DNA of 55,823 nucleotides from Nitrosopumilus sp. (GCA_029862745.1 JAOTWS010000009.1:1-55823); one strand, 5' to 3'; positions 1 through 55,823 are shown, counted from the stretch's first letter. Notes: generated from the sequence alone by a model not told the origin. Program-made: numbers and translations.

Positions 1-1
1 A

Positions 2-96
2 TGGACCGGATGGGATTTGAACCCACGACCATTGCGGGAAATAATTTCCTTACGCAGTGTGAGTGCGTCATCCAAACCAAACTAGACGACCGGTCC
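2..96 (-). tRNA. tRNA, probably Val (CAC), with extra ~20-nt insert
   Basis: On the minus strand a 7-bp acceptor stem (GGACCGG with CCGGTCC plus discriminator A), a D-arm and a T-arm (GTGGG-TTCAAAT-CCCAT) are visible. The stem ACGCA/TGCGT closes the 7-nt loop CTCACAC, giving anticodon CAC (Val) with T33. The whole is 95 nt because about 20 nt (window 32-51) lie between the anticodon stem and the T-arm; removing them leaves a normal 75-nt tRNA. I read the insert as a non-canonical archaeal intron, since a long variable arm would be expected only for Leu or Ser. The D-stem pairing is ambiguous, so isotype is less certain than tRNA identity. No encoded CCA. Confidence 0.82.
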
Positions 97-192
97 AACG
101 AATCTACTAAAAGACGAGTTTTTTTATCTTTAGGTTGATTGAATATATTGTAATTACCTTGACCTTTTTTACTGATTTTGAAATTGAATGCT

Positions 193-441
193 ATGTCTTT
201 ACAAGAATTTGACTCTGTGATGGATAGAATGAAACTGGCTTTTGAATATGCTAATAATCTTGGGCAATATGTAGAAGCAACCAAAATACTCTTTCAAATA
301 AACGAACAGTTACCTGATGATGTCCAATTAAACTTTGAGGAATTGGACACTCCTGATATGGCAAAATCGTTTATCCTCAAATACGAATCTAAACTAAAAT
401 CTGCGATTGCGAATTATAGACAAAGTTTGATGAATTTCTAA
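193..441 (+). CDS. small conserved-looking helical protein, unknown function
   Basis: An 82-residue acidic protein, read from the first in-frame ATG at 193 (a TTG at 178 is the alternative). It begins MSLQEFDSVMDRM and is predicted helical throughout, with no cysteines, membrane segment or known motif that I recognise. It converges with the L40e gene, the two stop codons being only a few bases apart. Function unknown. Confidence 0.6.
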   Translation: MSLQEFDSVMDRMKLAFEYANNLGQYVEATKILFQINEQLPDDVQLNFEELDTPDMAKSFILKYESKLKSAIANYRQSLMNF

Positions 442-443
442 TT

Positions 444-611
444 CTATTTCTTGACGCCGAGGTTTCTGTTCTTTAGTCTCAAGTATGGATTTTTGCATTT
501 TCTACATCTTGATGCACCTATATCGTTTCTACATCCACATTTGAAACAAATTCTCATAACAAGACGTGCTTGTTGTGCAATTCGTTTCTTTTCTGGATCT
601 GTAATGGGCAT
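444..611 (-). CDS. rpl40e: 50S ribosomal protein L40e
   Basis: A 55-residue basic protein with a four-cysteine zinc ribbon: CFKCG, then CRKC twelve residues later, followed by a short basic tail. Length, charge and the C-x2-C...C-x2-C layout match archaeal L40e, a small zinc protein of the large ribosomal subunit. ATG start at 611, stop TAG at 446-444. It lies 31 bp downstream of sucD on the same strand, so it may be read from the same transcript, although the roles are unrelated. Confidence 0.9.
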   Translation of the reverse strand: MPITDPEKKRIAQQARLVMRICFKCGCRNDIGASRCRKCKNPYLRLKNRNLGVKK

Positions 612-642
612 TTAATTCTCTTCTAACTCTCTCTCTTTTATT

Positions 643-1560
643 TTAATCGGATTTTTCTATCTTCCCTGCTAGCAACACTGGGACTTCTACGGGTCTCTTT
701 GCTACTGGAATGTTTGCCTTGTTAAACATTGATATTTTTGATTCTGCAGAACCATAAGTTCCCATGACAATTGCTCCTGCGTGACCCATTCTCTTTTCTT
801 TGGGTGCTGCTCTTCCTGCAATATATGCCACAGTTGGTTTCTTAAACCCGCTATTGATAATTTTTTGTGCCAACATCTCCTCAGAATCTCCTCCGATTTC
901 CCCTACAATTACCAGTCCTTCCAGATTTGGAATGTCTTTTACCATTTCAAATGCATCAATCAGTCTTGTCCCATTAATTGGGTCTCCACCAATTCCAATT
1001 GTGATTGATTGACCAAATCCTGAATTTGTAAGTGCATCTGAGATTTCATAAAGTAATGTTCCACTCTTTGATAAAACTGCAATATTTCCAGCTTTAAATG
1101 GCATGGCAGGCATAATCCCGACTTTGATTAATTCTGGAATCATTATACCTGGTGTGTTTGGTCCTATGATTATTGCCCCTTTCTGGTTTGCAAGATTTAG
1201 TGCTTCCATTGTATCTCGGATTGGAACATGTTCTGGGATTGCAACAAGTAATTTGATTCCTGCTTCTAATGCTTCTTTTGCTGCAGCAAGAAAGAATTTT
1301 GCTGGAACAAAAATAATTGAAATTTTTGCTTTAGTTGCATCTACTGCTTCTTGCATTGTGTTATAAATTGGAACACTTTCTTCAAATTTTTGGCCCCCTT
1401 TGCCTGGTGTAACTCCTGCAACTACGTTAGTTCCATATGTTATCATATTATGTGCATGTAGTGAACCATACGCGCCAGTAATCCCTTGAACAATCACTCC
1501 TTTTTTCTTATAGTCTGAATCTTCAGGTTTTCCTTTTAGTAGTTCAAATATATCTGTCAT
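643..1560 (-). CDS. sucD: succinate-CoA ligase, alpha subunit
   Basis: The 305-residue alpha subunit of ADP/GDP-forming succinyl-CoA synthetase, which interconverts succinyl-CoA and succinate with nucleotide phosphorylation. The N-terminal Rossmann CoA-binding part (VIVQGITGAYGSLHAHNM) is followed by the ligase part (IGPNTPGIMIPE) and the active-site histidine segment GHAGAIVMGTYGSA near residue 270, the site that is phosphorylated. Length is close to the usual ~290. Its start overlaps the sucC stop by 4 nt (ATGA type), so the subunits are translationally coupled. In ammonia-oxidising archaea the enzyme fits the incomplete TCA / 3HP-4HB carbon cycle. Confidence 0.95.
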   Translation of the reverse strand: MTDIFELLKGKPEDSDYKKKGVIVQGITGAYGSLHAHNMITYGTNVVAGVTPGKGGQKFEESVPIYNTMQEAVDATKAKISIIFVPAKFFLAAAKEALEAGIKLLVAIPEHVPIRDTMEALNLANQKGAIIIGPNTPGIMIPELIKVGIMPAMPFKAGNIAVLSKSGTLLYEISDALTNSGFGQSITIGIGGDPINGTRLIDAFEMVKDIPNLEGLVIVGEIGGDSEEMLAQKIINSGFKKPTVAYIAGRAAPKEKRMGHAGAIVMGTYGSAESKISMFNKANIPVAKRPVEVPVLLAGKIEKSD

Positions 1561-2663
1561 TTCTTTTTCCCCATTACTGCTGCATTAATTGCCTCTTCTA
1601 CTGAACTGTAAATTTTAGTTCTGGATCCTTCTAGCATTTTTTTTGCTTTTTCTGATTCAGTACCTTTCAGTCTTGCAAAAACTGGCAAATCAATTAAATT
1701 ATTTTCATATGCTTTGAGAAATGCTTCAGCTACTACTGTAGTCTTCACAATTCCTCCATAGAGGTTAACTAAAATCCCTTTTACTCTGTTAATTCTGCTA
1801 ATCAAAGTTAATGCTTCATACACTGATTCTGTAGTTGCACCACCACCAACATCTAAGAAACATGCTGGTTTTCCTCCGTTATCTGATAACATGTCTAATG
1901 TAGACATTACAAGTCCTGCACCGTTTCCTACAACTGCAATATCTCCATCCAATTCCACTAGTGAAAACCCACTCTTCTCTGCCTGCTCTTCAATTTCTGT
2001 TTTCTCTTGATATTTCTGTAATTCTGGATGTCTGAAATTACTGTTGTCATCTGTTACAAATTTTCCATCCAGTGCCATGATCGTGTCATCTTGCATTATT
2101 GCAAGAGGATTAATCTCTGCAAGCTCTGCCTCTTTTTCAATTGTTAGTTTTGATAATTTTTTTAAAGTATCTATAAATCCATCAGCTGTCTTTCCTTGCA
2201 ATCCCATCTCGTTTGCAACCTCTCTTGCAAGTTCATCTGAGACCTCTCCTAATCCAACCTCTTTGATGATTTGGTTTTTTACTGATTCAATTTCAACTCC
2301 TCCTTCAGCCGACGCAATTATTGTATAACTCCTCTTTGAGCGGTTCAAAAATAGTGACAGATAAAGCTCTTTTTTAATATCTGCCATCTTTTCAAGTAAA
2401 ATTGCTCGTGCTTTTTCTCCTTTAATTGTCAAATCCATCACTTGGGGATATTTCAGCTCAAATTCATCATCGTTTTGGCACTTCTGAATGCCTCCTGCCT
2501 TTCCTCTACCTCCTACTGGAACTTGGATTTTAATAACAAACGGATATCCTAACTGCTTTGCATGTTTTCTACCTTCTTCAATATTTTTAGAAGATATACT
2601 ATCAAGCAAGTTAATTCCATACTCTCGGAATAACTCTTTTGCCTGAAACTCCAGTAGTTGCAT
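1557..2663 (-). CDS. sucC: succinate-CoA ligase, beta subunit
   Basis: The 368-residue beta subunit. The ATP-grasp domain opens with MQLLEFQAKELFREYGI and contains the glycine-rich segment VGGRGKAGG. The family signature LAEINPLA (near 200) and the C-terminal GGGATTESVYEAL and VNLYGGI segments of the CoA-ligase domain are present. It binds nucleotide and, with SucD, makes the alpha/beta enzyme. First gene of the sucC-sucD pair, and L40e follows. No lesion or unusual feature. Confidence 0.95.
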   Translation of the reverse strand: MQLLEFQAKELFREYGINLLDSISSKNIEEGRKHAKQLGYPFVIKIQVPVGGRGKAGGIQKCQNDDEFELKYPQVMDLTIKGEKARAILLEKMADIKKELYLSLFLNRSKRSYTIIASAEGGVEIESVKNQIIKEVGLGEVSDELAREVANEMGLQGKTADGFIDTLKKLSKLTIEKEAELAEINPLAIMQDDTIMALDGKFVTDDNSNFRHPELQKYQEKTEIEEQAEKSGFSLVELDGDIAVVGNGAGLVMSTLDMLSDNGGKPACFLDVGGGATTESVYEALTLISRINRVKGILVNLYGGIVKTTVVAEAFLKAYENNLIDLPVFARLKGTESEKAKKMLEGSRTKIYSSVEEAINAAVMGKKK

Positions 2664-2703
2664 ACAAAAATCCTGAATTTAAGGGTCTTTATTAACTATG
2701 ATA

Positions 2704-3033
2704 TTATCTTAGCTGCTCATCTAGAAAATCTACCATCTCTAAAAATCTGTCTTTGCTTTTTCTCAATAATTCTTGCGGATATTCCTCAATTGTAAATACA
2801 AACTGTTGGTGAAAACTTGGAACAAGCATTCCTCCTGAACTTACCATCTGTTCAATTACATATCCTTTGGTAAGCGTACATACAATTTCTTCATATGACC
2901 CTTCTTCTTCTTCAAGAGTTTGTCTGTACAGAACAATTGGCTTATCTGTTCTTGCAACAATATTTGATCCTTTTTCTAACAGATCTGATAAATGCTGTAT
3001 CTGCCATGCATCTAAACTAATCTGTTTTACCAC
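2704..3033 (-). CDS. hypothetical protein
   Basis: A 109-residue acidic protein, start MVKQISLDAWQIQHLSDLL, with no signal peptide, membrane segment or motif I can place. Charged residues are spread evenly and a short beta-rich middle (IVLYRQTLEEEEGSYEEIVCTL) is flanked by helices. It lies about 40 bp upstream of sucC on the same strand and may be co-transcribed. I do not recognise the family. Confidence 0.7.
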   Translation of the reverse strand: MVKQISLDAWQIQHLSDLLEKGSNIVARTDKPIVLYRQTLEEEEGSYEEIVCTLTKGYVIEQMVSSGGMLVPSFHQQFVFTIEEYPQELLRKSKDRFLEMVDFLDEQLR

Positions 3034-3148
3034 TTTATCTTTACGTATTTTTTCTATTTAACCGTAATAAAACAACACATATTCACAACTTGTCGTCAAT
3101 AAAGAACACTAGTTGTGAATCTAAAAGAAATAAAATGGTGATTGGAAG

Positions 3149-3733
3149 TTATGTCATATCTAGTGCTCTAGAGTGTTTTCTTGTATGTGGTCTTTCACCA
3201 GAATACTTTCGTCTCATGTGTCCTGATGGTCTTCCATAAATTAACTCTAAGAACCATGACTCATGTTCAATCTCTTCAGCTAGGATGTCTTTTGCAATAT
3301 CGTATGTGGCAGGATCTTTTCCTAGTGTTATCTGGCAAATTTTATTCCAGTTCACAATTGCACCTTGTTCTGCTTTGAGACATTTCTCTAGAATTGCTTT
3401 GTGGTCTGTTGGGTTTGCTGGAAGCTGAAGGAATTCACAACCAGAAATTTTGATAAATTCGATTGCATCATTTGGAAGAGATCCACCTAATTGATAGATT
3501 CTCTCTAGGCATGATTCAAAGTGGCTAAGATCCTCTAGTCTTGCATCTTCAATAATACCTTTCAATCCCTCTCCTTCTATACCTGTACAATGTGCCCTGA
3601 GGTTGGTAAAGTAGTAGTATGCAGTAAATTCTACTGCTGCATTTTTGATTAACTCTCTTAACAACTCATCAACATCAAGGCCGTTTTGCTTTAGAACGTT
3701 AATTCCAACAACATTTGGGTTTGATTCCGACAT
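3149..3733 (-). CDS. ferritin-like (Dps-like) protein
   Basis: A 194-residue four-helix protein of the ferritin-like superfamily, most like the archaeal Dps-like group that stores iron and detoxifies peroxide. Metal-ligand style residues occur in helix 1 (AAVEFTAYYYFTNLRAH), helix 2 (EDARLEDLSHFESC), helix 3 (CLKAEQGAIVNWNKIC) and helix 4 (ILAEEIEHESWFLELI); the E-x6-Y and E-x2-H patterns are typical. A basic C-terminal tail (MRRKYSGERPHTRKHSR) could contact DNA, as in Dps; this is inference. It stands between a hypothetical gene and ileS on the same strand. Confidence 0.85.
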   Translation of the reverse strand: MSESNPNVVGINVLKQNGLDVDELLRELIKNAAVEFTAYYYFTNLRAHCTGIEGEGLKGIIEDARLEDLSHFESCLERIYQLGGSLPNDAIEFIKISGCEFLQLPANPTDHKAILEKCLKAEQGAIVNWNKICQITLGKDPATYDIAKDILAEEIEHESWFLELIYGRPSGHMRRKYSGERPHTRKHSRALDMT

Positions 3734-3785
3734 TTGCTTTTGTGATTAATGATTGTAATAAAAATATTACATTGAATTCCAAAAC

Positions 3786-6700
3786 TCATTCTATAGATAT
3801 TTTGATTTTTTGACCATCAATATCATCATCTTTGTATTTTTTACATGATTTTGTAAAATTCACCTGTTTTACTCGCACCAAAAATGCAAGTTCATCTGTT
3901 CTCTCTTTCATCATTTCTAATGACTCTTCATCCAAATCAAGGATTGATGCAATCTCTAGAACATCTGTAGGATTGTAACCTCTCTCTTTTCGAAGTGTTT
4001 GTAGTCGTCTTGCAAGATCTTTTACTAATCCTTTTGCCATCATTTCTCTATTTCTTGATGTTGAAATTAGTACAATGTAGTTGTCTCTTTTTGATAATGC
4101 AAAGTTTTCATCAGCATGAAAGTCTATGATAAAGTCTTGAATATCTAATGAAATTATTTCGTTATCTATATTAAAATCATACTTGCCATCTTTTTGTAAT
4201 GTCGATATGATGTCATCAGGATTTGTTTTATTAAATGTGGATACTAATTTTCCCATGTGTTGTTTTGCTTTTGGTCCTATTCTTTTTCTTTCTAGTTCTA
4301 TTACAGCTTTAATTGGTAATCCCAATTGTTTTAATTCTAATATCTGATCCAACCCTGATTCTTTTTCAGTTTCAACAACTGTGACTTTTTCTACATTTAA
4401 TTGAGATTGTAACAGTTCTAATAATGATTCTAGTTTTATCTTCATACTTCTTTCTACACCAATCATTGCTTCATTTAGTGGCCATCTTCTCTTTAGTTTT
4501 CCTTTCATCCTTGCAGCAGATGATATGGATACGATATCTTTCATAATGTCAAATGATTCTTCAATTTTTTCACTAATGAGTGATTCTTGGTATTGAGGCC
4601 ATTTGTCAAGTAAGATACTTTGTTTTCTATGAAATACTGTTTGATACAAATACTCACTAGTAAAAGGACAAAATGGATGAATCAAAATATCTAGAGTCTT
4701 AAGCACATTGCTAAGTACTGCATAAATTGCCAGACGCCTATTCTTTTTTATCTCATCCTCATCCCACAATTCTCCTCTTGTAATTGGAATGTATATTTGG
4801 CTTAGATTATTGATAATGAAATCATCTATTGCTTTTGCACTTTCGTGAAATTTACATGCCTCATTTTTTTCTGTAATTTTTTTTATGAGTCTCTGAAGTT
4901 TAGATAAAAGCCAAATGTCAGGTGATATAAGCAAATTATTTTGCTTTGCCCAATCAATTGTATTTGTTGGATCAAAATTATCGTATTGGCTATTTTGTTT
5001 AAAATACAGATGCAAATTAAATAATGTGTTAATTACCTGATATGGTCTTGACATTAGTTCTTTTGTGCTAAAACTAAGTGGCTCTATTGGACTTGCTTTC
5101 CACATAAAGTAAAATCTTATCAAATCAACAGGATATTTTTCTAATAATTCTTTGCCATCCAAAACATTCCCATGGCTTTTGCTCATCTTTCCTCCATTTT
5201 CATCCAAAACATGTCCTTGGAACAAAAATGCTTTGTAGGGAGGGGTCGGGGTATTATTTAAAATTACATTTTCAATTAGTAATGTGTAGGCCCATCCTCT
5301 AGTCTGATCAATTCCTTCAGTGAAGAATGGTGCTGGTATCTCATTTGCATATTCCTCATCTGTCAATGATGAATAGGGGGCTGATCCACTGTTATGCCAA
5401 GTATCTAAAACATACTCTTCTCTTTTTGTTTTAATGCTGTTGCATTTTTTGCACTTTATTATGATATTGTCAATCCATGGTCTGTGTAATTCAAAGTCTG
5501 GACCATCAGGTAAACTGTTTGCTGCTTTTACTATCTCTTCTCTTGTAAATAACCAGTTTTTTTCATTACAATTCTCACAATTCCAAACCGGCAAAGGACA
5601 ACCCCAAACCCTCTCTCGAGAAATACACCATGGATGTCTTTCTTTGATTATTCCAAGAAATCTATTCTTTGGTTGTTCAAAAAAATACTCTACACTTTCT
5701 GCTGCTTCAATTGCCTTGTTTTTGAGCCTGTCTAATTTGTAAAACCATCCTCTTCTTGCTAGCCATACTATTGGATGATGAGATCTCCAACAAAGTGGAT
5801 ACTTGTGTTTTATTTTTCCAATCCTTACTAGTGCGTTACACTCTTTTAGATCCTCAACTATTATTCTATCTGCATCTCTTACAAATACCTCTTGATACTT
5901 TCCAGCCTTTGATGTAAATCTTACTTCGTCATCTATAGGATTAAAGATTTTGACGTTTCGTTTATTGGCAATTTTGATATCATCCTCACCATTTGCAGGT
6001 GATAGATGTACAATACCACTCCCTGTACTTGCATCAACAAATGTTTCAGACACTGCAACATGATAATTATCTAACTTGGCATATTCATTTAATTCTGGAA
6101 TTAGATTCAATAAAGGATGAACATATTTTTTTCCTTCAAACTCTGAACCTTTTGAAGTCTTTTTGATCTTATAATTTTCAATTTTTAACTCTATCATTAA
6201 TTCCTCTAGTCTTGTCTTGCCAACTACCCATGCTTCATCTTCTACATCGACATATGCATAATCTTCTTGAGGTTGAAGACCAACCATTGCATCTGTAACT
6301 AGTGTAAATGGCATCGTAGTCCATACAATCAAAAATGCATCTTCATCGACTAGTTTTACTTTGTAATATAATGAAGGATCTTTTACTTCCTCATATCCTT
6401 GATTCACTTCGGCATGACTAAGTGATGTTTGGCAGCTTGGGCAATATGCAATTACCGTAAAATCTTCTTCTAAAATTCCATTCTCGTGTGCTTTTTTTAA
6501 TATCTGCCATTCTCTTTCAATAAACTCATCTCTGAATGTCCAGTATGCTTTTTCATGATTAAACGACATACCAAGCAATTCGTCAACTTTTACCCATGAC
6601 TTGTTAAATTTTTCTACAGTTTTTTTGCATTCAGATACTATTCTTTCTATTCCAAACTGTTTGATAGCTTCTGTTTTTCCACCTGTGACTCCTAATTCTT

Positions 6701-6983
6701 TTTCCACCTGCAATTCTACTGGAAGTCCTTGAGTATCCCAGCCACCATTAAACTCTATTTTTTTCCCTTGAAGTGTGTTGTATCTATACCATAAGTCTTT
6801 GATGACCCTTCCTCTAAGATGCCCTGCATGTGGAACCCCATTCATTGTAGGTGGTCCCTCGATAAATCTAATCTTTTCAGGTTTGTCTGATGCAAAAATC
6901 TGTTTTTCTAGATCAATGGATTTGATGTACTCTTTTACTTGGGATTCTATTTCCTTTGCATCAAATTTTGTAGAAAGTTCCAT
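3786..6983 (-). CDS. ileS: isoleucyl-tRNA synthetase
   Basis: A 1065-residue class I synthetase charging tRNA-Ile. The HIGH-type motif appears as HAGH inside PPTMNGVPHAGHLRGR near residue 45, and KMSKS is exact (KMSKSHGNV, about 595). Between them lies the CP1 editing domain, with cysteine pairs AYCPSC, WNCENC and IKCKKC that probably bind zinc. The tail beyond 650 is the anticodon-binding and C-terminal extension of archaeal/eukaryotic-type IleRS, whose usual length is about 1050. The ATG at 6983 starts just before the conserved MELSTKFDAKEIE. Uninterrupted over 3.2 kb. Confidence 0.97.
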   Translation of the reverse strand: MELSTKFDAKEIESQVKEYIKSIDLEKQIFASDKPEKIRFIEGPPTMNGVPHAGHLRGRVIKDLWYRYNTLQGKKIEFNGGWDTQGLPVELQVEKELGVTGGKTEAIKQFGIERIVSECKKTVEKFNKSWVKVDELLGMSFNHEKAYWTFRDEFIEREWQILKKAHENGILEEDFTVIAYCPSCQTSLSHAEVNQGYEEVKDPSLYYKVKLVDEDAFLIVWTTMPFTLVTDAMVGLQPQEDYAYVDVEDEAWVVGKTRLEELMIELKIENYKIKKTSKGSEFEGKKYVHPLLNLIPELNEYAKLDNYHVAVSETFVDASTGSGIVHLSPANGEDDIKIANKRNVKIFNPIDDEVRFTSKAGKYQEVFVRDADRIIVEDLKECNALVRIGKIKHKYPLCWRSHHPIVWLARRGWFYKLDRLKNKAIEAAESVEYFFEQPKNRFLGIIKERHPWCISRERVWGCPLPVWNCENCNEKNWLFTREEIVKAANSLPDGPDFELHRPWIDNIIIKCKKCNSIKTKREEYVLDTWHNSGSAPYSSLTDEEYANEIPAPFFTEGIDQTRGWAYTLLIENVILNNTPTPPYKAFLFQGHVLDENGGKMSKSHGNVLDGKELLEKYPVDLIRFYFMWKASPIEPLSFSTKELMSRPYQVINTLFNLHLYFKQNSQYDNFDPTNTIDWAKQNNLLISPDIWLLSKLQRLIKKITEKNEACKFHESAKAIDDFIINNLSQIYIPITRGELWDEDEIKKNRRLAIYAVLSNVLKTLDILIHPFCPFTSEYLYQTVFHRKQSILLDKWPQYQESLISEKIEESFDIMKDIVSISSAARMKGKLKRRWPLNEAMIGVERSMKIKLESLLELLQSQLNVEKVTVVETEKESGLDQILELKQLGLPIKAVIELERKRIGPKAKQHMGKLVSTFNKTNPDDIISTLQKDGKYDFNIDNEIISLDIQDFIIDFHADENFALSKRDNYIVLISTSRNREMMAKGLVKDLARRLQTLRKERGYNPTDVLEIASILDLDEESLEMMKERTDELAFLVRVKQVNFTKSCKKYKDDDIDGQKIKISIE

Positions 6984-7069
6984 CTGGATTTTGATATATG
7001 GGTGACATTATAAAGCTAAATTGATTCTACAAGATTTGGATTATATAATTGGTAAAAAGATTACCTTTG

Positions 7070-8332
7070 TTGGTAAATATCCTGATAATCGGTTCTGGTG
7101 GACGTGAACATGCATTATCTTGGAAATTGTCTCAAAGTGACAATGTAGAAAATGTTTTTACTGCACCTGGTAATGGTGGAACTCCAAACAATCTTCCGAT
7201 TAATATTGATGACCTAGATGGATTAATCAATTTTGCCAAAAAGAATAATTGCTTTACTGTAGTGGGCCCTGAAGCTCCACTGGCTGCAGGAATTGTTGAT
7301 AAATTCAATGAAAATAACCTCAAAATTTTTGGACCATCCAAGCAAGCGGCTCAACTAGAATCAAGTAAAATATGGGCAAAGAATTTCATGAAGCGTAATG
7401 ATATTCCTACATCTAGATTTGAAATTTTCGATGATGCTCAAAAAGCGCAAAAATATGTAGAATCACTTGATTATAATGTAGTCGTAAAGGCTGATGGACT
7501 TGCATCAGGAAAAGGTGTGATTGTATGCAATAATAATGAAGAAGCAAAATCTGCCATTGAAACAATTCTGATAAAAAAGACATTCGGTGACGCAGGAAAT
7601 CGAATTATTATTGAAGAGCGAATTGACGGAATAGAAGCGTCATACATTGCACTCTCTGACGGTAATTTGGCTATTCCTATGGCAACAAGTCAGGATCATA
7701 AGAGAATTTTTGATGATGATAAAGGACCAAATACTGGTGGAATGGGTGCATATTCACCTACACCGATAATTGATAATTCACTTGCAAAAAAAATCCAAGA
7801 AGAAATTATTGATAAAACAATAATTGCCATGAAAAATGAAGGCATCCTCTTTAAGGGATTTTTGTATGCAGGTATAATGATTCGTGATAATAAGCCATTT
7901 GTTTTAGAGTATAATGTAAGGATGGGTGATCCTGAATGCCAACCTATTATGATGAGGATGAATTTTGACTTGTATGATTACTTTGTAGCAAGTATTGAAG
8001 GAAAATTGTCTTCAATGCCTCCACCTACTTGGAAAAAAGAATCTGCTGTATGTGTTGTTTTGGCATCTAAAGGATACCCAGAATCATATCCTACCAATGA
8101 GGAAATATCTGGATTTGATTCTGTCTCAAGTGATGTTTGTGTATTTCATGCTGGAACAAAACAACTTGATGGAAAAATCCTTTCAAATGGTGGACGTGTT
8201 TTAGGTGTCACGGCATTAGGTGATTCATTGGAATCTGCAATTTTAAATGCGTATGTTGAAGTTGAGAAAATATCTTGGCCTCATAAATATCACCGAAAAG
8301 ATATAGGTCAAAAAGGACTATCTTATTTATGA
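7070..8332 (+). CDS. purD: phosphoribosylamine-glycine ligase (GARS)
   Basis: GAR synthetase, second step of de novo purine synthesis, joining glycine to phosphoribosylamine with ATP. The N-terminal Rossmann segment ILIIGSGGREHALSWKL, the ATP-grasp segments VVKADGLASGKGVIV and NTGGMGAYSPTP, and YNVRMGDPECQP (metal and ATP site) are all present. I place the start at TTG 7070, next to the conserved N-terminus; an in-frame TTG at 7049 would add seven residues. The stop overlaps the convergent cyclo-ligase gene by 10 bp. Clustered with folD, cyclo-ligase and purN, which supply formyl-THF chemistry. Confidence 0.95.
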   Translation: MVNILIIGSGGREHALSWKLSQSDNVENVFTAPGNGGTPNNLPINIDDLDGLINFAKKNNCFTVVGPEAPLAAGIVDKFNENNLKIFGPSKQAAQLESSKIWAKNFMKRNDIPTSRFEIFDDAQKAQKYVESLDYNVVVKADGLASGKGVIVCNNNEEAKSAIETILIKKTFGDAGNRIIIEERIDGIEASYIALSDGNLAIPMATSQDHKRIFDDDKGPNTGGMGAYSPTPIIDNSLAKKIQEEIIDKTIIAMKNEGILFKGFLYAGIMIRDNKPFVLEYNVRMGDPECQPIMMRMNFDLYDYFVASIEGKLSSMPPPTWKKESAVCVVLASKGYPESYPTNEEISGFDSVSSDVCVFHAGTKQLDGKILSNGGRVLGVTALGDSLESAILNAYVEVEKISWPHKYHRKDIGQKGLSYL

Positions 8333-8892
8333 GTTTGAAAAATTCTATCTTCTGTTGCAATCCAATCTATGATTATATCGTGCTCTAATTTTGGAATTTT
8401 CTTTATGATTTGTTTTTCCAACGTTAGAGATATTGTTACAATTTTATTTTCTGCTAAAAATTTATCATAGAATCCATAACCGTATCCTAACCTGACTCCA
8501 CTTTGAGATATTCCTACAGTTGGAACTAAAATTACATCCAGGGCATTGTCTATTGGACAGCCATCTTTGGGCTCCATGATGTCAAAATTTCCTTTTTCTA
8601 GGCTTGAAAAGTCTGTTATTTTTCTAAACTCCATCTTATCTCCGATAACTTTTGGTAAAAAAACATCTTTTCCCTCACTGATTAATTCTTGGATGATGTT
8701 CTGTGTCATGATCTCACTTCCTATTGGGTAATACACTCCAATTTTTTGTGCATTTTTGAATGCATAGACTTTTCTCAATCTTTTTTGAATTTTATCACTT
8801 GCAATATTCAATAAATCAAAGGATGTGTTATCTCTTTTTTCTAAAAGAAAATTTCTAAGTGCTTTTCTTTCAGGACTGCCTTCCAATTTCAT
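8323..8892 (-). CDS. 5-formyltetrahydrofolate cyclo-ligase
   Basis: A 189-residue MTHFS family enzyme converting 5-formyl-THF to 5,10-methenyl-THF with ATP. Recognised from the N-terminal basic helix (RKALRNFLLEKRD), the substrate loop YYPIGSEIMT and the C-terminal ATP-site signature RLGYGYGFYDKFL. Length is normal for the family. It overlaps the end of folD by 23 bp on the same strand and is clearly co-transcribed with it, forming a folate one-carbon unit; the 3' end overlaps purD from the other strand. Confidence 0.93.
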   Translation of the reverse strand: MKLEGSPERKALRNFLLEKRDNTSFDLLNIASDKIQKRLRKVYAFKNAQKIGVYYPIGSEIMTQNIIQELISEGKDVFLPKVIGDKMEFRKITDFSSLEKGNFDIMEPKDGCPIDNALDVILVPTVGISQSGVRLGYGYGFYDKFLAENKIVTISLTLEKQIIKKIPKLEHDIIIDWIATEDRIFQTHK

Positions 8893-9739
8893 TGCTCAAT
8901 GATGCTGCTGTAACCGTGTTCTTTAATAGCATTGCAACTGTCATGGGTCCGACTCCTCCTGGAACTGGTGTTGCAAATGATGCCTTTTGAATAATCTGAT
9001 CAAATTCTGAATCTCCAACCAATTTCTCATTGAATCTAGATATTGCAACATCAATAACTATTGCCCCCTCTTTTATCATTTCTGGAGTTAATGTGAATTT
9101 ATTTCTGTCTCCCACTGCAGTAATAATGATGTCTGCAGACTTGCACATCTCTTCTAAATTTTTAGTTTTAGAATGACATGTCAAAACTGTTGCATTTTTT
9201 TCAAGCAATAAATGATATAGTGGTTTTCCTACAAGATTGCTTCTGTTAATTAACACTATGTTTTTCCCCTCCAAATCAATTCCATGATATTCAAACATCT
9301 CCATCACCCCTGAAGGTGTACATGCAACTAGGACAGCTTTTTTCATTGCAAGCAAACCTACATTGTGTGGAGTCAGACCATCAACATCTTTTATTGGCGA
9401 AATTCTTGATGTGGTAGAAAATTCATCCAGTTGTTTTGGCAATGGAAGTTGAATGAGAATCCCATGAACTGAATTATCTGAATTCAGATCATCAATAATT
9501 TTGTTTAATTGTAACTGAGTGATATTTGCATCAAGTTTGTGATCTTTGGTTAGAATTCCTACTTCCTCACATGCCTTGTGTTTATTTCTAACATATGTGG
9601 CAGATGCTGGATTGTCTCCAATTAAGACCGTAGCCAAACATGGATTAATGCCTTGTATTTTGAGCTGATTTACCGCTTTTTTTATTCGGTCTTTGACTGA
9701 TTTTGCGATAACTGTACCATCGATTCTAATTCCAGTCAT
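8870..9739 (-). CDS. folD: methylenetetrahydrofolate dehydrogenase / methenyltetrahydrofolate cyclohydrolase
   Basis: A 289-residue bifunctional FolD interconverting methylene-, methenyl- and 10-formyl-THF. The substrate-site segment TYVRNKHKACEEVGI carries the catalytic Y-x3-K pair; ILIQLPLP, KDVDGLTPHNVG, the dinucleotide-binding NRSNLVGKPL and the C-terminal TPVPGGVGPMT are all present. First gene of a two-gene operon with the cyclo-ligase. It supplies formyl donors for purN nearby. Start MTGIRIDGTVIAKSVK at 9739. Confidence 0.96.
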   Translation of the reverse strand: MTGIRIDGTVIAKSVKDRIKKAVNQLKIQGINPCLATVLIGDNPASATYVRNKHKACEEVGILTKDHKLDANITQLQLNKIIDDLNSDNSVHGILIQLPLPKQLDEFSTTSRISPIKDVDGLTPHNVGLLAMKKAVLVACTPSGVMEMFEYHGIDLEGKNIVLINRSNLVGKPLYHLLLEKNATVLTCHSKTKNLEEMCKSADIIITAVGDRNKFTLTPEMIKEGAIVIDVAISRFNEKLVGDSEFDQIIQKASFATPVPGGVGPMTVAMLLKNTVTAASLSNEIGRQS

Positions 9740-9783
9740 AGGTTTTTTTTGATTTGTAGATATTTAATCCTTGGAATTTTTTA

Positions 9784-10116
9784 ATGAAAATCATAGAAAA
9801 GAAATTAAATGGTGTTTTTTATAGTCATGGTATGTTTGTAATGATGGCAGATATCCAACTCAAGGAAGGTGCAGAAGAAGGTTTCAAAGATTGGTTCTCT
9901 GAATCAAATAAAGTGTTATCAGGTTTTCCTGGATTTATATCTAGAAGATTTTTGAAATCAAATGACGGGAGTTACAGGATAATTGTCGAGCATGAAAGTA
10001 AAGAGACTTTTATCAAAATGCATCAAAGTCCTGAACATGAAAAGATTCATCCAAAAGGACATTCATTCATGAGTGCAGATCCTATAAGAAAAACATTTAC
10101 TGTAGCTGCTGAATAG
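9784..10116 (+). CDS. antibiotic biosynthesis monooxygenase (ABM) domain protein
   Basis: A 110-residue ferredoxin-fold protein. The segment ADIQLKEGAEEGFKDWF, then FPGFISRRFLKS and YRIIVEHESKETFIKMHQSPEH, follow the ABM/YgiN pattern of beta-alpha-beta-beta units. Such proteins are dimeric and include heme-degrading and quinol monooxygenases, but the substrate here cannot be told from sequence. ATG at 9784; a second in-frame ATG at 9832 is a possible shorter start. Divergent from folD, and one base separates its stop from the downstream cupin start. Confidence 0.8.
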   Translation: MKIIEKKLNGVFYSHGMFVMMADIQLKEGAEEGFKDWFSESNKVLSGFPGFISRRFLKSNDGSYRIIVEHESKETFIKMHQSPEHEKIHPKGHSFMSADPIRKTFTVAAE

Positions 10117-10117
10117 A

Positions 10118-10438
10118 TTGAAAATTGAGTTTAATCTAGACGATTATGTTAAAAAAATAAAAAATAAAAATTCATATTTTGATACTTTTGTCAATAGAGA
10201 TAGTCTTGCTGTAGGCGTGTTGGTTCTTCAGCCTGAAGAAAAAGATACACAGGAACCTCATCAAAGCGATGAAATGTATTATGTGATTTCAGGTAACGGG
10301 TATCTCAAAATCAAAGACAAAAATTATACTGTTTCTAAAGGGAAATTATTTTTTGTTGCAAAAGAAGTTCCACATTTTTTTCATGGAAATACCGTGGAAC
10401 TCAAAGTATTGTATTTCTTTGGAGGTCCTGATTCTTAA
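10118..10438 (+). CDS. small cupin domain protein
   Basis: A 106-residue single-domain cupin. The two cupin boxes are visible: EPHQSDEMYYVISGNGYL carries H, E and Y of motif 1, and VPHFFHGNTVELKVLYFFGG carries the His of motif 2. The TTG start at 10118 lies one base after the stop of the ABM gene, so the two are probably translated from one message. Cupins bind a divalent metal; the reaction is unknown. The 3' end overlaps purN (opposite strand) by 4 bp. Confidence 0.82.
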   Translation: MKIEFNLDDYVKKIKNKNSYFDTFVNRDSLAVGVLVLQPEEKDTQEPHQSDEMYYVISGNGYLKIKDKNYTVSKGKLFFVAKEVPHFFHGNTVELKVLYFFGGPDS

Positions 10439-11052
10439 CTGATAATAATCTGTCTACCTGAAACCTTAATCTTTTTTCTGGCAAACAGATTCACTGCTTC
10501 TGGATAAATTTGGTGTTCTTCTTTTAGAATTCTTTTTGATAGTGACTCTTCTGTATCATTTTCTTTAATTTTTACAACTGCCTGAATTATTATTGGCCCT
10601 GTATCCATTCCTGTATCTACAAAGTGAACCGTACATCCTGAATATTTTGCACCGTATTCTAGAGCTTGTTTTTGTGAGTTTAGTCCTGGAAATGCTGGCA
10701 ATAATGCTGGATGAATGTTCATAATTCTATTTTTGTATTTTTTGACAAATTCTGGAGTGATGATTCTCATAAATCCTGCAAGGCAAACAAGTCCATTTTT
10801 TGGAGTGACTCCATATTTTGATAGCACTGCCATCACTTTTTTATCATACTCTATCCTGCTTCCTGCAAATCCTTTACTCTCAACAATTTCTATGCTGACT
10901 CCAAGATTCTCTGCAATTTTTAGCCCTTTTGCATCAGGTTTGTTTGATATAACAACTACAGGTTTTATTGGAATTTTTTTTCTTTTGATTGATTTTAAAA
11001 TGGACTCCATGTTGCTCCCACGACCTGAGATTAAAATTCCTAAATTTAACAA
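10435..11052 (-). CDS. purN: phosphoribosylglycinamide formyltransferase
   Basis: GAR transformylase, third step of purine synthesis, using 10-formyl-THF. Diagnostic segments: LGILISGRGSNMESIL, the catalytic run GFMRIITPEFVKKYKNRIMNIHPALLPAFPG with N and H, and CTVHFVDTGMDTGPII with the catalytic Asp. At 205 residues it is of normal size. Its substrate comes from PurD and its formyl donor from FolD, both encoded within 4 kb. The start at 11052 begins directly with the conserved strand MLNLGILISGRGSN. Confidence 0.95.
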   Translation of the reverse strand: MLNLGILISGRGSNMESILKSIKRKKIPIKPVVVISNKPDAKGLKIAENLGVSIEIVESKGFAGSRIEYDKKVMAVLSKYGVTPKNGLVCLAGFMRIITPEFVKKYKNRIMNIHPALLPAFPGLNSQKQALEYGAKYSGCTVHFVDTGMDTGPIIIQAVVKIKENDTEESLSKRILKEEHQIYPEAVNLFARKKIKVSGRQIIIS

Positions 11053-11055
11053 CTA

Positions 11056-11486
11056 GTCAATGCTAGATCAAACCTGCATAAAGTCTATGCTAACCTTAGA
11101 TAAAATACTAGTAATTCCATAATGTGTCATGCAAAGATCGCATCTTCTATTCATTAATAGCATCTATAGCAAGAGATATTGTGTGTTCGTCTGTATAGCC
11201 TTGATGCATTTCTAAAATGTTTCAAATTATGTAATTATGACAGTTTTGCATCAATGGATCCCAATATTGCAGATAATGATTGAGGACTATATAATGGAAA
11301 AAAGACAGGGAAAATCCTGCAGACCATAAAATACCTAATATTTGGACTAGAGTTATTCTGTGATACTAACGATCTCATGGTAAGCTGGAATAAAATTAGA
11401 AGATTACTGCACATCAAAAAAGAAGATAGGTTTCAAGGCGTATTCTACTGAACAGAATAAAAAATACAGCCGGTTTAAGAAATAAT
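11056..11486. other. intergenic, no convincing gene
   Basis: A 430-bp AT-rich spacer. Reading frames on both strands are short and lack the composition of the surrounding genes; a 60-codon minus-strand frame at 11235-11417 looks like chance. I see no RNA gene or repeat. Confidence 0.5.
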
Positions 11487-11909
11487 CTATCTACTATCAG
11501 TTTTTGAATCTGTCTTGTTGCCTGTTTTTGAATCGGCGTTGTTATCTCTAACTCTTGTTGAAAACTCCTTCAAGAATTTATTATATGACTCCATCATGGA
11601 TAATCTCATATTCAGATATCTACTGAATAATTCATTTGATATGTCAATTTGTGATGCATAAAACTTGGAACCTATCTCCAAATAGTTATCTAACAACTTT
11701 ATTGATTTTTCATCCATCCCAAAGTTTCCAAATATCTTGTTTTCCAGGGTATAGTCAATATCAAAGATCTCCTCTAACAATTTCATATACTCCCTTGAAA
11801 AATCAGAAAAGGACTTTATCTGAAGGGGAATACGAGACTCTAATTTTTGCATTACTTTCATAGTATGTTTTTCCATCACTTCAGAGACTGATGGTTTTAT
11901 TTCAGACAA
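11487..11909 (-). CDS. helical protein, paralogue of the protein at 40950
   Basis: A 140-residue, almost wholly helical acidic protein without cysteines or membrane segment, ending in a low-complexity tail of Asn/Asp/Ser/Lys/Thr repeats (TGNKTDSKTDSR). It aligns over most of its length with the 144-residue product at 40950-41384: KLESRIPLQIKSFSDFSREY with KVESQVPVLFQNYSDIYTQY, and RYLNMRLSMMESYNKFL with QYTKMRMEMIKSFDTYM. Such single-domain helical proteins resemble phasins and PhaE-like subunits of polyhydroxyalkanoate granules, but no PHA synthase is in the window, so this stays a suggestion. Confidence 0.7.
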   Translation of the reverse strand: MSEIKPSVSEVMEKHTMKVMQKLESRIPLQIKSFSDFSREYMKLLEEIFDIDYTLENKIFGNFGMDEKSIKLLDNYLEIGSKFYASQIDISNELFSRYLNMRLSMMESYNKFLKEFSTRVRDNNADSKTGNKTDSKTDSR

Positions 11910-12114
11910 TACGTCTAAGAATGCTCTTCACACATTTTAACTTGTATTGGTGTAAAGTCATTTTTTGTAGAAAATTCTTGAGATAATTCATGATGGTTTT
12001 ATTATTACTATTTATACACATCATTGTCCAAATGCAATGATTGCAGCAGATGGAAAATGCATATACATCTGTAATATGTTTTCTGCCTTTTTATTATAAT
12101 AATAATCCCATTCC

Positions 12115-12282
12115 ATGAAGATAAAATATCCTGGTTACTCTCGCAGATTTTTACTCGCAGAAGATGAAATTCTTTTTAATTATGACATTGACTATGAACA
12201 TGATAAACGATTTGTTTTGGCGAGATTGCAAATTCTCAAGTTAGTATGGAATAATGATGCATCCACAACGGATAACACATGA
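12115..12282 (+). CDS. small hypothetical protein (55 aa)
   Basis: ATG at 12115 opens a 55-codon frame with a plausible mixed-charge product starting MKIKYPGYSRRFLLAEDEIL. An AT-rich TATA-like stretch (TTTTTATTATAATAA) precedes it by about 15-25 bp, compatible with a short leader. No motif recognised. Supported only by codon composition and position. Confidence 0.4.
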   Translation: MKIKYPGYSRRFLLAEDEILFNYDIDYEHDKRFVLARLQILKLVWNNDASTTDNT

Positions 12283-12395
12283 ATGGAATTCTGTTTATCT
12301 CTTTTGTGTGTTACTGGCATAACATATCATAATATGTTTTACCATCTTCCCAGAATAATTATTAGAAAGTGATTGCGTTGAATTCTAAACATTCT

Positions 12396-12836
12396 CTAGT
12401 ATTTTTCAGTGCAGGTATTGTCTTTTACTTCATTATGTAGTTCTTTGAGCATAGATATCAACAATTCAACTTCATGTTTCTCTAAATTCTCAATATTGTT
12501 TATTTTTTTAATGATCAAAGACTTTGTAGAATCCTCCACTGTTTCCTGTTTTTTTAGTCTTGAGCCGACAAGTCTGGCTCCTAATGCCGAGATAAAAGTA
12601 CCTATTATAGAAATACCGACAAACATCAATGCGATTCCCATCAGCCTTCCGGCGTCGGTAATTGGAACAACATCCCCATATCCTACAGTAGTTACTGTAG
12701 CTGAAACCCACCAAAACGCATCTATTAGATTAGTAATTTGAGCATCTTCGTGAGTAGATTCAATAAAATAAATTCCAATACCACTGCTACTAACAACCAA
12801 TATAGAAATTACTAATAGATAGATTAGTAGTCTCAA
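12396..12836 (-). CDS. two-helix potassium channel
   Basis: A 146-residue membrane protein with a first helix (LLIYLLVISILVVSSSGIGI), a pore helix and the K+ selectivity filter TTVGYGD at residues 49-55, then a second helix (GIALMFVGISIIGTFISALG) and a charged coiled-coil-like cytoplasmic tail. This is the KcsA-type pore module. The start is TTG at 12836; the frame extends only nine codons further to a stop. The run RLLIYL at the start resembles the S4-S5 end of voltage-gated channels, so it may descend from a longer channel. Confidence 0.85.
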   Translation of the reverse strand: MRLLIYLLVISILVVSSSGIGIYFIESTHEDAQITNLIDAFWWVSATVTTVGYGDVVPITDAGRLMGIALMFVGISIIGTFISALGARLVGSRLKKQETVEDSTKSLIIKKINNIENLEKHEVELLISMLKELHNEVKDNTCTEKY

Positions 12837-12839
12837 TAG

Positions 12840-13196
12840 AAATACTGGACAAATAAGATACTAAAAACTAAAATATGATTTTCAAAAGAGAGAACCTCCT
12901 TGTTTTTTATTATATAATAGTTATAGACAAAACGCTTGTAAGATAATACTCAATATAGTTTTTACTTTTCTTTCCAATTAGAAATGCATGAAGAACTAAA
13001 ACTTTTCTGATATGTATTAATCGAATTACTTGCAGTAAGGATTTCTATCTTCACAAGTTTCAATATCTTTTTCATGTGTCTCCTGATTTGACTGGTCTGG
13101 CTCAGTGATACCAGTACCATGATATCATCATTTCAATTTTCTTTTAAGCAATCATAGTGATTTTCAAAATTAGTTCTAGCACCTTTAAACTGAATA
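12840..13196. other. spacer with a possible C-terminal gene remnant
   Basis: A 350-bp AT-rich stretch. On the minus strand at about 13028-13120 a short open frame without a start codon reads ITEPDQSNQETHEKDIETCE and ends NPYCK-stop; it could be the tail of a lost gene, but it is too short to identify. Confidence 0.3.
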
Positions 13197-14020
13197 TTGG
13201 CAATGCATTTAATTTTCTATTTCTTATACATACGCTGCTTGGAAATCATAGAGTTTGTCAAAAACCTAGATCTTGTCTTTTTGGCAGTTTTAGGAGGGCT
13301 TTTTCTTGCAGCCATGAATGTTCTAGGGGCGACAAGTGTTTTTCTTGTAAAAAACATCTCTTCTCAAATCATCAATGCATCTTTGGGCCTTGCTGCGGGG
13401 GTGATACTAGCTGCAAGTTTCACTAGTTTAATTATTCCTGCTACAGAAATGAGTGGAATTTTACCTGTATCTATCGGACTTGGATTGGGCGGATTTTTCA
13501 TTTTTCTAGGTGACAAATGGATTGGAAAACTTGGAATTCATAGTTATAGTCCGACTCATAAAATTTCTACACGACGAATGCGTGGAATCATGTTGTTTGT
13601 TTTTGCTATTACCAACCCTTCTGGAAGATTATGCTTGGCAGTTGGCGTAGGATTTGGTGCTGAAAACATTGCAAATGCATTGGTGTTAATGTTTGCCATA
13701 GGAATTCAAAACATACCTGAAGGGATGGCAGTAAGTTTTTCTCTCTTATCCACAGAAAAATATTCCAGAAAAAAATCTTTTTTTATGGTTTTTTATCTGG
13801 AGGTGTTGAAATACCTCTGACTCTTATAGGTGCATTTTGGGTATCTACATTTACAGCGGTACTCCCATATGCAATGGGTTTTGCAGCAGGTGCAATGGTG
13901 TTTGTAATAGCACATGAAATAATTCCTGAATCACAAAAAGAAAAAACAAATTCATTGCCCACTATCATGTTGATGGTAGGTTTGATCATAATGCTTATTC
14001 TTGATGTTTCCTTAGGTTAA
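13197..14020 (+). pseudogene. ZIP-family (GufA-type) metal transporter, frameshifted
   Basis: The first frame (to 13820) gives a membrane protein with GLFLAAMNVLGATSVFL, AAGVILAASFTSLIIPA and the GufA-ZIP segment FAIGIQNIPEGMAVSFSLL. At a T-run near 13787 (ATGGTTTTTTATCTGG) the frame breaks; one frame over, the protein continues as SGGVEIPLTLIGAFW, LPYAMGFAAGAMVFVIAHE and ends with a last helix at 14020. Besides this one-base loss, the first metal motif, normally HNFPEGLAVG, reads TNPSGRLCLAVG here, so an essential metal site is also gone. Two independent lesions argue for real decay. ZIP proteins import Zn/Fe. The true start may be the TTG near 13239. Confidence 0.8.
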
Positions 14021-14195
14021 AACTTACAAATGTATGCAATCTATTATTTCCAGATACATGTATTTCTAGTGGAGAGTGGATTAGATTAACAAAAATAATG
14101 TGTTAGTATTGATGAGATAATACTTGTAATGTCTGATTTTTATTTATTATTTTGATCCGCTAATACAATATCTCAGCATAATTCATAAATGAAAT

Positions 14196-15089
14196 TCAAA
14201 TTTTTCCATGATCTGCTATGACATTAACAATATCTGATTTTGTTATTATTCCTATCAATTTTTTACCTCGTATTACAGGAAGACCGCTAATTCCATGCCT
14301 AATCATCAAAATTGCGGCCAGATACACCATATCATCTGGAGAAACAAAAAATGGGTTTTTTGTCATAATGTCTTTTGCTAAAAATGTAAGTAAATAGCTC
14401 AAATTGTTTACATTGAATTCATTAATTTTAGAGTTCCAAAATATTTCAGCTCTTTCCGCAGGACCCGTAAACTCTTTGTATACATCAAAAGTCTTTGCAG
14501 GAACAAAGTCTCGATAAGTAATAATCCCTACGGGGATTTTATTTTTTGATACGATCAATCTTCGGATGTTGTTATTTAGAAGAACACTTTGAACTTCAAA
14601 AATTGAGTCATTGGGAGATACTGTGATTACTTTTTTTGTCATGATTTTTGATATTGGTAATCTTGCAGTACTTATCATAAGAAAAGTGGAAACAAGATCT
14701 GTTTTTGTAATGATGCCTACTAGTTTATTTTTATGACTCTTTACGATAACTGAACTAATACAGTGCTTTTTCATCAATTTTGCACAATCATAAATTGAGT
14801 CATCAGGGTATACGGTAACCAAATCTTTTGACATTATGTCTAGAGCAAGAATTTTTGTAATGGGTTTCCCATTGAAAACTGAAATACTTTTTACAATATC
14901 TTTTTCAGTAATAATCCCTATTGGTTTTTCATTAAATTTAACAATCAATCTTCCAATTCTATGTCGTATCAAAATATCTTTTGCATCTAATATGTTGGTA
15001 TTTGGAGTAATTGAAATAGGCTGTTTGATAATTGATTTTAGGTCTATGGGAGCATTTATTAAAAATTTTGGTTGTCTTTTACGTTTCAT
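14196..15089 (-). CDS. protein with four CBS domains
   Basis: A 297-residue soluble protein made of four CBS motifs in tandem (two Bateman modules). Repeated units read IGRLIVKFNEKPIGIITEKDI, ISSVIVKSHKNKLVGIITKTDL, IRRLIVSKNKIPVGIITYRDF and ISGLPVIRGKKLIGIITKSDI, each ending in the GIIT-x-x-D signature. CBS pairs bind adenine nucleotides and act as energy sensors. No catalytic domain is attached, so the partner is unknown. Thirteen bases separate it from an upstream basic protein gene on the same strand. Confidence 0.92.
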   Translation of the reverse strand: MKRKRQPKFLINAPIDLKSIIKQPISITPNTNILDAKDILIRHRIGRLIVKFNEKPIGIITEKDIVKSISVFNGKPITKILALDIMSKDLVTVYPDDSIYDCAKLMKKHCISSVIVKSHKNKLVGIITKTDLVSTFLMISTARLPISKIMTKKVITVSPNDSIFEVQSVLLNNNIRRLIVSKNKIPVGIITYRDFVPAKTFDVYKEFTGPAERAEIFWNSKINEFNVNNLSYLLTFLAKDIMTKNPFFVSPDDMVYLAAILMIRHGISGLPVIRGKKLIGIITKSDIVNVIADHGKI

Positions 15090-15102
15090 CGCAATTCATT
15101 AT

Positions 15103-15300
15103 TTATCTAACTGAAACTCGCTTTTTAGGACTTTTTCGTGCAGGTCTATCAGGTTTTTCTTCTTTTAGTTTTGATTTATCTGTAGATATGCTAACACCTT
15201 TTTTTTGTCCTTTTCGTCTAACATCGTTTCTAATTTTTTCATCTTTTTTTAATTTTTCCAATTCTTCTGAATTTATTTTACGGGTTATGTTGGAAGTCAT
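15103..15300 (-). CDS. small basic protein, unknown
   Basis: 65 residues, very rich in Lys/Arg (EKLKKDEKIRNDVRRKGQKK, then RPARKSPKKRVSVR at the end), predicted disordered or helical; the charge suggests nucleic-acid binding but no motif supports it. It ends 13 bp before the CBS gene and is probably the first gene of that unit. Confidence 0.6.
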   Translation of the reverse strand: MTSNITRKINSEELEKLKKDEKIRNDVRRKGQKKGVSISTDKSKLKEEKPDRPARKSPKKRVSVR

Positions 15301-15397
15301 GTTTATGTATAGTTAATCTATGTATTTAATCTGATTTTCAATTTCATTTTTGAGAATCTTGATTGGAGTTTAACTGCTAAAACCATCTCTTAAAATC

Positions 15398-15514
15398 ATG
15401 GGTGATTCTTGCAATTGTGGTTCTTGTGGTCATGAAAAAATTGAAGAATGTTATACAAAACAATGTGCATGTTGTTTAACTGATCATCAAGGTGCATTTG
15501 CAAAAAATAGATAA
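15398..15514 (+). CDS. tiny Cys-rich protein (38 aa)
   Basis: ATG at 15398, 38 codons. It carries seven cysteines and two histidines arranged as CNCGSCGH, then C, then CACC and DH: a dense metal-binding pattern (zinc or Fe-S). Only 38 residues, yet the cysteine spacing is hard to explain by chance. Several equally small Cys-rich proteins occur elsewhere in the window (19316, 41583, 50045, 50319). Function unknown. Confidence 0.65.
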   Translation: MGDSCNCGSCGHEKIEECYTKQCACCLTDHQGAFAKNR

Positions 15515-15814
15515 TGTATCATAAATTGTTAATGAATAAACTCTGTCTTAGAAATGTTATTAAAATAACCAATCAACTACTAGCCCTATTGTTCATTAAA
15601 CATCATATTTCCAAACATTGCTTTTCATCATTTTTATAATTAAAAGAAAATCTTTGTTACCACCAGTGAAAAATAGATATCATGATTATATTTCATAATG
15701 TGTAAGGAGAACCATGACGTATTATGTTTAGTATTGAATAAAAAATTCTTTACGAAAAAACAAAGGATATGATAAGAATAGGAGACGGCATTATGCAGAA
15801 TTTACGAACATATA
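15515..15814. other. intergenic, nothing identified
   Basis: 300 bp of AT-rich sequence with stops in all frames and no RNA-like or repeat structure that I can see. Confidence 0.5.
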
Positions 15815-16810
15815 CTATCTCCTTTTAGTCTCCCCCATTATGTCGCCTACTATTTCTTCAATGAGATCTTCTATTGTTATTATTCCTTCAAGTTTTTCTT
15901 CATTATTCAGTACCACTGCCATGTGGGAGTCTTTTTTCTTGAGTTCGATGAGGAGATCACTGATTTTATCACTTGAATAAACAAAAAAGGGTTTTCGGGC
16001 AATTGTGCTTAATCTAGTTTTATGAAATTCTTTTTCAGGTAGTTTTGCAATATCCCAAATGTGTAATATTCCTACAATGTTTTCAGGTATTTTTGTAAAA
16101 ACAGGAATGCGAGAAAATCCTTTTTCTTCAATTTTAGATATGACTTCAGATAGAATCTTTTTGCTGTCAAGCGAAAATATCTCTCTTTTTGGAGTCATTA
16201 CATTTTGAATTGACGTATCATCAAATTTCAGTGCATTGTGTACTAGATTACGCTCTTCTTTTTCTAGAGTTTTTTCCGTATATCCTTGATCAATGACTTC
16301 TTTGATTTCTTCTTCTGTGATTGGTTTTAGATGAGGATAATCTCCAGATAATTTCATTATAGTTTTAGTAATGTGTTCTAGAAATATTACAAAGGGATAC
16401 ATCATATAGGTAAAGCCAAGCAACACCTTACTGAATCGCAGAGAGATTTTTTCGGGATTAACATTACAGTATGTTTTAGGTAGTATTTCTCCAAATATCA
16501 AAATTACAAATGTCATTATCCCGATTATAATTCCCACACCTTGACTTCCAAGTAACTTTATTGCAACATCTGCAGCTAGAACCGAAGATGCTACATTGAC
16601 TAGGGTATTGCCAAGATTTACACTTGAGGTCATCATACTGGGATTCATCTTTAACTTGTAGAGCGGAGAAGAACCTGGAACTTGTTGTCGGTATAATCTA
16701 ATCACTTTGGAGCGCCTTACTCCTACTATGGCAATCTCCAATCCGCTAAAAAGTGCATAAAGTCCTATGAGAATTACTATGGAGATAATTTCAATTTCAA
16801 CGTATTCCAA
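15815..16810 (-). CDS. CNNM/CorC-type membrane protein with CBS pair
   Basis: A 331-residue protein with an N-terminal DUF21 (CNNM) membrane domain: helices at about 5-25, 60-85, 90-110 and 130-150, with the conserved SGLEIAIVGVRRSKV after helix 1. A CBS pair follows (VMTPKREIFSLDS, then GFSRIPVF..IVGILHIWDI and HMAVVLNNEEKLEGIITIEDLIEEIVGDI). Family members are Mg2+ transporters or efflux regulators. The C-terminal CorC/HlyC domain is missing, which is common in archaea. No lesion. Confidence 0.92.
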   Translation of the reverse strand: MEYVEIEIISIVILIGLYALFSGLEIAIVGVRRSKVIRLYRQQVPGSSPLYKLKMNPSMMTSSVNLGNTLVNVASSVLAADVAIKLLGSQGVGIIIGIMTFVILIFGEILPKTYCNVNPEKISLRFSKVLLGFTYMMYPFVIFLEHITKTIMKLSGDYPHLKPITEEEIKEVIDQGYTEKTLEKEERNLVHNALKFDDTSIQNVMTPKREIFSLDSKKILSEVISKIEEKGFSRIPVFTKIPENIVGILHIWDIAKLPEKEFHKTRLSTIARKPFFVYSSDKISDLLIELKKKDSHMAVVLNNEEKLEGIITIEDLIEEIVGDIMGETKRR

Positions 16811-17028
16811 CTATGAGATGATGATTTTCTGATAAATTAAATGATGCTTAGAATACTAAATTTGAAAACAATCAAGAAATATCTGCATAGAATTTATTTT
16901 ACTGAAACAGAGATTGTCATCGAAAAATACAATGTGCAAAAGTAACTCTATTTTCCTAACCTCTCAAATACATATACCAAGCATTCCTTGCTTGAATGAA
17001 TACAATAAATTAATTTTCAAAAGGAGAT

Positions 17029-17252
17029 TTACATAAAAGGATTTAGCAAATTGTTTGTAGACGTCACCCCAAACTGTTCTGGAAACCTATCAAATATCTC
17101 CTTTGTATGTTTTTGATCTCGATTTTTACTGCTTACACATACATTGATTGAGAGCCTGCGGCAGATTCTGGAAAGTTTGAAAATATGATTCCTACCAAAA
17201 ATAGAATACTTGCCGCGCCATATATTGTAGATACTCCCAGTATAATATTCCA
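17029..17252 (-). pseudogene. remnant of a membrane protein, possibly ZIP-like
   Basis: On the minus strand one frame reads a hydrophobic helix and a Pro-Glu motif (AASILFLVGIIFSNFPESAA, then GSQSMYV-stop), and a neighbouring frame continues SSKNRDQKHTKEIF. The S-N-x-P-E segment after a hydrophobic run is what ZIP transporters show, but the match is short. The fragment begins exactly where the thermosome copy (17253) begins, so its upstream part has been lost or replaced. Identification is tentative. Confidence 0.4.
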
Positions 17253-17506
17253 GAATGAATCCTATTGATACTATTACACAATTGAGATCAAAACAAAGTA
17301 ATGGTGAAAAACATACCGGTGTTGATGTAATTAATGGAACTGTTGCAGATTTTGAGAAACTGAAAATTATGGAACCAGTCAAGGTCAAAGAGCAAATAAT
17401 AAAAGCAGCTACTGAGACTGCAAACATGATATTACGAATTGATAATATAGTTGCATCATCATCAAGAGGCTCTGCAATGCCACCATCGCCAGGGGGAATG
17501 CCTGGA
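17253..17506 (+). repeat. 254-bp inverted copy of the thermosome 3' end
   Basis: By eye, bases 17253-17506 are the reverse complement of 31229-31482 without a mismatch, covering the last ~85 codons of the thermosome gene except the final MDME. The copy starts at GAATGAATCC (so an [14 protein letters not shown], opens its frame) and ends at CCTGGA. It has no ATP-binding part and runs into unrelated sequence, giving a chimeric 142-codon frame to 17683 that I regard as a gene fragment, not a functional chaperonin. The unrelated stretch 17507-17606 (RLQVYDLKLSNGAKRIQLEN) faintly resembles transposase helix-turn-helix text. Confidence 0.9.
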
Positions 17507-17606
17507 CTATGTATGGCGGTAAATAGATTACAAGTCTATGACCTGAAGTTAAGCAATGGTGCAAAGAGGATTCAACTTGAAAACATGTTATTAAAAAAAG
17601 GACCAT

Positions 17607-18038
17607 CTATTTTACAACCAACACTGGAACCTTTGAATTATTTACTATTCCATGTGCAACACTTCCAACATAGTTTGCTTTAGGTGATCCTAATCCTCTT
17701 GAACCAATAACTATGACATCAAATTTACTCTTGCTGGCAAATCCTACTATCGTATCTACGACATTTTTTGAGGAAGCAATTTTTTCATGAAATTCTATTC
17801 CGTGACGAGCTGCGCTAGTTTTGGCAAATTCTATGAATTTTTTTCCCTGTTTACTTAGTTGTGCACGGTATGATTTTATGTTTATTTCATATGATGGTGG
17901 AAATTCTGGCAATACATGAATTCCTGTGATTATTCCTTGTGATTGTCTTGCAAGAGATATGGCCTGATTTAATCCACGTATAGAGTTTGCAGAGCCATCT
18001 ATCCCAACAAGTATTTTTTTGTATCTATTTTGAAGCAT
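17607..18038 (-). CDS. universal stress protein (UspA family)
   Basis: A 143-residue single USP domain: N-terminal strand KKILVGIDGSANSIRGLNQA, central DVIVIGSRGLG and the ATP-loop remainder VGSVAHGIVNNSKVPVLVVK, i.e. the G-x2-G-x9-G(S/T) nucleotide-binding pattern. Such proteins are dimeric, cytosolic and stress-linked. Start ATG 18038. One of two intact USP genes here; broken relatives lie at 24515 and 30393. Confidence 0.93.
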   Translation of the reverse strand: MLQNRYKKILVGIDGSANSIRGLNQAISLARQSQGIITGIHVLPEFPPSYEINIKSYRAQLSKQGKKFIEFAKTSAARHGIEFHEKIASSKNVVDTIVGFASKSKFDVIVIGSRGLGSPKANYVGSVAHGIVNNSKVPVLVVK

Positions 18039-18440
18039 AATGACACATATTATTTGCTAAATAATAGTATGAACATGAATCTCAATATTGAAATTAACTA
18101 TATAATTAAATTAAAAGACAAACTAACAACGCTTTATTTCACTAATATATGAGTTGCAAACGTCCAATGTCTTGATTATTATTTGGAATATTACTTTAAT
18201 GAATTCTTGTAAATTTAGAAGGGCCAAAAACCATCATCTACAACTTCTCCATAAAAAGATCTGACGATTTTAAGACAAATTGGTAATGGAAAAAATCCAT
18301 GTATCAATTAACATATGTCTTAAACATAGCATACAATATATCATCTGAATTCAAAGAAATATACAGACGTCTAAAATGACATCTTTTTAGAAACTTTATA
18401 CTAGTCATAATAATTAATTTGGTAATTTTTAGATGGTGTT
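18039..18440. other. intergenic, no convincing gene
   Basis: 400 bp, AT-rich. The only frame with a start worth mentioning is a 26-codon one at 18299-18379 (MYQLTYVLNIAYNISSEFKE...), too short to assert. Confidence 0.4.
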
Positions 18441-19097
18441 TTAATTGATATTTTTCCCACAACGAGGACATCTTTTCACCATCTCAAGTTTAGCATATGA
18501 TTTTTGTATGTCTTTTGATGATAAAGCCAAGCATATATCCCATGGACTAACGACGATATCTTTGTAGATTACATATGGGTATTACATCATATCCATTACT
18601 GAACAAAGTTTGTCAGGTGAGAGATCTTCTGTAATGACTTTGATATGATCAAATGTGAATTTGTTAATTGGGACATCCGGTAAATTATCAATATCCTTTT
18701 GATATTTTGTAATTCGTGAGAGTCCTTCAAGAATCGTTCTGTCACTGATAAACTGGTTCAATAGTAACAGCAAAAGTTGTACCTAAAGATATGGTTGTGA
18801 TTACGGTAGAGTCCGTAGTCTAACATTTTACATTCTTTTCTGGCAAAAATCGTGAAATATTTCTTTTAGTAATTGTTCTGTAAACAAGGACCATTTCATT
18901 CCCAATCCATGTTATACTATAAAGTGGTGCAGTGACCATTCTGTTCGGTGGTCTGACTTGATTCCTGTTACCTGCATGTAATCTTCTAATGTTTTGATAC
19001 ATCTTTTCAGGTCATATTTTCCCTTCATAAACATAACATTGTCTTTTATGATTAATTTTACTGATTCTACTATCATGTTAATTTCTGTTGTCGTCAT
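18441..19097 (-). pseudogene. unknown gene with several in-frame stops
   Basis: A single minus-strand frame of 219 codons, ATG 19097 to TAA 18441, reads as coherent protein but is cut by stops: TAA after HHFIV (about 18912), a group of stops around 18774-18835, and TAA after CSVMDMM (18582). Text resumes sensibly after each, for example HGLGMKWSLFTEQLLKEIFH, and YPYVIYKDIVVSPWDICLAL leading to a C-terminal CPRCGKNIN zinc motif. In the stop-rich middle a neighbouring frame carries DSTVITTISLGTTFAVTIEP, suggesting paired frameshifts. I read it as a decayed cytosolic protein gene of unknown family. Confidence 0.6.
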
Positions 19098-19315
19098 ATC
19101 ATTTCCAATTGTCTGATGGTCTTTGTCTTTTCTTTTGTAATAACATGTGATTTTCTTTTTATAACTGATGGAACCAAGTACTTCTATGACGTGTCTTTGC
19201 CAATCATGATTAATAAATTAGGATCTTCTCATAGAGTAATCTATTTTGATTTTCAAAAGTGAGAGTCATAGAATTTCCTAAATAATCTGTTGGTGTTTAC
19301 AGAGTTGTAAAAAAC

Positions 19316-19423
19316 ATGGGAAAGTGGTGTCTTAACTGTGGCAAAGTTATGAAAGAACCAGAGTTGACTCACTGTTCTGATGAATGCCTCATGAAATATG
19401 TGAAAAAAAGCAAGTCAAGATGA
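19316..19423 (+). CDS. tiny zinc-finger protein (35 aa)
   Basis: ATG 19316, 35 codons. Pattern WCLNCGKVM...HCSDECLMKY gives C-x2-C plus H-C-x3-C, a compact treble-clef/zinc-ribbon style site, followed by a basic tail (KKSKSR). Similar mini zinc proteins are common in archaea. Function unknown. Confidence 0.6.
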   Translation: MGKWCLNCGKVMKEPELTHCSDECLMKYVKKSKSR

Positions 19424-19709
19424 AAAAATGGTAATGATGTAGAGTCTTGTGATGAGTAATCAAATCCTTGGAAATGATTTTTTTAAAATTATCTATGCTG
19501 TTCAAATAAATTACAATTTTATATTCATACTAAACTAAAAAATATCGTGATATAGTGTAATACATTGTTGCAGTTTTTTCCAATCTTGAAATTCTAATAA
19601 ATGATTTTAAATCTAATTGAACAATCCCATGCATGGTAAAAATCACACACAATAAACGAGGACACACTACAAGCATTTTGCAGATAACATATTTGAATAC
19701 CAAGATAAC

Positions 19710-19931
19710 TTGGCTAAAAACGGAGTAAAGATAGATACCCCTGATTTTTACAATGACGCATTCAAGAAATTCTACAATTCTGTAAGTTCTTCATATTCAA
19801 ACCAAGCAAGAATAGCTGAAACCGCGCTTAATGTAATGGAGCAAAATCTAAAACTACTTAATGGAAACATGGGGGTTTTTACCGATCTGATGTCATCATT
19901 TTATTCATGGTGGACTTTAACGAAAAACTAG
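19710..19931 (+). CDS. small helical protein, probably 5'-frameshifted
   Basis: 73 codons from TTG 19710; the product (FYNDAFKKFYNSVSSSYSNQ ... SWWTLTKN) is helical and recalls the phasin-like proteins at 11487 and 40950 in style, not in clear alignment. Coding text continues upstream in the same frame without a start (HFADNIFEYQDN from about 19672), while an ATG at 19633 in another frame reads MVKITHNKRGHTT. A one-base change near 19670 would join them into a ~98-residue protein. So either a TTG-started short gene or a frameshifted longer one. Confidence 0.45.
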   Translation: MAKNGVKIDTPDFYNDAFKKFYNSVSSSYSNQARIAETALNVMEQNLKLLNGNMGVFTDLMSSFYSWWTLTKN

Positions 19932-19976
19932 AATGAGTTATTTTTTACCAATTTCGGAAAAGTTTCAAAAAAACCT

Positions 19977-20093
19977 CCGAATAGATAGGAATAATCGATA
20001 AAATTATCGGAAACTCTCGGAGAATTTCACCGAATTGATAAATTATTACTCCGAATTGATACCGAAAAGAAAACTGTCGAAACTGAATTGATA
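19977..20093. repeat. recurring CCGAATTGATA-type motif
   Basis: Within 117 bp an 11-mer recurs: CCGAATAGATA (19977), CCGAATTGATA (20030), CCGAATTGATA (20051) and CTGAATTGATA (20083). An imperfect palindrome, CGATAAAATTATCG, lies at about 19995-20009. The spacer around it (19932-20252) has no clear gene. The meaning is unknown: operator array, RNA element or remnant. Confidence 0.5.
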
Positions 20094-20252
20094 AAAAATA
20101 TCAGAAACACAGTTGTTTCAAACCGCTTTTCCATATCTGTATTCGTTTTAGATGTTATCACTTTTTCCATTTTTGTAATGGTTGTATAGCTACAATCCTC
20201 CTCTGAAAAATGGTTGAATCACTAAAACACTAGGCCATAGGTATTTGTATAT

Positions 20253-20423
20253 TTAGTCCAACTCATCCAGGTACACTTCCTCGTTTTCTGAAGGGCCAAT
20301 CACAATTTGCTCAAAACTGGTACCCTTACACTGTGGACATTCTGTGATTATTGTGACTCCTGCCTTTTTAGAGAACACATTACCACAAGACTTACAGACT
20401 CTCAATTCATCCAATGTTGCCAT
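20253..20423 (-). CDS. small zinc-ribbon protein (56 aa)
   Basis: From ATG 20423 (a start six codons upstream is possible) the product reads MATLDELRVCKSCGNVFSKK, then ECPQCKGTSF and an acidic tail ENEEVYLDELD. Two C-x2-C knuckles 18 residues apart form a zinc ribbon like those of small archaeal transcription-associated proteins. Exact role unknown. Preceded by a long non-coding stretch, so it is probably monocistronic. Confidence 0.7.
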   Translation of the reverse strand: MATLDELRVCKSCGNVFSKKAGVTIITECPQCKGTSFEQIVIGPSENEEVYLDELD

Positions 20424-20596
20424 AAAAGAACAAGTGCGCAATCCCTATTTTACATATTGCAAAAATTCAACTCTGGAATCTATACGTTTAGTGTAAGGTA
20501 TTGGCAATACATTCTATGAATTCTGAACCATTTATGGTGACATATTATGTTACATACAAGTAAGTACAGCCCTCAAAGATGATCTATTCAGAAAAT

Positions 20597-20938
20597 ATGA
20601 TATCTATGAAAAGTCCAGATCTTGGACACGAAGGACATAATATTGCAATGACACTTACCCCCAGGTGACGAGTTTTATCGAGGTAGGGTACATTTGTTGC
20701 CTCTGAGTCAGTACAATTTGTATCATTGACAGGACCCAGAGATCCTGTCAATAATAAGGGAGCCAACATGGACCATTGATGAAAAGACAAAGTATGCATT
20801 CACCTTCATCAGGGCAGACAAAACAAGCAGTACCTGAGAATTTTCTGGAAATGGAATAGCATTTCATACCATGAAAGACACTCCATTTACCATTCATACA
20901 CTATTACTCTGGAATCAATTGACAAGTAATCCTCTTTT
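20597..20938 (+). pseudogene. possible decayed gene, family unknown
   Basis: Plus-strand frames join into protein-like text with lesions: from ATG 20597 MISMKSPDLGHEGHNIAMTL, two in-frame stops, GTFVASESVQFVSLTGPRDP, then a frame change near 20770 to TWTIDEKTKYAFTFIRADKT, a stop, and EFSGNGIAFHTMKDTPFTIH. I cannot name the family. The rest of 20442-21289 appears empty: AT-rich, no RNA gene seen. Confidence 0.35.
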
Positions 20939-21289
20939 TTATTTTTTTAATGGTTTTTTTGTATGTTTAATTAAATTCTATAAAACATGACTAATTTTTT
21001 AAAACCAGTAAAAGCATTATTTCTTCATCATACTTTTTCTCACCATTGAAAATCGAATATCCCTAATTTCATTTATTATGGTAGATACTTTTTCATTCAT
21101 CTCATACATATCTAATCAATCTTTTTTTGTGCTTTAGGTTACATATCTGTACTACAATATACTCATGAAAATTATTTATATTATGATTGTTGTGATTTTT
21201 ATTTTTAATAATTAAGATATATTATCAATTAGATGAGTGAGAATAGTGAATGTAGATGCATTTGATGTTGCATTCTTACATTAAATGGA

Positions 21290-21730
21290 TTATTTTGTAA
21301 TCATCACAGGACAGTGAATTTTTTGGCTGACCCCGTGAGCAACACTGCCAAGAATCATCTTATCAAATCCAGCTCTTCCATGTGAGCCCATTACAACTAG
21401 ATCAATTTTATGTGATTTTGCAAAAGATGCTATTTGGTCTGTTATGCGTACGGTAGGAATTATCTTAAAGTTTATTGGAACGCCTGTCTTCTTTTTTGTA
21501 GGTTCTATCATTGTTGAGATATTTTCCCGTGCTGCCTTTTCTTCTTTTTTTAGTACTGCCTTGGCGTAACGTGAATCATAGTACCATACACCACGATATT
21601 CAGGTTTGGCAAGACATGTGAGAACAGTTAACTTTGAATCATATTTTTGTGCAATATCTAGTGCAATCTTGAATGCATGAAGTGAATATTTTGAACCATC
21701 ATATGGCACCATGATATTTCTAAAAAGCAT
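21290..21730 (-). CDS. universal stress protein (UspA family)
   Basis: From ATG 21730 (a GTG at 21742 would add four residues) a 146-residue USP: FRNIMVPYDGSKYSLHAFKIAL, LVVMGSHGRAG and ILGSVAHGVSQKIHCPVMIT, including the G-x2-G-x9-G nucleotide loop. The sequence differs well from the USP at 17607, so the two are not a recent duplication. A long spacer on its 3' side and an AT-rich promoter region upstream suggest a single-gene unit. Confidence 0.93.
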   Translation of the reverse strand: MLFRNIMVPYDGSKYSLHAFKIALDIAQKYDSKLTVLTCLAKPEYRGVWYYDSRYAKAVLKKEEKAARENISTMIEPTKKKTGVPINFKIIPTVRITDQIASFAKSHKIDLVVMGSHGRAGFDKMILGSVAHGVSQKIHCPVMITK

Positions 21731-21929
21731 GAATATCGACACATTATGAACTATTAAAAACAGATGGTATGCTTATCAAAGATGAAAATAGTTAACAAAA
21801 AAACCATCTGATTGTACCGAATTAATTTTTGATTCTGGGCATGAATTTTTACTATGATATCGTATCTTATGTTTACTTGAGATCATAAAAAAATAATACT
21901 AATAAGAAAAATAAACTCCATTATTGTTG

Positions 21930-22817
21930 ATGAATGATTATTTTGTTATTGGAAGCCCTGCCTCTAAAAATCTAGCAAAAAAGATTGCAAAAAAACTACA
22001 AACAAGATATCTAAAAACAACATTGAGAGTTTTCGCTGATGGAGAAAGTAAACTCACCATTTCAGGACATATAAACAATGGAACAATCATTGTCGTATCT
22101 TCCATGGGCCCACCTGTGGATTCCCATCTTATTCAAACTCTATCCTTAATTTCAAAGTCTCGCGAAATGTCTTCAAACGTGATTGCTGTAGTACCATATA
22201 TGGGATATGCCAAACAAGACAAAGAGTTTCTCAAGGGAGAAATCGTAACAATTTCAGTTATTGCAAAATTGTTCAAAGCAGCTGGCGCAACACGATTAAT
22301 CGTAGTTGATTTTCACAGTCCAAAGGCGCTTAGTTTTTTTAAATTACCTACAAAAAATATTTCTGTTGTTTACTTATTTGCAGAGTACTTCAAAAAATAT
22401 AAACTGAAAAACCCACTTGTGATATCCCCTGACCTATTTTGGAAATCCAATGCAGAAAAATTTGCAAAACATATCAACGCAACAGCTGTTGCCATAAATA
22501 AACAAAGAAATAGGAAGACAGGAAAATTAGTCATCAAACCACCTTTCCCAAAATTTTCCAAAGGGCAAGACATAATATTCTTTGATGACATGGTGTCTAC
22601 GGGCAGAAGTATTCTAAGGATAATTCAATCTCTTAATAAAGAAAATTTCAGAAAGTTGTACGTAGTATGCACACATCCTGTTTTTGTGGGAGATGCAGAA
22701 AAAAAGATCAAAAAAGCAGGAGTTGCAGAAATCATAGGAACAAACTCTATTGAAGGGAAATTTTCAAAAATTGATTTATCATATATTATTTCTAAAACCA
22801 TCCTGGATTGGAAATAA
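21930..22817 (+). CDS. prs: ribose-phosphate pyrophosphokinase (PRPP synthetase)
   Basis: PRPP synthetase, making the activated ribose used by purine, pyrimidine, His and Trp synthesis. About 295 residues from ATG 21930. Signatures: FADGESKLTISG, VVPYMGYAKQDKEF (the flexible ATP loop), the phosphate-binding region VVDFHSPKALSFF, and the PRPP-binding loop DIIFFDDMVSTGRSI near 215. It converges with the AMP phosphorylase gene 28 bp away; that enzyme and this one both sit at nucleotide-ribose interconversion. Confidence 0.94.
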   Translation: MNDYFVIGSPASKNLAKKIAKKLQTRYLKTTLRVFADGESKLTISGHINNGTIIVVSSMGPPVDSHLIQTLSLISKSREMSSNVIAVVPYMGYAKQDKEFLKGEIVTISVIAKLFKAAGATRLIVVDFHSPKALSFFKLPTKNISVVYLFAEYFKKYKLKNPLVISPDLFWKSNAEKFAKHINATAVAINKQRNRKTGKLVIKPPFPKFSKGQDIIFFDDMVSTGRSILRIIQSLNKENFRKLYVVCTHPVFVGDAEKKIKKAGVAEIIGTNSIEGKFSKIDLSYIISKTILDWK

Positions 22818-22845
22818 TAATTTTTTTGTAACATTTAGTTTCTAA

Positions 22846-24384
22846 TCATCTGTCAATTACAAAGGTTCTTTCCACTACTGGGGATTCAGTTATTGTGTGA
22901 ATTAACATATCGGATTTTTTACCCACGCCTAACGGAGATTGCGTAGAAAGAATGTATTTTACTCTATCGAGTTTGTGGGGTTTTTCAGAATAAACTGTAA
23001 ACAACAATTCTCCCTTCTCTACAGGATCCCCATTTTTTTTGTTAAACACAATTCCTGCACCTTTGTCTTTTGGAGCACCTGCTGCACGTCCTATTTCTAC
23101 GATAATTCTATTTTCCATCCATAGGACTTGTCCAGGTTTTTCAGAACGGATAACCAACGAGTATTTTCCAATTTGGATGTCTTCTGGAAGTATTGACGGA
23201 TTACCACCTTGAGCCTTGATTATTTCTCGCATTTTTTGTTCTGCCTTGCCGGATTCAAGTATTTTTTTTGCAAGCGAGTAGCCGTCTTTTTCTCCCAATA
23301 ATTCAAATATACTTCCAGAAATATGACATGCTTTGTCGATTAGATCAGGAACGCATTTTTGATTCATTAAAACCTCAAGTGCCTCTTTTGCTTCAAGTGC
23401 CGGACCAACGGTATTTCCTATTGGCTGTTCACCAAAAGTTACTATACAATGAGTATGAATTCCTAATCTACGACCAAGCTCCATAATGTCTCTTGCTAGA
23501 AGATCTGCCTCTCCTGTTGTTTTCATTTTTGCACCTCTTCCAGTTGGAATATCAATAACAAGATGAGTTGCACCAACTGCTTTCTTTTTACTCATGATGG
23601 ATGGCAAAAGCAACGGATCTATATGAAGAGAAAATTCTGTTTTCACAAATATGTCATCAGCAGGAGCTAATTCGATTGCACCACCCCATACAATGCATCC
23701 ATTTGATTTTTTTAGTATCTGCAACATTTTATTTGTAGTGGATTCTACAGGCATCAAAACTTCTGCACGGTCTGCAGTTCCCGCTGCTGAAGTAATGGCT
23801 CTGGAAGATGTTTTTGGAATAGTAAACCCTTTTGATGCGATTATAGGAACTACCAATAATGTTGTTTTGTCTCCTGGAACCCCTCCAATACTGTGTTTGT
23901 CTACAATGATTTCCTTATCAATTTTGAGGGTTTTACCTGTATCCACCATTGAACGGGACAAGCTTGTTGCCTCATCTAGATCTATTTTGTCTATATGTAA
24001 TGCAGTTACAAATGCCGAAATTTCGTTTTGATTGAGATTACCATCAACCAAATCCTTTACAATTTCATGTATTTCTGAATACAGTAATTTTTTCCCTGAA
24101 AGTTTGTTTCGGATAAATTGAAGTGATTTTGGAAATGGGGCAATGTCTACATCCACTATGGAATTTTGCTTTAAGGAAAGTATTTTTCTAACTTCTTCTG
24201 TTACGCCTAGGAATCCCCTTTCAATAGTTGTAGATATGTTGACTATTGCAGTGATTTTCTTTTTTGCTTGAATGGTTACACGCTCAGAGGCATTGATGTT
24301 CAATTCATCAGCATCATTGTCATTCAAAAACACGAATGGTTTACCGCCTGAATCAATGTTTAGAATTTTTACTTTTAGTTGCAT
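22846..24384 (-). CDS. deoA: AMP phosphorylase (thymidine-phosphorylase family)
   Basis: A 512-residue archaeal AMP phosphorylase, which cleaves NMPs with phosphate to ribose-1,5-bisphosphate and base. An N-terminal archaeal extension (about 1-85) precedes the glycosyltransferase domain (DLVDGNLNQNEISAFVTALH, DKHSIGGVPGDKTTLLVVPI) with the phosphate-binding KHSIGG-x5-T, then SRAITSAAGTADRAEVL, and the C-terminal PYNP domain (GRAAGAPKDKGAGIVFNKK). The classic pathway continues through R15P isomerase to a form III RuBisCO; neither is in the window. Lesion-free. Confidence 0.92.
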   Translation of the reverse strand: MQLKVKILNIDSGGKPFVFLNDNDADELNINASERVTIQAKKKITAIVNISTTIERGFLGVTEEVRKILSLKQNSIVDVDIAPFPKSLQFIRNKLSGKKLLYSEIHEIVKDLVDGNLNQNEISAFVTALHIDKIDLDEATSLSRSMVDTGKTLKIDKEIIVDKHSIGGVPGDKTTLLVVPIIASKGFTIPKTSSRAITSAAGTADRAEVLMPVESTTNKMLQILKKSNGCIVWGGAIELAPADDIFVKTEFSLHIDPLLLPSIMSKKKAVGATHLVIDIPTGRGAKMKTTGEADLLARDIMELGRRLGIHTHCIVTFGEQPIGNTVGPALEAKEALEVLMNQKCVPDLIDKACHISGSIFELLGEKDGYSLAKKILESGKAEQKMREIIKAQGGNPSILPEDIQIGKYSLVIRSEKPGQVLWMENRIIVEIGRAAGAPKDKGAGIVFNKKNGDPVEKGELLFTVYSEKPHKLDRVKYILSTQSPLGVGKKSDMLIHTITESPVVERTFVIDR

Positions 24385-24514
24385 TATGTGCTATTTTGAT
24401 ATGGAATTGTCTTTTATAACATTGATGAAATATGGTTTTCATTATCCTGTTTAAACTAGTTTTCTAAATAATGGCTAAAACCATTAATTTTCACTGACCA
24501 ACAAAACATTAAAC

Positions 24515-24919
24515 CAAATTTTGTGGTCTTTGAATGGATCAAAAAACTCTATTAGAGGTTTGAGATTTGCATTAGGGGTTGTAAAACAATCAGGATCATC
24601 AGTCAGTGGGTTGAATGCATGCTCTCCTTTAATGTTTATGAAATCTCATCACTCATAATAAATAAAATAAAACAAAGAAGTGATGAGATAGTCAAGCAAG
24701 CAGAAGAAATATCACAAAAACAAGGTATAGTTTTTCGGTGTGTTTAAAGAAGTCAGCAGCAATGTTGAAAAAACAATTGTCACTTATTCTAAAAACCATG
24801 ATGTGGATATGATTGTAATAGGTTCTCAAAGTCCAGATCCGGAACTTGAAATATTTTTAGGCAGTGTTGCCAATCATGTTATCAACAAATCAAAAATTCC
24901 CGTAACAAAAGTGAAATAA
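24515..24919 (+). pseudogene. universal stress protein, frameshifted
   Basis: The N-terminal strand reads KILWSLNGSKNSIRGLRFAL, a close match in pattern to the intact USP at 17607 (ILVGIDGSANSIRGLNQA), but the frame stops at tandem TAA codons after about 45 codons. Downstream, other frames carry the middle (DEIVKQAEEISQKQGIVF) and the C-terminus (VDMIVIGSQSPDPELEIFLG, then SVANHVINKSKIPVTKVK). At least two frameshifts. A clear dead copy. Confidence 0.8.
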
Positions 24920-25313
24920 TTAATTTTAATTCAAGATAATAAAATAGTATAAATCAGGCAGTTGATTATCACGGATTACATTTTTAATCAATAAAACATA
25001 ATTCAAGACATGGTAAAAATATCAGGATCTGTGTGCATAAATTACCCAACGCGTTTTCTAGACAAGGCGGATGACCATTAGACACAATTGTTCGCATTGT
25101 GGTTTTGAAAATAACGAGAAAGTATCAAACTAACAACAATCTTCAAAAAATATCCTTCATCTATTTAATGAAAACTAGAGGTATTTTTGATTATTATTTT
25201 ATTTTCATTTATAATTGATCATTTTTTTATATTGAAATTTGCTGTATTGGTTCAAAATTATTGCTCAGTCTAAAACGACATGGCTGTTGACAGAATTTAT
25301 ACCAAATAAACAC
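24920..25313. other. intergenic, small fragments only
   Basis: About 390 bp. Two overlapping short frames (25010-25081, and 25071-25133 reading MTIRHNCSHCGFENNEKVSN with a C-x2-C knuckle) may be scraps of a zinc protein; neither is long enough to claim. Confidence 0.35.
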
Positions 25314-25571
25314 TTATCTCACTATTGCGTCAAATATTTCAGTTAAAACTAATTTTGCATTTTTTTCAGGATCCAAAATAGTGTCAATTGTAATGTGTTT
25401 TCCTTTTACAGGTTCGTAGATTTTTTTCATTTTTTAATAAACTTCAACACTTGCATCAGAATAGTCATTTTTCCGTTCTTTTAGGCGAGAAATGATGATA
25501 TTTTCAGGACACATGTATTCTATTACAAAAAAATCTCCTCTGAAAAAAGGATCAAAAATAACGATAAAAGA
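25314..25571 (-). pseudogene. C-terminal fragment of a P-loop kinase-like protein
   Basis: A minus-strand frame without a start codon reads IVIFDPFFRGDFFVIEYMCP, ENIIISRLKERKNDYSDASV, an in-frame TAA, then KMKKIYEPVKGKHITIDTIL to a stop at 25314. The order 'E-Y-x-C-P ... R-L-x-x-R ... D-A-S-x-E-V-Y ... Y-E-P' is that of small predicted kinases (AAA_33, COG0645-like), whose Walker A part is missing. An intact P-loop protein of related type lies at 30683. 25572-25839 is empty AT-rich sequence. Confidence 0.6.
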
Positions 25572-25839
25572 TCACATGTTAAAATTCAAATCTGATTTTC
25601 ATAAATAATCTTTATTTTGACATTATCTAATTCTCTTTGATTAATTTTTCTAATAGATACTGTTATGTTATTTACCATGTTTTTTTTTCTGTCTGAGTGC
25701 GTGGTATTATTCTTTTAAAAAATTATCCCTGAAAATCCCTTTTTGAATGTACAATATCATTGGTTGTTTCAATGAAGATTTAATTTGTAATAGAAAAATA
25801 TTGTAAGTAGAATTTTTGTATGATTTATGATTCCCAAAA

Positions 25840-26946
25840 GTGATAATTACCTATCTGTTTAATGTCAAAACTCATTTAAATATAGAAGTGCAGAAAGAAA
25901 CAGTACTTTATGAAAGATTACCAAATCACAAGGTAAGATGTTTGGCATGTGCCAGGTATTGTGAGCTTGGTGAGGATCAAATTGGATTATGTGGGATTAG
26001 AGGGAATAAGGATGGAAAACTTGTTCTTTACGTCTATGGAAAGGTTGCTGCAGCACATATTGATCCAATCGAGAAAAAACCTGCAACTCATTTCATGCCG
26101 GGAAGCAAGGTTTTCTCAGTTGGTACAACTGGTTGCAATTGGCTGTGCAAATATTGTATCAACTTTGACCTCAGTCAAAGAAGGAAAATCGAAGGAGTAG
26201 ATATCACTCCCAAGGAAGTTGTAGACATGACACTTCAAAGAGGATGTCAGGGAATTGCATATACATACAACGAGCCTAGTATATTTTTAGAATATGCAAG
26301 AGACTGCGGGATCTTGGCAAGAAAGAAAGGATTGTTTAACATTTTTGTTTCAAACGGATATGGTACACCAGAATCAGTCTCAATGATGAATGAATTCCTG
26401 GATAGCATAACTGTTGACTTTAAAGGAAATGGGGAGGAAAAATTTCTCAGAAAATATGTGGGGATACCTAATTCTCAACCCATCTTTGATACGTTAATTG
26501 AAATTCGAGATAAAACAAAAATTCATGTTGAAATTACGGATTTGGTAGTTCCTCAAGTTGGAGACAACCGGGAACATGCAAAAAAACTTTGCAAGTTTGT
26601 GTATGATGAATTTGGACCAGATATACCCATTAATTTCTTACAGTTTCATCCTTCATACAAGATGATGGAGTTTGAGGCTACCCCTGTTCAAACTTTGGAG
26701 AAACATCATGAAATTGCAAAGAAAGAAGGTTTGAGATATGCATATGTCGGCAATGTTCCAGGACATCCATTGGAGCACACCTATTGTCATGAATGTAAAA
26801 AAATTGCTGTCAGGAGATACAACTTTGACATTCTAGAATGGAACCTTGATGAGAATAATCAATGCAAATACTGTGGAACTAAAATTCCAATCATTGGAAA
26901 ACTAAACTCAATATACAAAGAAAGACGATTTGAGTTTGTGTTTTAA
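25840..26946 (+). CDS. amrS: AmmeMemoRadiSam-type radical SAM protein
   Basis: A 368-residue radical SAM enzyme of the AmrS group, which accompanies AMMECR1 and Memo proteins; the reaction is unsettled. An N-terminal Cys cluster (VRCLACARYCELGEDQIGLCGIRGN) precedes the radical SAM motif C-x3-C-x2-C at residues 99-106 (CNWLCKYC), then GIAYTYNEPSIFLEYA and DFKGNGEEKFLRKYVG, both typical of the group. A C-terminal zinc ribbon (YCHECKK ... CKYCGTKIP) closes the protein. The start is GTG 25840; a GTG at 25888 (before QKETVLYERLP) fits the usual N-terminus as well. Confidence 0.92.
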   Translation: MIITYLFNVKTHLNIEVQKETVLYERLPNHKVRCLACARYCELGEDQIGLCGIRGNKDGKLVLYVYGKVAAAHIDPIEKKPATHFMPGSKVFSVGTTGCNWLCKYCINFDLSQRRKIEGVDITPKEVVDMTLQRGCQGIAYTYNEPSIFLEYARDCGILARKKGLFNIFVSNGYGTPESVSMMNEFLDSITVDFKGNGEEKFLRKYVGIPNSQPIFDTLIEIRDKTKIHVEITDLVVPQVGDNREHAKKLCKFVYDEFGPDIPINFLQFHPSYKMMEFEATPVQTLEKHHEIAKKEGLRYAYVGNVPGHPLEHTYCHECKKIAVRRYNFDILEWNLDENNQCKYCGTKIPIIGKLNSIYKERRFEFVF

Positions 26947-27061
26947 TTGTCTTAAATTTCTTTATTTTTTTGCTTTGAATTAAAAATTAAAAATAGGCTC
27001 AGTGTTTTTCAAATATGGCAACTTTGAACTAGTTTATCTAGTATTACTCTTATTTGAAAAT

Positions 27062-27274
27062 ATGGATCCCCAATCGCAAAAAAAGATTGATGATATTATG
27101 ATTGAGACAAACGAAAAAGTGTCTGCAATTGTAAATGAAATCAGAGACATTAGATTTTCAAAAATGGACGAAGATGAAAAACAAATAAAATGCGATAAAT
27201 TAAGAGAAGAATTTGAAAAAATCATGATTGAAGAGGAGAAGAAAATAGAAAAAGTGATGGAAGAATTCAAATGA
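27062..27274 (+). CDS. small coiled-coil protein
   Basis: 70 residues from ATG 27062 (a frame start at 27002 adds 20 hydrophobic residues that I doubt). Almost entirely charged helix: DEDEKQIKCDKLREEFEKIM, EEEKKIEKVMEEFK, with heptad-like spacing. Its stop overlaps the start of the nuclease gene by 4 nt, so it is translationally coupled to it and may be a partner. Family not recognised. Confidence 0.65.
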   Translation: MDPQSQKKIDDIMIETNEKVSAIVNEIRDIRFSKMDEDEKQIKCDKLREEFEKIMIEEEKKIEKVMEEFK

Positions 27275-27684
27275 AAATTGATGAAATAGATCCAGATTAC
27301 GAGACAGTTAAGGTAGACCAAATTGGAATTCTTGATTCACAAACAGGCGCAGTATTGCTCAAAGATGGAAGAGTTGAATTTGTAATGTCTGGTTTTTCAT
27401 CAGAAGTTGCAAAGATTATTTCTGATTTTGCTAATGGGAAACGTGACGATCCTCCAACAATTTATCGCCTGGTTGAACAAATTTGTGAGGAAAATGAAAT
27501 CTTTCTAGTCAAAGTCAAAATCTATGAAAGTGGGGGAATTTTCAGGGCAAATCTGTATTTTACTGGAAAAAAAGATATGGTATTTAGAAATTTCAGGGCA
27601 TCAGATGCTATTGCGTTGGCGACTTACTACAACATTCCCATTCTGGTAAGAAAATCCATGTTGAAAAATATTGAAAAAAACTGA
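27271..27684 (+). CDS. bifunctional nuclease (BFN/DUF151) domain protein
   Basis: A 137-residue protein of the DUF151 family, founded on a plant nuclease with RNase and DNase activity. Family text: QTGAVLLKDGRVEFVMSGFS in place of the usual G-x-x-E-A-x-x-I start, LVKVKIYESGGIFRANLYF and the hallmark ASDAIALATYYNIPILV near the C-terminus. Start overlaps the upstream coiled-coil gene by 4 nt. No lesion. Confidence 0.85.
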   Translation: MKIDEIDPDYETVKVDQIGILDSQTGAVLLKDGRVEFVMSGFSSEVAKIISDFANGKRDDPPTIYRLVEQICEENEIFLVKVKIYESGGIFRANLYFTGKKDMVFRNFRASDAIALATYYNIPILVRKSMLKNIEKN

Positions 27685-27737
27685 ATCTCTAGAGTAAAAG
27701 ATTAATCTCTTCAAAATTAATCTAATCTACAACTTCT

Positions 27738-28205
27738 AGAAAAGTTTTCATTTACAAAGCAGATGGAAGACAGATCCAATTCAATGAAAACAAGATTTAG
27801 TACATGTATTGGAAATGGAGCAAGTAAGCAAACTGCAAAACGAATTCTAAAAAAGTCAAATCCAAAGTTTATCTAGATATGACTCCAAATAACATTTACA
27901 AACAAGTCCTTTGTGCTATTTCTGAAGAAAAAGATCTCAAAGCATTACACCAAAAATACCAATTAAAGGATGCAATTATAAGAATGGATTATACATCTTT
28001 GCATTTTGAAAAGTATGGTGATTTCACACAATATGTAATACAACATTTCAAGTCTGGTGTAGATCATCATTTTGCTGGAGTTTCGTTTGAAATGATGGGT
28101 GATGATGAAAATACAGAGGAGCCTTCCAGAATCTGTTTTAATCCACGTCCTATTATCTCCATGATCCATACCTGCTCACGAAATAACACCTTCTTGAATT
28201 TATGA
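27738..28205 (+). pseudogene. ATP-cone domain protein, double frameshift
   Basis: Text of an ATP-cone (regulatory nucleotide-binding domain of NrdR and ribonucleotide reductases) runs through two frames: KVFIYKADGRQIQFNENKI then stop; in the next frame STCIGNGASKQTAKRILKKS; then back to the first frame at DMTPNNIYKQVLCAISEEKD and YQLKDAIIRMDYTSLHFEKY. The sequence K-x-D-G-x-x-x-x-F-x-x-x-K-I ... Y-x-L-K-x-A-x-x-R-M is diagnostic. Two compensating shifts, near 27785-27800 and 27870-27880, mark it as broken, although a 108-codon frame from ATG 27879 stays open. Confidence 0.7.
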
Positions 28206-28316
28206 AGTGATAACTCTTAGAAATGAAAACTGTTTTTTAATTTAGCATGATCTGTTAATATGTTAGATTATAACCCCCCTAGATGTTTTTAGAATAAAAT
28301 CAAAAGATGGTTGGTC

Positions 28317-28520
28317 ATGAAAGAGATTATTTTTACAAAGCGCACTATTCTTCTGTTGATGACCGGTATTGGACTGGTTCTTTTTTGGAGAGGAATATGG
28401 GAAGTATCTGCAAAATTATTTTCAGATGAGATAAGCTTGGTAGTTGGATTGATAATATTAATTTCAGTTGCAGTCTATGAAAGAAGACAAATTTTTCAGT
28501 TTTTTGGAAATGGAAGATGA
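28317..28520 (+). CDS. small two-helix membrane protein
   Basis: 67 residues from ATG 28317. Two hydrophobic segments (TILLLMTGIGLVLFWRGIW and ISLVVGLIILISVAVY) separated by a short charged loop, then a basic tail (ERRQIFQFFGNGR), suggesting both ends in the cytoplasm. Family unknown; stands alone between the ATP-cone pseudogene and the PAC2 gene. Confidence 0.6.
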   Translation: MKEIIFTKRTILLLMTGIGLVLFWRGIWEVSAKLFSDEISLVVGLIILISVAVYERRQIFQFFGNGR

Positions 28521-28677
28521 ATGATTCTCAGAGAGTAAAATAGAATCAAAAAGATTAGATCTCTTTAGTTAGTAATTATCATTTTTTATCAGTTTACATC
28601 AAAAATAAATTTAGTCATACCAGAACTGAAAATCAAGTAAATGTACTTTATTTGGTTTCAGTAGACAGTAATCAGTC

Positions 28678-29400
28678 ATGAGTTCAAAAGATATGCGGGA
28701 TGAGAAATTTTTAATTGTGGCATTCCCAAGTTTGGGGTTGGTAGGATCTTTTGCGACATCTTACCTGATGACTCAATTACAGATGAAAGATATAGGAGAA
28801 CTAGAAATTACAAAGATTTCTCCTGCATACAGAATTAGTCAGGGGGAAATCTTTGGACCAGTTCGAATCTACAATAAAGATAACATTTATTCCATTTTAG
28901 AAGATATTCCGTTGAATCCAATTGCAGCATATGATTTAATAATAAAATCACTAGAATTTGCTAAAACAAATAACATTAAAAAAATAATTATTCCGCGTGG
29001 ATTGGAGGTGGGTGAGGACTTCAAAGAGGAGTCTATTTCATATGGTCTGGCAGTCAACAAGAATTCTAAATCACTTTTGAGCGAATATAACTTACCACTT
29101 ATTCCTGGAGCAACAGTTCTAGGTGTTGATGCAAGTATTATTTCTGCATTAAAGAATTCAGATACAGCAAGTATTGTTTTGTATACTACTTGCAGAATGA
29201 TGATACCTGATGACGATGCCATAATAAAATCTATTAAGACACTTGCAGAAATCATCAAGGCTAAAGTAGAAATTGAAAAATTTGAGGAAATACTTGAAAA
29301 AATAGGCAAGAAGAATCAAAAAATGGTAGAAGAAACTAAAAAATATTTTGAGAATGCATCAGGAACACCTGCATCAATGCCGCCAGCAGGAATTGCATGA
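28678..29400 (+). CDS. PAC2 family protein (proteasome assembly chaperone-like)
   Basis: A 240-residue protein of the archaeal PAC2 family, related to eukaryotic proteasome-assembly chaperones. Beginning FLIVAFPSLGLVGSFATSYL, with the typical G-x-V-G after the first strand, then IPRGLEVGEDF and PLIPGATVLGVDASIISALK. The last 50 residues form a charged helix followed by a short Ala/Pro/Met-rich tail (PASMPPAGIA) resembling a disordered end. ATG at 28678. In archaea the family's exact role is not settled. Confidence 0.85.
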   Translation: MSSKDMRDEKFLIVAFPSLGLVGSFATSYLMTQLQMKDIGELEITKISPAYRISQGEIFGPVRIYNKDNIYSILEDIPLNPIAAYDLIIKSLEFAKTNNIKKIIIPRGLEVGEDFKEESISYGLAVNKNSKSLLSEYNLPLIPGATVLGVDASIISALKNSDTASIVLYTTCRMMIPDDDAIIKSIKTLAEIIKAKVEIEKFEEILEKIGKKNQKMVEETKKYFENASGTPASMPPAGIA

Positions 29401-29564
29401 TTAACAAAAATTAAAATGATTTTTTGGATTTTATTGGATTAGTTACTTGATGGTGGGAAATGATAATTTTACTGTCATGCTGATTCACACATTAGGATGT
29501 TGGAAAATCTGATGATTAATTTTCATGTCTAAATAGTATTGAATACCAAAATATTTTAAAAAAA

Positions 29565-30071
29565 TTAAATTATTTTTCTGGCTTTTTGAGCTTTTTTGAT
29601 ATTTTCTTTTCTGGCTTTTTGCTGCTTCTTGGTAGGTTTGTCCTTTTCAGGAATATTCTTTCTAGGTTTTGCATGGAAGATATTGCCTTTGTATTTTTTA
29701 ATTGGTCCTCTTAGATTACTTAGTATTTTTTTGATTTTAATATCATTTGACTTTAAATGACCATTTTCAACATATGCATCATTTTTGTGAATTAGCCAAC
29801 AGTGCGTTGCCCAACTACCACTAGATCTTTTTCCCGTAATTCTTTGTGTATGACCAGTTCTGCCAATATCATGAGTACGAAAAGTGTCAAATTCGGATTT
29901 TGGACGAACCACTATTCTATAATATTTACCATGAGGCCCCATTCCAGGTTTTTTTCTGGATCGTCCTTCAGGTTGACTTAACTCTCGTTGATGAGAAGTC
30001 ATGCTTTGCCATTTTTGCTGTGCTTTTTTTACATTTTCTTTAGCAGCTTGAATTTGTTTTGCAGTTGCCAC
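29565..30071 (-). CDS. basic conserved-type protein, unknown
   Basis: 168 residues, strongly basic. The core (GKYYRIVVRPKSEFDTFRTH, DIGRTGHTQRITGKRSSGSW, ATHCWLIHKNDAYVENGHLK) looks folded and beta-rich; flanks are Lys/Gln-rich helices (KQIQAAKENVKKAQQKWQSM, and KKQQKARKENIKKAQKARKI). The two flanks resemble each other, like DNA-binding Lys/Ala-rich tails. I do not recognise a characterised family. Confidence 0.7.
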   Translation of the reverse strand: MATAKQIQAAKENVKKAQQKWQSMTSHQRELSQPEGRSRKKPGMGPHGKYYRIVVRPKSEFDTFRTHDIGRTGHTQRITGKRSSGSWATHCWLIHKNDAYVENGHLKSNDIKIKKILSNLRGPIKKYKGNIFHAKPRKNIPEKDKPTKKQQKARKENIKKAQKARKII

Positions 30072-30392
30072 TATGTCGTTGTAATAACATTGTATTTAAT
30101 ATGAGAATCTAAATGTCAGTTTTGATTATAAAAAAGGATTTCAGAATACTCTTTGTTTTTTCTTTTGTTACAGTATATGATTTATGTGAATAATTAAAAT
30201 TATTTTACTATTGAATGCCTTGAATTGCCTTTATGCTATTTTTTGTTGAATCTAGAATTTCTTGATATGAAAAAGGACATTAAATAAACAAAATGAATAT
30301 CACAAATCAGAATCAACATAAAGTACAAATCTGTTTTTCGATATAGCGCTCTCAATTAATACTTAAAATAATGACAAGGAGAAAAAAGAGTT
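30072..30392. other. intergenic, nothing identified
   Basis: 320 bp, AT-rich, stops in all frames. It presumably contains the promoter of the basic protein gene on the minus strand. Confidence 0.4.
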
Positions 30393-30518
30393 ATGCCATT
30401 TGATGGTTCTAAATATTCTGAAAAAGCATTTGAAAAGGAATTGGAGATTGCAGAAAGGTTTGAATCAAAAATTACAGCAATGACCGTCATACAGTCAAAA
30501 ACAACTGCTAAATTCTAA
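30393..30518 (+). pseudogene. N-terminal fragment of a universal stress protein
   Basis: 41 codons reading MPFDGSKYSEKAFEKELEIA and ERFESKITAMTVIQ, i.e. the first strand, DGS loop and first helix of a USP, then a TAA. The DGSKYS motif matches the intact USP at 21290. Downstream to about 30660 only vague USP-like words remain (KGISFFAK). A dead remnant. Confidence 0.65.
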
Positions 30519-30682
30519 AAAGGAAGACCCGAGATAAAAATTCTAAAAAACAGAATGGTCATTACATCAAAATCAATTGGCATTTAGATAAAACAAAGAC
30601 ATTAGTCAAAGGAATAAGTTTTTTTGCAAAAGTGGTTTTACGAACATCGTACAACTCATAAACAATTATCATCATCCATAAG

Positions 30683-31099
30683 TTAGATATTTTTTGGTTG
30701 TTCATAGTCTTTTTTTACAACAAGTATGTCGAATCCCTCGTCCTTTGTAGGGGTCTCAAGATCCTTTAATTGTCTATTAATTGCAACCAATGGAAATTGT
30801 TCATTTCTCCTCATCCTCCTTTGATGGAGTAATCCAATAGATGTATTCATAAAAATTCCAATCATTTTAGCATTGTATTTTTTTGCCATATCGATATGCA
30901 TTTTTCGAATATCTAGTGTAAGATTAGTATCATCAACAACTATGCTCTTACCTTGCTTAAGACATTGTTCAATGTAGTTCATCTCCTTTTTTCTATTGTT
31001 GTCAAAATAATAAAGTCGTATTTCTTCATGATCAAAATTTGCTTTAACATAGGTGGTTTTACCACTTAATGCAACACCAATCATCAATACATAATCCAT
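30683..31099 (-). CDS. P-loop kinase-like ATPase (PNK/AAA_33 type)
   Basis: 138 residues. Walker A is GVALSGKTT at residues 8-16; the segment SIVVDDTNLTLDIRKMHIDM has the D-x-T-N-L-T signature of polynucleotide-kinase-like and AAA_33 proteins; RRMRRNEQFPLVAINRQLKD supplies the arginine-rich lid. These proteins phosphorylate nucleic-acid ends or small molecules; the substrate cannot be judged. Slightly shorter than related proteins (~150-170). ATG start at 31099. Confidence 0.82.
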   Translation of the reverse strand: MDYVLMIGVALSGKTTYVKANFDHEEIRLYYFDNNRKKEMNYIEQCLKQGKSIVVDDTNLTLDIRKMHIDMAKKYNAKMIGIFMNTSIGLLHQRRMRRNEQFPLVAINRQLKDLETPTKDEGFDILVVKKDYEQPKNI

Positions 31100-31213
31100 T
31101 TACATCATTTGTTAGACCAACTAATTACCGATTTTTAATGAATTAGAAAACATTTCTACACGACATATACATAATGATGACAAACTAATTATCACATCTT
31201 GAAATACTTTTTC

Positions 31214-32860
31214 CTATTCCATATCCATTCCAGGCATTCCCCCTGGCGATGGTGGCATTGCAGAGCCTCTTGATGATGATGCAACTATATTATCAATTCG
31301 TAATATCATGTTTGCAGTCTCAGTAGCTGCTTTTATTATTTGCTCTTTGACCTTGACTGGTTCCATAATTTTCAGTTTCTCAAAATCTGCAACAGTTCCA
31401 TTAATTACATCAACACCGGTATGTTTTTCACCATTACTTTGTTTTGATCTCAATTGTGTAATAGTATCAATAGGATTCATTCCAGCGTTTCTTGCAAGTG
31501 CAAGAGGAATAGATTCCATGGCATCTGCAAACTTTTCAACTGCAAGCTGATCCCTCCCAGAAAGCGACTTTGACCAGTCTCTGAGTTTTAGAGCAATGAA
31601 AGCCTCAGGAGCACCGCCACCATAGACGATCTTTGGTTTTTCAATTACATCCTTTACAACCATCAAGGCATCATGCATAGACCTGTCTGCCTCATCTATC
31701 ACTCTTTGGGTGCCACCTCGTAACAATATGCTAATTGCCTTTGGATTCTTGCATCCTTCAATGAATACCCAGTTATCCTCTTCGACTCTTTTTTCCTCCA
31801 CATTTTCTGCCAAACCAAGATCTACATCATTAAGATCATCTACCCTTCCGACTATTCTGCCATCAGTAGCTTTGGCAAGCTTTGTCATATCACTTTCCTT
31901 GATTCTTCTGACTGCAAGCATTCCTTCTTTACTCAAATAATGCTGAACGAAATCATCTATTCCCTTTTGGCACAAGACAACATTGGCCCCAGTTGATTTT
32001 ATCTTGTTTACCATGTCTTTGAGCATCTGATTTTCTTCTTCCATGAATGACTTTATCTGATTGGGGTTAGAGATGTTCAACTTTGCTTCAAACTCGGTCT
32101 TTTTAATCTCAAGTGCCTCACTTATCAGGGCAATCTTTGCATTCTCAATTCTTCGTGGCATGCCACTATGAACGATTTCCTTGTCAAGGATTATACCACT
32201 TACCAATTCACTGTCAGAAATTGAGCCGCCTGTCTTTTTTTCTATTTTTATGTTATCCAGATTGACTTTGAATGAATTATTTTTTTCTTCAATCACTTTT
32301 AATGTAGCATCAACTATCAATTTAGCAAGATCAGTTGCCTCAATTGATACAAGTTTTGTCTGCATTGATGTGTTTGCAATCTTCTCAAGGATCTCTTTAT
32401 TTTTTGATTCGATGTTTATTGTGATTTCAGACAAAAATTCAATTGCTTTTTTTGAAGCTTTTTTGTAACCTTCGGCAATTATCACAGGATGAATTTCATC
32501 ATCAATTAATGATTCTGCTTTTTCAAGCAGAGCGCCTGCAAGAACAACTGCAGATGTTGTACCATCTCCTACTTCACTGTCAGTAGCTTTCGCTACCTCC
32601 ACCATCATCTTTGCAGCAGGATGTTGCACCTCGATCTCTTTCAGAATGGTTGCACCATCATTTGTAATTGTAATATCTCCAAGAGAGTCTACAAGCATCT
32701 TGTCCATTCCTCTTGGACCAAGACTTGTCTGGATTATCTCGGCAATAAGCTTTGCAGCTCTGATGTTATTTCTTTGAGCATCACGTCCACGTGATTGTCT
32801 TGTTCCTTCTTTAAGCAAAATTATAGGAACACCCTCTGGTGTAGTTCCAACTTGAGACAT
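31214..32860 (-). CDS. thsA: thermosome subunit (group II chaperonin)
   Basis: A 548-residue group II chaperonin subunit forming double-ring ATP-driven folding chambers. Motifs: [15 protein letters not shown]-type text ([20 protein letters not shown]), the catalytic [12 protein letters not shown] near 95, the apical helical-protrusion region about 245-275, and the C-terminal [19 protein letters not shown]. It ends in the flexible tail [13 protein letters not shown]. The last ~85 codons are copied at 17253-17506. A second subunit gene is not in the window, so its ring partners are unknown; the symbol is generic. Confidence 0.96.
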
Positions 32861-33043
32861 TATATTTCCTGATTTTGTTTTGATGTATTTATTGTTATGA
32901 TATAATTTTCATTTTTGAAATCATATTATTTTGATTGCAAAACAAAAACTTGTACTTTTTTATTAAAATTAGACAATTGGGAGATAAAACCAAATTTGAA
33001 AATCTGCAAAAAACATTAATCTATTTTTTAGCATACCGTTACT

Positions 33044-33529
33044 ATGAGTAATGAAAACAACGAGAAAGAGAGAAAAGAGATTGTACCATTTTGGCGTTCT
33101 GGATTTGGTGAACTAGACAAAGTCTTTGACAACTTTAAGCGAGACTTTGAACATGCATTTGCTCCTGCTTTTACAGCAAAACCTCTCCATCTATTTGACG
33201 CTACAACTACATGTGATTTGGTAGATGAGGGAGACAAGTTTGTAGTTACTGCAGATATGCCTAGAATAAAGAAAGAAGAGGTCAATCTTAATGTTGGTGA
33301 TGACTATATTGACATTTCAGCAGAACACAAGGAATCTGATGAAGAAAAGAAGAAAAAATACATCAGAAAAGAACATAGCGAGATATCAATTCATCGAAGG
33401 TTGTCTCTTCCTCAAAGAGTAAAGTCATCTGATGTCAAGGCCAAACTCAACAATGGAATACTCACAGTTGAGATTCCAAAGGAAAAACCAACTCCTCAAC
33501 CAAAGACTACAAAGATTCAGATAGAATAA
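33044..33529 (+). CDS. hsp20: small heat shock protein (Hsp20)
   Basis: A 161-residue alpha-crystallin-type holdase. The N-terminal arm (MSNENNEKERKEIVPFWRSG) is followed by the crystallin domain: DEGDKFVVTADMPRIKKEEV, VGDDYIDISAEHKE, a beta-strand HRRLSLPQRV and the conserved NGILTVEIPK. The tail ends TKIQIE, supplying an I-x-I oligomerisation motif. Divergent from the thermosome gene with a 180-bp shared upstream region, a reasonable setting for joint heat-shock control. Confidence 0.93.
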   Translation: MSNENNEKERKEIVPFWRSGFGELDKVFDNFKRDFEHAFAPAFTAKPLHLFDATTTCDLVDEGDKFVVTADMPRIKKEEVNLNVGDDYIDISAEHKESDEEKKKKYIRKEHSEISIHRRLSLPQRVKSSDVKAKLNNGILTVEIPKEKPTPQPKTTKIQIE

Positions 33530-33664
33530 AAATTCTATCTATATTTTTTACATTACAAATACCAAAAAACTTCTTTAGATCTGAATCATACACATAATTT
33601 AGATAAAAAAACTAGTCATTAGATAATACCAAATAATTTCTTAGAATGTCTACACTAAAGTAAT

Positions 33665-35986
33665 TCAAACTATTGGTTCAATCACTGACTTACAGCATTC
33701 ATCTAATAATTCAGCATAACGCTTTGCATCATATTCTATTAGATTTTTTTTATTATCATGTTGTCTTGTAAGTTCTATTGGCGTTACTCGCTTTGATTTC
33801 TTTCTAGAATAATCATTGATGATATATCGTATTTTTTGACCCTGTACTATCTCTTGTTTTCCTTCCCATTTTAGCTGATTTACTGCATCAGCCTGGATAG
33901 TGTTGCTGATGTAGGTTCCAGTTGATCTTGTTATTTTGTTGGTAAATACTAGCTGCTCTAATGGAACTTCATATTGGAATAACTCTTTTTCATGCCTGTT
34001 CTGGATTAATTTTGCCTCAGATATGGCCATTTTTAGTTCTGCAATAGTCTTGCAGGATGAAAACACCTGCAATATCTCCATCTGACATTTTTTGAAGAAT
34101 ACAGGAGTATCTCGTCTCCTTGATTCGATTCCTCTTATTTTGATGGAACCATCTGTTTTGGCGCCAAAGTATCTGTTTGGAACTGGGATAATTTTATTTT
34201 GTTTTGATGGCAAAAACACAATCCAGTTGTAAATATCAAGTGACATATCAAAGCCTGTCTCTTGTTCTATTGATTCTTGTAATTTTTGATAATCATTTCG
34301 TGTTGCATCTTTTTTGTAAAGCCATAATGAATCAACTATTCCGTGCAATACTTGAAAATGATTTGTTTCTGCAATCTTAATTGATTGTAGCAATAACTGC
34401 CGTGCAAATGAACAAACTGCCATATGAGCATCTATTCTTCCAAATTTTGCATTGTTAAATCCGAGATATCCAAAGGATGTAACCAGAATCCATTTTAGTG
34501 CCGCCTTTCTTGCCTTGTATGTTTCTAGTAATATCTCAGAGTCACTCTTTGTTGCATCAAAACTATCTATCAAATCAGTATACTTTTGTCTTTTTTCTAA
34601 CAAAATATTGATTGATTGGGGTACAATTCCTTCTCTTTTGCAGATGTAATAATCAAGCTCAGGAACAATAATTTTTGAATCCAAATTACAACAGCATTTA
34701 CAGTTTATTGTCTCAGCTGAGATATTCTTTTTTAGCATAATATTTCCAAAAAGTGATACAAAATCAAGTTCTGCTACATTTTCATACAGTCCAATCTTGG
34801 GTTCTAGTATCAATCCTCCTCTATCACCAATCAGTAAATCCATTCTTGACTTGAACTGTTCTGCAACAATTGGCTTCCAAGGAATTAATAATTTTCTTTT
34901 TGTTGCATTATAAAACTGGACAGAACTCATACACTTTCCAATTGATGCACGTGATGCAGTCTGCAACGGCAGACGACATGTTCTTGCTATTTCAAATAGT
35001 CCTTGTTCATTTTCATTTGACTGTTCATGCTCATAAAAAAAGCAGTTTGATGTATCTATGTGAATTCTGCCTAGAGTCTTGGCAGCAGTTGGCTTGTAGT
35101 ATATTTGGCCATATGCAAAAAATGAGTTTCCTTTCCTTTTTTGAGTTAAAATAGGCATATTTTTCTCTCTTCCAAGTACTAGTTTTTCTGAGATTTCATT
35201 TACTTGTGCTCTGTGTATTAAATATGGAAAGTCCCAAGAATCTCCTTTCTGAGTTATTATCAAATCAGGATCTATTCTATGAATTATCTTGATGCATTTT
35301 TGAATCATCTTTTTTTCAGAATCTAGTTGAATTACTATTTCATTGATTTGAATTGATTCTATTTTATCTGAGAATTGTGCTAGTCTTTTTTTCTTTGCTT
35401 GATTATTGCTGTTATCTGTTGGTTTGATGACATTTACTTGTAGTATGACTTTGGAGAATTTTGGTAAAATATAGTCAGTATCATGAATCTTATCAAGTGT
35501 AATCCACTTGTTATTACAGTCTATCTTATATTTGCCTAATACAAACAGATCATTTTCATAAAGATATGTTTGCTCAGGTGGAATATCTACATTGTATAAC
35601 CTATAGACTCCATATGGTTCTGATTGCTCAATCTTTTTTGCAACTGTAACAAGACTTTGTGAATTCTTTACTGTAATCTTTAGGACTTGCGATTTTCTCA
35701 GATCAGACACTTTCTCAAATCGATACACCAAAGAAAAACTTTTGACAAATGGTTTTATCATTGTGTTTGATAATATCCTTTCCAACTTTGACTGGTTATT
35801 TGATGCAACGTATAGTGATGGACTCCACTCTTTTTCTATCCTGTAAGTTTTCCTGTCTGCATCTTTAATCCAAAGTATTATCTTGTTGTTTATAGAATAG
35901 ATATCAAAGAGCCATCCTGTGATGTTTTGATGAAAATCATTATTGATTTTGCTACTGGCATTACTAGTATCTTCTTTCTTAGTCAT
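33665..35986 (-). CDS. aberrant family-B DNA polymerase
   Basis: 773 residues. Polymerase motif A is DFVSLFGNIM (Asp408), motif B KWILVTSFGYLGF (498-510, usual K-x3-NS-x-YG) and motif C HGIVDS (548-553) where YGDTDS is expected, so the first Asp is Ile550 while Asp552 remains; GIESRRRDTP matches the thumb-side motif. The exonuclease part is degraded: no DIE at the Exo I position (~180), a weak Exo II (GDSWDFPYL, 248-256) and no clear Exo III. A cysteine cluster CKCCC sits at 429-433. It ends a four-gene operon and overlaps the preceding gene by 1 nt. Probably a specialised, non-proofreading polymerase; whether it is active is open. Confidence 0.9.
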   Translation of the reverse strand: MTKKEDTSNASSKINNDFHQNITGWLFDIYSINNKIILWIKDADRKTYRIEKEWSPSLYVASNNQSKLERILSNTMIKPFVKSFSLVYRFEKVSDLRKSQVLKITVKNSQSLVTVAKKIEQSEPYGVYRLYNVDIPPEQTYLYENDLFVLGKYKIDCNNKWITLDKIHDTDYILPKFSKVILQVNVIKPTDNSNNQAKKKRLAQFSDKIESIQINEIVIQLDSEKKMIQKCIKIIHRIDPDLIITQKGDSWDFPYLIHRAQVNEISEKLVLGREKNMPILTQKRKGNSFFAYGQIYYKPTAAKTLGRIHIDTSNCFFYEHEQSNENEQGLFEIARTCRLPLQTASRASIGKCMSSVQFYNATKRKLLIPWKPIVAEQFKSRMDLLIGDRGGLILEPKIGLYENVAELDFVSLFGNIMLKKNISAETINCKCCCNLDSKIIVPELDYYICKREGIVPQSINILLEKRQKYTDLIDSFDATKSDSEILLETYKARKAALKWILVTSFGYLGFNNAKFGRIDAHMAVCSFARQLLLQSIKIAETNHFQVLHGIVDSLWLYKKDATRNDYQKLQESIEQETGFDMSLDIYNWIVFLPSKQNKIIPVPNRYFGAKTDGSIKIRGIESRRRDTPVFFKKCQMEILQVFSSCKTIAELKMAISEAKLIQNRHEKELFQYEVPLEQLVFTNKITRSTGTYISNTIQADAVNQLKWEGKQEIVQGQKIRYIINDYSRKKSKRVTPIELTRQHDNKKNLIEYDAKRYAELLDECCKSVIEPIV

Positions 35987-36231
35987 TATTTTTTGTTCTT
36001 TTCTTGTAATAGTAGAAATTCTATCATCTTTTGCTGTGTCAATACTAATGACATTAGCAGTGATTCTGTGGAATAATTATCTCCTTTGATGTTAATTGCA
36101 TTGGTATATCCATAACAATCTTGAATCATTTTTTCAAACAATACCCTGTCTTCTTTTCTTAGTGTGTCTCCAAAGGACTTCCATGATTCAATCTCTTTTG
36201 CAAGCAGATCATCGTTTGGAAATAGGCTCAA
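35986..36231 (-). CDS. small helical protein of the polymerase operon (81 aa)
   Basis: 81 residues, acidic, helical (AKEIESWKSFGDTLRKEDRV, LFEKMIQDCYGYTNAIN, then LLMSLVLTQQKMIEFLLLQE). Its stop overlaps the polymerase start by one base and its own start overlaps the upstream gene by 4 nt, so it is tightly coupled to both. It shares a general plan with the 85-residue upstream product (W-x-x-F...L-x-K-x-D-x-x-x-F-x-x-M), suggesting that the two are distant paralogues. Probably an accessory factor. Confidence 0.75.
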   Translation of the reverse strand: MSLFPNDDLLAKEIESWKSFGDTLRKEDRVLFEKMIQDCYGYTNAINIKGDNYSTESLLMSLVLTQQKMIEFLLLQEKNKK

Positions 36232-36485
36232 TTTTGTAGATTTCCTCCTCTTTTTTGCATAATCTCAGAGAGTTGTTTGTAGTGATGAAAAATCACTGAC
36301 ATGAGTAATGGATGTATCACAATTAGCTTGTGTACCATCATTCCTGATGAGATGTACAGTTTTGCAAAAGAGAACATGTCATCAAATGTCTTTTTGTCTT
36401 GTTTTGGAAGTTTTGATCTGAATTTTCTCCATCTCTTTTCTTCTTGAGATAAAGCAATGCGAAATGACGGAATAGTTCTACCCAT
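36228..36485 (-). CDS. small helical protein of the polymerase operon (85 aa)
   Basis: 85 residues, basic at the N-terminus (MGRTIPSFRIALSQEEKRWR), then KFRSKLPKQDKKTFDDMFSF and a hydrophobic helix around HKLIVIHPLLMSVIFHHYKQ that seems too short and His-rich for a membrane anchor. It overlaps the next gene by 4 nt (ATGA) and lies 19 bp after the RadA-like gene. Its first half parallels the 81-residue protein. I infer a binding partner of the polymerase or RadA-like protein. Confidence 0.75.
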   Translation of the reverse strand: MGRTIPSFRIALSQEEKRWRKFRSKLPKQDKKTFDDMFSFAKLYISSGMMVHKLIVIHPLLMSVIFHHYKQLSEIMQKRGGNLQN

Positions 36486-36504
36486 TTGTTATTTTTACTC
36501 TCCT

Positions 36505-37482
36505 TTAGATGTGGTTGTTGTTATTGTTATAGATATTATCATCAATTGATGTTAATTGTGTAATAGTTTCTAGTTCTTTTCTATCTAGTGTGATCATTTG
36601 TTGATTTATTTTATTATAATTATTATTTGTGGTGATGTGAATTGACAGTGTGTTGTCATGTTCTGCTTTGATGTAAAGTTTCATCGAGAATAATCTATCT
36701 AAGAATTTTTCATATTGGTATGCTCTAGTATTTTTCTCCGTATTTTTATTTTCTAGTGAGACTATGACAAGACATTCTTTTTTTATTTGTTGCAATGACA
36801 AAATTATCTGCTTGATAATTAGTTTCATCTCTTGTTCCTCTAAATATGCAGAGTCTTTGTTTGTAAAAAAATACAATAAATCTGAAAGTATCACTATCTT
36901 GGTGTTGTACTGTCTAACTGCTTGTGCCAATTCGTTTGTTATCAAGTCTGCAAGCTGATAAACTGTAAATGCACGTGATGAAATGATATTTTGTAATACT
37001 TTATTTACATTCATTCCATATAGTTTTGCAAACTCTGTACACTGATAGATATCCGAACTGTTTGCACCATCAATTAATAGTGCATGTGAAGCATCAAATC
37101 CTCCATATCTTGCAGGCATCTGTGCCCTTACACATAATCTTTCTATAATCTTTTGAGTATGAACTCCTGAAATACAGGCTATCTGGTTAGTAGAAAGAAA
37201 GTGTAGAACAGAATCAATCTTTTGTATTCCTAGTGTGAGTTTTGGAATCGATGAGGCTTTTTGAAATATGGTTTTTTGAGATTTGGACTGATGGTAAATT
37301 AGTACTGATGAAGAGATTAGTGGCTGAATTTTTGGTCTTTTTTGTAATGTGTCACGTAATGGCATATCACAATATGGGCATGGTTCTGCAGTCACTCCAC
37401 CACGAAAGTCAAGATCGCTATCTGATTCTTTGAGGATATTGTTGCAATTTTGACAATAGTATTGGAGTACAGTATGCTTCAT
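36505..37482 (-). CDS. RadA/RecA-like protein with lost Walker A
   Basis: 325 residues. An N-terminal zinc ribbon (C10, C13, C35, C38: YYCQNCNN ... PCPYCDM) precedes a RecA-fold core like archaeal RadA: LTLGIQKIDSVLHFL, YQCTEFAKLYGMNVNKVLQN, IISSRAFTVYQLADLITNEL and the Walker B strand TKIVILSDL. The P-loop position reads GVHTQKI (106-112) and lacks GK[ST], so ATP binding is probably lost. The tail is Asn-rich. First gene of the operon, with a free upstream region of ~80 bp. It may act as a RadA-filament-interacting loader for the polymerase, as ImuA does in bacteria; this is inference. Confidence 0.82.
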   Translation of the reverse strand: MKHTVLQYYCQNCNNILKESDSDLDFRGGVTAEPCPYCDMPLRDTLQKRPKIQPLISSSVLIYHQSKSQKTIFQKASSIPKLTLGIQKIDSVLHFLSTNQIACISGVHTQKIIERLCVRAQMPARYGGFDASHALLIDGANSSDIYQCTEFAKLYGMNVNKVLQNIISSRAFTVYQLADLITNELAQAVRQYNTKIVILSDLLYFFTNKDSAYLEEQEMKLIIKQIILSLQQIKKECLVIVSLENKNTEKNTRAYQYEKFLDRLFSMKLYIKAEHDNTLSIHITTNNNYNKINQQMITLDRKELETITQLTSIDDNIYNNNNNHI

Positions 37483-37561
37483 TTTGTTTTATCGTTACAT
37501 TTTGATTAATAGATCAGGGTAATCATAGGATAACCTATGCAAGGAGTTATTCTAAACGTGT

Positions 37562-37699
37562 ATGGATGATAGTTTGATCATTGTATCTAGAATAAAATTA
37601 AGATTATTTGGAAACTTAATCCTGCCTTCTTATGTTATCGTAGAACTTTTTGATTCTGACATAGTTTTACAGCATGACCCAAAAAGTAACTCTGTATAG
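37562..37699 (+). CDS. possible small protein (45 aa)
   Basis: ATG 37562 opens 45 codons (MDDSLIIVSRIKLRLFGNLI, LPSYVIVELFDSDIVLQHDP). The composition is protein-like and the position, alone in a 400-bp spacer divergent from the polymerase operon, makes it plausible. No motif. The remainder of 37483-37964 shows nothing else. Confidence 0.35.
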   Translation: MDDSLIIVSRIKLRLFGNLILPSYVIVELFDSDIVLQHDPKSNSV

Positions 37700-37964
37700 C
37701 ATTCATGCTTTCTAGCATCATTACTAGTGTGTACGGAGGATAATTTTTAAAAAGATTAGTGCAAAAACAAGTATCATGATCTCTAAATCAACATGATCTT
37801 TGTAATATTGCATATCTATGTACAACACTTGTCTTTCAATCTAATTGCATTATGATTATAGATTCTTTTGTTGGAAAAGTGTTTGATCTATGGTTAATGT
37901 ATACAGAACCTGTAATTTATATCAAATTCCACTGATTTCATCTTTGTTGCCTAGACAAGTAAGA

Positions 37965-38927
37965 ATGACTAAAAATGGAATTTTGTGTGAAATTAATGAA
38001 AAACGAGTCTATATGGATCCAAAAAACAGTGATCCTGCTGGAATTAATTTTGTTTCACATGCTCATATTGATCATCTTCCTTCAAAAAATGGCGGAACAA
38101 TTCTGTCCTCAATTGAGACAAACGAAATAGCTAATCTACGTGGATTTAAAATGGAAAATCATGTTGATTTCCTTGATGATTTTTCATTGATTGACAGCGG
38201 CCACATTCTTGGTGCAAAAGGACTTTTATTTGATGATATTTTTTACACTGGTGATATCTGCACTAGAGATCGTGGGTTTCTCAAAGGTGCAAAAATCCCA
38301 AAATGCAAAACTCTCATTACTGAATCTACGTTTGGTTTACCTGAATTTATTTTCCCTAAACTTGAAGATACTTTAAAGTACGTAAATGAGTTAATTTCTG
38401 AACTCTATGGTAAGGGCATTCCTGTAATCTTGATGGGATATCAATTAGGAAAAGCACAAACAATTACTCAGTTGTTTGGGCATTGGGGACCTCTCTATCT
38501 CCATGATTCTGTAAAAGATATGAATTTACTTCATCAGAGATTGGGAGTGCATCTAAATGATGGCCTTGGACATTCTGAAGCTGAGAAAAAGGGGCTACTT
38601 GATAAAAAGCCATGGATAATGGTCGCACCAATGCTATCTAGGAAAAATAAATTTGTTCAAGAAATGAAATCAAAATACGGTGCTGTAACAATTGGATTCA
38701 GTGGTTGGGCACAATCATCAAGATTTTCTTTTGGAAGAAGAACTGATTATTCAATTCCAATGAGTGATCATTGTGATTATAATGAACTTTTAGATATGGT
38801 TGTAGCTTCTGATGCAGAACAAGTATACACTATACATGGTTTTGTCAAAGAGTTTGCAGACGATTTAAGAAAAATAGGAATTAGTGCTCAACCCTTGCTT
38901 GAAAATTCTTTAGATGATTTTACTTAG
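37965..38927 (+). CDS. MBL-fold exonuclease (SNM1/CPSF73-like)
   Basis: About 320 residues of metallo-beta-lactamase fold. The signature HAHIDHL is at the usual place after INFVS; further ligands are in IDSGHILGAKG and the FYTGDI strand, and late GFSGWAQ and MSDHCDYNELL with Asp-His ligands. This matches the COG1236 group (mRNA 3'-end factor or DNA-ligase-associated exonuclease). I chose ATG 37965 because MTKNGILCEINEKRVYMDP is the family N-terminus; an in-frame ATG at 37890 would add 25 residues. It overlaps the convergent gene at 38920 by 8 bp. Confidence 0.88.
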   Translation: MTKNGILCEINEKRVYMDPKNSDPAGINFVSHAHIDHLPSKNGGTILSSIETNEIANLRGFKMENHVDFLDDFSLIDSGHILGAKGLLFDDIFYTGDICTRDRGFLKGAKIPKCKTLITESTFGLPEFIFPKLEDTLKYVNELISELYGKGIPVILMGYQLGKAQTITQLFGHWGPLYLHDSVKDMNLLHQRLGVHLNDGLGHSEAEKKGLLDKKPWIMVAPMLSRKNKFVQEMKSKYGAVTIGFSGWAQSSRFSFGRRTDYSIPMSDHCDYNELLDMVVASDAEQVYTIHGFVKEFADDLRKIGISAQPLLENSLDDFT

Positions 38928-39156
38928 AAAATTTACGGCATTCACAACTAGCAGCTAAACATGTCTCTGTATTTCTTATATGGTCATGCGAGAAATGTTT
39001 ACACTTTTCATTTTTACATATTCTTCTTTGTGCTTCTTTTTGTACTACTGCTTGTGCAATCTGGTTTGCCTTATCTTTTGAGTACCCTTTTTTATCAATA
39101 TAGAAATGAACAATTTGGTTGTATAGCAAATCTGGTTTGAACTGTTTTTCTAACAT
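38920..39156 (-). CDS. small Cys/His protein (78 aa)
   Basis: 78 residues: a helical N-terminal half (LLYNQIVHFYIDKKGYSKDK, ANQIAQAVVQKEAQRR) and a C-terminal metal-binding half with ICKNEKCKHFSHDHIRNTE and CLAASCECRKFSK (five Cys, three His). It overlaps the MBL gene 3' end by 8 bp on the other strand. No characterised relative recognised; the C-x3-C-x-C ending resembles the tiny Cys-rich proteins at 50 kb. Confidence 0.75.
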   Translation of the reverse strand: MLEKQFKPDLLYNQIVHFYIDKKGYSKDKANQIAQAVVQKEAQRRICKNEKCKHFSHDHIRNTETCLAASCECRKFSK

Positions 39157-39198
39157 GAGAATGTCTGGTTAATCTGGTTCTACATTATATTAAAACTC

Positions 39199-39466
39199 AT
39201 GCAGCAGAGAAGTATACTTTTATTTAAAAATTCAATAAAGTCTGATGCAACTAGAAAGACATATCTATATTATTTGAATAAATTTTTGAACTTTTATCAT
39301 ATCGAGGACTATGATTCCTTGGCATATATTGAAACGGAAATAATACAGATCATTGTTGAAGACCACAATGTACTTGAAGAAGGTAAAATCCACAAATTCT
39401 ATTAACTTGACACTTACTGCCATCAAGGCATTTCTTGATTGCAATGATGATATTGATTTTAGATAG
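39199..39466 (+). pseudogene. fragment of a tyrosine integrase (SAM-like N domain)
   Basis: The first frame reads FKNSIKSDATRKTYLYYLNK, FLNFYHIEDYDSLA, the core-binding domain of phage integrases, and stops at 39405. One frame over, KSTNSINLTLTAIKAFLDCN continues the same domain until TAG 39466. The catalytic domain is absent. A relic of an integrated element near a patch of small genes. Confidence 0.65.
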
Positions 39467-39490
39467 TTTGACGTATTGTGATAATAGCGC

Positions 39491-39706
39491 CTGACTACAA
39501 TAACTACCAAAAAGTCTCCAAATCTCAAGCACTGTCCTGAGTGTGACAAGACAATCAGTGTAGGTGTGGATATCATAAAAAATCCAAATGACAAATGGAT
39601 TCATCGTACTTGTTATGATGAACTAGAATGTGATAAAAAAAGACAAATAATATGGCAGGTGAGTTTTGGAATCTGGATGATAATTAGTAAAATCTTTAAA
39701 ATTTAA
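39491..39706 (+). pseudogene. zinc-motif ORF lacking a usual start codon
   Basis: A 71-codon open frame (39491-39706) with HCPECDKTISVGVDIIKNPN and DKWIHRTCYDELECDKKRQI: C-x2-C plus H-x2-C, a treble-clef style zinc site with W and H in the right places. No ATG, GTG or TTG precedes the conserved part, so it is either a fragment or starts at an unusual codon. The rest of 39707-39995 is empty. Confidence 0.4.
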
Positions 39707-39995
39707 GATATATTGATTTCTATGTATATTCTTAATTTTTGATCAGATCTAATATTGTGTTGATGGTTCTCTGATTCTAGCAATCTAGTTTTATTGCGAA
39801 TATCAGTCATCTATAGATATTCTTGATCAATTAATTTAATATTTTTTATCCTATCAAATAGACATTCATCTGCACAGTGAGTAAGTTCAGAAACTGAACT
39901 ATCCTATGATACGTTAATTCAAAACAAGAACAACATGACACTAAAAAATTAGGTGAGTCCTAAGTATCTCCATACATTATACATATTGAATAAAC

Positions 39996-40219
39996 ATGAG
40001 CACATACAACATACAACAACAAATCTCTGAGAACACAAAGATAAAACTCGGAGTAGTAGGTTGGTTGCCTTGCCTATAGCTGCTGCAATGTATTCTTCTG
40101 GAAGCATTGCATCAATAGAACAAGTGCCACAAATCCTCACCAACGGAGTATTTCCAATCGGATTTACATTGCTATCTTGGGGTATTGCAGTAAAACTGGC
40201 AATAAAATTGAGAAAGTAG
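39996..40219 (+). pseudogene. small membrane protein, one-base frameshift
   Basis: ATG 39996 reads MSTYNIQQQISENTKIKLGV then VGWLPCL-stop. One frame over, the continuation is ALPIAAAMYSSGSIASIEQV, PQILTNGVFPIGFTLLSWGI and AVKLAIKLRK-stop at 40219: a second hydrophobic helix with a basic end. Joining them at GGTTGGTTGCC gives a ~74-residue two-helix membrane protein. The lesion is a single indel in a repetitive GGTT stretch, so a sequencing slip is possible. Confidence 0.55.
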
Positions 40220-40323
40220 AGTTCATCTGCTTTTATCAATTCTTTTTACTTTTCTATTTTCATCTAAAAGATACTGATGATTCCTCCGTTTACCTTTTAA
40301 ACAAATTTTGTAAGTATTGATTA

Positions 40324-40455
40324 ATGAAAATACAGGATATGAATGATGAAAAAAATCAATTCATGAAATTGCAATGCGGATGTGCTGTTGATAATTTTGA
40401 AGGTACTCTACTAACTGAGTGCACAGATCACATACAGGCAAATTTCATGAACTAA
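40324..40455 (+). CDS. small protein (43 aa)
   Basis: ATG 40324, 43 codons: MKIQDMNDEKNQFMKLQCGC, AVDNFEGTLLTECTDHIQAN. Three cysteines and one histidine (CGC ... C-x2-H) could hold a metal. Similar small proteins with C-x-C and C-x2-H recur around it. Function unknown. Confidence 0.45.
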   Translation: MKIQDMNDEKNQFMKLQCGCAVDNFEGTLLTECTDHIQANFMN

Positions 40456-40497
40456 ATTTTTTTAAAAAATTTATAGTGTAAGATTTGATCTTTTCTA

Positions 40498-40716
40498 ATG
40501 TCCTGTAGGGGAATCTGCCACAGATACAAGGCTGAAAAACCAGCACTTCCTGCTACAAGATATGGTAATGGCCAAAAGCGATGTAACACATGTGATATGT
40601 TCATAGAGTGGGACGGCAATCACTGTCCGTGCTGTGGCAGCAACCTTAGAACAAAACCAAAAGGTACTGGATCAAGGCATCAACTGATGATCATACAACA
40701 GATAAAAAGAATCTAA
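40498..40716 (+). CDS. zinc-ribbon protein (72 aa)
   Basis: ATG 40498. Reads MSCRGICHRYKAEKPALPAT, RYGNGQKRCNTCDMFIEWDG, NHCPCCGSNLRTKPKGTG: C-x3-C-H near the start and a C-x2-C ... C-P-C-C-G zinc ribbon. The form R-C-x2-C-x-x-[FW]-I-x-W-x-G-x-x-C-P-C-C-G recalls small archaeal proteins of unknown role. Solitary gene with AT-rich flanks. Confidence 0.75.
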   Translation: MSCRGICHRYKAEKPALPATRYGNGQKRCNTCDMFIEWDGNHCPCCGSNLRTKPKGTGSRHQLMIIQQIKRI

Positions 40717-40949
40717 GAGATTTTTTGCATAATATCAAGTGTAAAAATTATCATATTCAGGATTAATTGAAAAATAGGTCAAGATGGAGGTTTTTGATAT
40801 AGCACATGCTCTGAGATTATCTTCAAGACCTATCAGTTTTGATCCCGTAGATAGTGTTACTTATTCAATATTGATAATTCACACACATGTGATTTATTTT
40901 TCATACTTATTTGAACAATCTATTAATTCTAAAACAGCATACATACAGT

Positions 40950-41384
40950 ATGAGCAAAAAAACTGAATCTCAGTTAGACCATCAGGATGAAAAATTATCT
41001 ATCTGCGATATTATGAAAGAAGACACATCTGAGGTGATCAAAAAAGTGGAGTCACAAGTACCCGTACTGTTCCAGAATTATTCTGATATTTATACGCAGT
41101 ATCTTCATTCACTAGATGACATCTTTGGGACGTGCTACATTGCTGAAAAAGAATTCTTTGACAAACTTAACCTAGATCAGTCAATATTGAGGCAAATCAA
41201 AGAAAATTCCAAAATCATCAAAGAAAATTATTTCAAGAATATTGAAACGTCAACAAAATTCTTTGATCAATACACCAAGATGAGAATGGAAATGATAAAA
41301 TCATTTGACACATACATGCACACTATTATGGAATCTTATGTCAAGACACTGTCACAGTTTAACAAGTATGTGGAAAAATCATAA
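40950..41384 (+). CDS. helical protein, paralogue of the protein at 11487
   Basis: 144 residues from ATG 40950 (the frame opens 13 codons earlier without a good start). All-helical, charged, no cysteine except one (FGTCY). Aligns with the product at 11487-11909, notably KKVESQVPVLFQNYSDIY, LHSLDDIFGTCYIAEKEFFD and QYTKMRMEMIKSFDTYM. The two are far diverged, so the duplication is old. Phasin/PhaE-like granule association is a possibility based only on the style of sequence. Confidence 0.75.
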   Translation: MSKKTESQLDHQDEKLSICDIMKEDTSEVIKKVESQVPVLFQNYSDIYTQYLHSLDDIFGTCYIAEKEFFDKLNLDQSILRQIKENSKIIKENYFKNIETSTKFFDQYTKMRMEMIKSFDTYMHTIMESYVKTLSQFNKYVEKS

Positions 41385-41582
41385 ATTCAACGCTGGTCAA
41401 AACAAGTTAGTATGTCTGAATTCTATATTAACCCCTGATGCAATGGTAATAATCTGCAGCATCATATGAATAAAAAAACCAAAACGACGTAACACAAGAA
41501 TAATTTTTAAAATTAGAACTTCCTAATTAGGATAATCTAATTTTCGTATTGTTTTTAAATCCATTTTTACATATTACATTCT

Positions 41583-41765
41583 ATGGAAAACAAGATCTGT
41601 AAAATTTGCAATTCTAAACTTGAAGTGGAAAGAGTATGCAAAGTGTGTGAAGAGCCAACAAGATTATTCTGCCACACTTGTGGGATGATGGCAGAAAAAA
41701 GAATGCATCCTGCATGTATGATATTGGATGTTAATTCAATGTTGGTGCAAACTCAGTCCCACTAA
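41583..41765 (+). CDS. small zinc-finger protein (60 aa)
   Basis: 60 residues with three C-x2-C knuckles: KICKICNSK, RVCKVCEEP and LFCHTCGMMAEKRMHPAC. Eight ligands (seven Cys, His) suggest a double zinc site such as a B-box or RING-like mini fold. ATG 41583 follows an AT-rich element (CATTTTTACATATTACATT). Function unknown; another member of the local group of tiny zinc proteins. Confidence 0.7.
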   Translation: MENKICKICNSKLEVERVCKVCEEPTRLFCHTCGMMAEKRMHPACMILDVNSMLVQTQSH

Positions 41766-41987
41766 AATTATTTTTTTATAATTTGTTGACATCCTCTTTG
41801 TATTTGCTTTTGTGTTGTATGTACTATTCCACGATTCTATTTTTTTAGTATCTGTCTGCTGCCATTTTGATCGCAGCGTCTGTAAAAGTTGAAACGCTTT
41901 ATTATAATATTTATTTAATTAGAATAAATGATTTTGATTACATGTAAGTAAAGACTATAACATAATAGTAATTTTCAAAGCATAATC

Positions 41988-42086
41988 ATGAACATCTTGA
42001 AAAAATGTTTGCACTGCGGGGAGGGGAAATTTGTAAGCAAGTTTGAAAAATTATGTTCGTTCAAATATGCAAGCAAGATATCGTAA
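41988..42086 (+). CDS. possible tiny zinc protein (32 aa)
   Basis: ATG 41988, 32 codons: MNILKKCLHCGEGKFVSKFE, KLCSFKYASKIS. One C-x2-C-G knuckle and a third Cys; looks like half of a zinc ribbon, so it may be a fragment. The spacers around it (41766-41987, 42087-42291) show nothing. Confidence 0.35.
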   Translation: MNILKKCLHCGEGKFVSKFEKLCSFKYASKIS

Positions 42087-42291
42087 ATTCATGATCTGTT
42101 ATGATGATAACAAATCATAGAAAAATTATTTTATATATTAGATACATTTGATTATGATCTTGTAGGTGGTCATAACACTATTTATTGTCACTACTGACAT
42201 GATAAATTTTTTCTAATATTGGAGTTTTATTTTATAAAACATCAAAATAATTGAAAAGTGAAAACATGATACATAATTTTATTATAAAAAA

Positions 42292-42945
42292 CTAACGTAC
42301 TCTGGTAATTTCTGAACGCAAAATGTCATATGCTTTTGATGCATTCATCTCATCAAGTACTATTATTATACTGTCTTGACTAAAATATGCATTAAGAAGC
42401 TCAATCCCTTCTGCATGTAAGACTTCTGCCACATAAGATACAATATCTGAACGATTCTGATTTTGTGGAATAGTAATTTTGATCTTTGCAAGTCCGGTAC
42501 TAAATATATTTTCTCTGTTTGGATGATGCTCAAACATCTGACGAATCTCATCTATATCTTCGGTGAGAAATCTAAATGAATCAGACACTCTGAAGAATTC
42601 GTAATTGTCTGTAATCTTGGAAAATTGGTTTAAAATTGTTGTAGGATCCATTTCCTCAGAATCTTTTATTGAAAATTTTATATCTACAATCCCATCAGTC
42701 AACGCTAATCTGGCATTTTTTAAAACAGATTCTTCTTTTACTTCTTGTTTGGTCTCAAACGAATCGGCATATCTTTTGATTGCTACAACTATTGTGTTTA
42801 GGTTAACAGAATTTCCCAAGATTCGTTCTATTTCTGGTTGAATCTTTACTGCTAATGCTGTGAAATTTATCAAATCCATTTTCATACAATCATAAATTGA
42901 TCGATTTCTTGTAATGATCTCCTTTACGATTTCTGGTATTGACAT
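42292..42945 (-). CDS. ACT-domain regulatory protein
   Basis: About 217 residues from ATG 42945 (a TTG start 5 codons upstream is possible). The N-terminal third is helical (IPEIVKEIITRNRSIYDCMK, MDLINFTALAVKIQPEIERI) and resembles a winged helix; the C-terminal part (GLAKIKITIPQNQNRSDIVS, YVAEVLHAEGIELLNAYFSQ, DSIIIVLDEMNASKAYDILR) follows the beta-alpha-beta-beta-alpha-beta ACT fold seen in aspartokinase. Probably a ligand-responsive regulator; the ligand is not known. Divergent from the Hsp20-CDC48 unit. Confidence 0.7.
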   Translation of the reverse strand: MSIPEIVKEIITRNRSIYDCMKMDLINFTALAVKIQPEIERILGNSVNLNTIVVAIKRYADSFETKQEVKEESVLKNARLALTDGIVDIKFSIKDSEEMDPTTILNQFSKITDNYEFFRVSDSFRFLTEDIDEIRQMFEHHPNRENIFSTGLAKIKITIPQNQNRSDIVSYVAEVLHAEGIELLNAYFSQDSIIIVLDEMNASKAYDILRSEITRVR

Positions 42946-43020
42946 ATTTCTCTTCCTCAAATACTGTAAAATTTTATCACATATAATAGCATTATGTAAT
43001 AAAACTAATTATTAACGTAA

Positions 43021-43033
43021 ATATTTATATAAT
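43021..43033 (+). promoter_or_regulatory. TATA box for Hsp20-CDC48
   Basis: ATATTTATATAAT, about 30-40 bp upstream of the Hsp20 start codon, the expected distance of an archaeal TATA box for a leaderless or short-leader transcript. The same 13-mer occurs at 47385 before another gene at nearly the same spacing. Confidence 0.65.
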
Positions 43034-43062
43034 GTAATGTATATTACATACACTAGGTGAAT

Positions 43063-43563
43063 ATGACAATGTTCTTTGATGACGAATTTGATAGAATCTT
43101 CAAGAGAATGTCCAACTCATTTATGAATTTGGATGATCTTTTAGATGATGCAAGAAATACTGGCTCTATTTCCGGTCCATATTATTATGGTTATACAATG
43201 ACCATTGGACCAGATGGAAAGCCAATAGTAAAGGAGTATGGGAATGTAAAGCCAGGGTTACTTCCAGGCTCTGACACAAGAGATCCTGTAGTGGATACTG
43301 TTGTTGATGAAAAAGAAAAAACTGTGAAACTCATAGCAGAAATGCCAGGAGTTGAAAAATCAAACATCAATGTAACTATTGAAGAAAATATTGTAAAGAT
43401 CAAGGCAGAACAGGACAAAAAGAAATACCATTCTCAAGTACCGTTACAAATTAAGGTTGATGAGAATTCTGTAAAAGCATCCTACAAAAATGGCATACTA
43501 GAAGTTACATTGAAGATTCTAGAAGAAGAAAAACCACGAGGCAAAAAGGTGGAGGTGGAATAG
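43063..43563 (+). CDS. hsp20: small heat shock protein (Hsp20)
   Basis: About 166 residues from ATG 43063 (GTG 43057 and ATG 43069 also in frame). An N-terminal arm (FFDDEFDRIFKRMSNSFMNL), a Gly/Tyr/Pro-rich linker (PYYYGYTMTIGPDGKPIVKE) and the crystallin domain (TVKLIAEMPGVEKSNINVTI, NGILEVTLK). Only weakly similar to the Hsp20 at 33044: this one is acidic with the longer linker typical of archaeal Hsp20 of the HVO-type. It lies 27-38 bp before the CDC48 gene and is probably in its operon, pairing a holdase with an unfoldase. Confidence 0.92.
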   Translation: MTMFFDDEFDRIFKRMSNSFMNLDDLLDDARNTGSISGPYYYGYTMTIGPDGKPIVKEYGNVKPGLLPGSDTRDPVVDTVVDEKEKTVKLIAEMPGVEKSNINVTIEENIVKIKAEQDKKKYHSQVPLQIKVDENSVKASYKNGILEVTLKILEEEKPRGKKVEVE

Positions 43564-43601
43564 AACAACCTCTATTCTATTTTTTATAGGTGATAATTAA
43601 G

Positions 43602-45767
43602 ATGAACGAAATTGAATTAAAAATTGATGAAATTCCACAACAACATGTAGGACGTGGAAGAGCCATAGTTGATCCTAAAATTATAGAGGATACAAACTGG
43701 AGTACTGGTCAGATTTTAGAATTAACATATAATAAAAAATCACATGTTAAACTTTGGCCTGGATCCCCCGAAGAATATGGTGCAGGAATAATCAAGATAG
43801 ATGGAATTACAAGACAAAACATTGGAGCAGGGATAGGAGATAAAATAAAAATTAAAGATGTAGAGGCAGCAGATGCAAAGCAAATAATTCTATCTCCCAC
43901 TGAAAAAATTCAAGCAGAGGGATTACAAGATTACATGATTCACAATTATCTTAATCATGTTTTTACTACAGGTGATACAATATCCCTTAACACTCAGATG
44001 GGAGGAAAGGTACAATTCATTGTTACCAGTACAGAACCATCAAAACCAGTTATTGTGACAGAACAAACTGTTTTCAAACTTGGTTCGATGACAAAGGCAG
44101 TAGATGCAACCATCCCAAGAATTACGTATGATGATCTTGGAGGTTTAAAAAATGAAGTACAGAAGATTCGCGAGATGGTAGAACTACCAATGAGGCATCC
44201 TGAACTATTTGAGAAAATTGGAGTTGAGGCACCAAAAGGTGTTTTACTTTATGGCCCTCCAGGTACAGGTAAGACCTTACTTGCTAAAGCTGTAGCAGGT
44301 GAAACTAATGCTAACTTTACATACTTAAGTGGACCTGAAATCATGGGCAAATACTATGGAGAAAGCGAGGAGAGAATCAGGGACATATTCAAGCAAGCAG
44401 AAGAGAACTCCCCAAGCATCATCTTCATTGATGAAATTGATTCCATTGCTCCAAAGAGAGAAGAAGTTACAGGAGAGGTGGAAAAAAGAATAGTGTCTCA
44501 ATTATTGACATTAATGGATGGAATGAAGGCTAGAGGTAAAGTTGTAGTAATTGCAGCTACCAACAGGCCTGACTCTATAGATCCCGCATTAAGAAGACCA
44601 GGTAGATTTGACAGAGAGATTGAGATTGGAATTCCTGATGAGGAAGGGCGTAATGACATACTTGCAATCCACACAAGAGGAATGCCAATAGATGATAAAG
44701 TAAACTTGGATGATATTGCAAAAATAACCCATGGTTTTGTTGGAGCAGATCTTGAAATTCTTGCAAAAGAAGCTGCAATGAGATCATTGCGAAAGATACT
44801 ACCTGACATTGATCTTGATCAAGACAAAATTTCTTCAGAGATTCTTCAAAAGATCAAAGTTACTGAAGATGACTTTAGAGATGCACTAAAAGAGGTAAAA
44901 CCATCTGCACTGCGAGAAGTGTTAGTGGAGATTCCAAACGTTACATGGGATGATGTAGGAGGATTAGACGACCTTAAAGAAGAACTTCGTGAAACCATAG
45001 AGTGGCCAATTAAACATAAAGAAGCATTTGATTATGTAGATGTAACAGCACCAAAAGGAATCTTACTTTATGGCCCTCCTGGAACTGGAAAGACTTTGAT
45101 TGCAAAGGCACTTGCAAAAACAACTGAATCCAATTTTATTAGCATCAAGGGTCCAGAACTACTCTCAAAATGGGTTGGTGAGTCTGAAAAAGGAGTCAGA
45201 GAAATCTTCAGAAAGGCTAGACAGGCAGCACCATGTATCATATTCTTTGATGAGATTGATGCACTGGCACCACGGAGAAGTGGTGGTGATTCATCACATG
45301 TATCAGAAAGCGTTGTATCGCAAATACTAACAGAGATTGACGGATTAGAAGAACTTCATGATGTGTTGATTGTAGGTGCTACAAACAGATTGGATATTGT
45401 AGATGATGCACTGCTAAGACCTGGAAGATTTGACAGAATTATCAGAGTTCCAAATCCCGATGCAAAAAGCAGAGAAAAAATATTCAAGATTCATACCCGG
45501 AAAAAACCCCTTGACAACAACGTGAATATTTCTGAGATAGTTGAGCGTACAGATGGATTCAGTGGTGCTGAGATAGAGTCAATTGCAAACAGAGCAGCAA
45601 TTAGGGCACTCAAAAGATATGTTGAAGGTAAATCACAAAACTTTAAGGAAATCAAAATCACTCAAGAAGATCTGCTTAATGCAATTGAGAAGATAAGACC
45701 AACTCTGCCAAAAAAAGATGATCAGAACACTAAAGATAAGGACACGTTAACTGCAGATACAAAATAA
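43602..45767 (+). CDS. cdc48: CDC48/VCP-type AAA+ ATPase
   Basis: About 721 residues from ATG 43602. An N-domain (double-psi barrel, [20 protein letters not shown]) is followed by two AAA+ modules, each with Walker A GPPGTGKT (about 220 and 490), Walker B ([12 protein letters not shown] and [12 protein letters not shown]) and arginine fingers (RRPGRFDRE and LRPGRFDRI). It uses ATP to unfold or extract proteins and can feed the proteasome. The C-terminal tail is charged ([13 protein letters not shown]) and lacks the HbYX motif. Hsp20 directly upstream. No lesion over 2.2 kb. Confidence 0.96.
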
Positions 45768-45879
45768 TTTCTATTGTAGTATCAAATACACAATAATCTA
45801 TGTATGGTGTCATAATATTATGTATAAGAAATTCTATACTTTATTGGCTCTTTAGTATTCTAACTGTAGAAATAATATC

Positions 45880-46761
45880 ATGAGTTACATAGAAGAAAAT
45901 TCCAACGTAGAAGATTATTTTAGTTCTAGAGCAAACAAGAGATCAAGAAATACTGTAAGATGCACACTTTCTGTTTTCAATAGATATTGTTTAACAAAGT
46001 ATCAGAGAGATGCTCAGACTGTCGTAAAGGATCTAAAGAATGAAAATAATGAGAAAATATACACGATGGCAAATCCATATGTAATTTGGTTAGGACAAGA
46101 ACATCCCGAGATTTTAATCAAAATTGGTAGGCACGAATATGAAAGACCAATGAAAGCTTTGCATCCATCAACAATCAGAAATTATGTAGGTCATCCCAAA
46201 GATTATCTGGAAGAATTGGTGGGTTTGAGATTTCTGATAGAAGATGGAAAAAAGAGTTAAGCTTCCAAAGATGATTTCTGAAGATCCTGAACCTTTTAGA
46301 CCTGAGGAAGTTAGGATTTTACTTGATAATGCTTCTCCAAAAAAGGGATTTCTCTATATGGTTCTCAAAGATTCTGGAATGAGAATTGGAGAAACGTTAC
46401 AGATTAGAAAAAAGGATGTAGACTGTACAAAGAATCCTGTTGAGATAAAGATTCCAGCTTGGGCTACAAAGACCAAGAAGGGAAGAACTGCTTACATTAC
46501 TAGGGAGACTGCCCAATGATGAGGAGAAGATTAAATGAAATCAATGAACATGGTGAGGTTCTTGAAAAACATCTTCTAGATTCCTCTGCTGAAGAATTTG
46601 ATATATCTCAAATAACTGCCAAAAGATACCTTGATGCAATGTGTTCTTCTCATGGATGCCTTGAGAAAGTCTCTAGGGTGAAAAGTAGCATAATTAGAAT
46701 GAAAAAAGAGGATTTATGGCATAACCTCTTTTTACATCATTATGAATTCGAACAATTCTAA
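45880..46761 (+). pseudogene. tyrosine recombinase/integrase, broken in three frames
   Basis: Frame 1 (45880-46260) is the core-binding domain (NTVRCTLSVFNRYCLTKYQR ... STIRNYVGHPKDYLEELVGL). Frame 2 (46244-46519) starts the catalytic domain: MVLKDSGMRIGETLQIRKKD with the first catalytic Arg, then KTKKGRTAYITRETAQ. Frame 3 (46516-46761) begins RLNEINEHGE as expected for the next strand but drifts off, and no H-x-x-R ... Y is found. So the catalytic His, second Arg and Tyr are missing. A small frame at 46742-46849 follows. Relic of an integrated element. Confidence 0.75.
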
Positions 46762-46849
46762 ATCAAATGATTCAAAAATACTTGAAATTCTAACTACTAG
46801 TAATTTAGACTACTCAACTGAAATAGATCGTTTTTTAAAGTCAGAATAA
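46742..46849 (+). CDS. possible small protein (35 aa)
   Basis: ATG 46742 overlaps the end of the integrase relic and opens 35 codons (MNSNNSKSNDSKILEILTTS, NLDYSTEIDRFLKSE). Helical, acidic, Asn/Ser-rich start. It could be real or a scrap of the broken integrase. Confidence 0.25.
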   Translation: MNSNNSKSNDSKILEILTTSNLDYSTEIDRFLKSE

Positions 46850-46868
46850 TTTCTTGAAATATCCAACT

Positions 46869-47060
46869 TTAAACATTGCCAATATCGCTAGTTTCACGCA
46901 AGTCACCATCAGGAAGAATCTCTATTTGTCTAACGAAGATTTCCCCATCTTTAATTCCATGTAAATGAATTAAACCTAAACCTGGATCCTTTTCAAAATG
47001 TAAACAAATTTCAAAATCGTTAAGATGTAACCTATAATGGTGATTATCCTTAATTTCCAT
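46869..47060 (-). CDS. hypothetical protein (63 aa)
   Basis: 63 residues: MEIKDNHHYRLHLNDFEICL, HFEKDPGLGLIHLHGIKDGE, IFVRQIEILPDGDL. Beta-rich, many His. The start codon lies 1 bp after the stop of the frameshifted gene upstream, so the two form an operon. I do not recognise it. Confidence 0.5.
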   Translation of the reverse strand: MEIKDNHHYRLHLNDFEICLHFEKDPGLGLIHLHGIKDGEIFVRQIEILPDGDLRETSDIGNV

Positions 47061-47061
47061 A

Positions 47062-47348
47062 TTAGTTCAAAAAACCTCCAAAATTTTGATATTTTTTTGA
47101 ACGAAGTGTATTCAAAATTCTAGCATCTACATCATTCCAATCATAAAGGAAATTTTCGTTAAAACATACATTGACATATTCTTGTAATACTTTTTTACCT
47201 AATCGGTATCTAGGGTTATTTTCATCATTTCTACCATTTGCTAGTAATGCACCAACTAATTCTTTATTGGTAGGTTTATGTCAAATAACCAAGTAATTTT
47301 ATCACCATCAAACAATCTACCTTTTGAGAAAGTAATTGTTTCAGGCAT
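47062..47348 (-). pseudogene. hypothetical protein gene with frameshift
   Basis: From ATG 47348 the frame reads MPETITFSKGRLFDGDKITW LFDI and soon stops; one frame over the text continues TNKELVGALLANGRNDENNP, RYRLGKKVLQEYVNVCFNEN and DWNDVDARILNTLRSKKYQN to TAA 47062. The total of 287 bp is not a multiple of three. The break is near TTTGACATAAACC. The second part is helical and unknown. Divergent from the HTH regulator at 47418. Confidence 0.6.
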
Positions 47349-47384
47349 TTGTTCAGTTAGAGACACACTATATCATAGGTAGGG

Positions 47385-47397
47385 ATATTTATATAAT
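47385..47397 (+). promoter_or_regulatory. TATA box for the HTH regulator
   Basis: ATATTTATATAAT, 20-33 bp before the ATG of the HTH gene; identical to the 13-mer ahead of Hsp20-CDC48 at 43021. The gap to the start codon implies a nearly leaderless transcript. Confidence 0.55.
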
Positions 47398-47417
47398 GAA
47401 AACTTTACATATATGTA

Positions 47418-48089
47418 ATGAAAGCTGATATATCAATATCTGATAGCACATTAATTGATTTTTTAGAATTGATATTAGAAAACGGTCCACAGACAGCCTA
47501 TGCTATGAGAGAAATAGCAGGAAAATCATATGGAACAACTCATCTTTATCTTAATGAAATGGAAAAGAGACAATTACTAAAAATTTATGATGAAAAACCT
47601 CACAAAAGTGGAAAAACTAAGAAATTTTTTGGACCAACCATTACAGGAATAATGGGTGTTTTTTTGTATAATTTAGAATTTCAAGAACAGGAAATAGAAA
47701 CTAAGGATAATGAAAAAGAAATGGAAGACCAACTTAGAACAATATATCATAAATGGAAACATATCAAACCATTTACAGAAGAAATCAAAGAGTTTGCAGG
47801 TTTTTCAGAAGAACAAATTCTGAATGATCCTGAATCAGAAACATACTTCATTAGATACATGCATTTTTTCATAGGTTTAGCTAGTCAAGCAAGTAGATTA
47901 CAAGAAGAAAGTATACAGGATAAGATGGTAATGTATGCTCTACATTTAGCAACTGGAGAACAAAAAGAACAATACATTAGTTTTGTAAAATTTATGGCAG
48001 ACTATTCTGAAGGATACAAAAATTCCATAATAACAGGAGTAAAGAAAATTCGTTCTGATATGGATGATATTTTAGATGTTTTAAAATAA
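47418..48089 (+). CDS. winged-helix transcription regulator-like protein
   Basis: 223 residues. Residues ~10-75 look like a winged helix: TLIDFLELILENGPQTAYAM, REIAGKSYGTTHLYLNEMEK, RQLLKIYDEKPHKSGKTKKF (wing). The rest is helical and charged (EQEIETKDNEKEMEDQLRTI ... MADYSEGYKNSIITGVKKIR), perhaps a dimerisation or sensor part. It sits between a divergent broken gene and a PIN-like fragment in a region with an integrase relic, so it may belong to an acquired element. Confidence 0.75.
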   Translation: MKADISISDSTLIDFLELILENGPQTAYAMREIAGKSYGTTHLYLNEMEKRQLLKIYDEKPHKSGKTKKFFGPTITGIMGVFLYNLEFQEQEIETKDNEKEMEDQLRTIYHKWKHIKPFTEEIKEFAGFSEEQILNDPESETYFIRYMHFFIGLASQASRLQEESIQDKMVMYALHLATGEQKEQYISFVKFMADYSEGYKNSIITGVKKIRSDMDDILDVLK

Positions 48090-48177
48090 GAAAAATTTGT
48101 AAATTATAGAATTTAGTTAACTTTTGAGAGAAAATGAAATAAGCAAACGTATCCCAATCAAATCTAAAATAATGACT

Positions 48178-48570
48178 ATGAAGATTTTTCTTGATTCAAA
48201 AGATTGGATAACTTTGGCACGAATAGTAAGTGGAAAGGAAACAGATTTTGAATTACAAAAAATATATGAAAAAATTAAAAAATTGTCTGATTCAGAAACA
48301 GCTATTTTTCCATTTTCAATGTTTCATCTTGATGATATAATGAAAAGAACTAACAAAGAATCTAGAGACAAAGTAATTGATGTTATGATTGATATTTCAA
48401 AAGGTTGGGTAATGAAACCATACATTCTTTTCTTTAAAAAGGAAGTTGAAAATGCAACAATAAATCGACTTGGAATTCCCTCCATTCACAAGATTTCATC
48501 TCAAATTTTTGGCAAGGGAATAGCATATACTGCAGGTAAGGTAATATCACATCACAAGGATCTCTTGTAA
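48178..48570 (+). CDS. PIN-like protein, probably truncated
   Basis: 130 residues from ATG 48178. The N-terminus MKIFLDSKDWITLARIVSGK matches the first strand and acidic residue of PIN-like nucleases (usually LD-x-N/K-x-W/I-x-L), and helices follow (FELQKIYEKIKKLSDSETAI FPFS, DDIMKRTNKESRDKVIDVMI). After about residue 118 the reading frame runs into other sequence and stops; full-length relatives I would expect to be longer, with two further acidic motifs. So the nuclease is likely dead or incomplete. Confidence 0.55.
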   Translation: MKIFLDSKDWITLARIVSGKETDFELQKIYEKIKKLSDSETAIFPFSMFHLDDIMKRTNKESRDKVIDVMIDISKGWVMKPYILFFKKEVENATINRLGIPSIHKISSQIFGKGIAYTAGKVISHHKDLL

Positions 48571-48771
48571 TTATTCAAATCTTCAAATCTGGAAGAAAAT
48601 CCTGCTCATGTTGCACAGGTTGGCTTGGCGATAATTCCTTTGAATACAAGTTCAGAGTGCTATCTATCGATGATGATCAGTGTCCTATTTTACAGAAAAT
48701 AAGAATTCATTGTTTGGTTGAACCAAACGTATATCGTGAAATATTTTCTGGTTTTTTAATTTCTGCTTATT
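48540..48771 (+). other. start-less coding fragment
   Basis: A frame opened at 48540 by an upstream stop reads coherent protein: GNITSQGSLVIIQIFKSGRK, SCSCCTGWLGDNSFEYKFRV, LSIDDDQCPILQKIRIHCLV. It begins where the PIN-like gene loses sense and ends against the ParB gene, so it looks like the tail of a different gene joined at a recombination junction. Family not recognised. Confidence 0.4.
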
Positions 48772-49578
48772 TCATTTCCTCTTCAGATATTTTGAGATTA
48801 TTTCATCTGCCATATCTGATACATCCATATCATTTTTGATTGCAAGGCTGCGCAATTTTCTTGCATTACTCTTATTCAGCTCAAGTGTGATCTTTTGTTG
48901 TAGCATTCCTAACTTTGCTTTTTTGAGCAATTTTAGATGTGGTGACTTTGGACTTTTTGCAAGGAAATTGAGATATTTTTTTCGCAGTCTTTGATCAAGC
49001 AGAATTATCTTCTCTGCAATATTAACTGCCTTTGAAATGTTTGGGATTGTTTGGTATAGTTTTGTTGCATCATCCCGTGATAGTTCCTTTGGTACGTATT
49101 GTTTTAATCTTTCAGGAACTGCTGCAAATCCTAGATATTTTTTAAGGGTTTGCATAGATATTCCAAGCGATTGAGCTGCCTTGCCTTTCCCTACAGATTC
49201 TGCCAGAAACACACATGCTGCTGTCATGTCTTTCATATCCATCTTGTTTCTATGTAAATTCTCTATCATTGATGCTGCTTTTGCATTCTCCAGATCATAT
49301 TTTGTATTTTGAGTGAGTAATAATACTGGTATCTTTTTTGCTCCCAATCTTTTCAATGCTGCAAATCTTCGTTGGCCTGACATTAGAAGATACGAATCTT
49401 TTGATTCTTTTTGCACCATCGGTGGATTCTGCAATCCTTCATTTTTAATAGACCTTGCAAGATCTGTTATTCCTTCACGGTCTAGTTTTCTTGCTTGTGC
49501 ATCACGCCACACTTTAATCTGTTTTACTGGAATCACTCTTAATCTATAGGATATTGGTGGATTGTAACGCCTTGCCAC
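48772..49578 (-). CDS. parB: ParB/Spo0J-type protein
   Basis: 268 residues. ParB N-domain: YRLRVIPVKQIKVWRDAQAR, GLQNPPMVQKESKDSYLLMS GQRRFAALKRLGAKKIPVL with the GQRR box (CTP-binding), then ENLHRNKMDMKDMTAACVFL. The HTH GKGKAAQSLGISMQTLKKYL follows. The C-terminal third is Lys-rich helical. It binds DNA and may serve chromosome or element partitioning; no ParA is adjacent. Position beside integrase relics allows an element origin, yet the gene itself is intact. Confidence 0.88.
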   Translation of the reverse strand: MARRYNPPISYRLRVIPVKQIKVWRDAQARKLDREGITDLARSIKNEGLQNPPMVQKESKDSYLLMSGQRRFAALKRLGAKKIPVLLLTQNTKYDLENAKAASMIENLHRNKMDMKDMTAACVFLAESVGKGKAAQSLGISMQTLKKYLGFAAVPERLKQYVPKELSRDDATKLYQTIPNISKAVNIAEKIILLDQRLRKKYLNFLAKSPKSPHLKLLKKAKLGMLQQKITLELNKSNARKLRSLAIKNDMDVSDMADEIISKYLKRK

Positions 49579-49748
49579 ATATTACACAAAAATATAATTT
49601 GTGTTAAAAGATATAGTTATTTACAATTGACAAGTAATCAAAATTTCAGTCTCTTTTCTAGTCACATACAATCAGTTCTTTCTATTCTAGTGCTATATGA
49701 GAGCGTTCACAACAAGATATGTATCTTCTAAATTCTTTTCACTAATGT

Positions 49749-49937
49749 ATGCCAATTTACATGATACAAAAACCAATAAAAAAATTTGAACAATTAAGTA
49801 TGTATATTTCAGAGATTCACATATTGAAAAGTGATATCACTTCAATGTTGAACTATTCCAATTATTTACATAATGGCATACATCCCAGGTATAATCTTGA
49901 TGATATTTTATTCTTAGATTGCATTTGTTTATTATGA
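49749..49937 (+). CDS. doubtful small ORF
   Basis: 62 codons starting MPIYMIQKPIKKFEQLSMYI and ending LDDILFLDCICLL. Mixed composition, no motif. The flanks (49579-49748, 49938-50044) are AT-rich and empty. Kept only because no other reading explains the stretch. Confidence 0.3.
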   Translation: MPIYMIQKPIKKFEQLSMYISEIHILKSDITSMLNYSNYLHNGIHPRYNLDDILFLDCICLL

Positions 49938-50044
49938 AACAATATGGACATATGGTTACAAGATCAAATTATTTTATACGTCTAATCTAAGCAGGTATTC
50001 TTCAGATCTAGATTTTATGTCCAAACATTGAGACTCAAACTATT

Positions 50045-50149
50045 TTAGCAGTATTGTCTTTTCTCGTTTCCTCTTCTAAAACTTGTTCCTTTATGGCATT
50101 CACATTCACAAGATTCATCCTCACAAAACCCTTTTTCATTTTTTGACAT
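50045..50149 (-). CDS. tiny Cys-rich protein with CxCxCH motif (34 aa)
   Basis: ATG 50149, 34 codons: MSKNEKGFCEDESCECECHK, GTSFRRGNEKRQYC. Cysteines at 9, 14, 16, 18 and 34 plus His19. The ending of the cluster, SC-x-CECHK, is shared with the protein encoded on the other strand at 50319. A longer shadow frame covers the same bases, but the cysteine pattern supports this one. Presumed metal binding. Confidence 0.55.
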   Translation of the reverse strand: MSKNEKGFCEDESCECECHKGTSFRRGNEKRQYC

Positions 50150-50318
50150 ACTATGGATAACCAATTATAATATTTGAAATCATTATGGTTTAGAGCAATA
50201 TTTTGTTTAGTTTTAATCAAATTTCTAAATATTTTTTTATATTTTTGATGTTTTTGAAGACTGATCATATATATCCTTAAGTCTGAACAAAACTTGGTAT
50301 ATTACTAGAGGGATTTGA

Positions 50319-50426
50319 TTGGACAAAGAATGGCTGCGAGTAAAAAGTGGAAGAAGCAAGGGTTGTAAAGATTGTATTACTCATAGATGTATTCCAAGTA
50401 GTTGTAAATGTGAATGTCATAAATAA
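50319..50426 (+). CDS. tiny Cys-rich protein with CxCxCH motif (35 aa)
   Basis: TTG 50319 (after TAGAGGGA, a possible ribosome site), 35 codons: MDKEWLRVKSGRSKGCKDCI, THRCIPSSCKCECHK. Six cysteines and two histidines; the C-x2-C-x2-x-H-x-C and SCKCECHK blocks suggest one or two metal sites. It shares SC[EK]CECHK with the divergent gene at 50045. The ATG at 50331 in a neighbouring frame is the rival but stops after 12 codons. Confidence 0.6.
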   Translation: MDKEWLRVKSGRSKGCKDCITHRCIPSSCKCECHK

Positions 50427-50433
50427 TCTTGAT

Positions 50434-51711
50434 TTATTTTAAAACCATGCCTATATCCATTAGATTTGTGTGTGTGAAGTTTGTTACAATATTTCCTTTT
50501 TGTTTTTGAAAGAATCTGCCCGAATCACTATTTTTAAGAAATTCTTTCATTATTTCTAAATCTATCTTTATGTTTTCTGTAATTGCTCCTGCAAATACTG
50601 AATTTCCATCTATGCCGTCTGTACCCATTGATGCAATAACCATTGGTTTTGATTTCCTAGTATTTTTTAACATCCTTAAAACTAATTCTTGATTTCTTCC
50701 ACCCATTCCCTTGCCAATCACTTTGACTGTTGTCTCACCACCAAAAATTATACAAGTTTTTTTGCTTTCTGAAATTTTTTTAAGAATTTTTTTAACTGCT
50801 TCTTTTATATCTCCAAAGATCTGTATTGTGTCAACTGTGTATCCTATTTTCTCAGCTTTCTTCTTCATCGCTTCTAAACAATCAATATTGCTTGCAATGA
50901 TAAAATTATCAATTTTTGATTTTTTTGGAGTTTCTACATTTTCTTCCTTTGCACCCTTTTCTAAAACTTGTAAAACTTCAATTGGTATTTTCCATTTTAG
51001 TTTATGTTTGTCTAAAATTTCCAGTGCGTTTGCGTATGTTGTATTATCTATGTATGTGGTACCTGACGCTATGGATGAAAGATCATCTCCTTCTACATCT
51101 GACATCACCAAACTAATCCCATGGCATTTCATATTTTCAACCAATTTTCCTCCTTTGATTTTTGATAAATGTTTTCTAATACAATTTAACTCTTGAATGT
51201 TTACTCCTGATTTCAATAAGACATTTGTCACGTGAATTTTGTCATCTAGTGTTATCTCATTTGGAATTGCAAGAAGCGATGATCCACCACCTGATACAAG
51301 AAATATGATTAATTCGTCACTTCGCTTATTTTGAACAAATTTCATCACCTCCTTTGCTGCTTTTACGCTTGTTTGATCTGGCTTGGGATGTCTTGAATTA
51401 AAAATCTGAAATTTCTTACCTTTGATAATTGACTTGGAACCCTTGGGGATTACTACTATGCCGCTTTTAATGGGAATTATGGCATTTAGTGCTCTAGTCA
51501 TAGAGTCTCCTGCTTTTCCAAATGCTACTGAGTAGATATTGGAATATTTGGCAATATCAATTGTTTTACCATTTATTTTGATTTGAGTAGGTGTTACATA
51601 TTTTGGAATTATATTTTCTGGATTTGCTGCTTGAAGACCTGCTTCCAAAATTTCAAGACAATCTTTTTTTTTATCTGTAGTTCCCAATTCATTAAAATTT
51701 TGAATAATCAT
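50434..51711 (-). CDS. glycerate 2-kinase
   Basis: 425 residues, the archaeal-type (GckA/MOFRL) glycerate kinase phosphorylating glycerate to 2-phosphoglycerate with ATP. Signatures: SVAFGKAGDSMTRALNAI, IFNSRHPKPDQTSVKAAKEV, the nucleotide/phosphate loop IIFLVSGGGSSLLAIP, ELNCIRKHLSKIKGGKL and the C-terminal MOFRL-type GGETTVKVIGKGMGGRNQEL then GTDGIDGNSVFAGA. Family length is about 430. The ATG at 51711 begins a slightly extended N-terminus. It links glycerate to lower glycolysis. Confidence 0.93.
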   Translation of the reverse strand: MIIQNFNELGTTDKKKDCLEILEAGLQAANPENIIPKYVTPTQIKINGKTIDIAKYSNIYSVAFGKAGDSMTRALNAIIPIKSGIVVIPKGSKSIIKGKKFQIFNSRHPKPDQTSVKAAKEVMKFVQNKRSDELIIFLVSGGGSSLLAIPNEITLDDKIHVTNVLLKSGVNIQELNCIRKHLSKIKGGKLVENMKCHGISLVMSDVEGDDLSSIASGTTYIDNTTYANALEILDKHKLKWKIPIEVLQVLEKGAKEENVETPKKSKIDNFIIASNIDCLEAMKKKAEKIGYTVDTIQIFGDIKEAVKKILKKISESKKTCIIFGGETTVKVIGKGMGGRNQELVLRMLKNTRKSKPMVIASMGTDGIDGNSVFAGAITENIKIDLEIMKEFLKNSDSGRFFQKQKGNIVTNFTHTNLMDIGMVLK

Positions 51712-51868
51712 TTTATTACTTAATAATACAAGTCAGTATAACAATTTTCTTACAATAATCATATATTGTAAATGCAAATTCCAAATGAAAAATATAATTT
51801 GATCTATTCATACTTTATTTTCTCGTTAACGGTTTTATGATAGTATTACCTTAGATAGTATCTGAAAT

Positions 51869-52429
51869 ATGAGGCCTAAAGAAATTGAACCACCAAGTGT
51901 TAATGAAATAATTAAAAATTCTGAATATTGGAATAAAAGACGACTACGTTACTGTGGAGATGACATCTATTTTGATCAGGAAATTAGAACAGGAATATGT
52001 TATCTCTGTAAAAGAGATGGCAGGGAACAAAAGTCAACAAAAACAGAACTTCATCATTTGAAATATGACCAATCAGACAAACTGGCTTGGACAATAGAGG
52101 TCTGCGGTAGCTGTCATTGGCAAATAGATCCAAAAAAGAGAAAAGCTATTGAGAAGAAGACTGGCAGGTACATTCCATATCGCTATGGTGAGTTTTACTT
52201 GAACGCAAAACAAAGAGCCGAGAAAGAAGAGCGAGAGAAAAGAGAGTGGTACAAAAAATATTGTATGAATCTAAATGGTGAATTCACTCCAATGAAACAA
52301 TACATTCCCAACCAAGAATTTTACGATAAAGTGGTAGCAGCAATCAAAGCTGATTCACTTACTGCCAAATGGAAAAAAACAACTTTCAAAAAAGAATCCA
52401 TGTCTGATGTCTCACGTAGATACTACTGA
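51869..52429 (+). CDS. HNH-like zinc protein
   Basis: 186 residues. C44-x2-C47 (GICYLCKRDG), H62-H63 (TELHHLKYD) and C79-x2-C82-H83 (EVCGSCHWQID) give a treble-clef, HNH-type site with paired His, but the usual N and last H-x3-H are not evident, so nuclease activity is uncertain. The second half is Lys/Glu-rich helix (AKQRAEKEEREKREWYKKY). AT-rich upstream spacer (51712-51868) shows nothing else. Possibly a small defence or repair factor. Confidence 0.6.
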   Translation: MRPKEIEPPSVNEIIKNSEYWNKRRLRYCGDDIYFDQEIRTGICYLCKRDGREQKSTKTELHHLKYDQSDKLAWTIEVCGSCHWQIDPKKRKAIEKKTGRYIPYRYGEFYLNAKQRAEKEEREKREWYKKYCMNLNGEFTPMKQYIPNQEFYDKVVAAIKADSLTAKWKKTTFKKESMSDVSRRYY

Positions 52430-52468
52430 TTTTTCAATCTGGTAGATACATAGAGGATTTTTTTTATT

Positions 52469-52627
52469 TTATTTATCTGCAAATACCCTAACCAACATCA
52501 TTAATGCCGAAACACCGGATAACAAACCTCCTAGTAAAACCACTGAGAGTATTGAAATCACCATCCCGATAGCAATAACAATAACGCCAATAATGAAGAC
52601 GACCAAGAATTTTTGAATTTCTTCCAT
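52469..52627 (-). CDS. small membrane protein coupled to HEPN-like gene (52 aa)
   Basis: 52 residues: a short amphipathic start (MEEIQKFLV) and a long hydrophobic stretch (IIGVIVIAIGMVISILSVVL, LGGLLSGVSALMMLV) that can form one or two helices. Its ATG shares a base with the stop of the upstream gene (TAATG), so it is translated with it. Function unknown; small membrane partners of this sort occur in toxin and defence pairs, which is only a suggestion. Confidence 0.6.
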   Translation of the reverse strand: MEEIQKFLVVFIIGVIVIAIGMVISILSVVLLGGLLSGVSALMMLVRVFADK

Positions 52628-53322
52628 TATTTTCCTTTTGTCTTTTTTCTAAGCGGATCCTTGGAACCCAAACTTTTTTCGTTTTCCCAATTTCCAACCA
52701 ATCCTCCTATTGCTAAGGCATAAAGTTGAACCATCTTACTTTTGGTGATTAATTTATTCCAACTATACTGTTTACCATGAGTTAATTTTGAATTACGATA
52801 AAAAATGAATTTCTGTTTATCTCTTAGATACCAACCATGAGCTAATGAGTTTCTAAATGTAATGTCTATTGCATCCCAGTCAATTCTATTATTGACTCCG
52901 ATGTATTCTTCAATTATTTTTTTTAGTTTACCAAGATTTTCATTGCCTTCTACAATTCCTTTTTTGCCATAGGATACATCCTTTAACAGATTGATCAAGC
53001 TAATTTCTAAGAACCAGTAACTTCTAAGAGTTGCAACAACAAGCAAATTAAACCACACTTCATACAACAAATCTTCTTCAAGCTCAGAATTCTTTTTCAG
53101 AAATGCTGCTCGTACTTTGGCATCTCTAACAATACCATCAATTTCATTGATGTGAAGGGCAGATTGATTAGCAAAATTAACCATTTTTTTGATTTTTTTC
53201 ATCTCTTTGACTCTGTTTGGATTTATTTTCCCTTTGTTCTCTAATTGTTTCATCAAATCTTGAAAATATTTTAGCCAAACTACGCCTGCTTTGAGAGATA
53301 TTGGATCTATCTCCATGGCCAT
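52627..53322 (-). CDS. HEPN-like helical protein
   Basis: 231 residues, all-helical. The segment DWDAIDITFRNSLAHGWY has R157-x4-H162, the R-x4-6-H motif of HEPN ribonucleases, after a hydrophobic helical core (WFNLLVVATLRSYWFLEISL INLLKD). The RNxxAHG form is what HEPN and MAE_28990-type proteins show. The C-terminus is basic (RKKTKGK). Start ATG 53322 (or the next ATG two codons in). Coupled by TAATG to a small membrane protein. It may be a stress or anti-virus RNase; only the motif supports this. Confidence 0.6.
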   Translation of the reverse strand: MAMEIDPISLKAGVVWLKYFQDLMKQLENKGKINPNRVKEMKKIKKMVNFANQSALHINEIDGIVRDAKVRAAFLKKNSELEEDLLYEVWFNLLVVATLRSYWFLEISLINLLKDVSYGKKGIVEGNENLGKLKKIIEEYIGVNNRIDWDAIDITFRNSLAHGWYLRDKQKFIFYRNSKLTHGKQYSWNKLITKSKMVQLYALAIGGLVGNWENEKSLGSKDPLRKKTKGK

Positions 53323-53984
53323 GAATTAGTCACAAATTCATTGAATTTAACGGATTAGTTATACGGAACTTTAACACAACTCCTCTAGAAATTAATGAAA
53401 AATGTTCTAGATTGCTCTGATACTAATGATACTCGTGAAATCCATTACTTGCCGAATCTGAATATGAGGGAATTTTCATAATAACAAAAGATATTGTGAG
53501 AATTTTTTATAATACATTTTGTTACTATAACAAAATCCACGGCATAATGCAAGATATGATAACACATGATAAAAAATATGTTATTAGTGTCAATGTATGA
53601 CTTTACACTGATAGAATATTCATGAAGAAGTTGTGAGAGCAAAGGATACAAAGACTCTGGTATCGTACAGAAAAGTTTGAAAAATGGTTGGGAGATAAAA
53701 TAATACCATCAACCAATACAAAAGAAAACCTCTTCTAAGGTGTGGTGGTGGATCAATATTGATCCTCTAATAATATGAAGAGTCAGAGAATCTCAGATTA
53801 ATCTTTAACTGCTTAAACTCATATCCACTCAATGTAAATTTGATCTTTTGGATCAGTATTACTTTTCATTCAGTTTTTAAATAAACCGTTAATTTCTGTA
53901 TGTTAATATTATTTTAGAGATTCTATTTAAAATTGGATTAATTTATCATCCACTTCTTTATTGTGCTCTAAAATGTTTCCACAT
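53323..53984. other. long spacer, no convincing gene
   Basis: 660 bp with many stops. Short protein-like words occur (a 29-codon plus-strand frame at about 53394-53480 containing SDTNDTREIHYLPNLNMREF, and later RTEKFEKWLGDKIIPSTNTK near 53660), perhaps debris of a lost gene. No RNA gene seen. Confidence 0.4.
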
Positions 53985-55286
53985 TTAAGTAACAAAATTA
54001 CCACAGTTATTGCATTTACGAGGTTTATCAAAATTAGATAATCTTCTATTGCAAAATGGGCATTTTTTTGAATGAAAATAAGAGTCATCTGTTTCTGCTG
54101 TTTTGATTGTGGTTTTCGGTTGAACTTTGGATGTCCTTCTCTGATTTGAATAGTATTTTGTTTTAATTTTTCTAATTTTTATTATGGTATACACAACTAT
54201 TGATAAAATTATTATGAAAATAATAAATACAGTATAGTTAGGTTGTACTGAGTTTGTCAATTCACTATTAACTATATTTTCTTGGCAGTTAGAAATACAA
54301 GGAAATGATTGGATAGATGAATCTGTTGGTAAATCATTGCTGATAGAAATTCCATCTATTCCATATAGATTCACAACAGAACGTATGTCATAGTCATGAA
54401 TTTCACTTGATGTGGGAGAGTTGAATATCTTATTTGCAATATCTTGTAAAATTCTACTTGGTACACCAGAATACATTAGAGTTGCAAAGTCCATCGGTTC
54501 TAGCTCAAGGTGATCCCGCGTAATATCTAACAATAATTTATCTAAAATCTCCTCATTTAGATTAGCTGGGGAAAACATTATTGATGGTGGAATGAATTGG
54601 TTTGTCTTTGATGAAAATTCAAAGTCATTTGGATTCAAACTAGGATGACTTAAACGTAAAACATGTCCAATTTCATGTTTTATGACAGCTTCTACATCTG
54701 GAGCTATTTTGTTTTTATCTATAATTACATTTGATTTTGGATCTGAGTTTATTGAATTAGGGTTACTTACTATCTTTTTGACATCGATAAATGCTGATAC
54801 ATAGGATATGGTAATTGTCGTGGAGCCATCAGTATAATATTCTGTTACTCCTCTTTCATCTTCTTCAAAATAGTATGTTGTGGTAAAGTAAATGGGAACA
54901 TCACATCCAAGATTTGCTCTGTTTTCATCTAATTCCCATGAATTAACCTCTTTGTATTTGAAATCCCAGCCCTTTACATTTCCAGTGTACTCTATGAGTT
55001 TACTTCTCCAGTCAAATACTGACTTTTTTGTTAATTCGTACATTTTTTCGTTAGCATCTGAGATGTTAGGATCACTAAACCTTACTGCACAAAATACTGG
55101 AGGTGAAGTTAGCGGTGGTACATCATTTGTATAATAATATTCTTCAGAAAAAGCTGGCAGAATTTCACAAATCAGTATTACAATTAAGAACAATCCTAGT
55201 TTTTGCACCAAAAAAAATTTGAATTTATTTGTAATAGGTATTACTTTGTCATAAACTATTCTTGGTATCCTTGAGGAGATTGACAA
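53985..55286 (-). CDS. membrane-anchored metzincin (matrixin-like) metalloprotease
   Basis: 433 residues. An N-terminal hydrophobic signal (about 28-46: KLGLFLIVILICEILPAF) leads to an extracellular domain with the zinc motif HEIGHVLRLSH at 204-214 and a Met-turn candidate PSIMF (M237), the metzincin pattern. A C-terminal helix (TVFIIFIIILSIVVYTIIKI, about 353-372) and basic stretch place the last 60 residues inside the cell, where KKCPFCNRRL ... RKCNNCGNF forms a zinc ribbon. So a surface protease with a cytosolic zinc tail. Two cysteines near 337-341 may form a disulfide. Substrate unknown. Confidence 0.82.
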   Translation of the reverse strand: MSISSRIPRIVYDKVIPITNKFKFFLVQKLGLFLIVILICEILPAFSEEYYYTNDVPPLTSPPVFCAVRFSDPNISDANEKMYELTKKSVFDWRSKLIEYTGNVKGWDFKYKEVNSWELDENRANLGCDVPIYFTTTYYFEEDERGVTEYYTDGSTTITISYVSAFIDVKKIVSNPNSINSDPKSNVIIDKNKIAPDVEAVIKHEIGHVLRLSHPSLNPNDFEFSSKTNQFIPPSIMFSPANLNEEILDKLLLDITRDHLELEPMDFATLMYSGVPSRILQDIANKIFNSPTSSEIHDYDIRSVVNLYGIDGISISNDLPTDSSIQSFPCISNCQENIVNSELTNSVQPNYTVFIIFIIILSIVVYTIIKIRKIKTKYYSNQRRTSKVQPKTTIKTAETDDSYFHSKKCPFCNRRLSNFDKPRKCNNCGNFVT

Positions 55287-55334
55287 TCATTATGAAAAAT
55301 TCTTCTACATGTTAAACAACTTTTCCCACTAATC

Positions 55335-55823
55335 ATGGTCTATGAAGGTAAGTATTGGGAGTGTCACAATACTCTTTACACTAATCAAAAAGGAATCCAA
55401 GAAGGATGGGCAAGTATGGATAACTTAAAGAAATTTGCAATAGATGTTGGGCTTGATGCAAATTTATTTAATAAATGTCTGGACTCTGGAACATATTCTG
55501 ATAGAGTATATAACAATAAACAAATCGAAATTTCTCAAGGAGTGGAAGGAATCCCTGTATTCATTTTAGTTGGTTCTGATGGAACTACTCAGAGAATAGA
55601 TGGTCCACAATCGTCTTCCATTTTTGCAGATGTGATTGATTCAATGTTAAAAAAAGCAATGGCTGAACCCGTAAAAAACAATACTATGAAAGATGTATCT
55701 GCTACCGGAATGTTATCAGATGGCACAAAAGTTTCAGTTTGGACTTCAATGCCAACTGCAGGAGAAGCAATGGAGATTTCTATTGAATTTGAGGATGCAG
55801 AACATGTTAACCACGATATAATG
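55335..55823 (+). CDS. DsbA-like thioredoxin-fold protein, lacking CxxC part; cut by window end
   Basis: From ATG 55335, 163 codons to the window end. The text EGKYWECHNTLYTNQKG, LKKFAIDVGLDANLFNKCLD, then GVEGIPVFILVGSDGTTQRI DGPQ is the insertion and C-terminal half of DsbA/FrnE-type thioredoxin folds, with cis-Pro in GIP. The first half, with the C-x2-C active site, is not encoded upstream; the frame meets a stop at 55293. A further domain begins (SATGMLSDGTKVSVWTSMPT). Either a 5'-truncated gene or an active-site-less relative. Confidence 0.65.
   Translation, partial: MVYEGKYWECHNTLYTNQKGIQEGWASMDNLKKFAIDVGLDANLFNKCLDSGTYSDRVYNNKQIEISQGVEGIPVFILVGSDGTTQRIDGPQSSSIFADVIDSMLKKAMAEPVKNNTMKDVSATGMLSDGTKVSVWTSMPTAGEAMEISIEFEDAEHVNHDIM

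Follow-up and report, generated by a model that had tools for sequence, protein, structure and literature searches.

A predicted PolB2 mutasome operon, rare within its genus, in a Nitrosopumilus genome

What is the function of an operon that combines a RadA-like protein devoid of its P-loop, two small proteins and an unusual family-B DNA polymerase in an ammonia-oxidizing archaeon? The locus lies in a 55,823-nucleotide stretch of Nitrosopumilus sp. DNA (GCA_029862745.1 JAOTWS010000009.1:1-55823), referred to here as the window. The source contig (C9) belongs to a 1.81-Mb genome that is 99.9% complete. Four minus-strand open reading frames encoding proteins of 325, 85, 81 and 773 aa occupy positions 33665-37482, and the spacing described in an initial sequence-only reading is confirmed by their coordinates, with a 19-nt gap (36505 versus 36485) followed by overlaps of 4 nt and 1 nt. 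Since the four-gene order recurs in many genomes, it is not due to chance. The features of the locus are as follows:

36505..37482, minus strand: predicted iRadA, an inactive RadA/Rad51 paralogue of 325 aa (Pfam Rad51, AlphaFold and Foldseek)
36228..36485, minus strand: predicted PPB2a, the canonical PPB2 (arCOG07300) with an N-terminal MGRT arm, 85 aa (MGRT.PSFR conservation)
35986..36231, minus strand: predicted PPB2b, a second PPB2 copy without MGRT and with a TTG start, 81 aa (hhalign against PPB2a)
33665..35986, minus strand: predicted PolB2, a family-B DNA polymerase of 773 aa (motifs, Pfam, AlphaFold and Foldseek, tree)
37518..37535, minus strand: inverted repeat GGTTAT-N6-ATTACC, a candidate operator (kept in Nitrosopumilaceae relatives)
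11079..37906, no strand: the operon-bearing segment of ~27 kb (BLASTN synteny)

Judged by its gene content, this is a complete PolB2 mutasome operon (polymerase, iRadA and two PPB2 proteins), and it very probably encodes a dedicated translesion-synthesis polymerase complex. The basis for this assignment is the gene set, homology, protein folds, the lost P-loop, the lost acidic residues of Exo I, sequence motifs, co-occurrence and gene order; extender activity, damage induction and the geometry of the complex would be as suggested by experiments in Sulfolobus and by published models. The PolB2 operon has been described for archaea by Makarova et al. 2014 (PMC4104785), and the PolB2-iRadA-PPB2 mutasome has been modelled by Timinskas et al. 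2025 (PMC11791011). The sequence-only reading had proposed that Nitrososphaerota have a mutasome-like module akin to the Dpo2/PolB2 operon, with which gene set, folds, motifs and order all agree; its suggestion that the polymerase could be a separate lineage has to be abandoned, since the system is the published PolB2-iRadA-PPB2 (PMC4104785, PMC11791011).

The 325-aa product is, according to homology and structure prediction, an iRadA, i.e. an inactive RadA. It matches the Pfam Rad51 (3.3e-11) and RadA models, with RadA at 1.5e-20 in a profile search, which bears out its initial description as a RadA-like protein with GVHTQKI instead of a P-loop; at this position RadA has GEFGSGKTQ, and the P-loop is lost. 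The RecA fold, on which the sequence-only reading had staked its case, is recovered in the AlphaFold model (pLDDT 86.5), for which the top PDB matches in Foldseek are Rad51/RadA (E 2.7e-15, core TM-score at most 0.83). The N-terminal helical domain is absent, and in its place the first 45 residues contain a C4 zinc ribbon (C10, C13, C35 and C38), which may contact DNA or a partner protein. None of the four ribbon cysteines varies among 12 Nitrososphaeria iRadAs, and the pattern is present in the iRadAs of 16 named Nitrososphaerota loci; it was not detected in several Nitrososphaerales iRadAs, nor in any iRadA from Bathyarchaeota. Zinc on iRadA is not mentioned in the main text of PMC11791011 nor, for this protein, in PMC4104785. 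The genome also encodes a canonical RadA, on contig C5.

Both small proteins are predicted to be members of a single known family, PPB2/arCOG07300, a small three-helix protein with an N-terminal MGRT that can be duplicated, with MGRT on one copy only (PMC11791011). A comparison of the PPB2a and PPB2b profiles using hhalign gives a probability of 97.3% (E 1.8e-11). PPB2a begins with MGRTIPSFR, in agreement with the published motif; MGRT.PSFR is invariant in 12 Nitrososphaerota PPB2a sequences, and relatives are found in Bathyarchaeota. Weak Pfam matches of PPB2a to Mannosyl_trans3 and DUF2976 fell under the cut-offs and were dropped. PPB2b lacks MGRT and has its own N-terminus, M-x-LFPxxD, conserved in 12 loci and not mentioned in the main texts of PMC11791011 and PMC4104785; its gene starts with TTG, and this start is kept among relatives as M-x-LFP. 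The sequences AAAGGAG and GAGGAGG precede the starts of PPB2a and PPB2b, respectively.

The 773-aa product matches Pfam DNA_pol_B (2.7e-23) and an exonuclease family (3.5e-12), as well as several PRK05761-type archaeal PolB models, all under the model cut-offs. Its AlphaFold model (pLDDT 86.2) has KOD polymerase as the top Foldseek match (4.6e-39), together with related archaeal polymerases, and the PolB1 of the same genome is only 30% identical to it. Motif B, noted at the outset, is intact, and its lysine (K498), the motif A aspartate (D408) and the second aspartate of motif C (D552) are invariant across 26 sequences, as is the DRGG loop (residues 388-391) that precedes motif A. Motif C reads HGIVDS, i.e. 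HxxxD in place of YxDTD with the second aspartate kept, and an alignment over 50 further loci substantiates this alteration. The HGIVDS form is common to most members of the PolB2 branch that includes the 773-aa protein; both HGIVDS and DRGG are common to the PolB2s of Nitrososphaerota and Bathyarchaeota, and crenarchaeal-type sequences of 585 aa have an HGIIDS motif C and a DKGG loop. Given that HxxxD in motif C and the D(K/R) loop are the hallmarks of PolB2 (PMC8764526), what had been called an aberrant polymerase is in the normal PolB2 state. Motif A reads SLFG in Nitrosopumilaceae, versus SLYP, a substitution that could make the enzyme less active or change its sugar discrimination and that is not mentioned in the main texts of PMC11791011 and PMC4104785. 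The exonuclease domain is degraded, again in keeping with the earlier description: the Exo I strand (179-186 in the AlphaFold model, KVILQVNVI) is devoid of acidic residues, an HMM alignment to archaeal PolB leaves the Exo I and Exo III regions uncovered, and a remnant of Exo II, GDSWDFPYL, is still present. A search of the C-termini of PolB2 and iRadA found no PCNA box (QxxLxxFF-like); it is not a required feature, and according to the PolB2 mutasome criteria only a fraction of mutasome members have a PCNA-binding motif in either protein.

A phylogenetic tree of PolB2 sequences, with no PolB1 included, places the polymerase with three Nitrosopumilaceae sequences and then with Nitrosotaleaceae, inside a single Nitrososphaerota clade (98% SH-aLRT) that adjoins Bathyarchaeota. 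The short crenarchaeal-type sequences (family f35), which we read as Sulfolobales from their length and motifs, form another, well-separated clade. A new polymerase lineage was rejected because tree and motifs nest the protein within PolB2. The polymerase is clearly longer than crenarchaeal Dpo2, as the sequence-only reading had stated (773 versus 555-591 aa in f35), but this length is typical of its branch and does not set it apart as a lineage: the median for Nitrososphaerota PolB2 is 750 aa (24 sequences). Hence, 773 aa is an ordinary length for the Nitrososphaerota/Bathyarchaeota branch and Sulfolobus Dpo2, described as the smallest known PolB2 (PMC8764526), is a reduced form.

The neighbourhood survey shows that the gene order is conserved in related genomes, as the initial reading had anticipated. 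The four genes follow one another in this order at no fewer than 24 named Nitrososphaerota loci, while iRadA, a single PPB2 and PolB2 occur together at 18 or more loci in Bathyarchaeota. Among 200 genomes of the class, PPB2 is found in every one of the 31 with a strong PolB2 match (E<1e-100) versus three of the 169 others (Fisher p about 3e-33, a value not corrected for phylogeny). Strict operon linkage is not universal, since polB2 lies apart from the other genes in Nitrosocosmicus and some Nitrososphaeraceae. The idea that an orphan polB2 in Nitrosocosmicus and related Nitrososphaeraceae signifies loss of the system was rejected, as iRadA-like and PPB2 genes occur elsewhere in those genomes. 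DUF72 genes are located near polB2 in relatives, in agreement with a published observation, and no orc1/cdc6 or lexA was identified adjoining the operon. Within the genus the distribution is extremely patchy: PolB2 occurs in three of 95 congeners; in two of these it is fragmentary and lies at the end of a contig, and one such fragment has the same gene order. The main texts of PMC11791011 and PMC4104785 make no mention of this patchiness. Congeners without PolB2 have canonical RadA alone and no PPB2. PolY is present in 85 of the 95, so PolB2 supplements PolY rather than replacing it; the window's genome has one Y-family polymerase.

Upstream of iRadA, at a distance of 36-53 nt, lies the inverted repeat GGTTAT-N6-ATTACC, a candidate operator whose consensus, GGKTAT-N6-ATWACC, is found upstream of iRadA in four Nitrosopumilaceae (the window and three relatives). 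The chance expectation of the repeat in the window is 0.02, and the genome has only three sites. A regulon is not supported because the other two fall in ribosomal protein genes and near a reductase-like gene, respectively. As a sign of damage-inducible expression, the repeat is only suggestive.

How might such a complex work? PolB2 would act without proofreading, extending primer ends that are mismatched or lie opposite a lesion. iRadA, without ATP binding by a P-loop, would dock on PolB2 in place of a neighbour in the RadA filament; the MGRT arm of one PPB2a would be inserted into the cleft between PolB2, iRadA and the DNA, PPB2b may help to build the PPB2 trimer, and the assembled complex would carry primers past lesions. 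The operon shares with the published PolB2-iRadA-PPB2 mutasome its three components, the order iRadA-PPB2-PolB2, MGRT on one PPB2 copy, an inactive RadA, the D(K/R) loop, a motif C without the first aspartate and a degraded exonuclease; the duplicated PPB2 is an already described variant. It differs in the zinc ribbon of iRadA, the LFPxxD of PPB2b, SLFG in motif A and the absence of a canonical PCNA box from the C-termini searched. The Dpo2 of Sulfolobus islandicus, an inducible translesion extender (PMC8764526, PMC7390963), belongs to the same polymerase family and likewise has a D(K/R) loop and no first aspartate in motif C, whereas the crenarchaeal-type form is far shorter, has a more reduced exonuclease domain and falls in its separate clade. 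Despite the missing aspartate, the Sulfolobus enzyme actively extends primers and does not proofread (PMC8764526), an activity known only from Sulfolobus; targeted mutagenesis there requires Dpo2 and depends on no other polymerase (PMC7390963). Bathyarchaeota operons have the same iRadA-PPB2-PolB2 order and a PolB2 of ~770 aa, but only one PPB2 (MGKT or MGRT) and an iRadA without the zinc ribbon. E. coli Pol V (UmuD'2C-RecA) and ImuA-ImuB-DnaE2 similarly combine a special polymerase with a RecA-type protein and small partners; these involve other polymerase families and other small subunits, and the likeness is one of analogy only.

The absence of the first motif C aspartate, the decayed exonuclease and SLFG in motif A could also mean that the polymerase is catalytically dead and that the complex has a regulatory or structural role, for example at stalled forks or in origin control; an inactive PolB2 was indeed predicted in 2014 (PMC4104785). 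We consider this very improbable, given that the Dpo2 of Sulfolobus, whose motif C is in the same state, equals the replicase in activity (PMC8764526), and that the two catalytic-motif aspartates and the motif B lysine do not vary in the 26 sequences. A different proposition is that Nitrososphaerota have a distinct mutasome subtype, whose architecture or target departs from that of the Sulfolobus complex owing to a zinc-ribbon iRadA and an obligate heterotrimer of PPB2a and PPB2b. The invariance of the ribbon cysteines in 12 iRadAs together with the failure to detect the ribbon in Bathyarchaeota, the conserved N-terminus that PPB2b has of its own, and the well-supported Nitrososphaerota PolB2 clade all argue for a subtype, which we nevertheless regard as rather unlikely: when duplicated PPB2 was modelled, the best complexes had the MGRT copy alone in the trimer (PMC11791011), several Nitrososphaerales iRadAs do without the ribbon, and the core components and motifs are unchanged. 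In a similarly tentative vein, the mutasome of many Nitrososphaerota may contain a PPB2a/PPB2b heterotrimer that presents two different arms, MGRT on PPB2a and LFPxxD on PPB2b, each with its own function, and the zinc ribbon of iRadA may add a further module for binding DNA or a partner.

The rarity of the operon in the genus raises the question of whether it reached this genome recently, as a mobile or island gene set, rather than being an old component of the lineage. BLASTN synteny shows that window positions 1-11078 directly abut 37907-39155 in six relatives; therefore, the operon sits in a segment of ~27 kb that is missing there. A seventh relative (G122) has a different insert of 3.7 kb between the same flanks, and in another (G094) the operon is on a separate contig and the left flank of the window was not seen. 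Seven of the eight relatives also lack the region from ~39.2 to 50 kb of the window or have a shorter version of it. The segment holds stress-type genes, including two Usp, Hsp20, a thermosome subunit, CNNM/CBS and an AMP-phosphorylase-type enzyme. While the empty syntenic sites and the presence of the operon in just three of 95 congeners favour recent acquisition, no integrase was recognised among the ORFs scanned in the segment, its G+C content (0.324) is near that of the flanks, and the branching order of the PolB2 tree, Nitrosopumilaceae followed by Nitrosotaleaceae, is as expected for vertical descent with losses. On balance, recent acquisition is a serious possibility, albeit the less probable one.

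Overall, the mutasome reading is supported; the system is already known, here with lineage-specific additions, and is rare in the genus. A table of seven ammonia-oxidizing archaea lists polymerases B1, D and Y only (PMC5817080), and in the literature searched PolB2 was nowhere mentioned in connection with such archaea. With a complete PolB2 mutasome encoded in a Nitrosopumilus-type genome, a likely pathway of mutagenic repair can be added for a few members of a group that is abundant worldwide. Since the pathway is scattered within one genus, nature itself provides a test of its effect on mutation rate or ultraviolet tolerance, and the published model of the complex becomes testable in a mesophile through the zinc ribbon and the duplicated PPB2.

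Motif A of PolB2 (window 33665-35986) reads SLFG, as opposed to SLYP; SLFG also occurs in Nitrosopumilaceae relatives, and Nitrosotaleaceae PolB2 carries SLYG. The step from SLYP to SLFG is Tyr to Phe, then Pro to Gly, with the Tyr-to-Phe change falling at the residue commonly known as the steric gate.

Upstream of iRadA, the inactive RadA paralogue, lies a candidate operator that is kept in three relatives, and for which no regulon was supported:

Window 37518-37535, inverted repeat GGTTAT-N6-ATTACC

The gene order differs in some Nitrososphaerales (polB2 loci L163, L174, L177 and L187), where it is PPB2a-iRadA-PPB2b-PolB2. Five Nitrososphaeraceae genomes (G100, G114, G139, G182 and G082) each contain two to eight PPB2-like matches located away from polB2, some of them held within longer ORFs of 180-218 aa. 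DUF72 genes adjoin or lie near polB2 in relatives (L033:8225-9025, L035:9363-10148, L038:3843-4760 and L039:2876-3430), in agreement with the published link between DUF72 and polB2. Next to the operon of the window itself, no DUF72 gene was identified.

Two segments of the window with stress-related genes, 11079-37906 (~27 kb) and 39160-50040 (~11 kb), are absent or shorter at the syntenic position in relatives, and no integrase was seen among the ORFs scanned. At the first of these positions one relative, G122, carries an insert of its own, 3.7 kb long and different from the window's segment, a finding that suggests an insertion hotspot.
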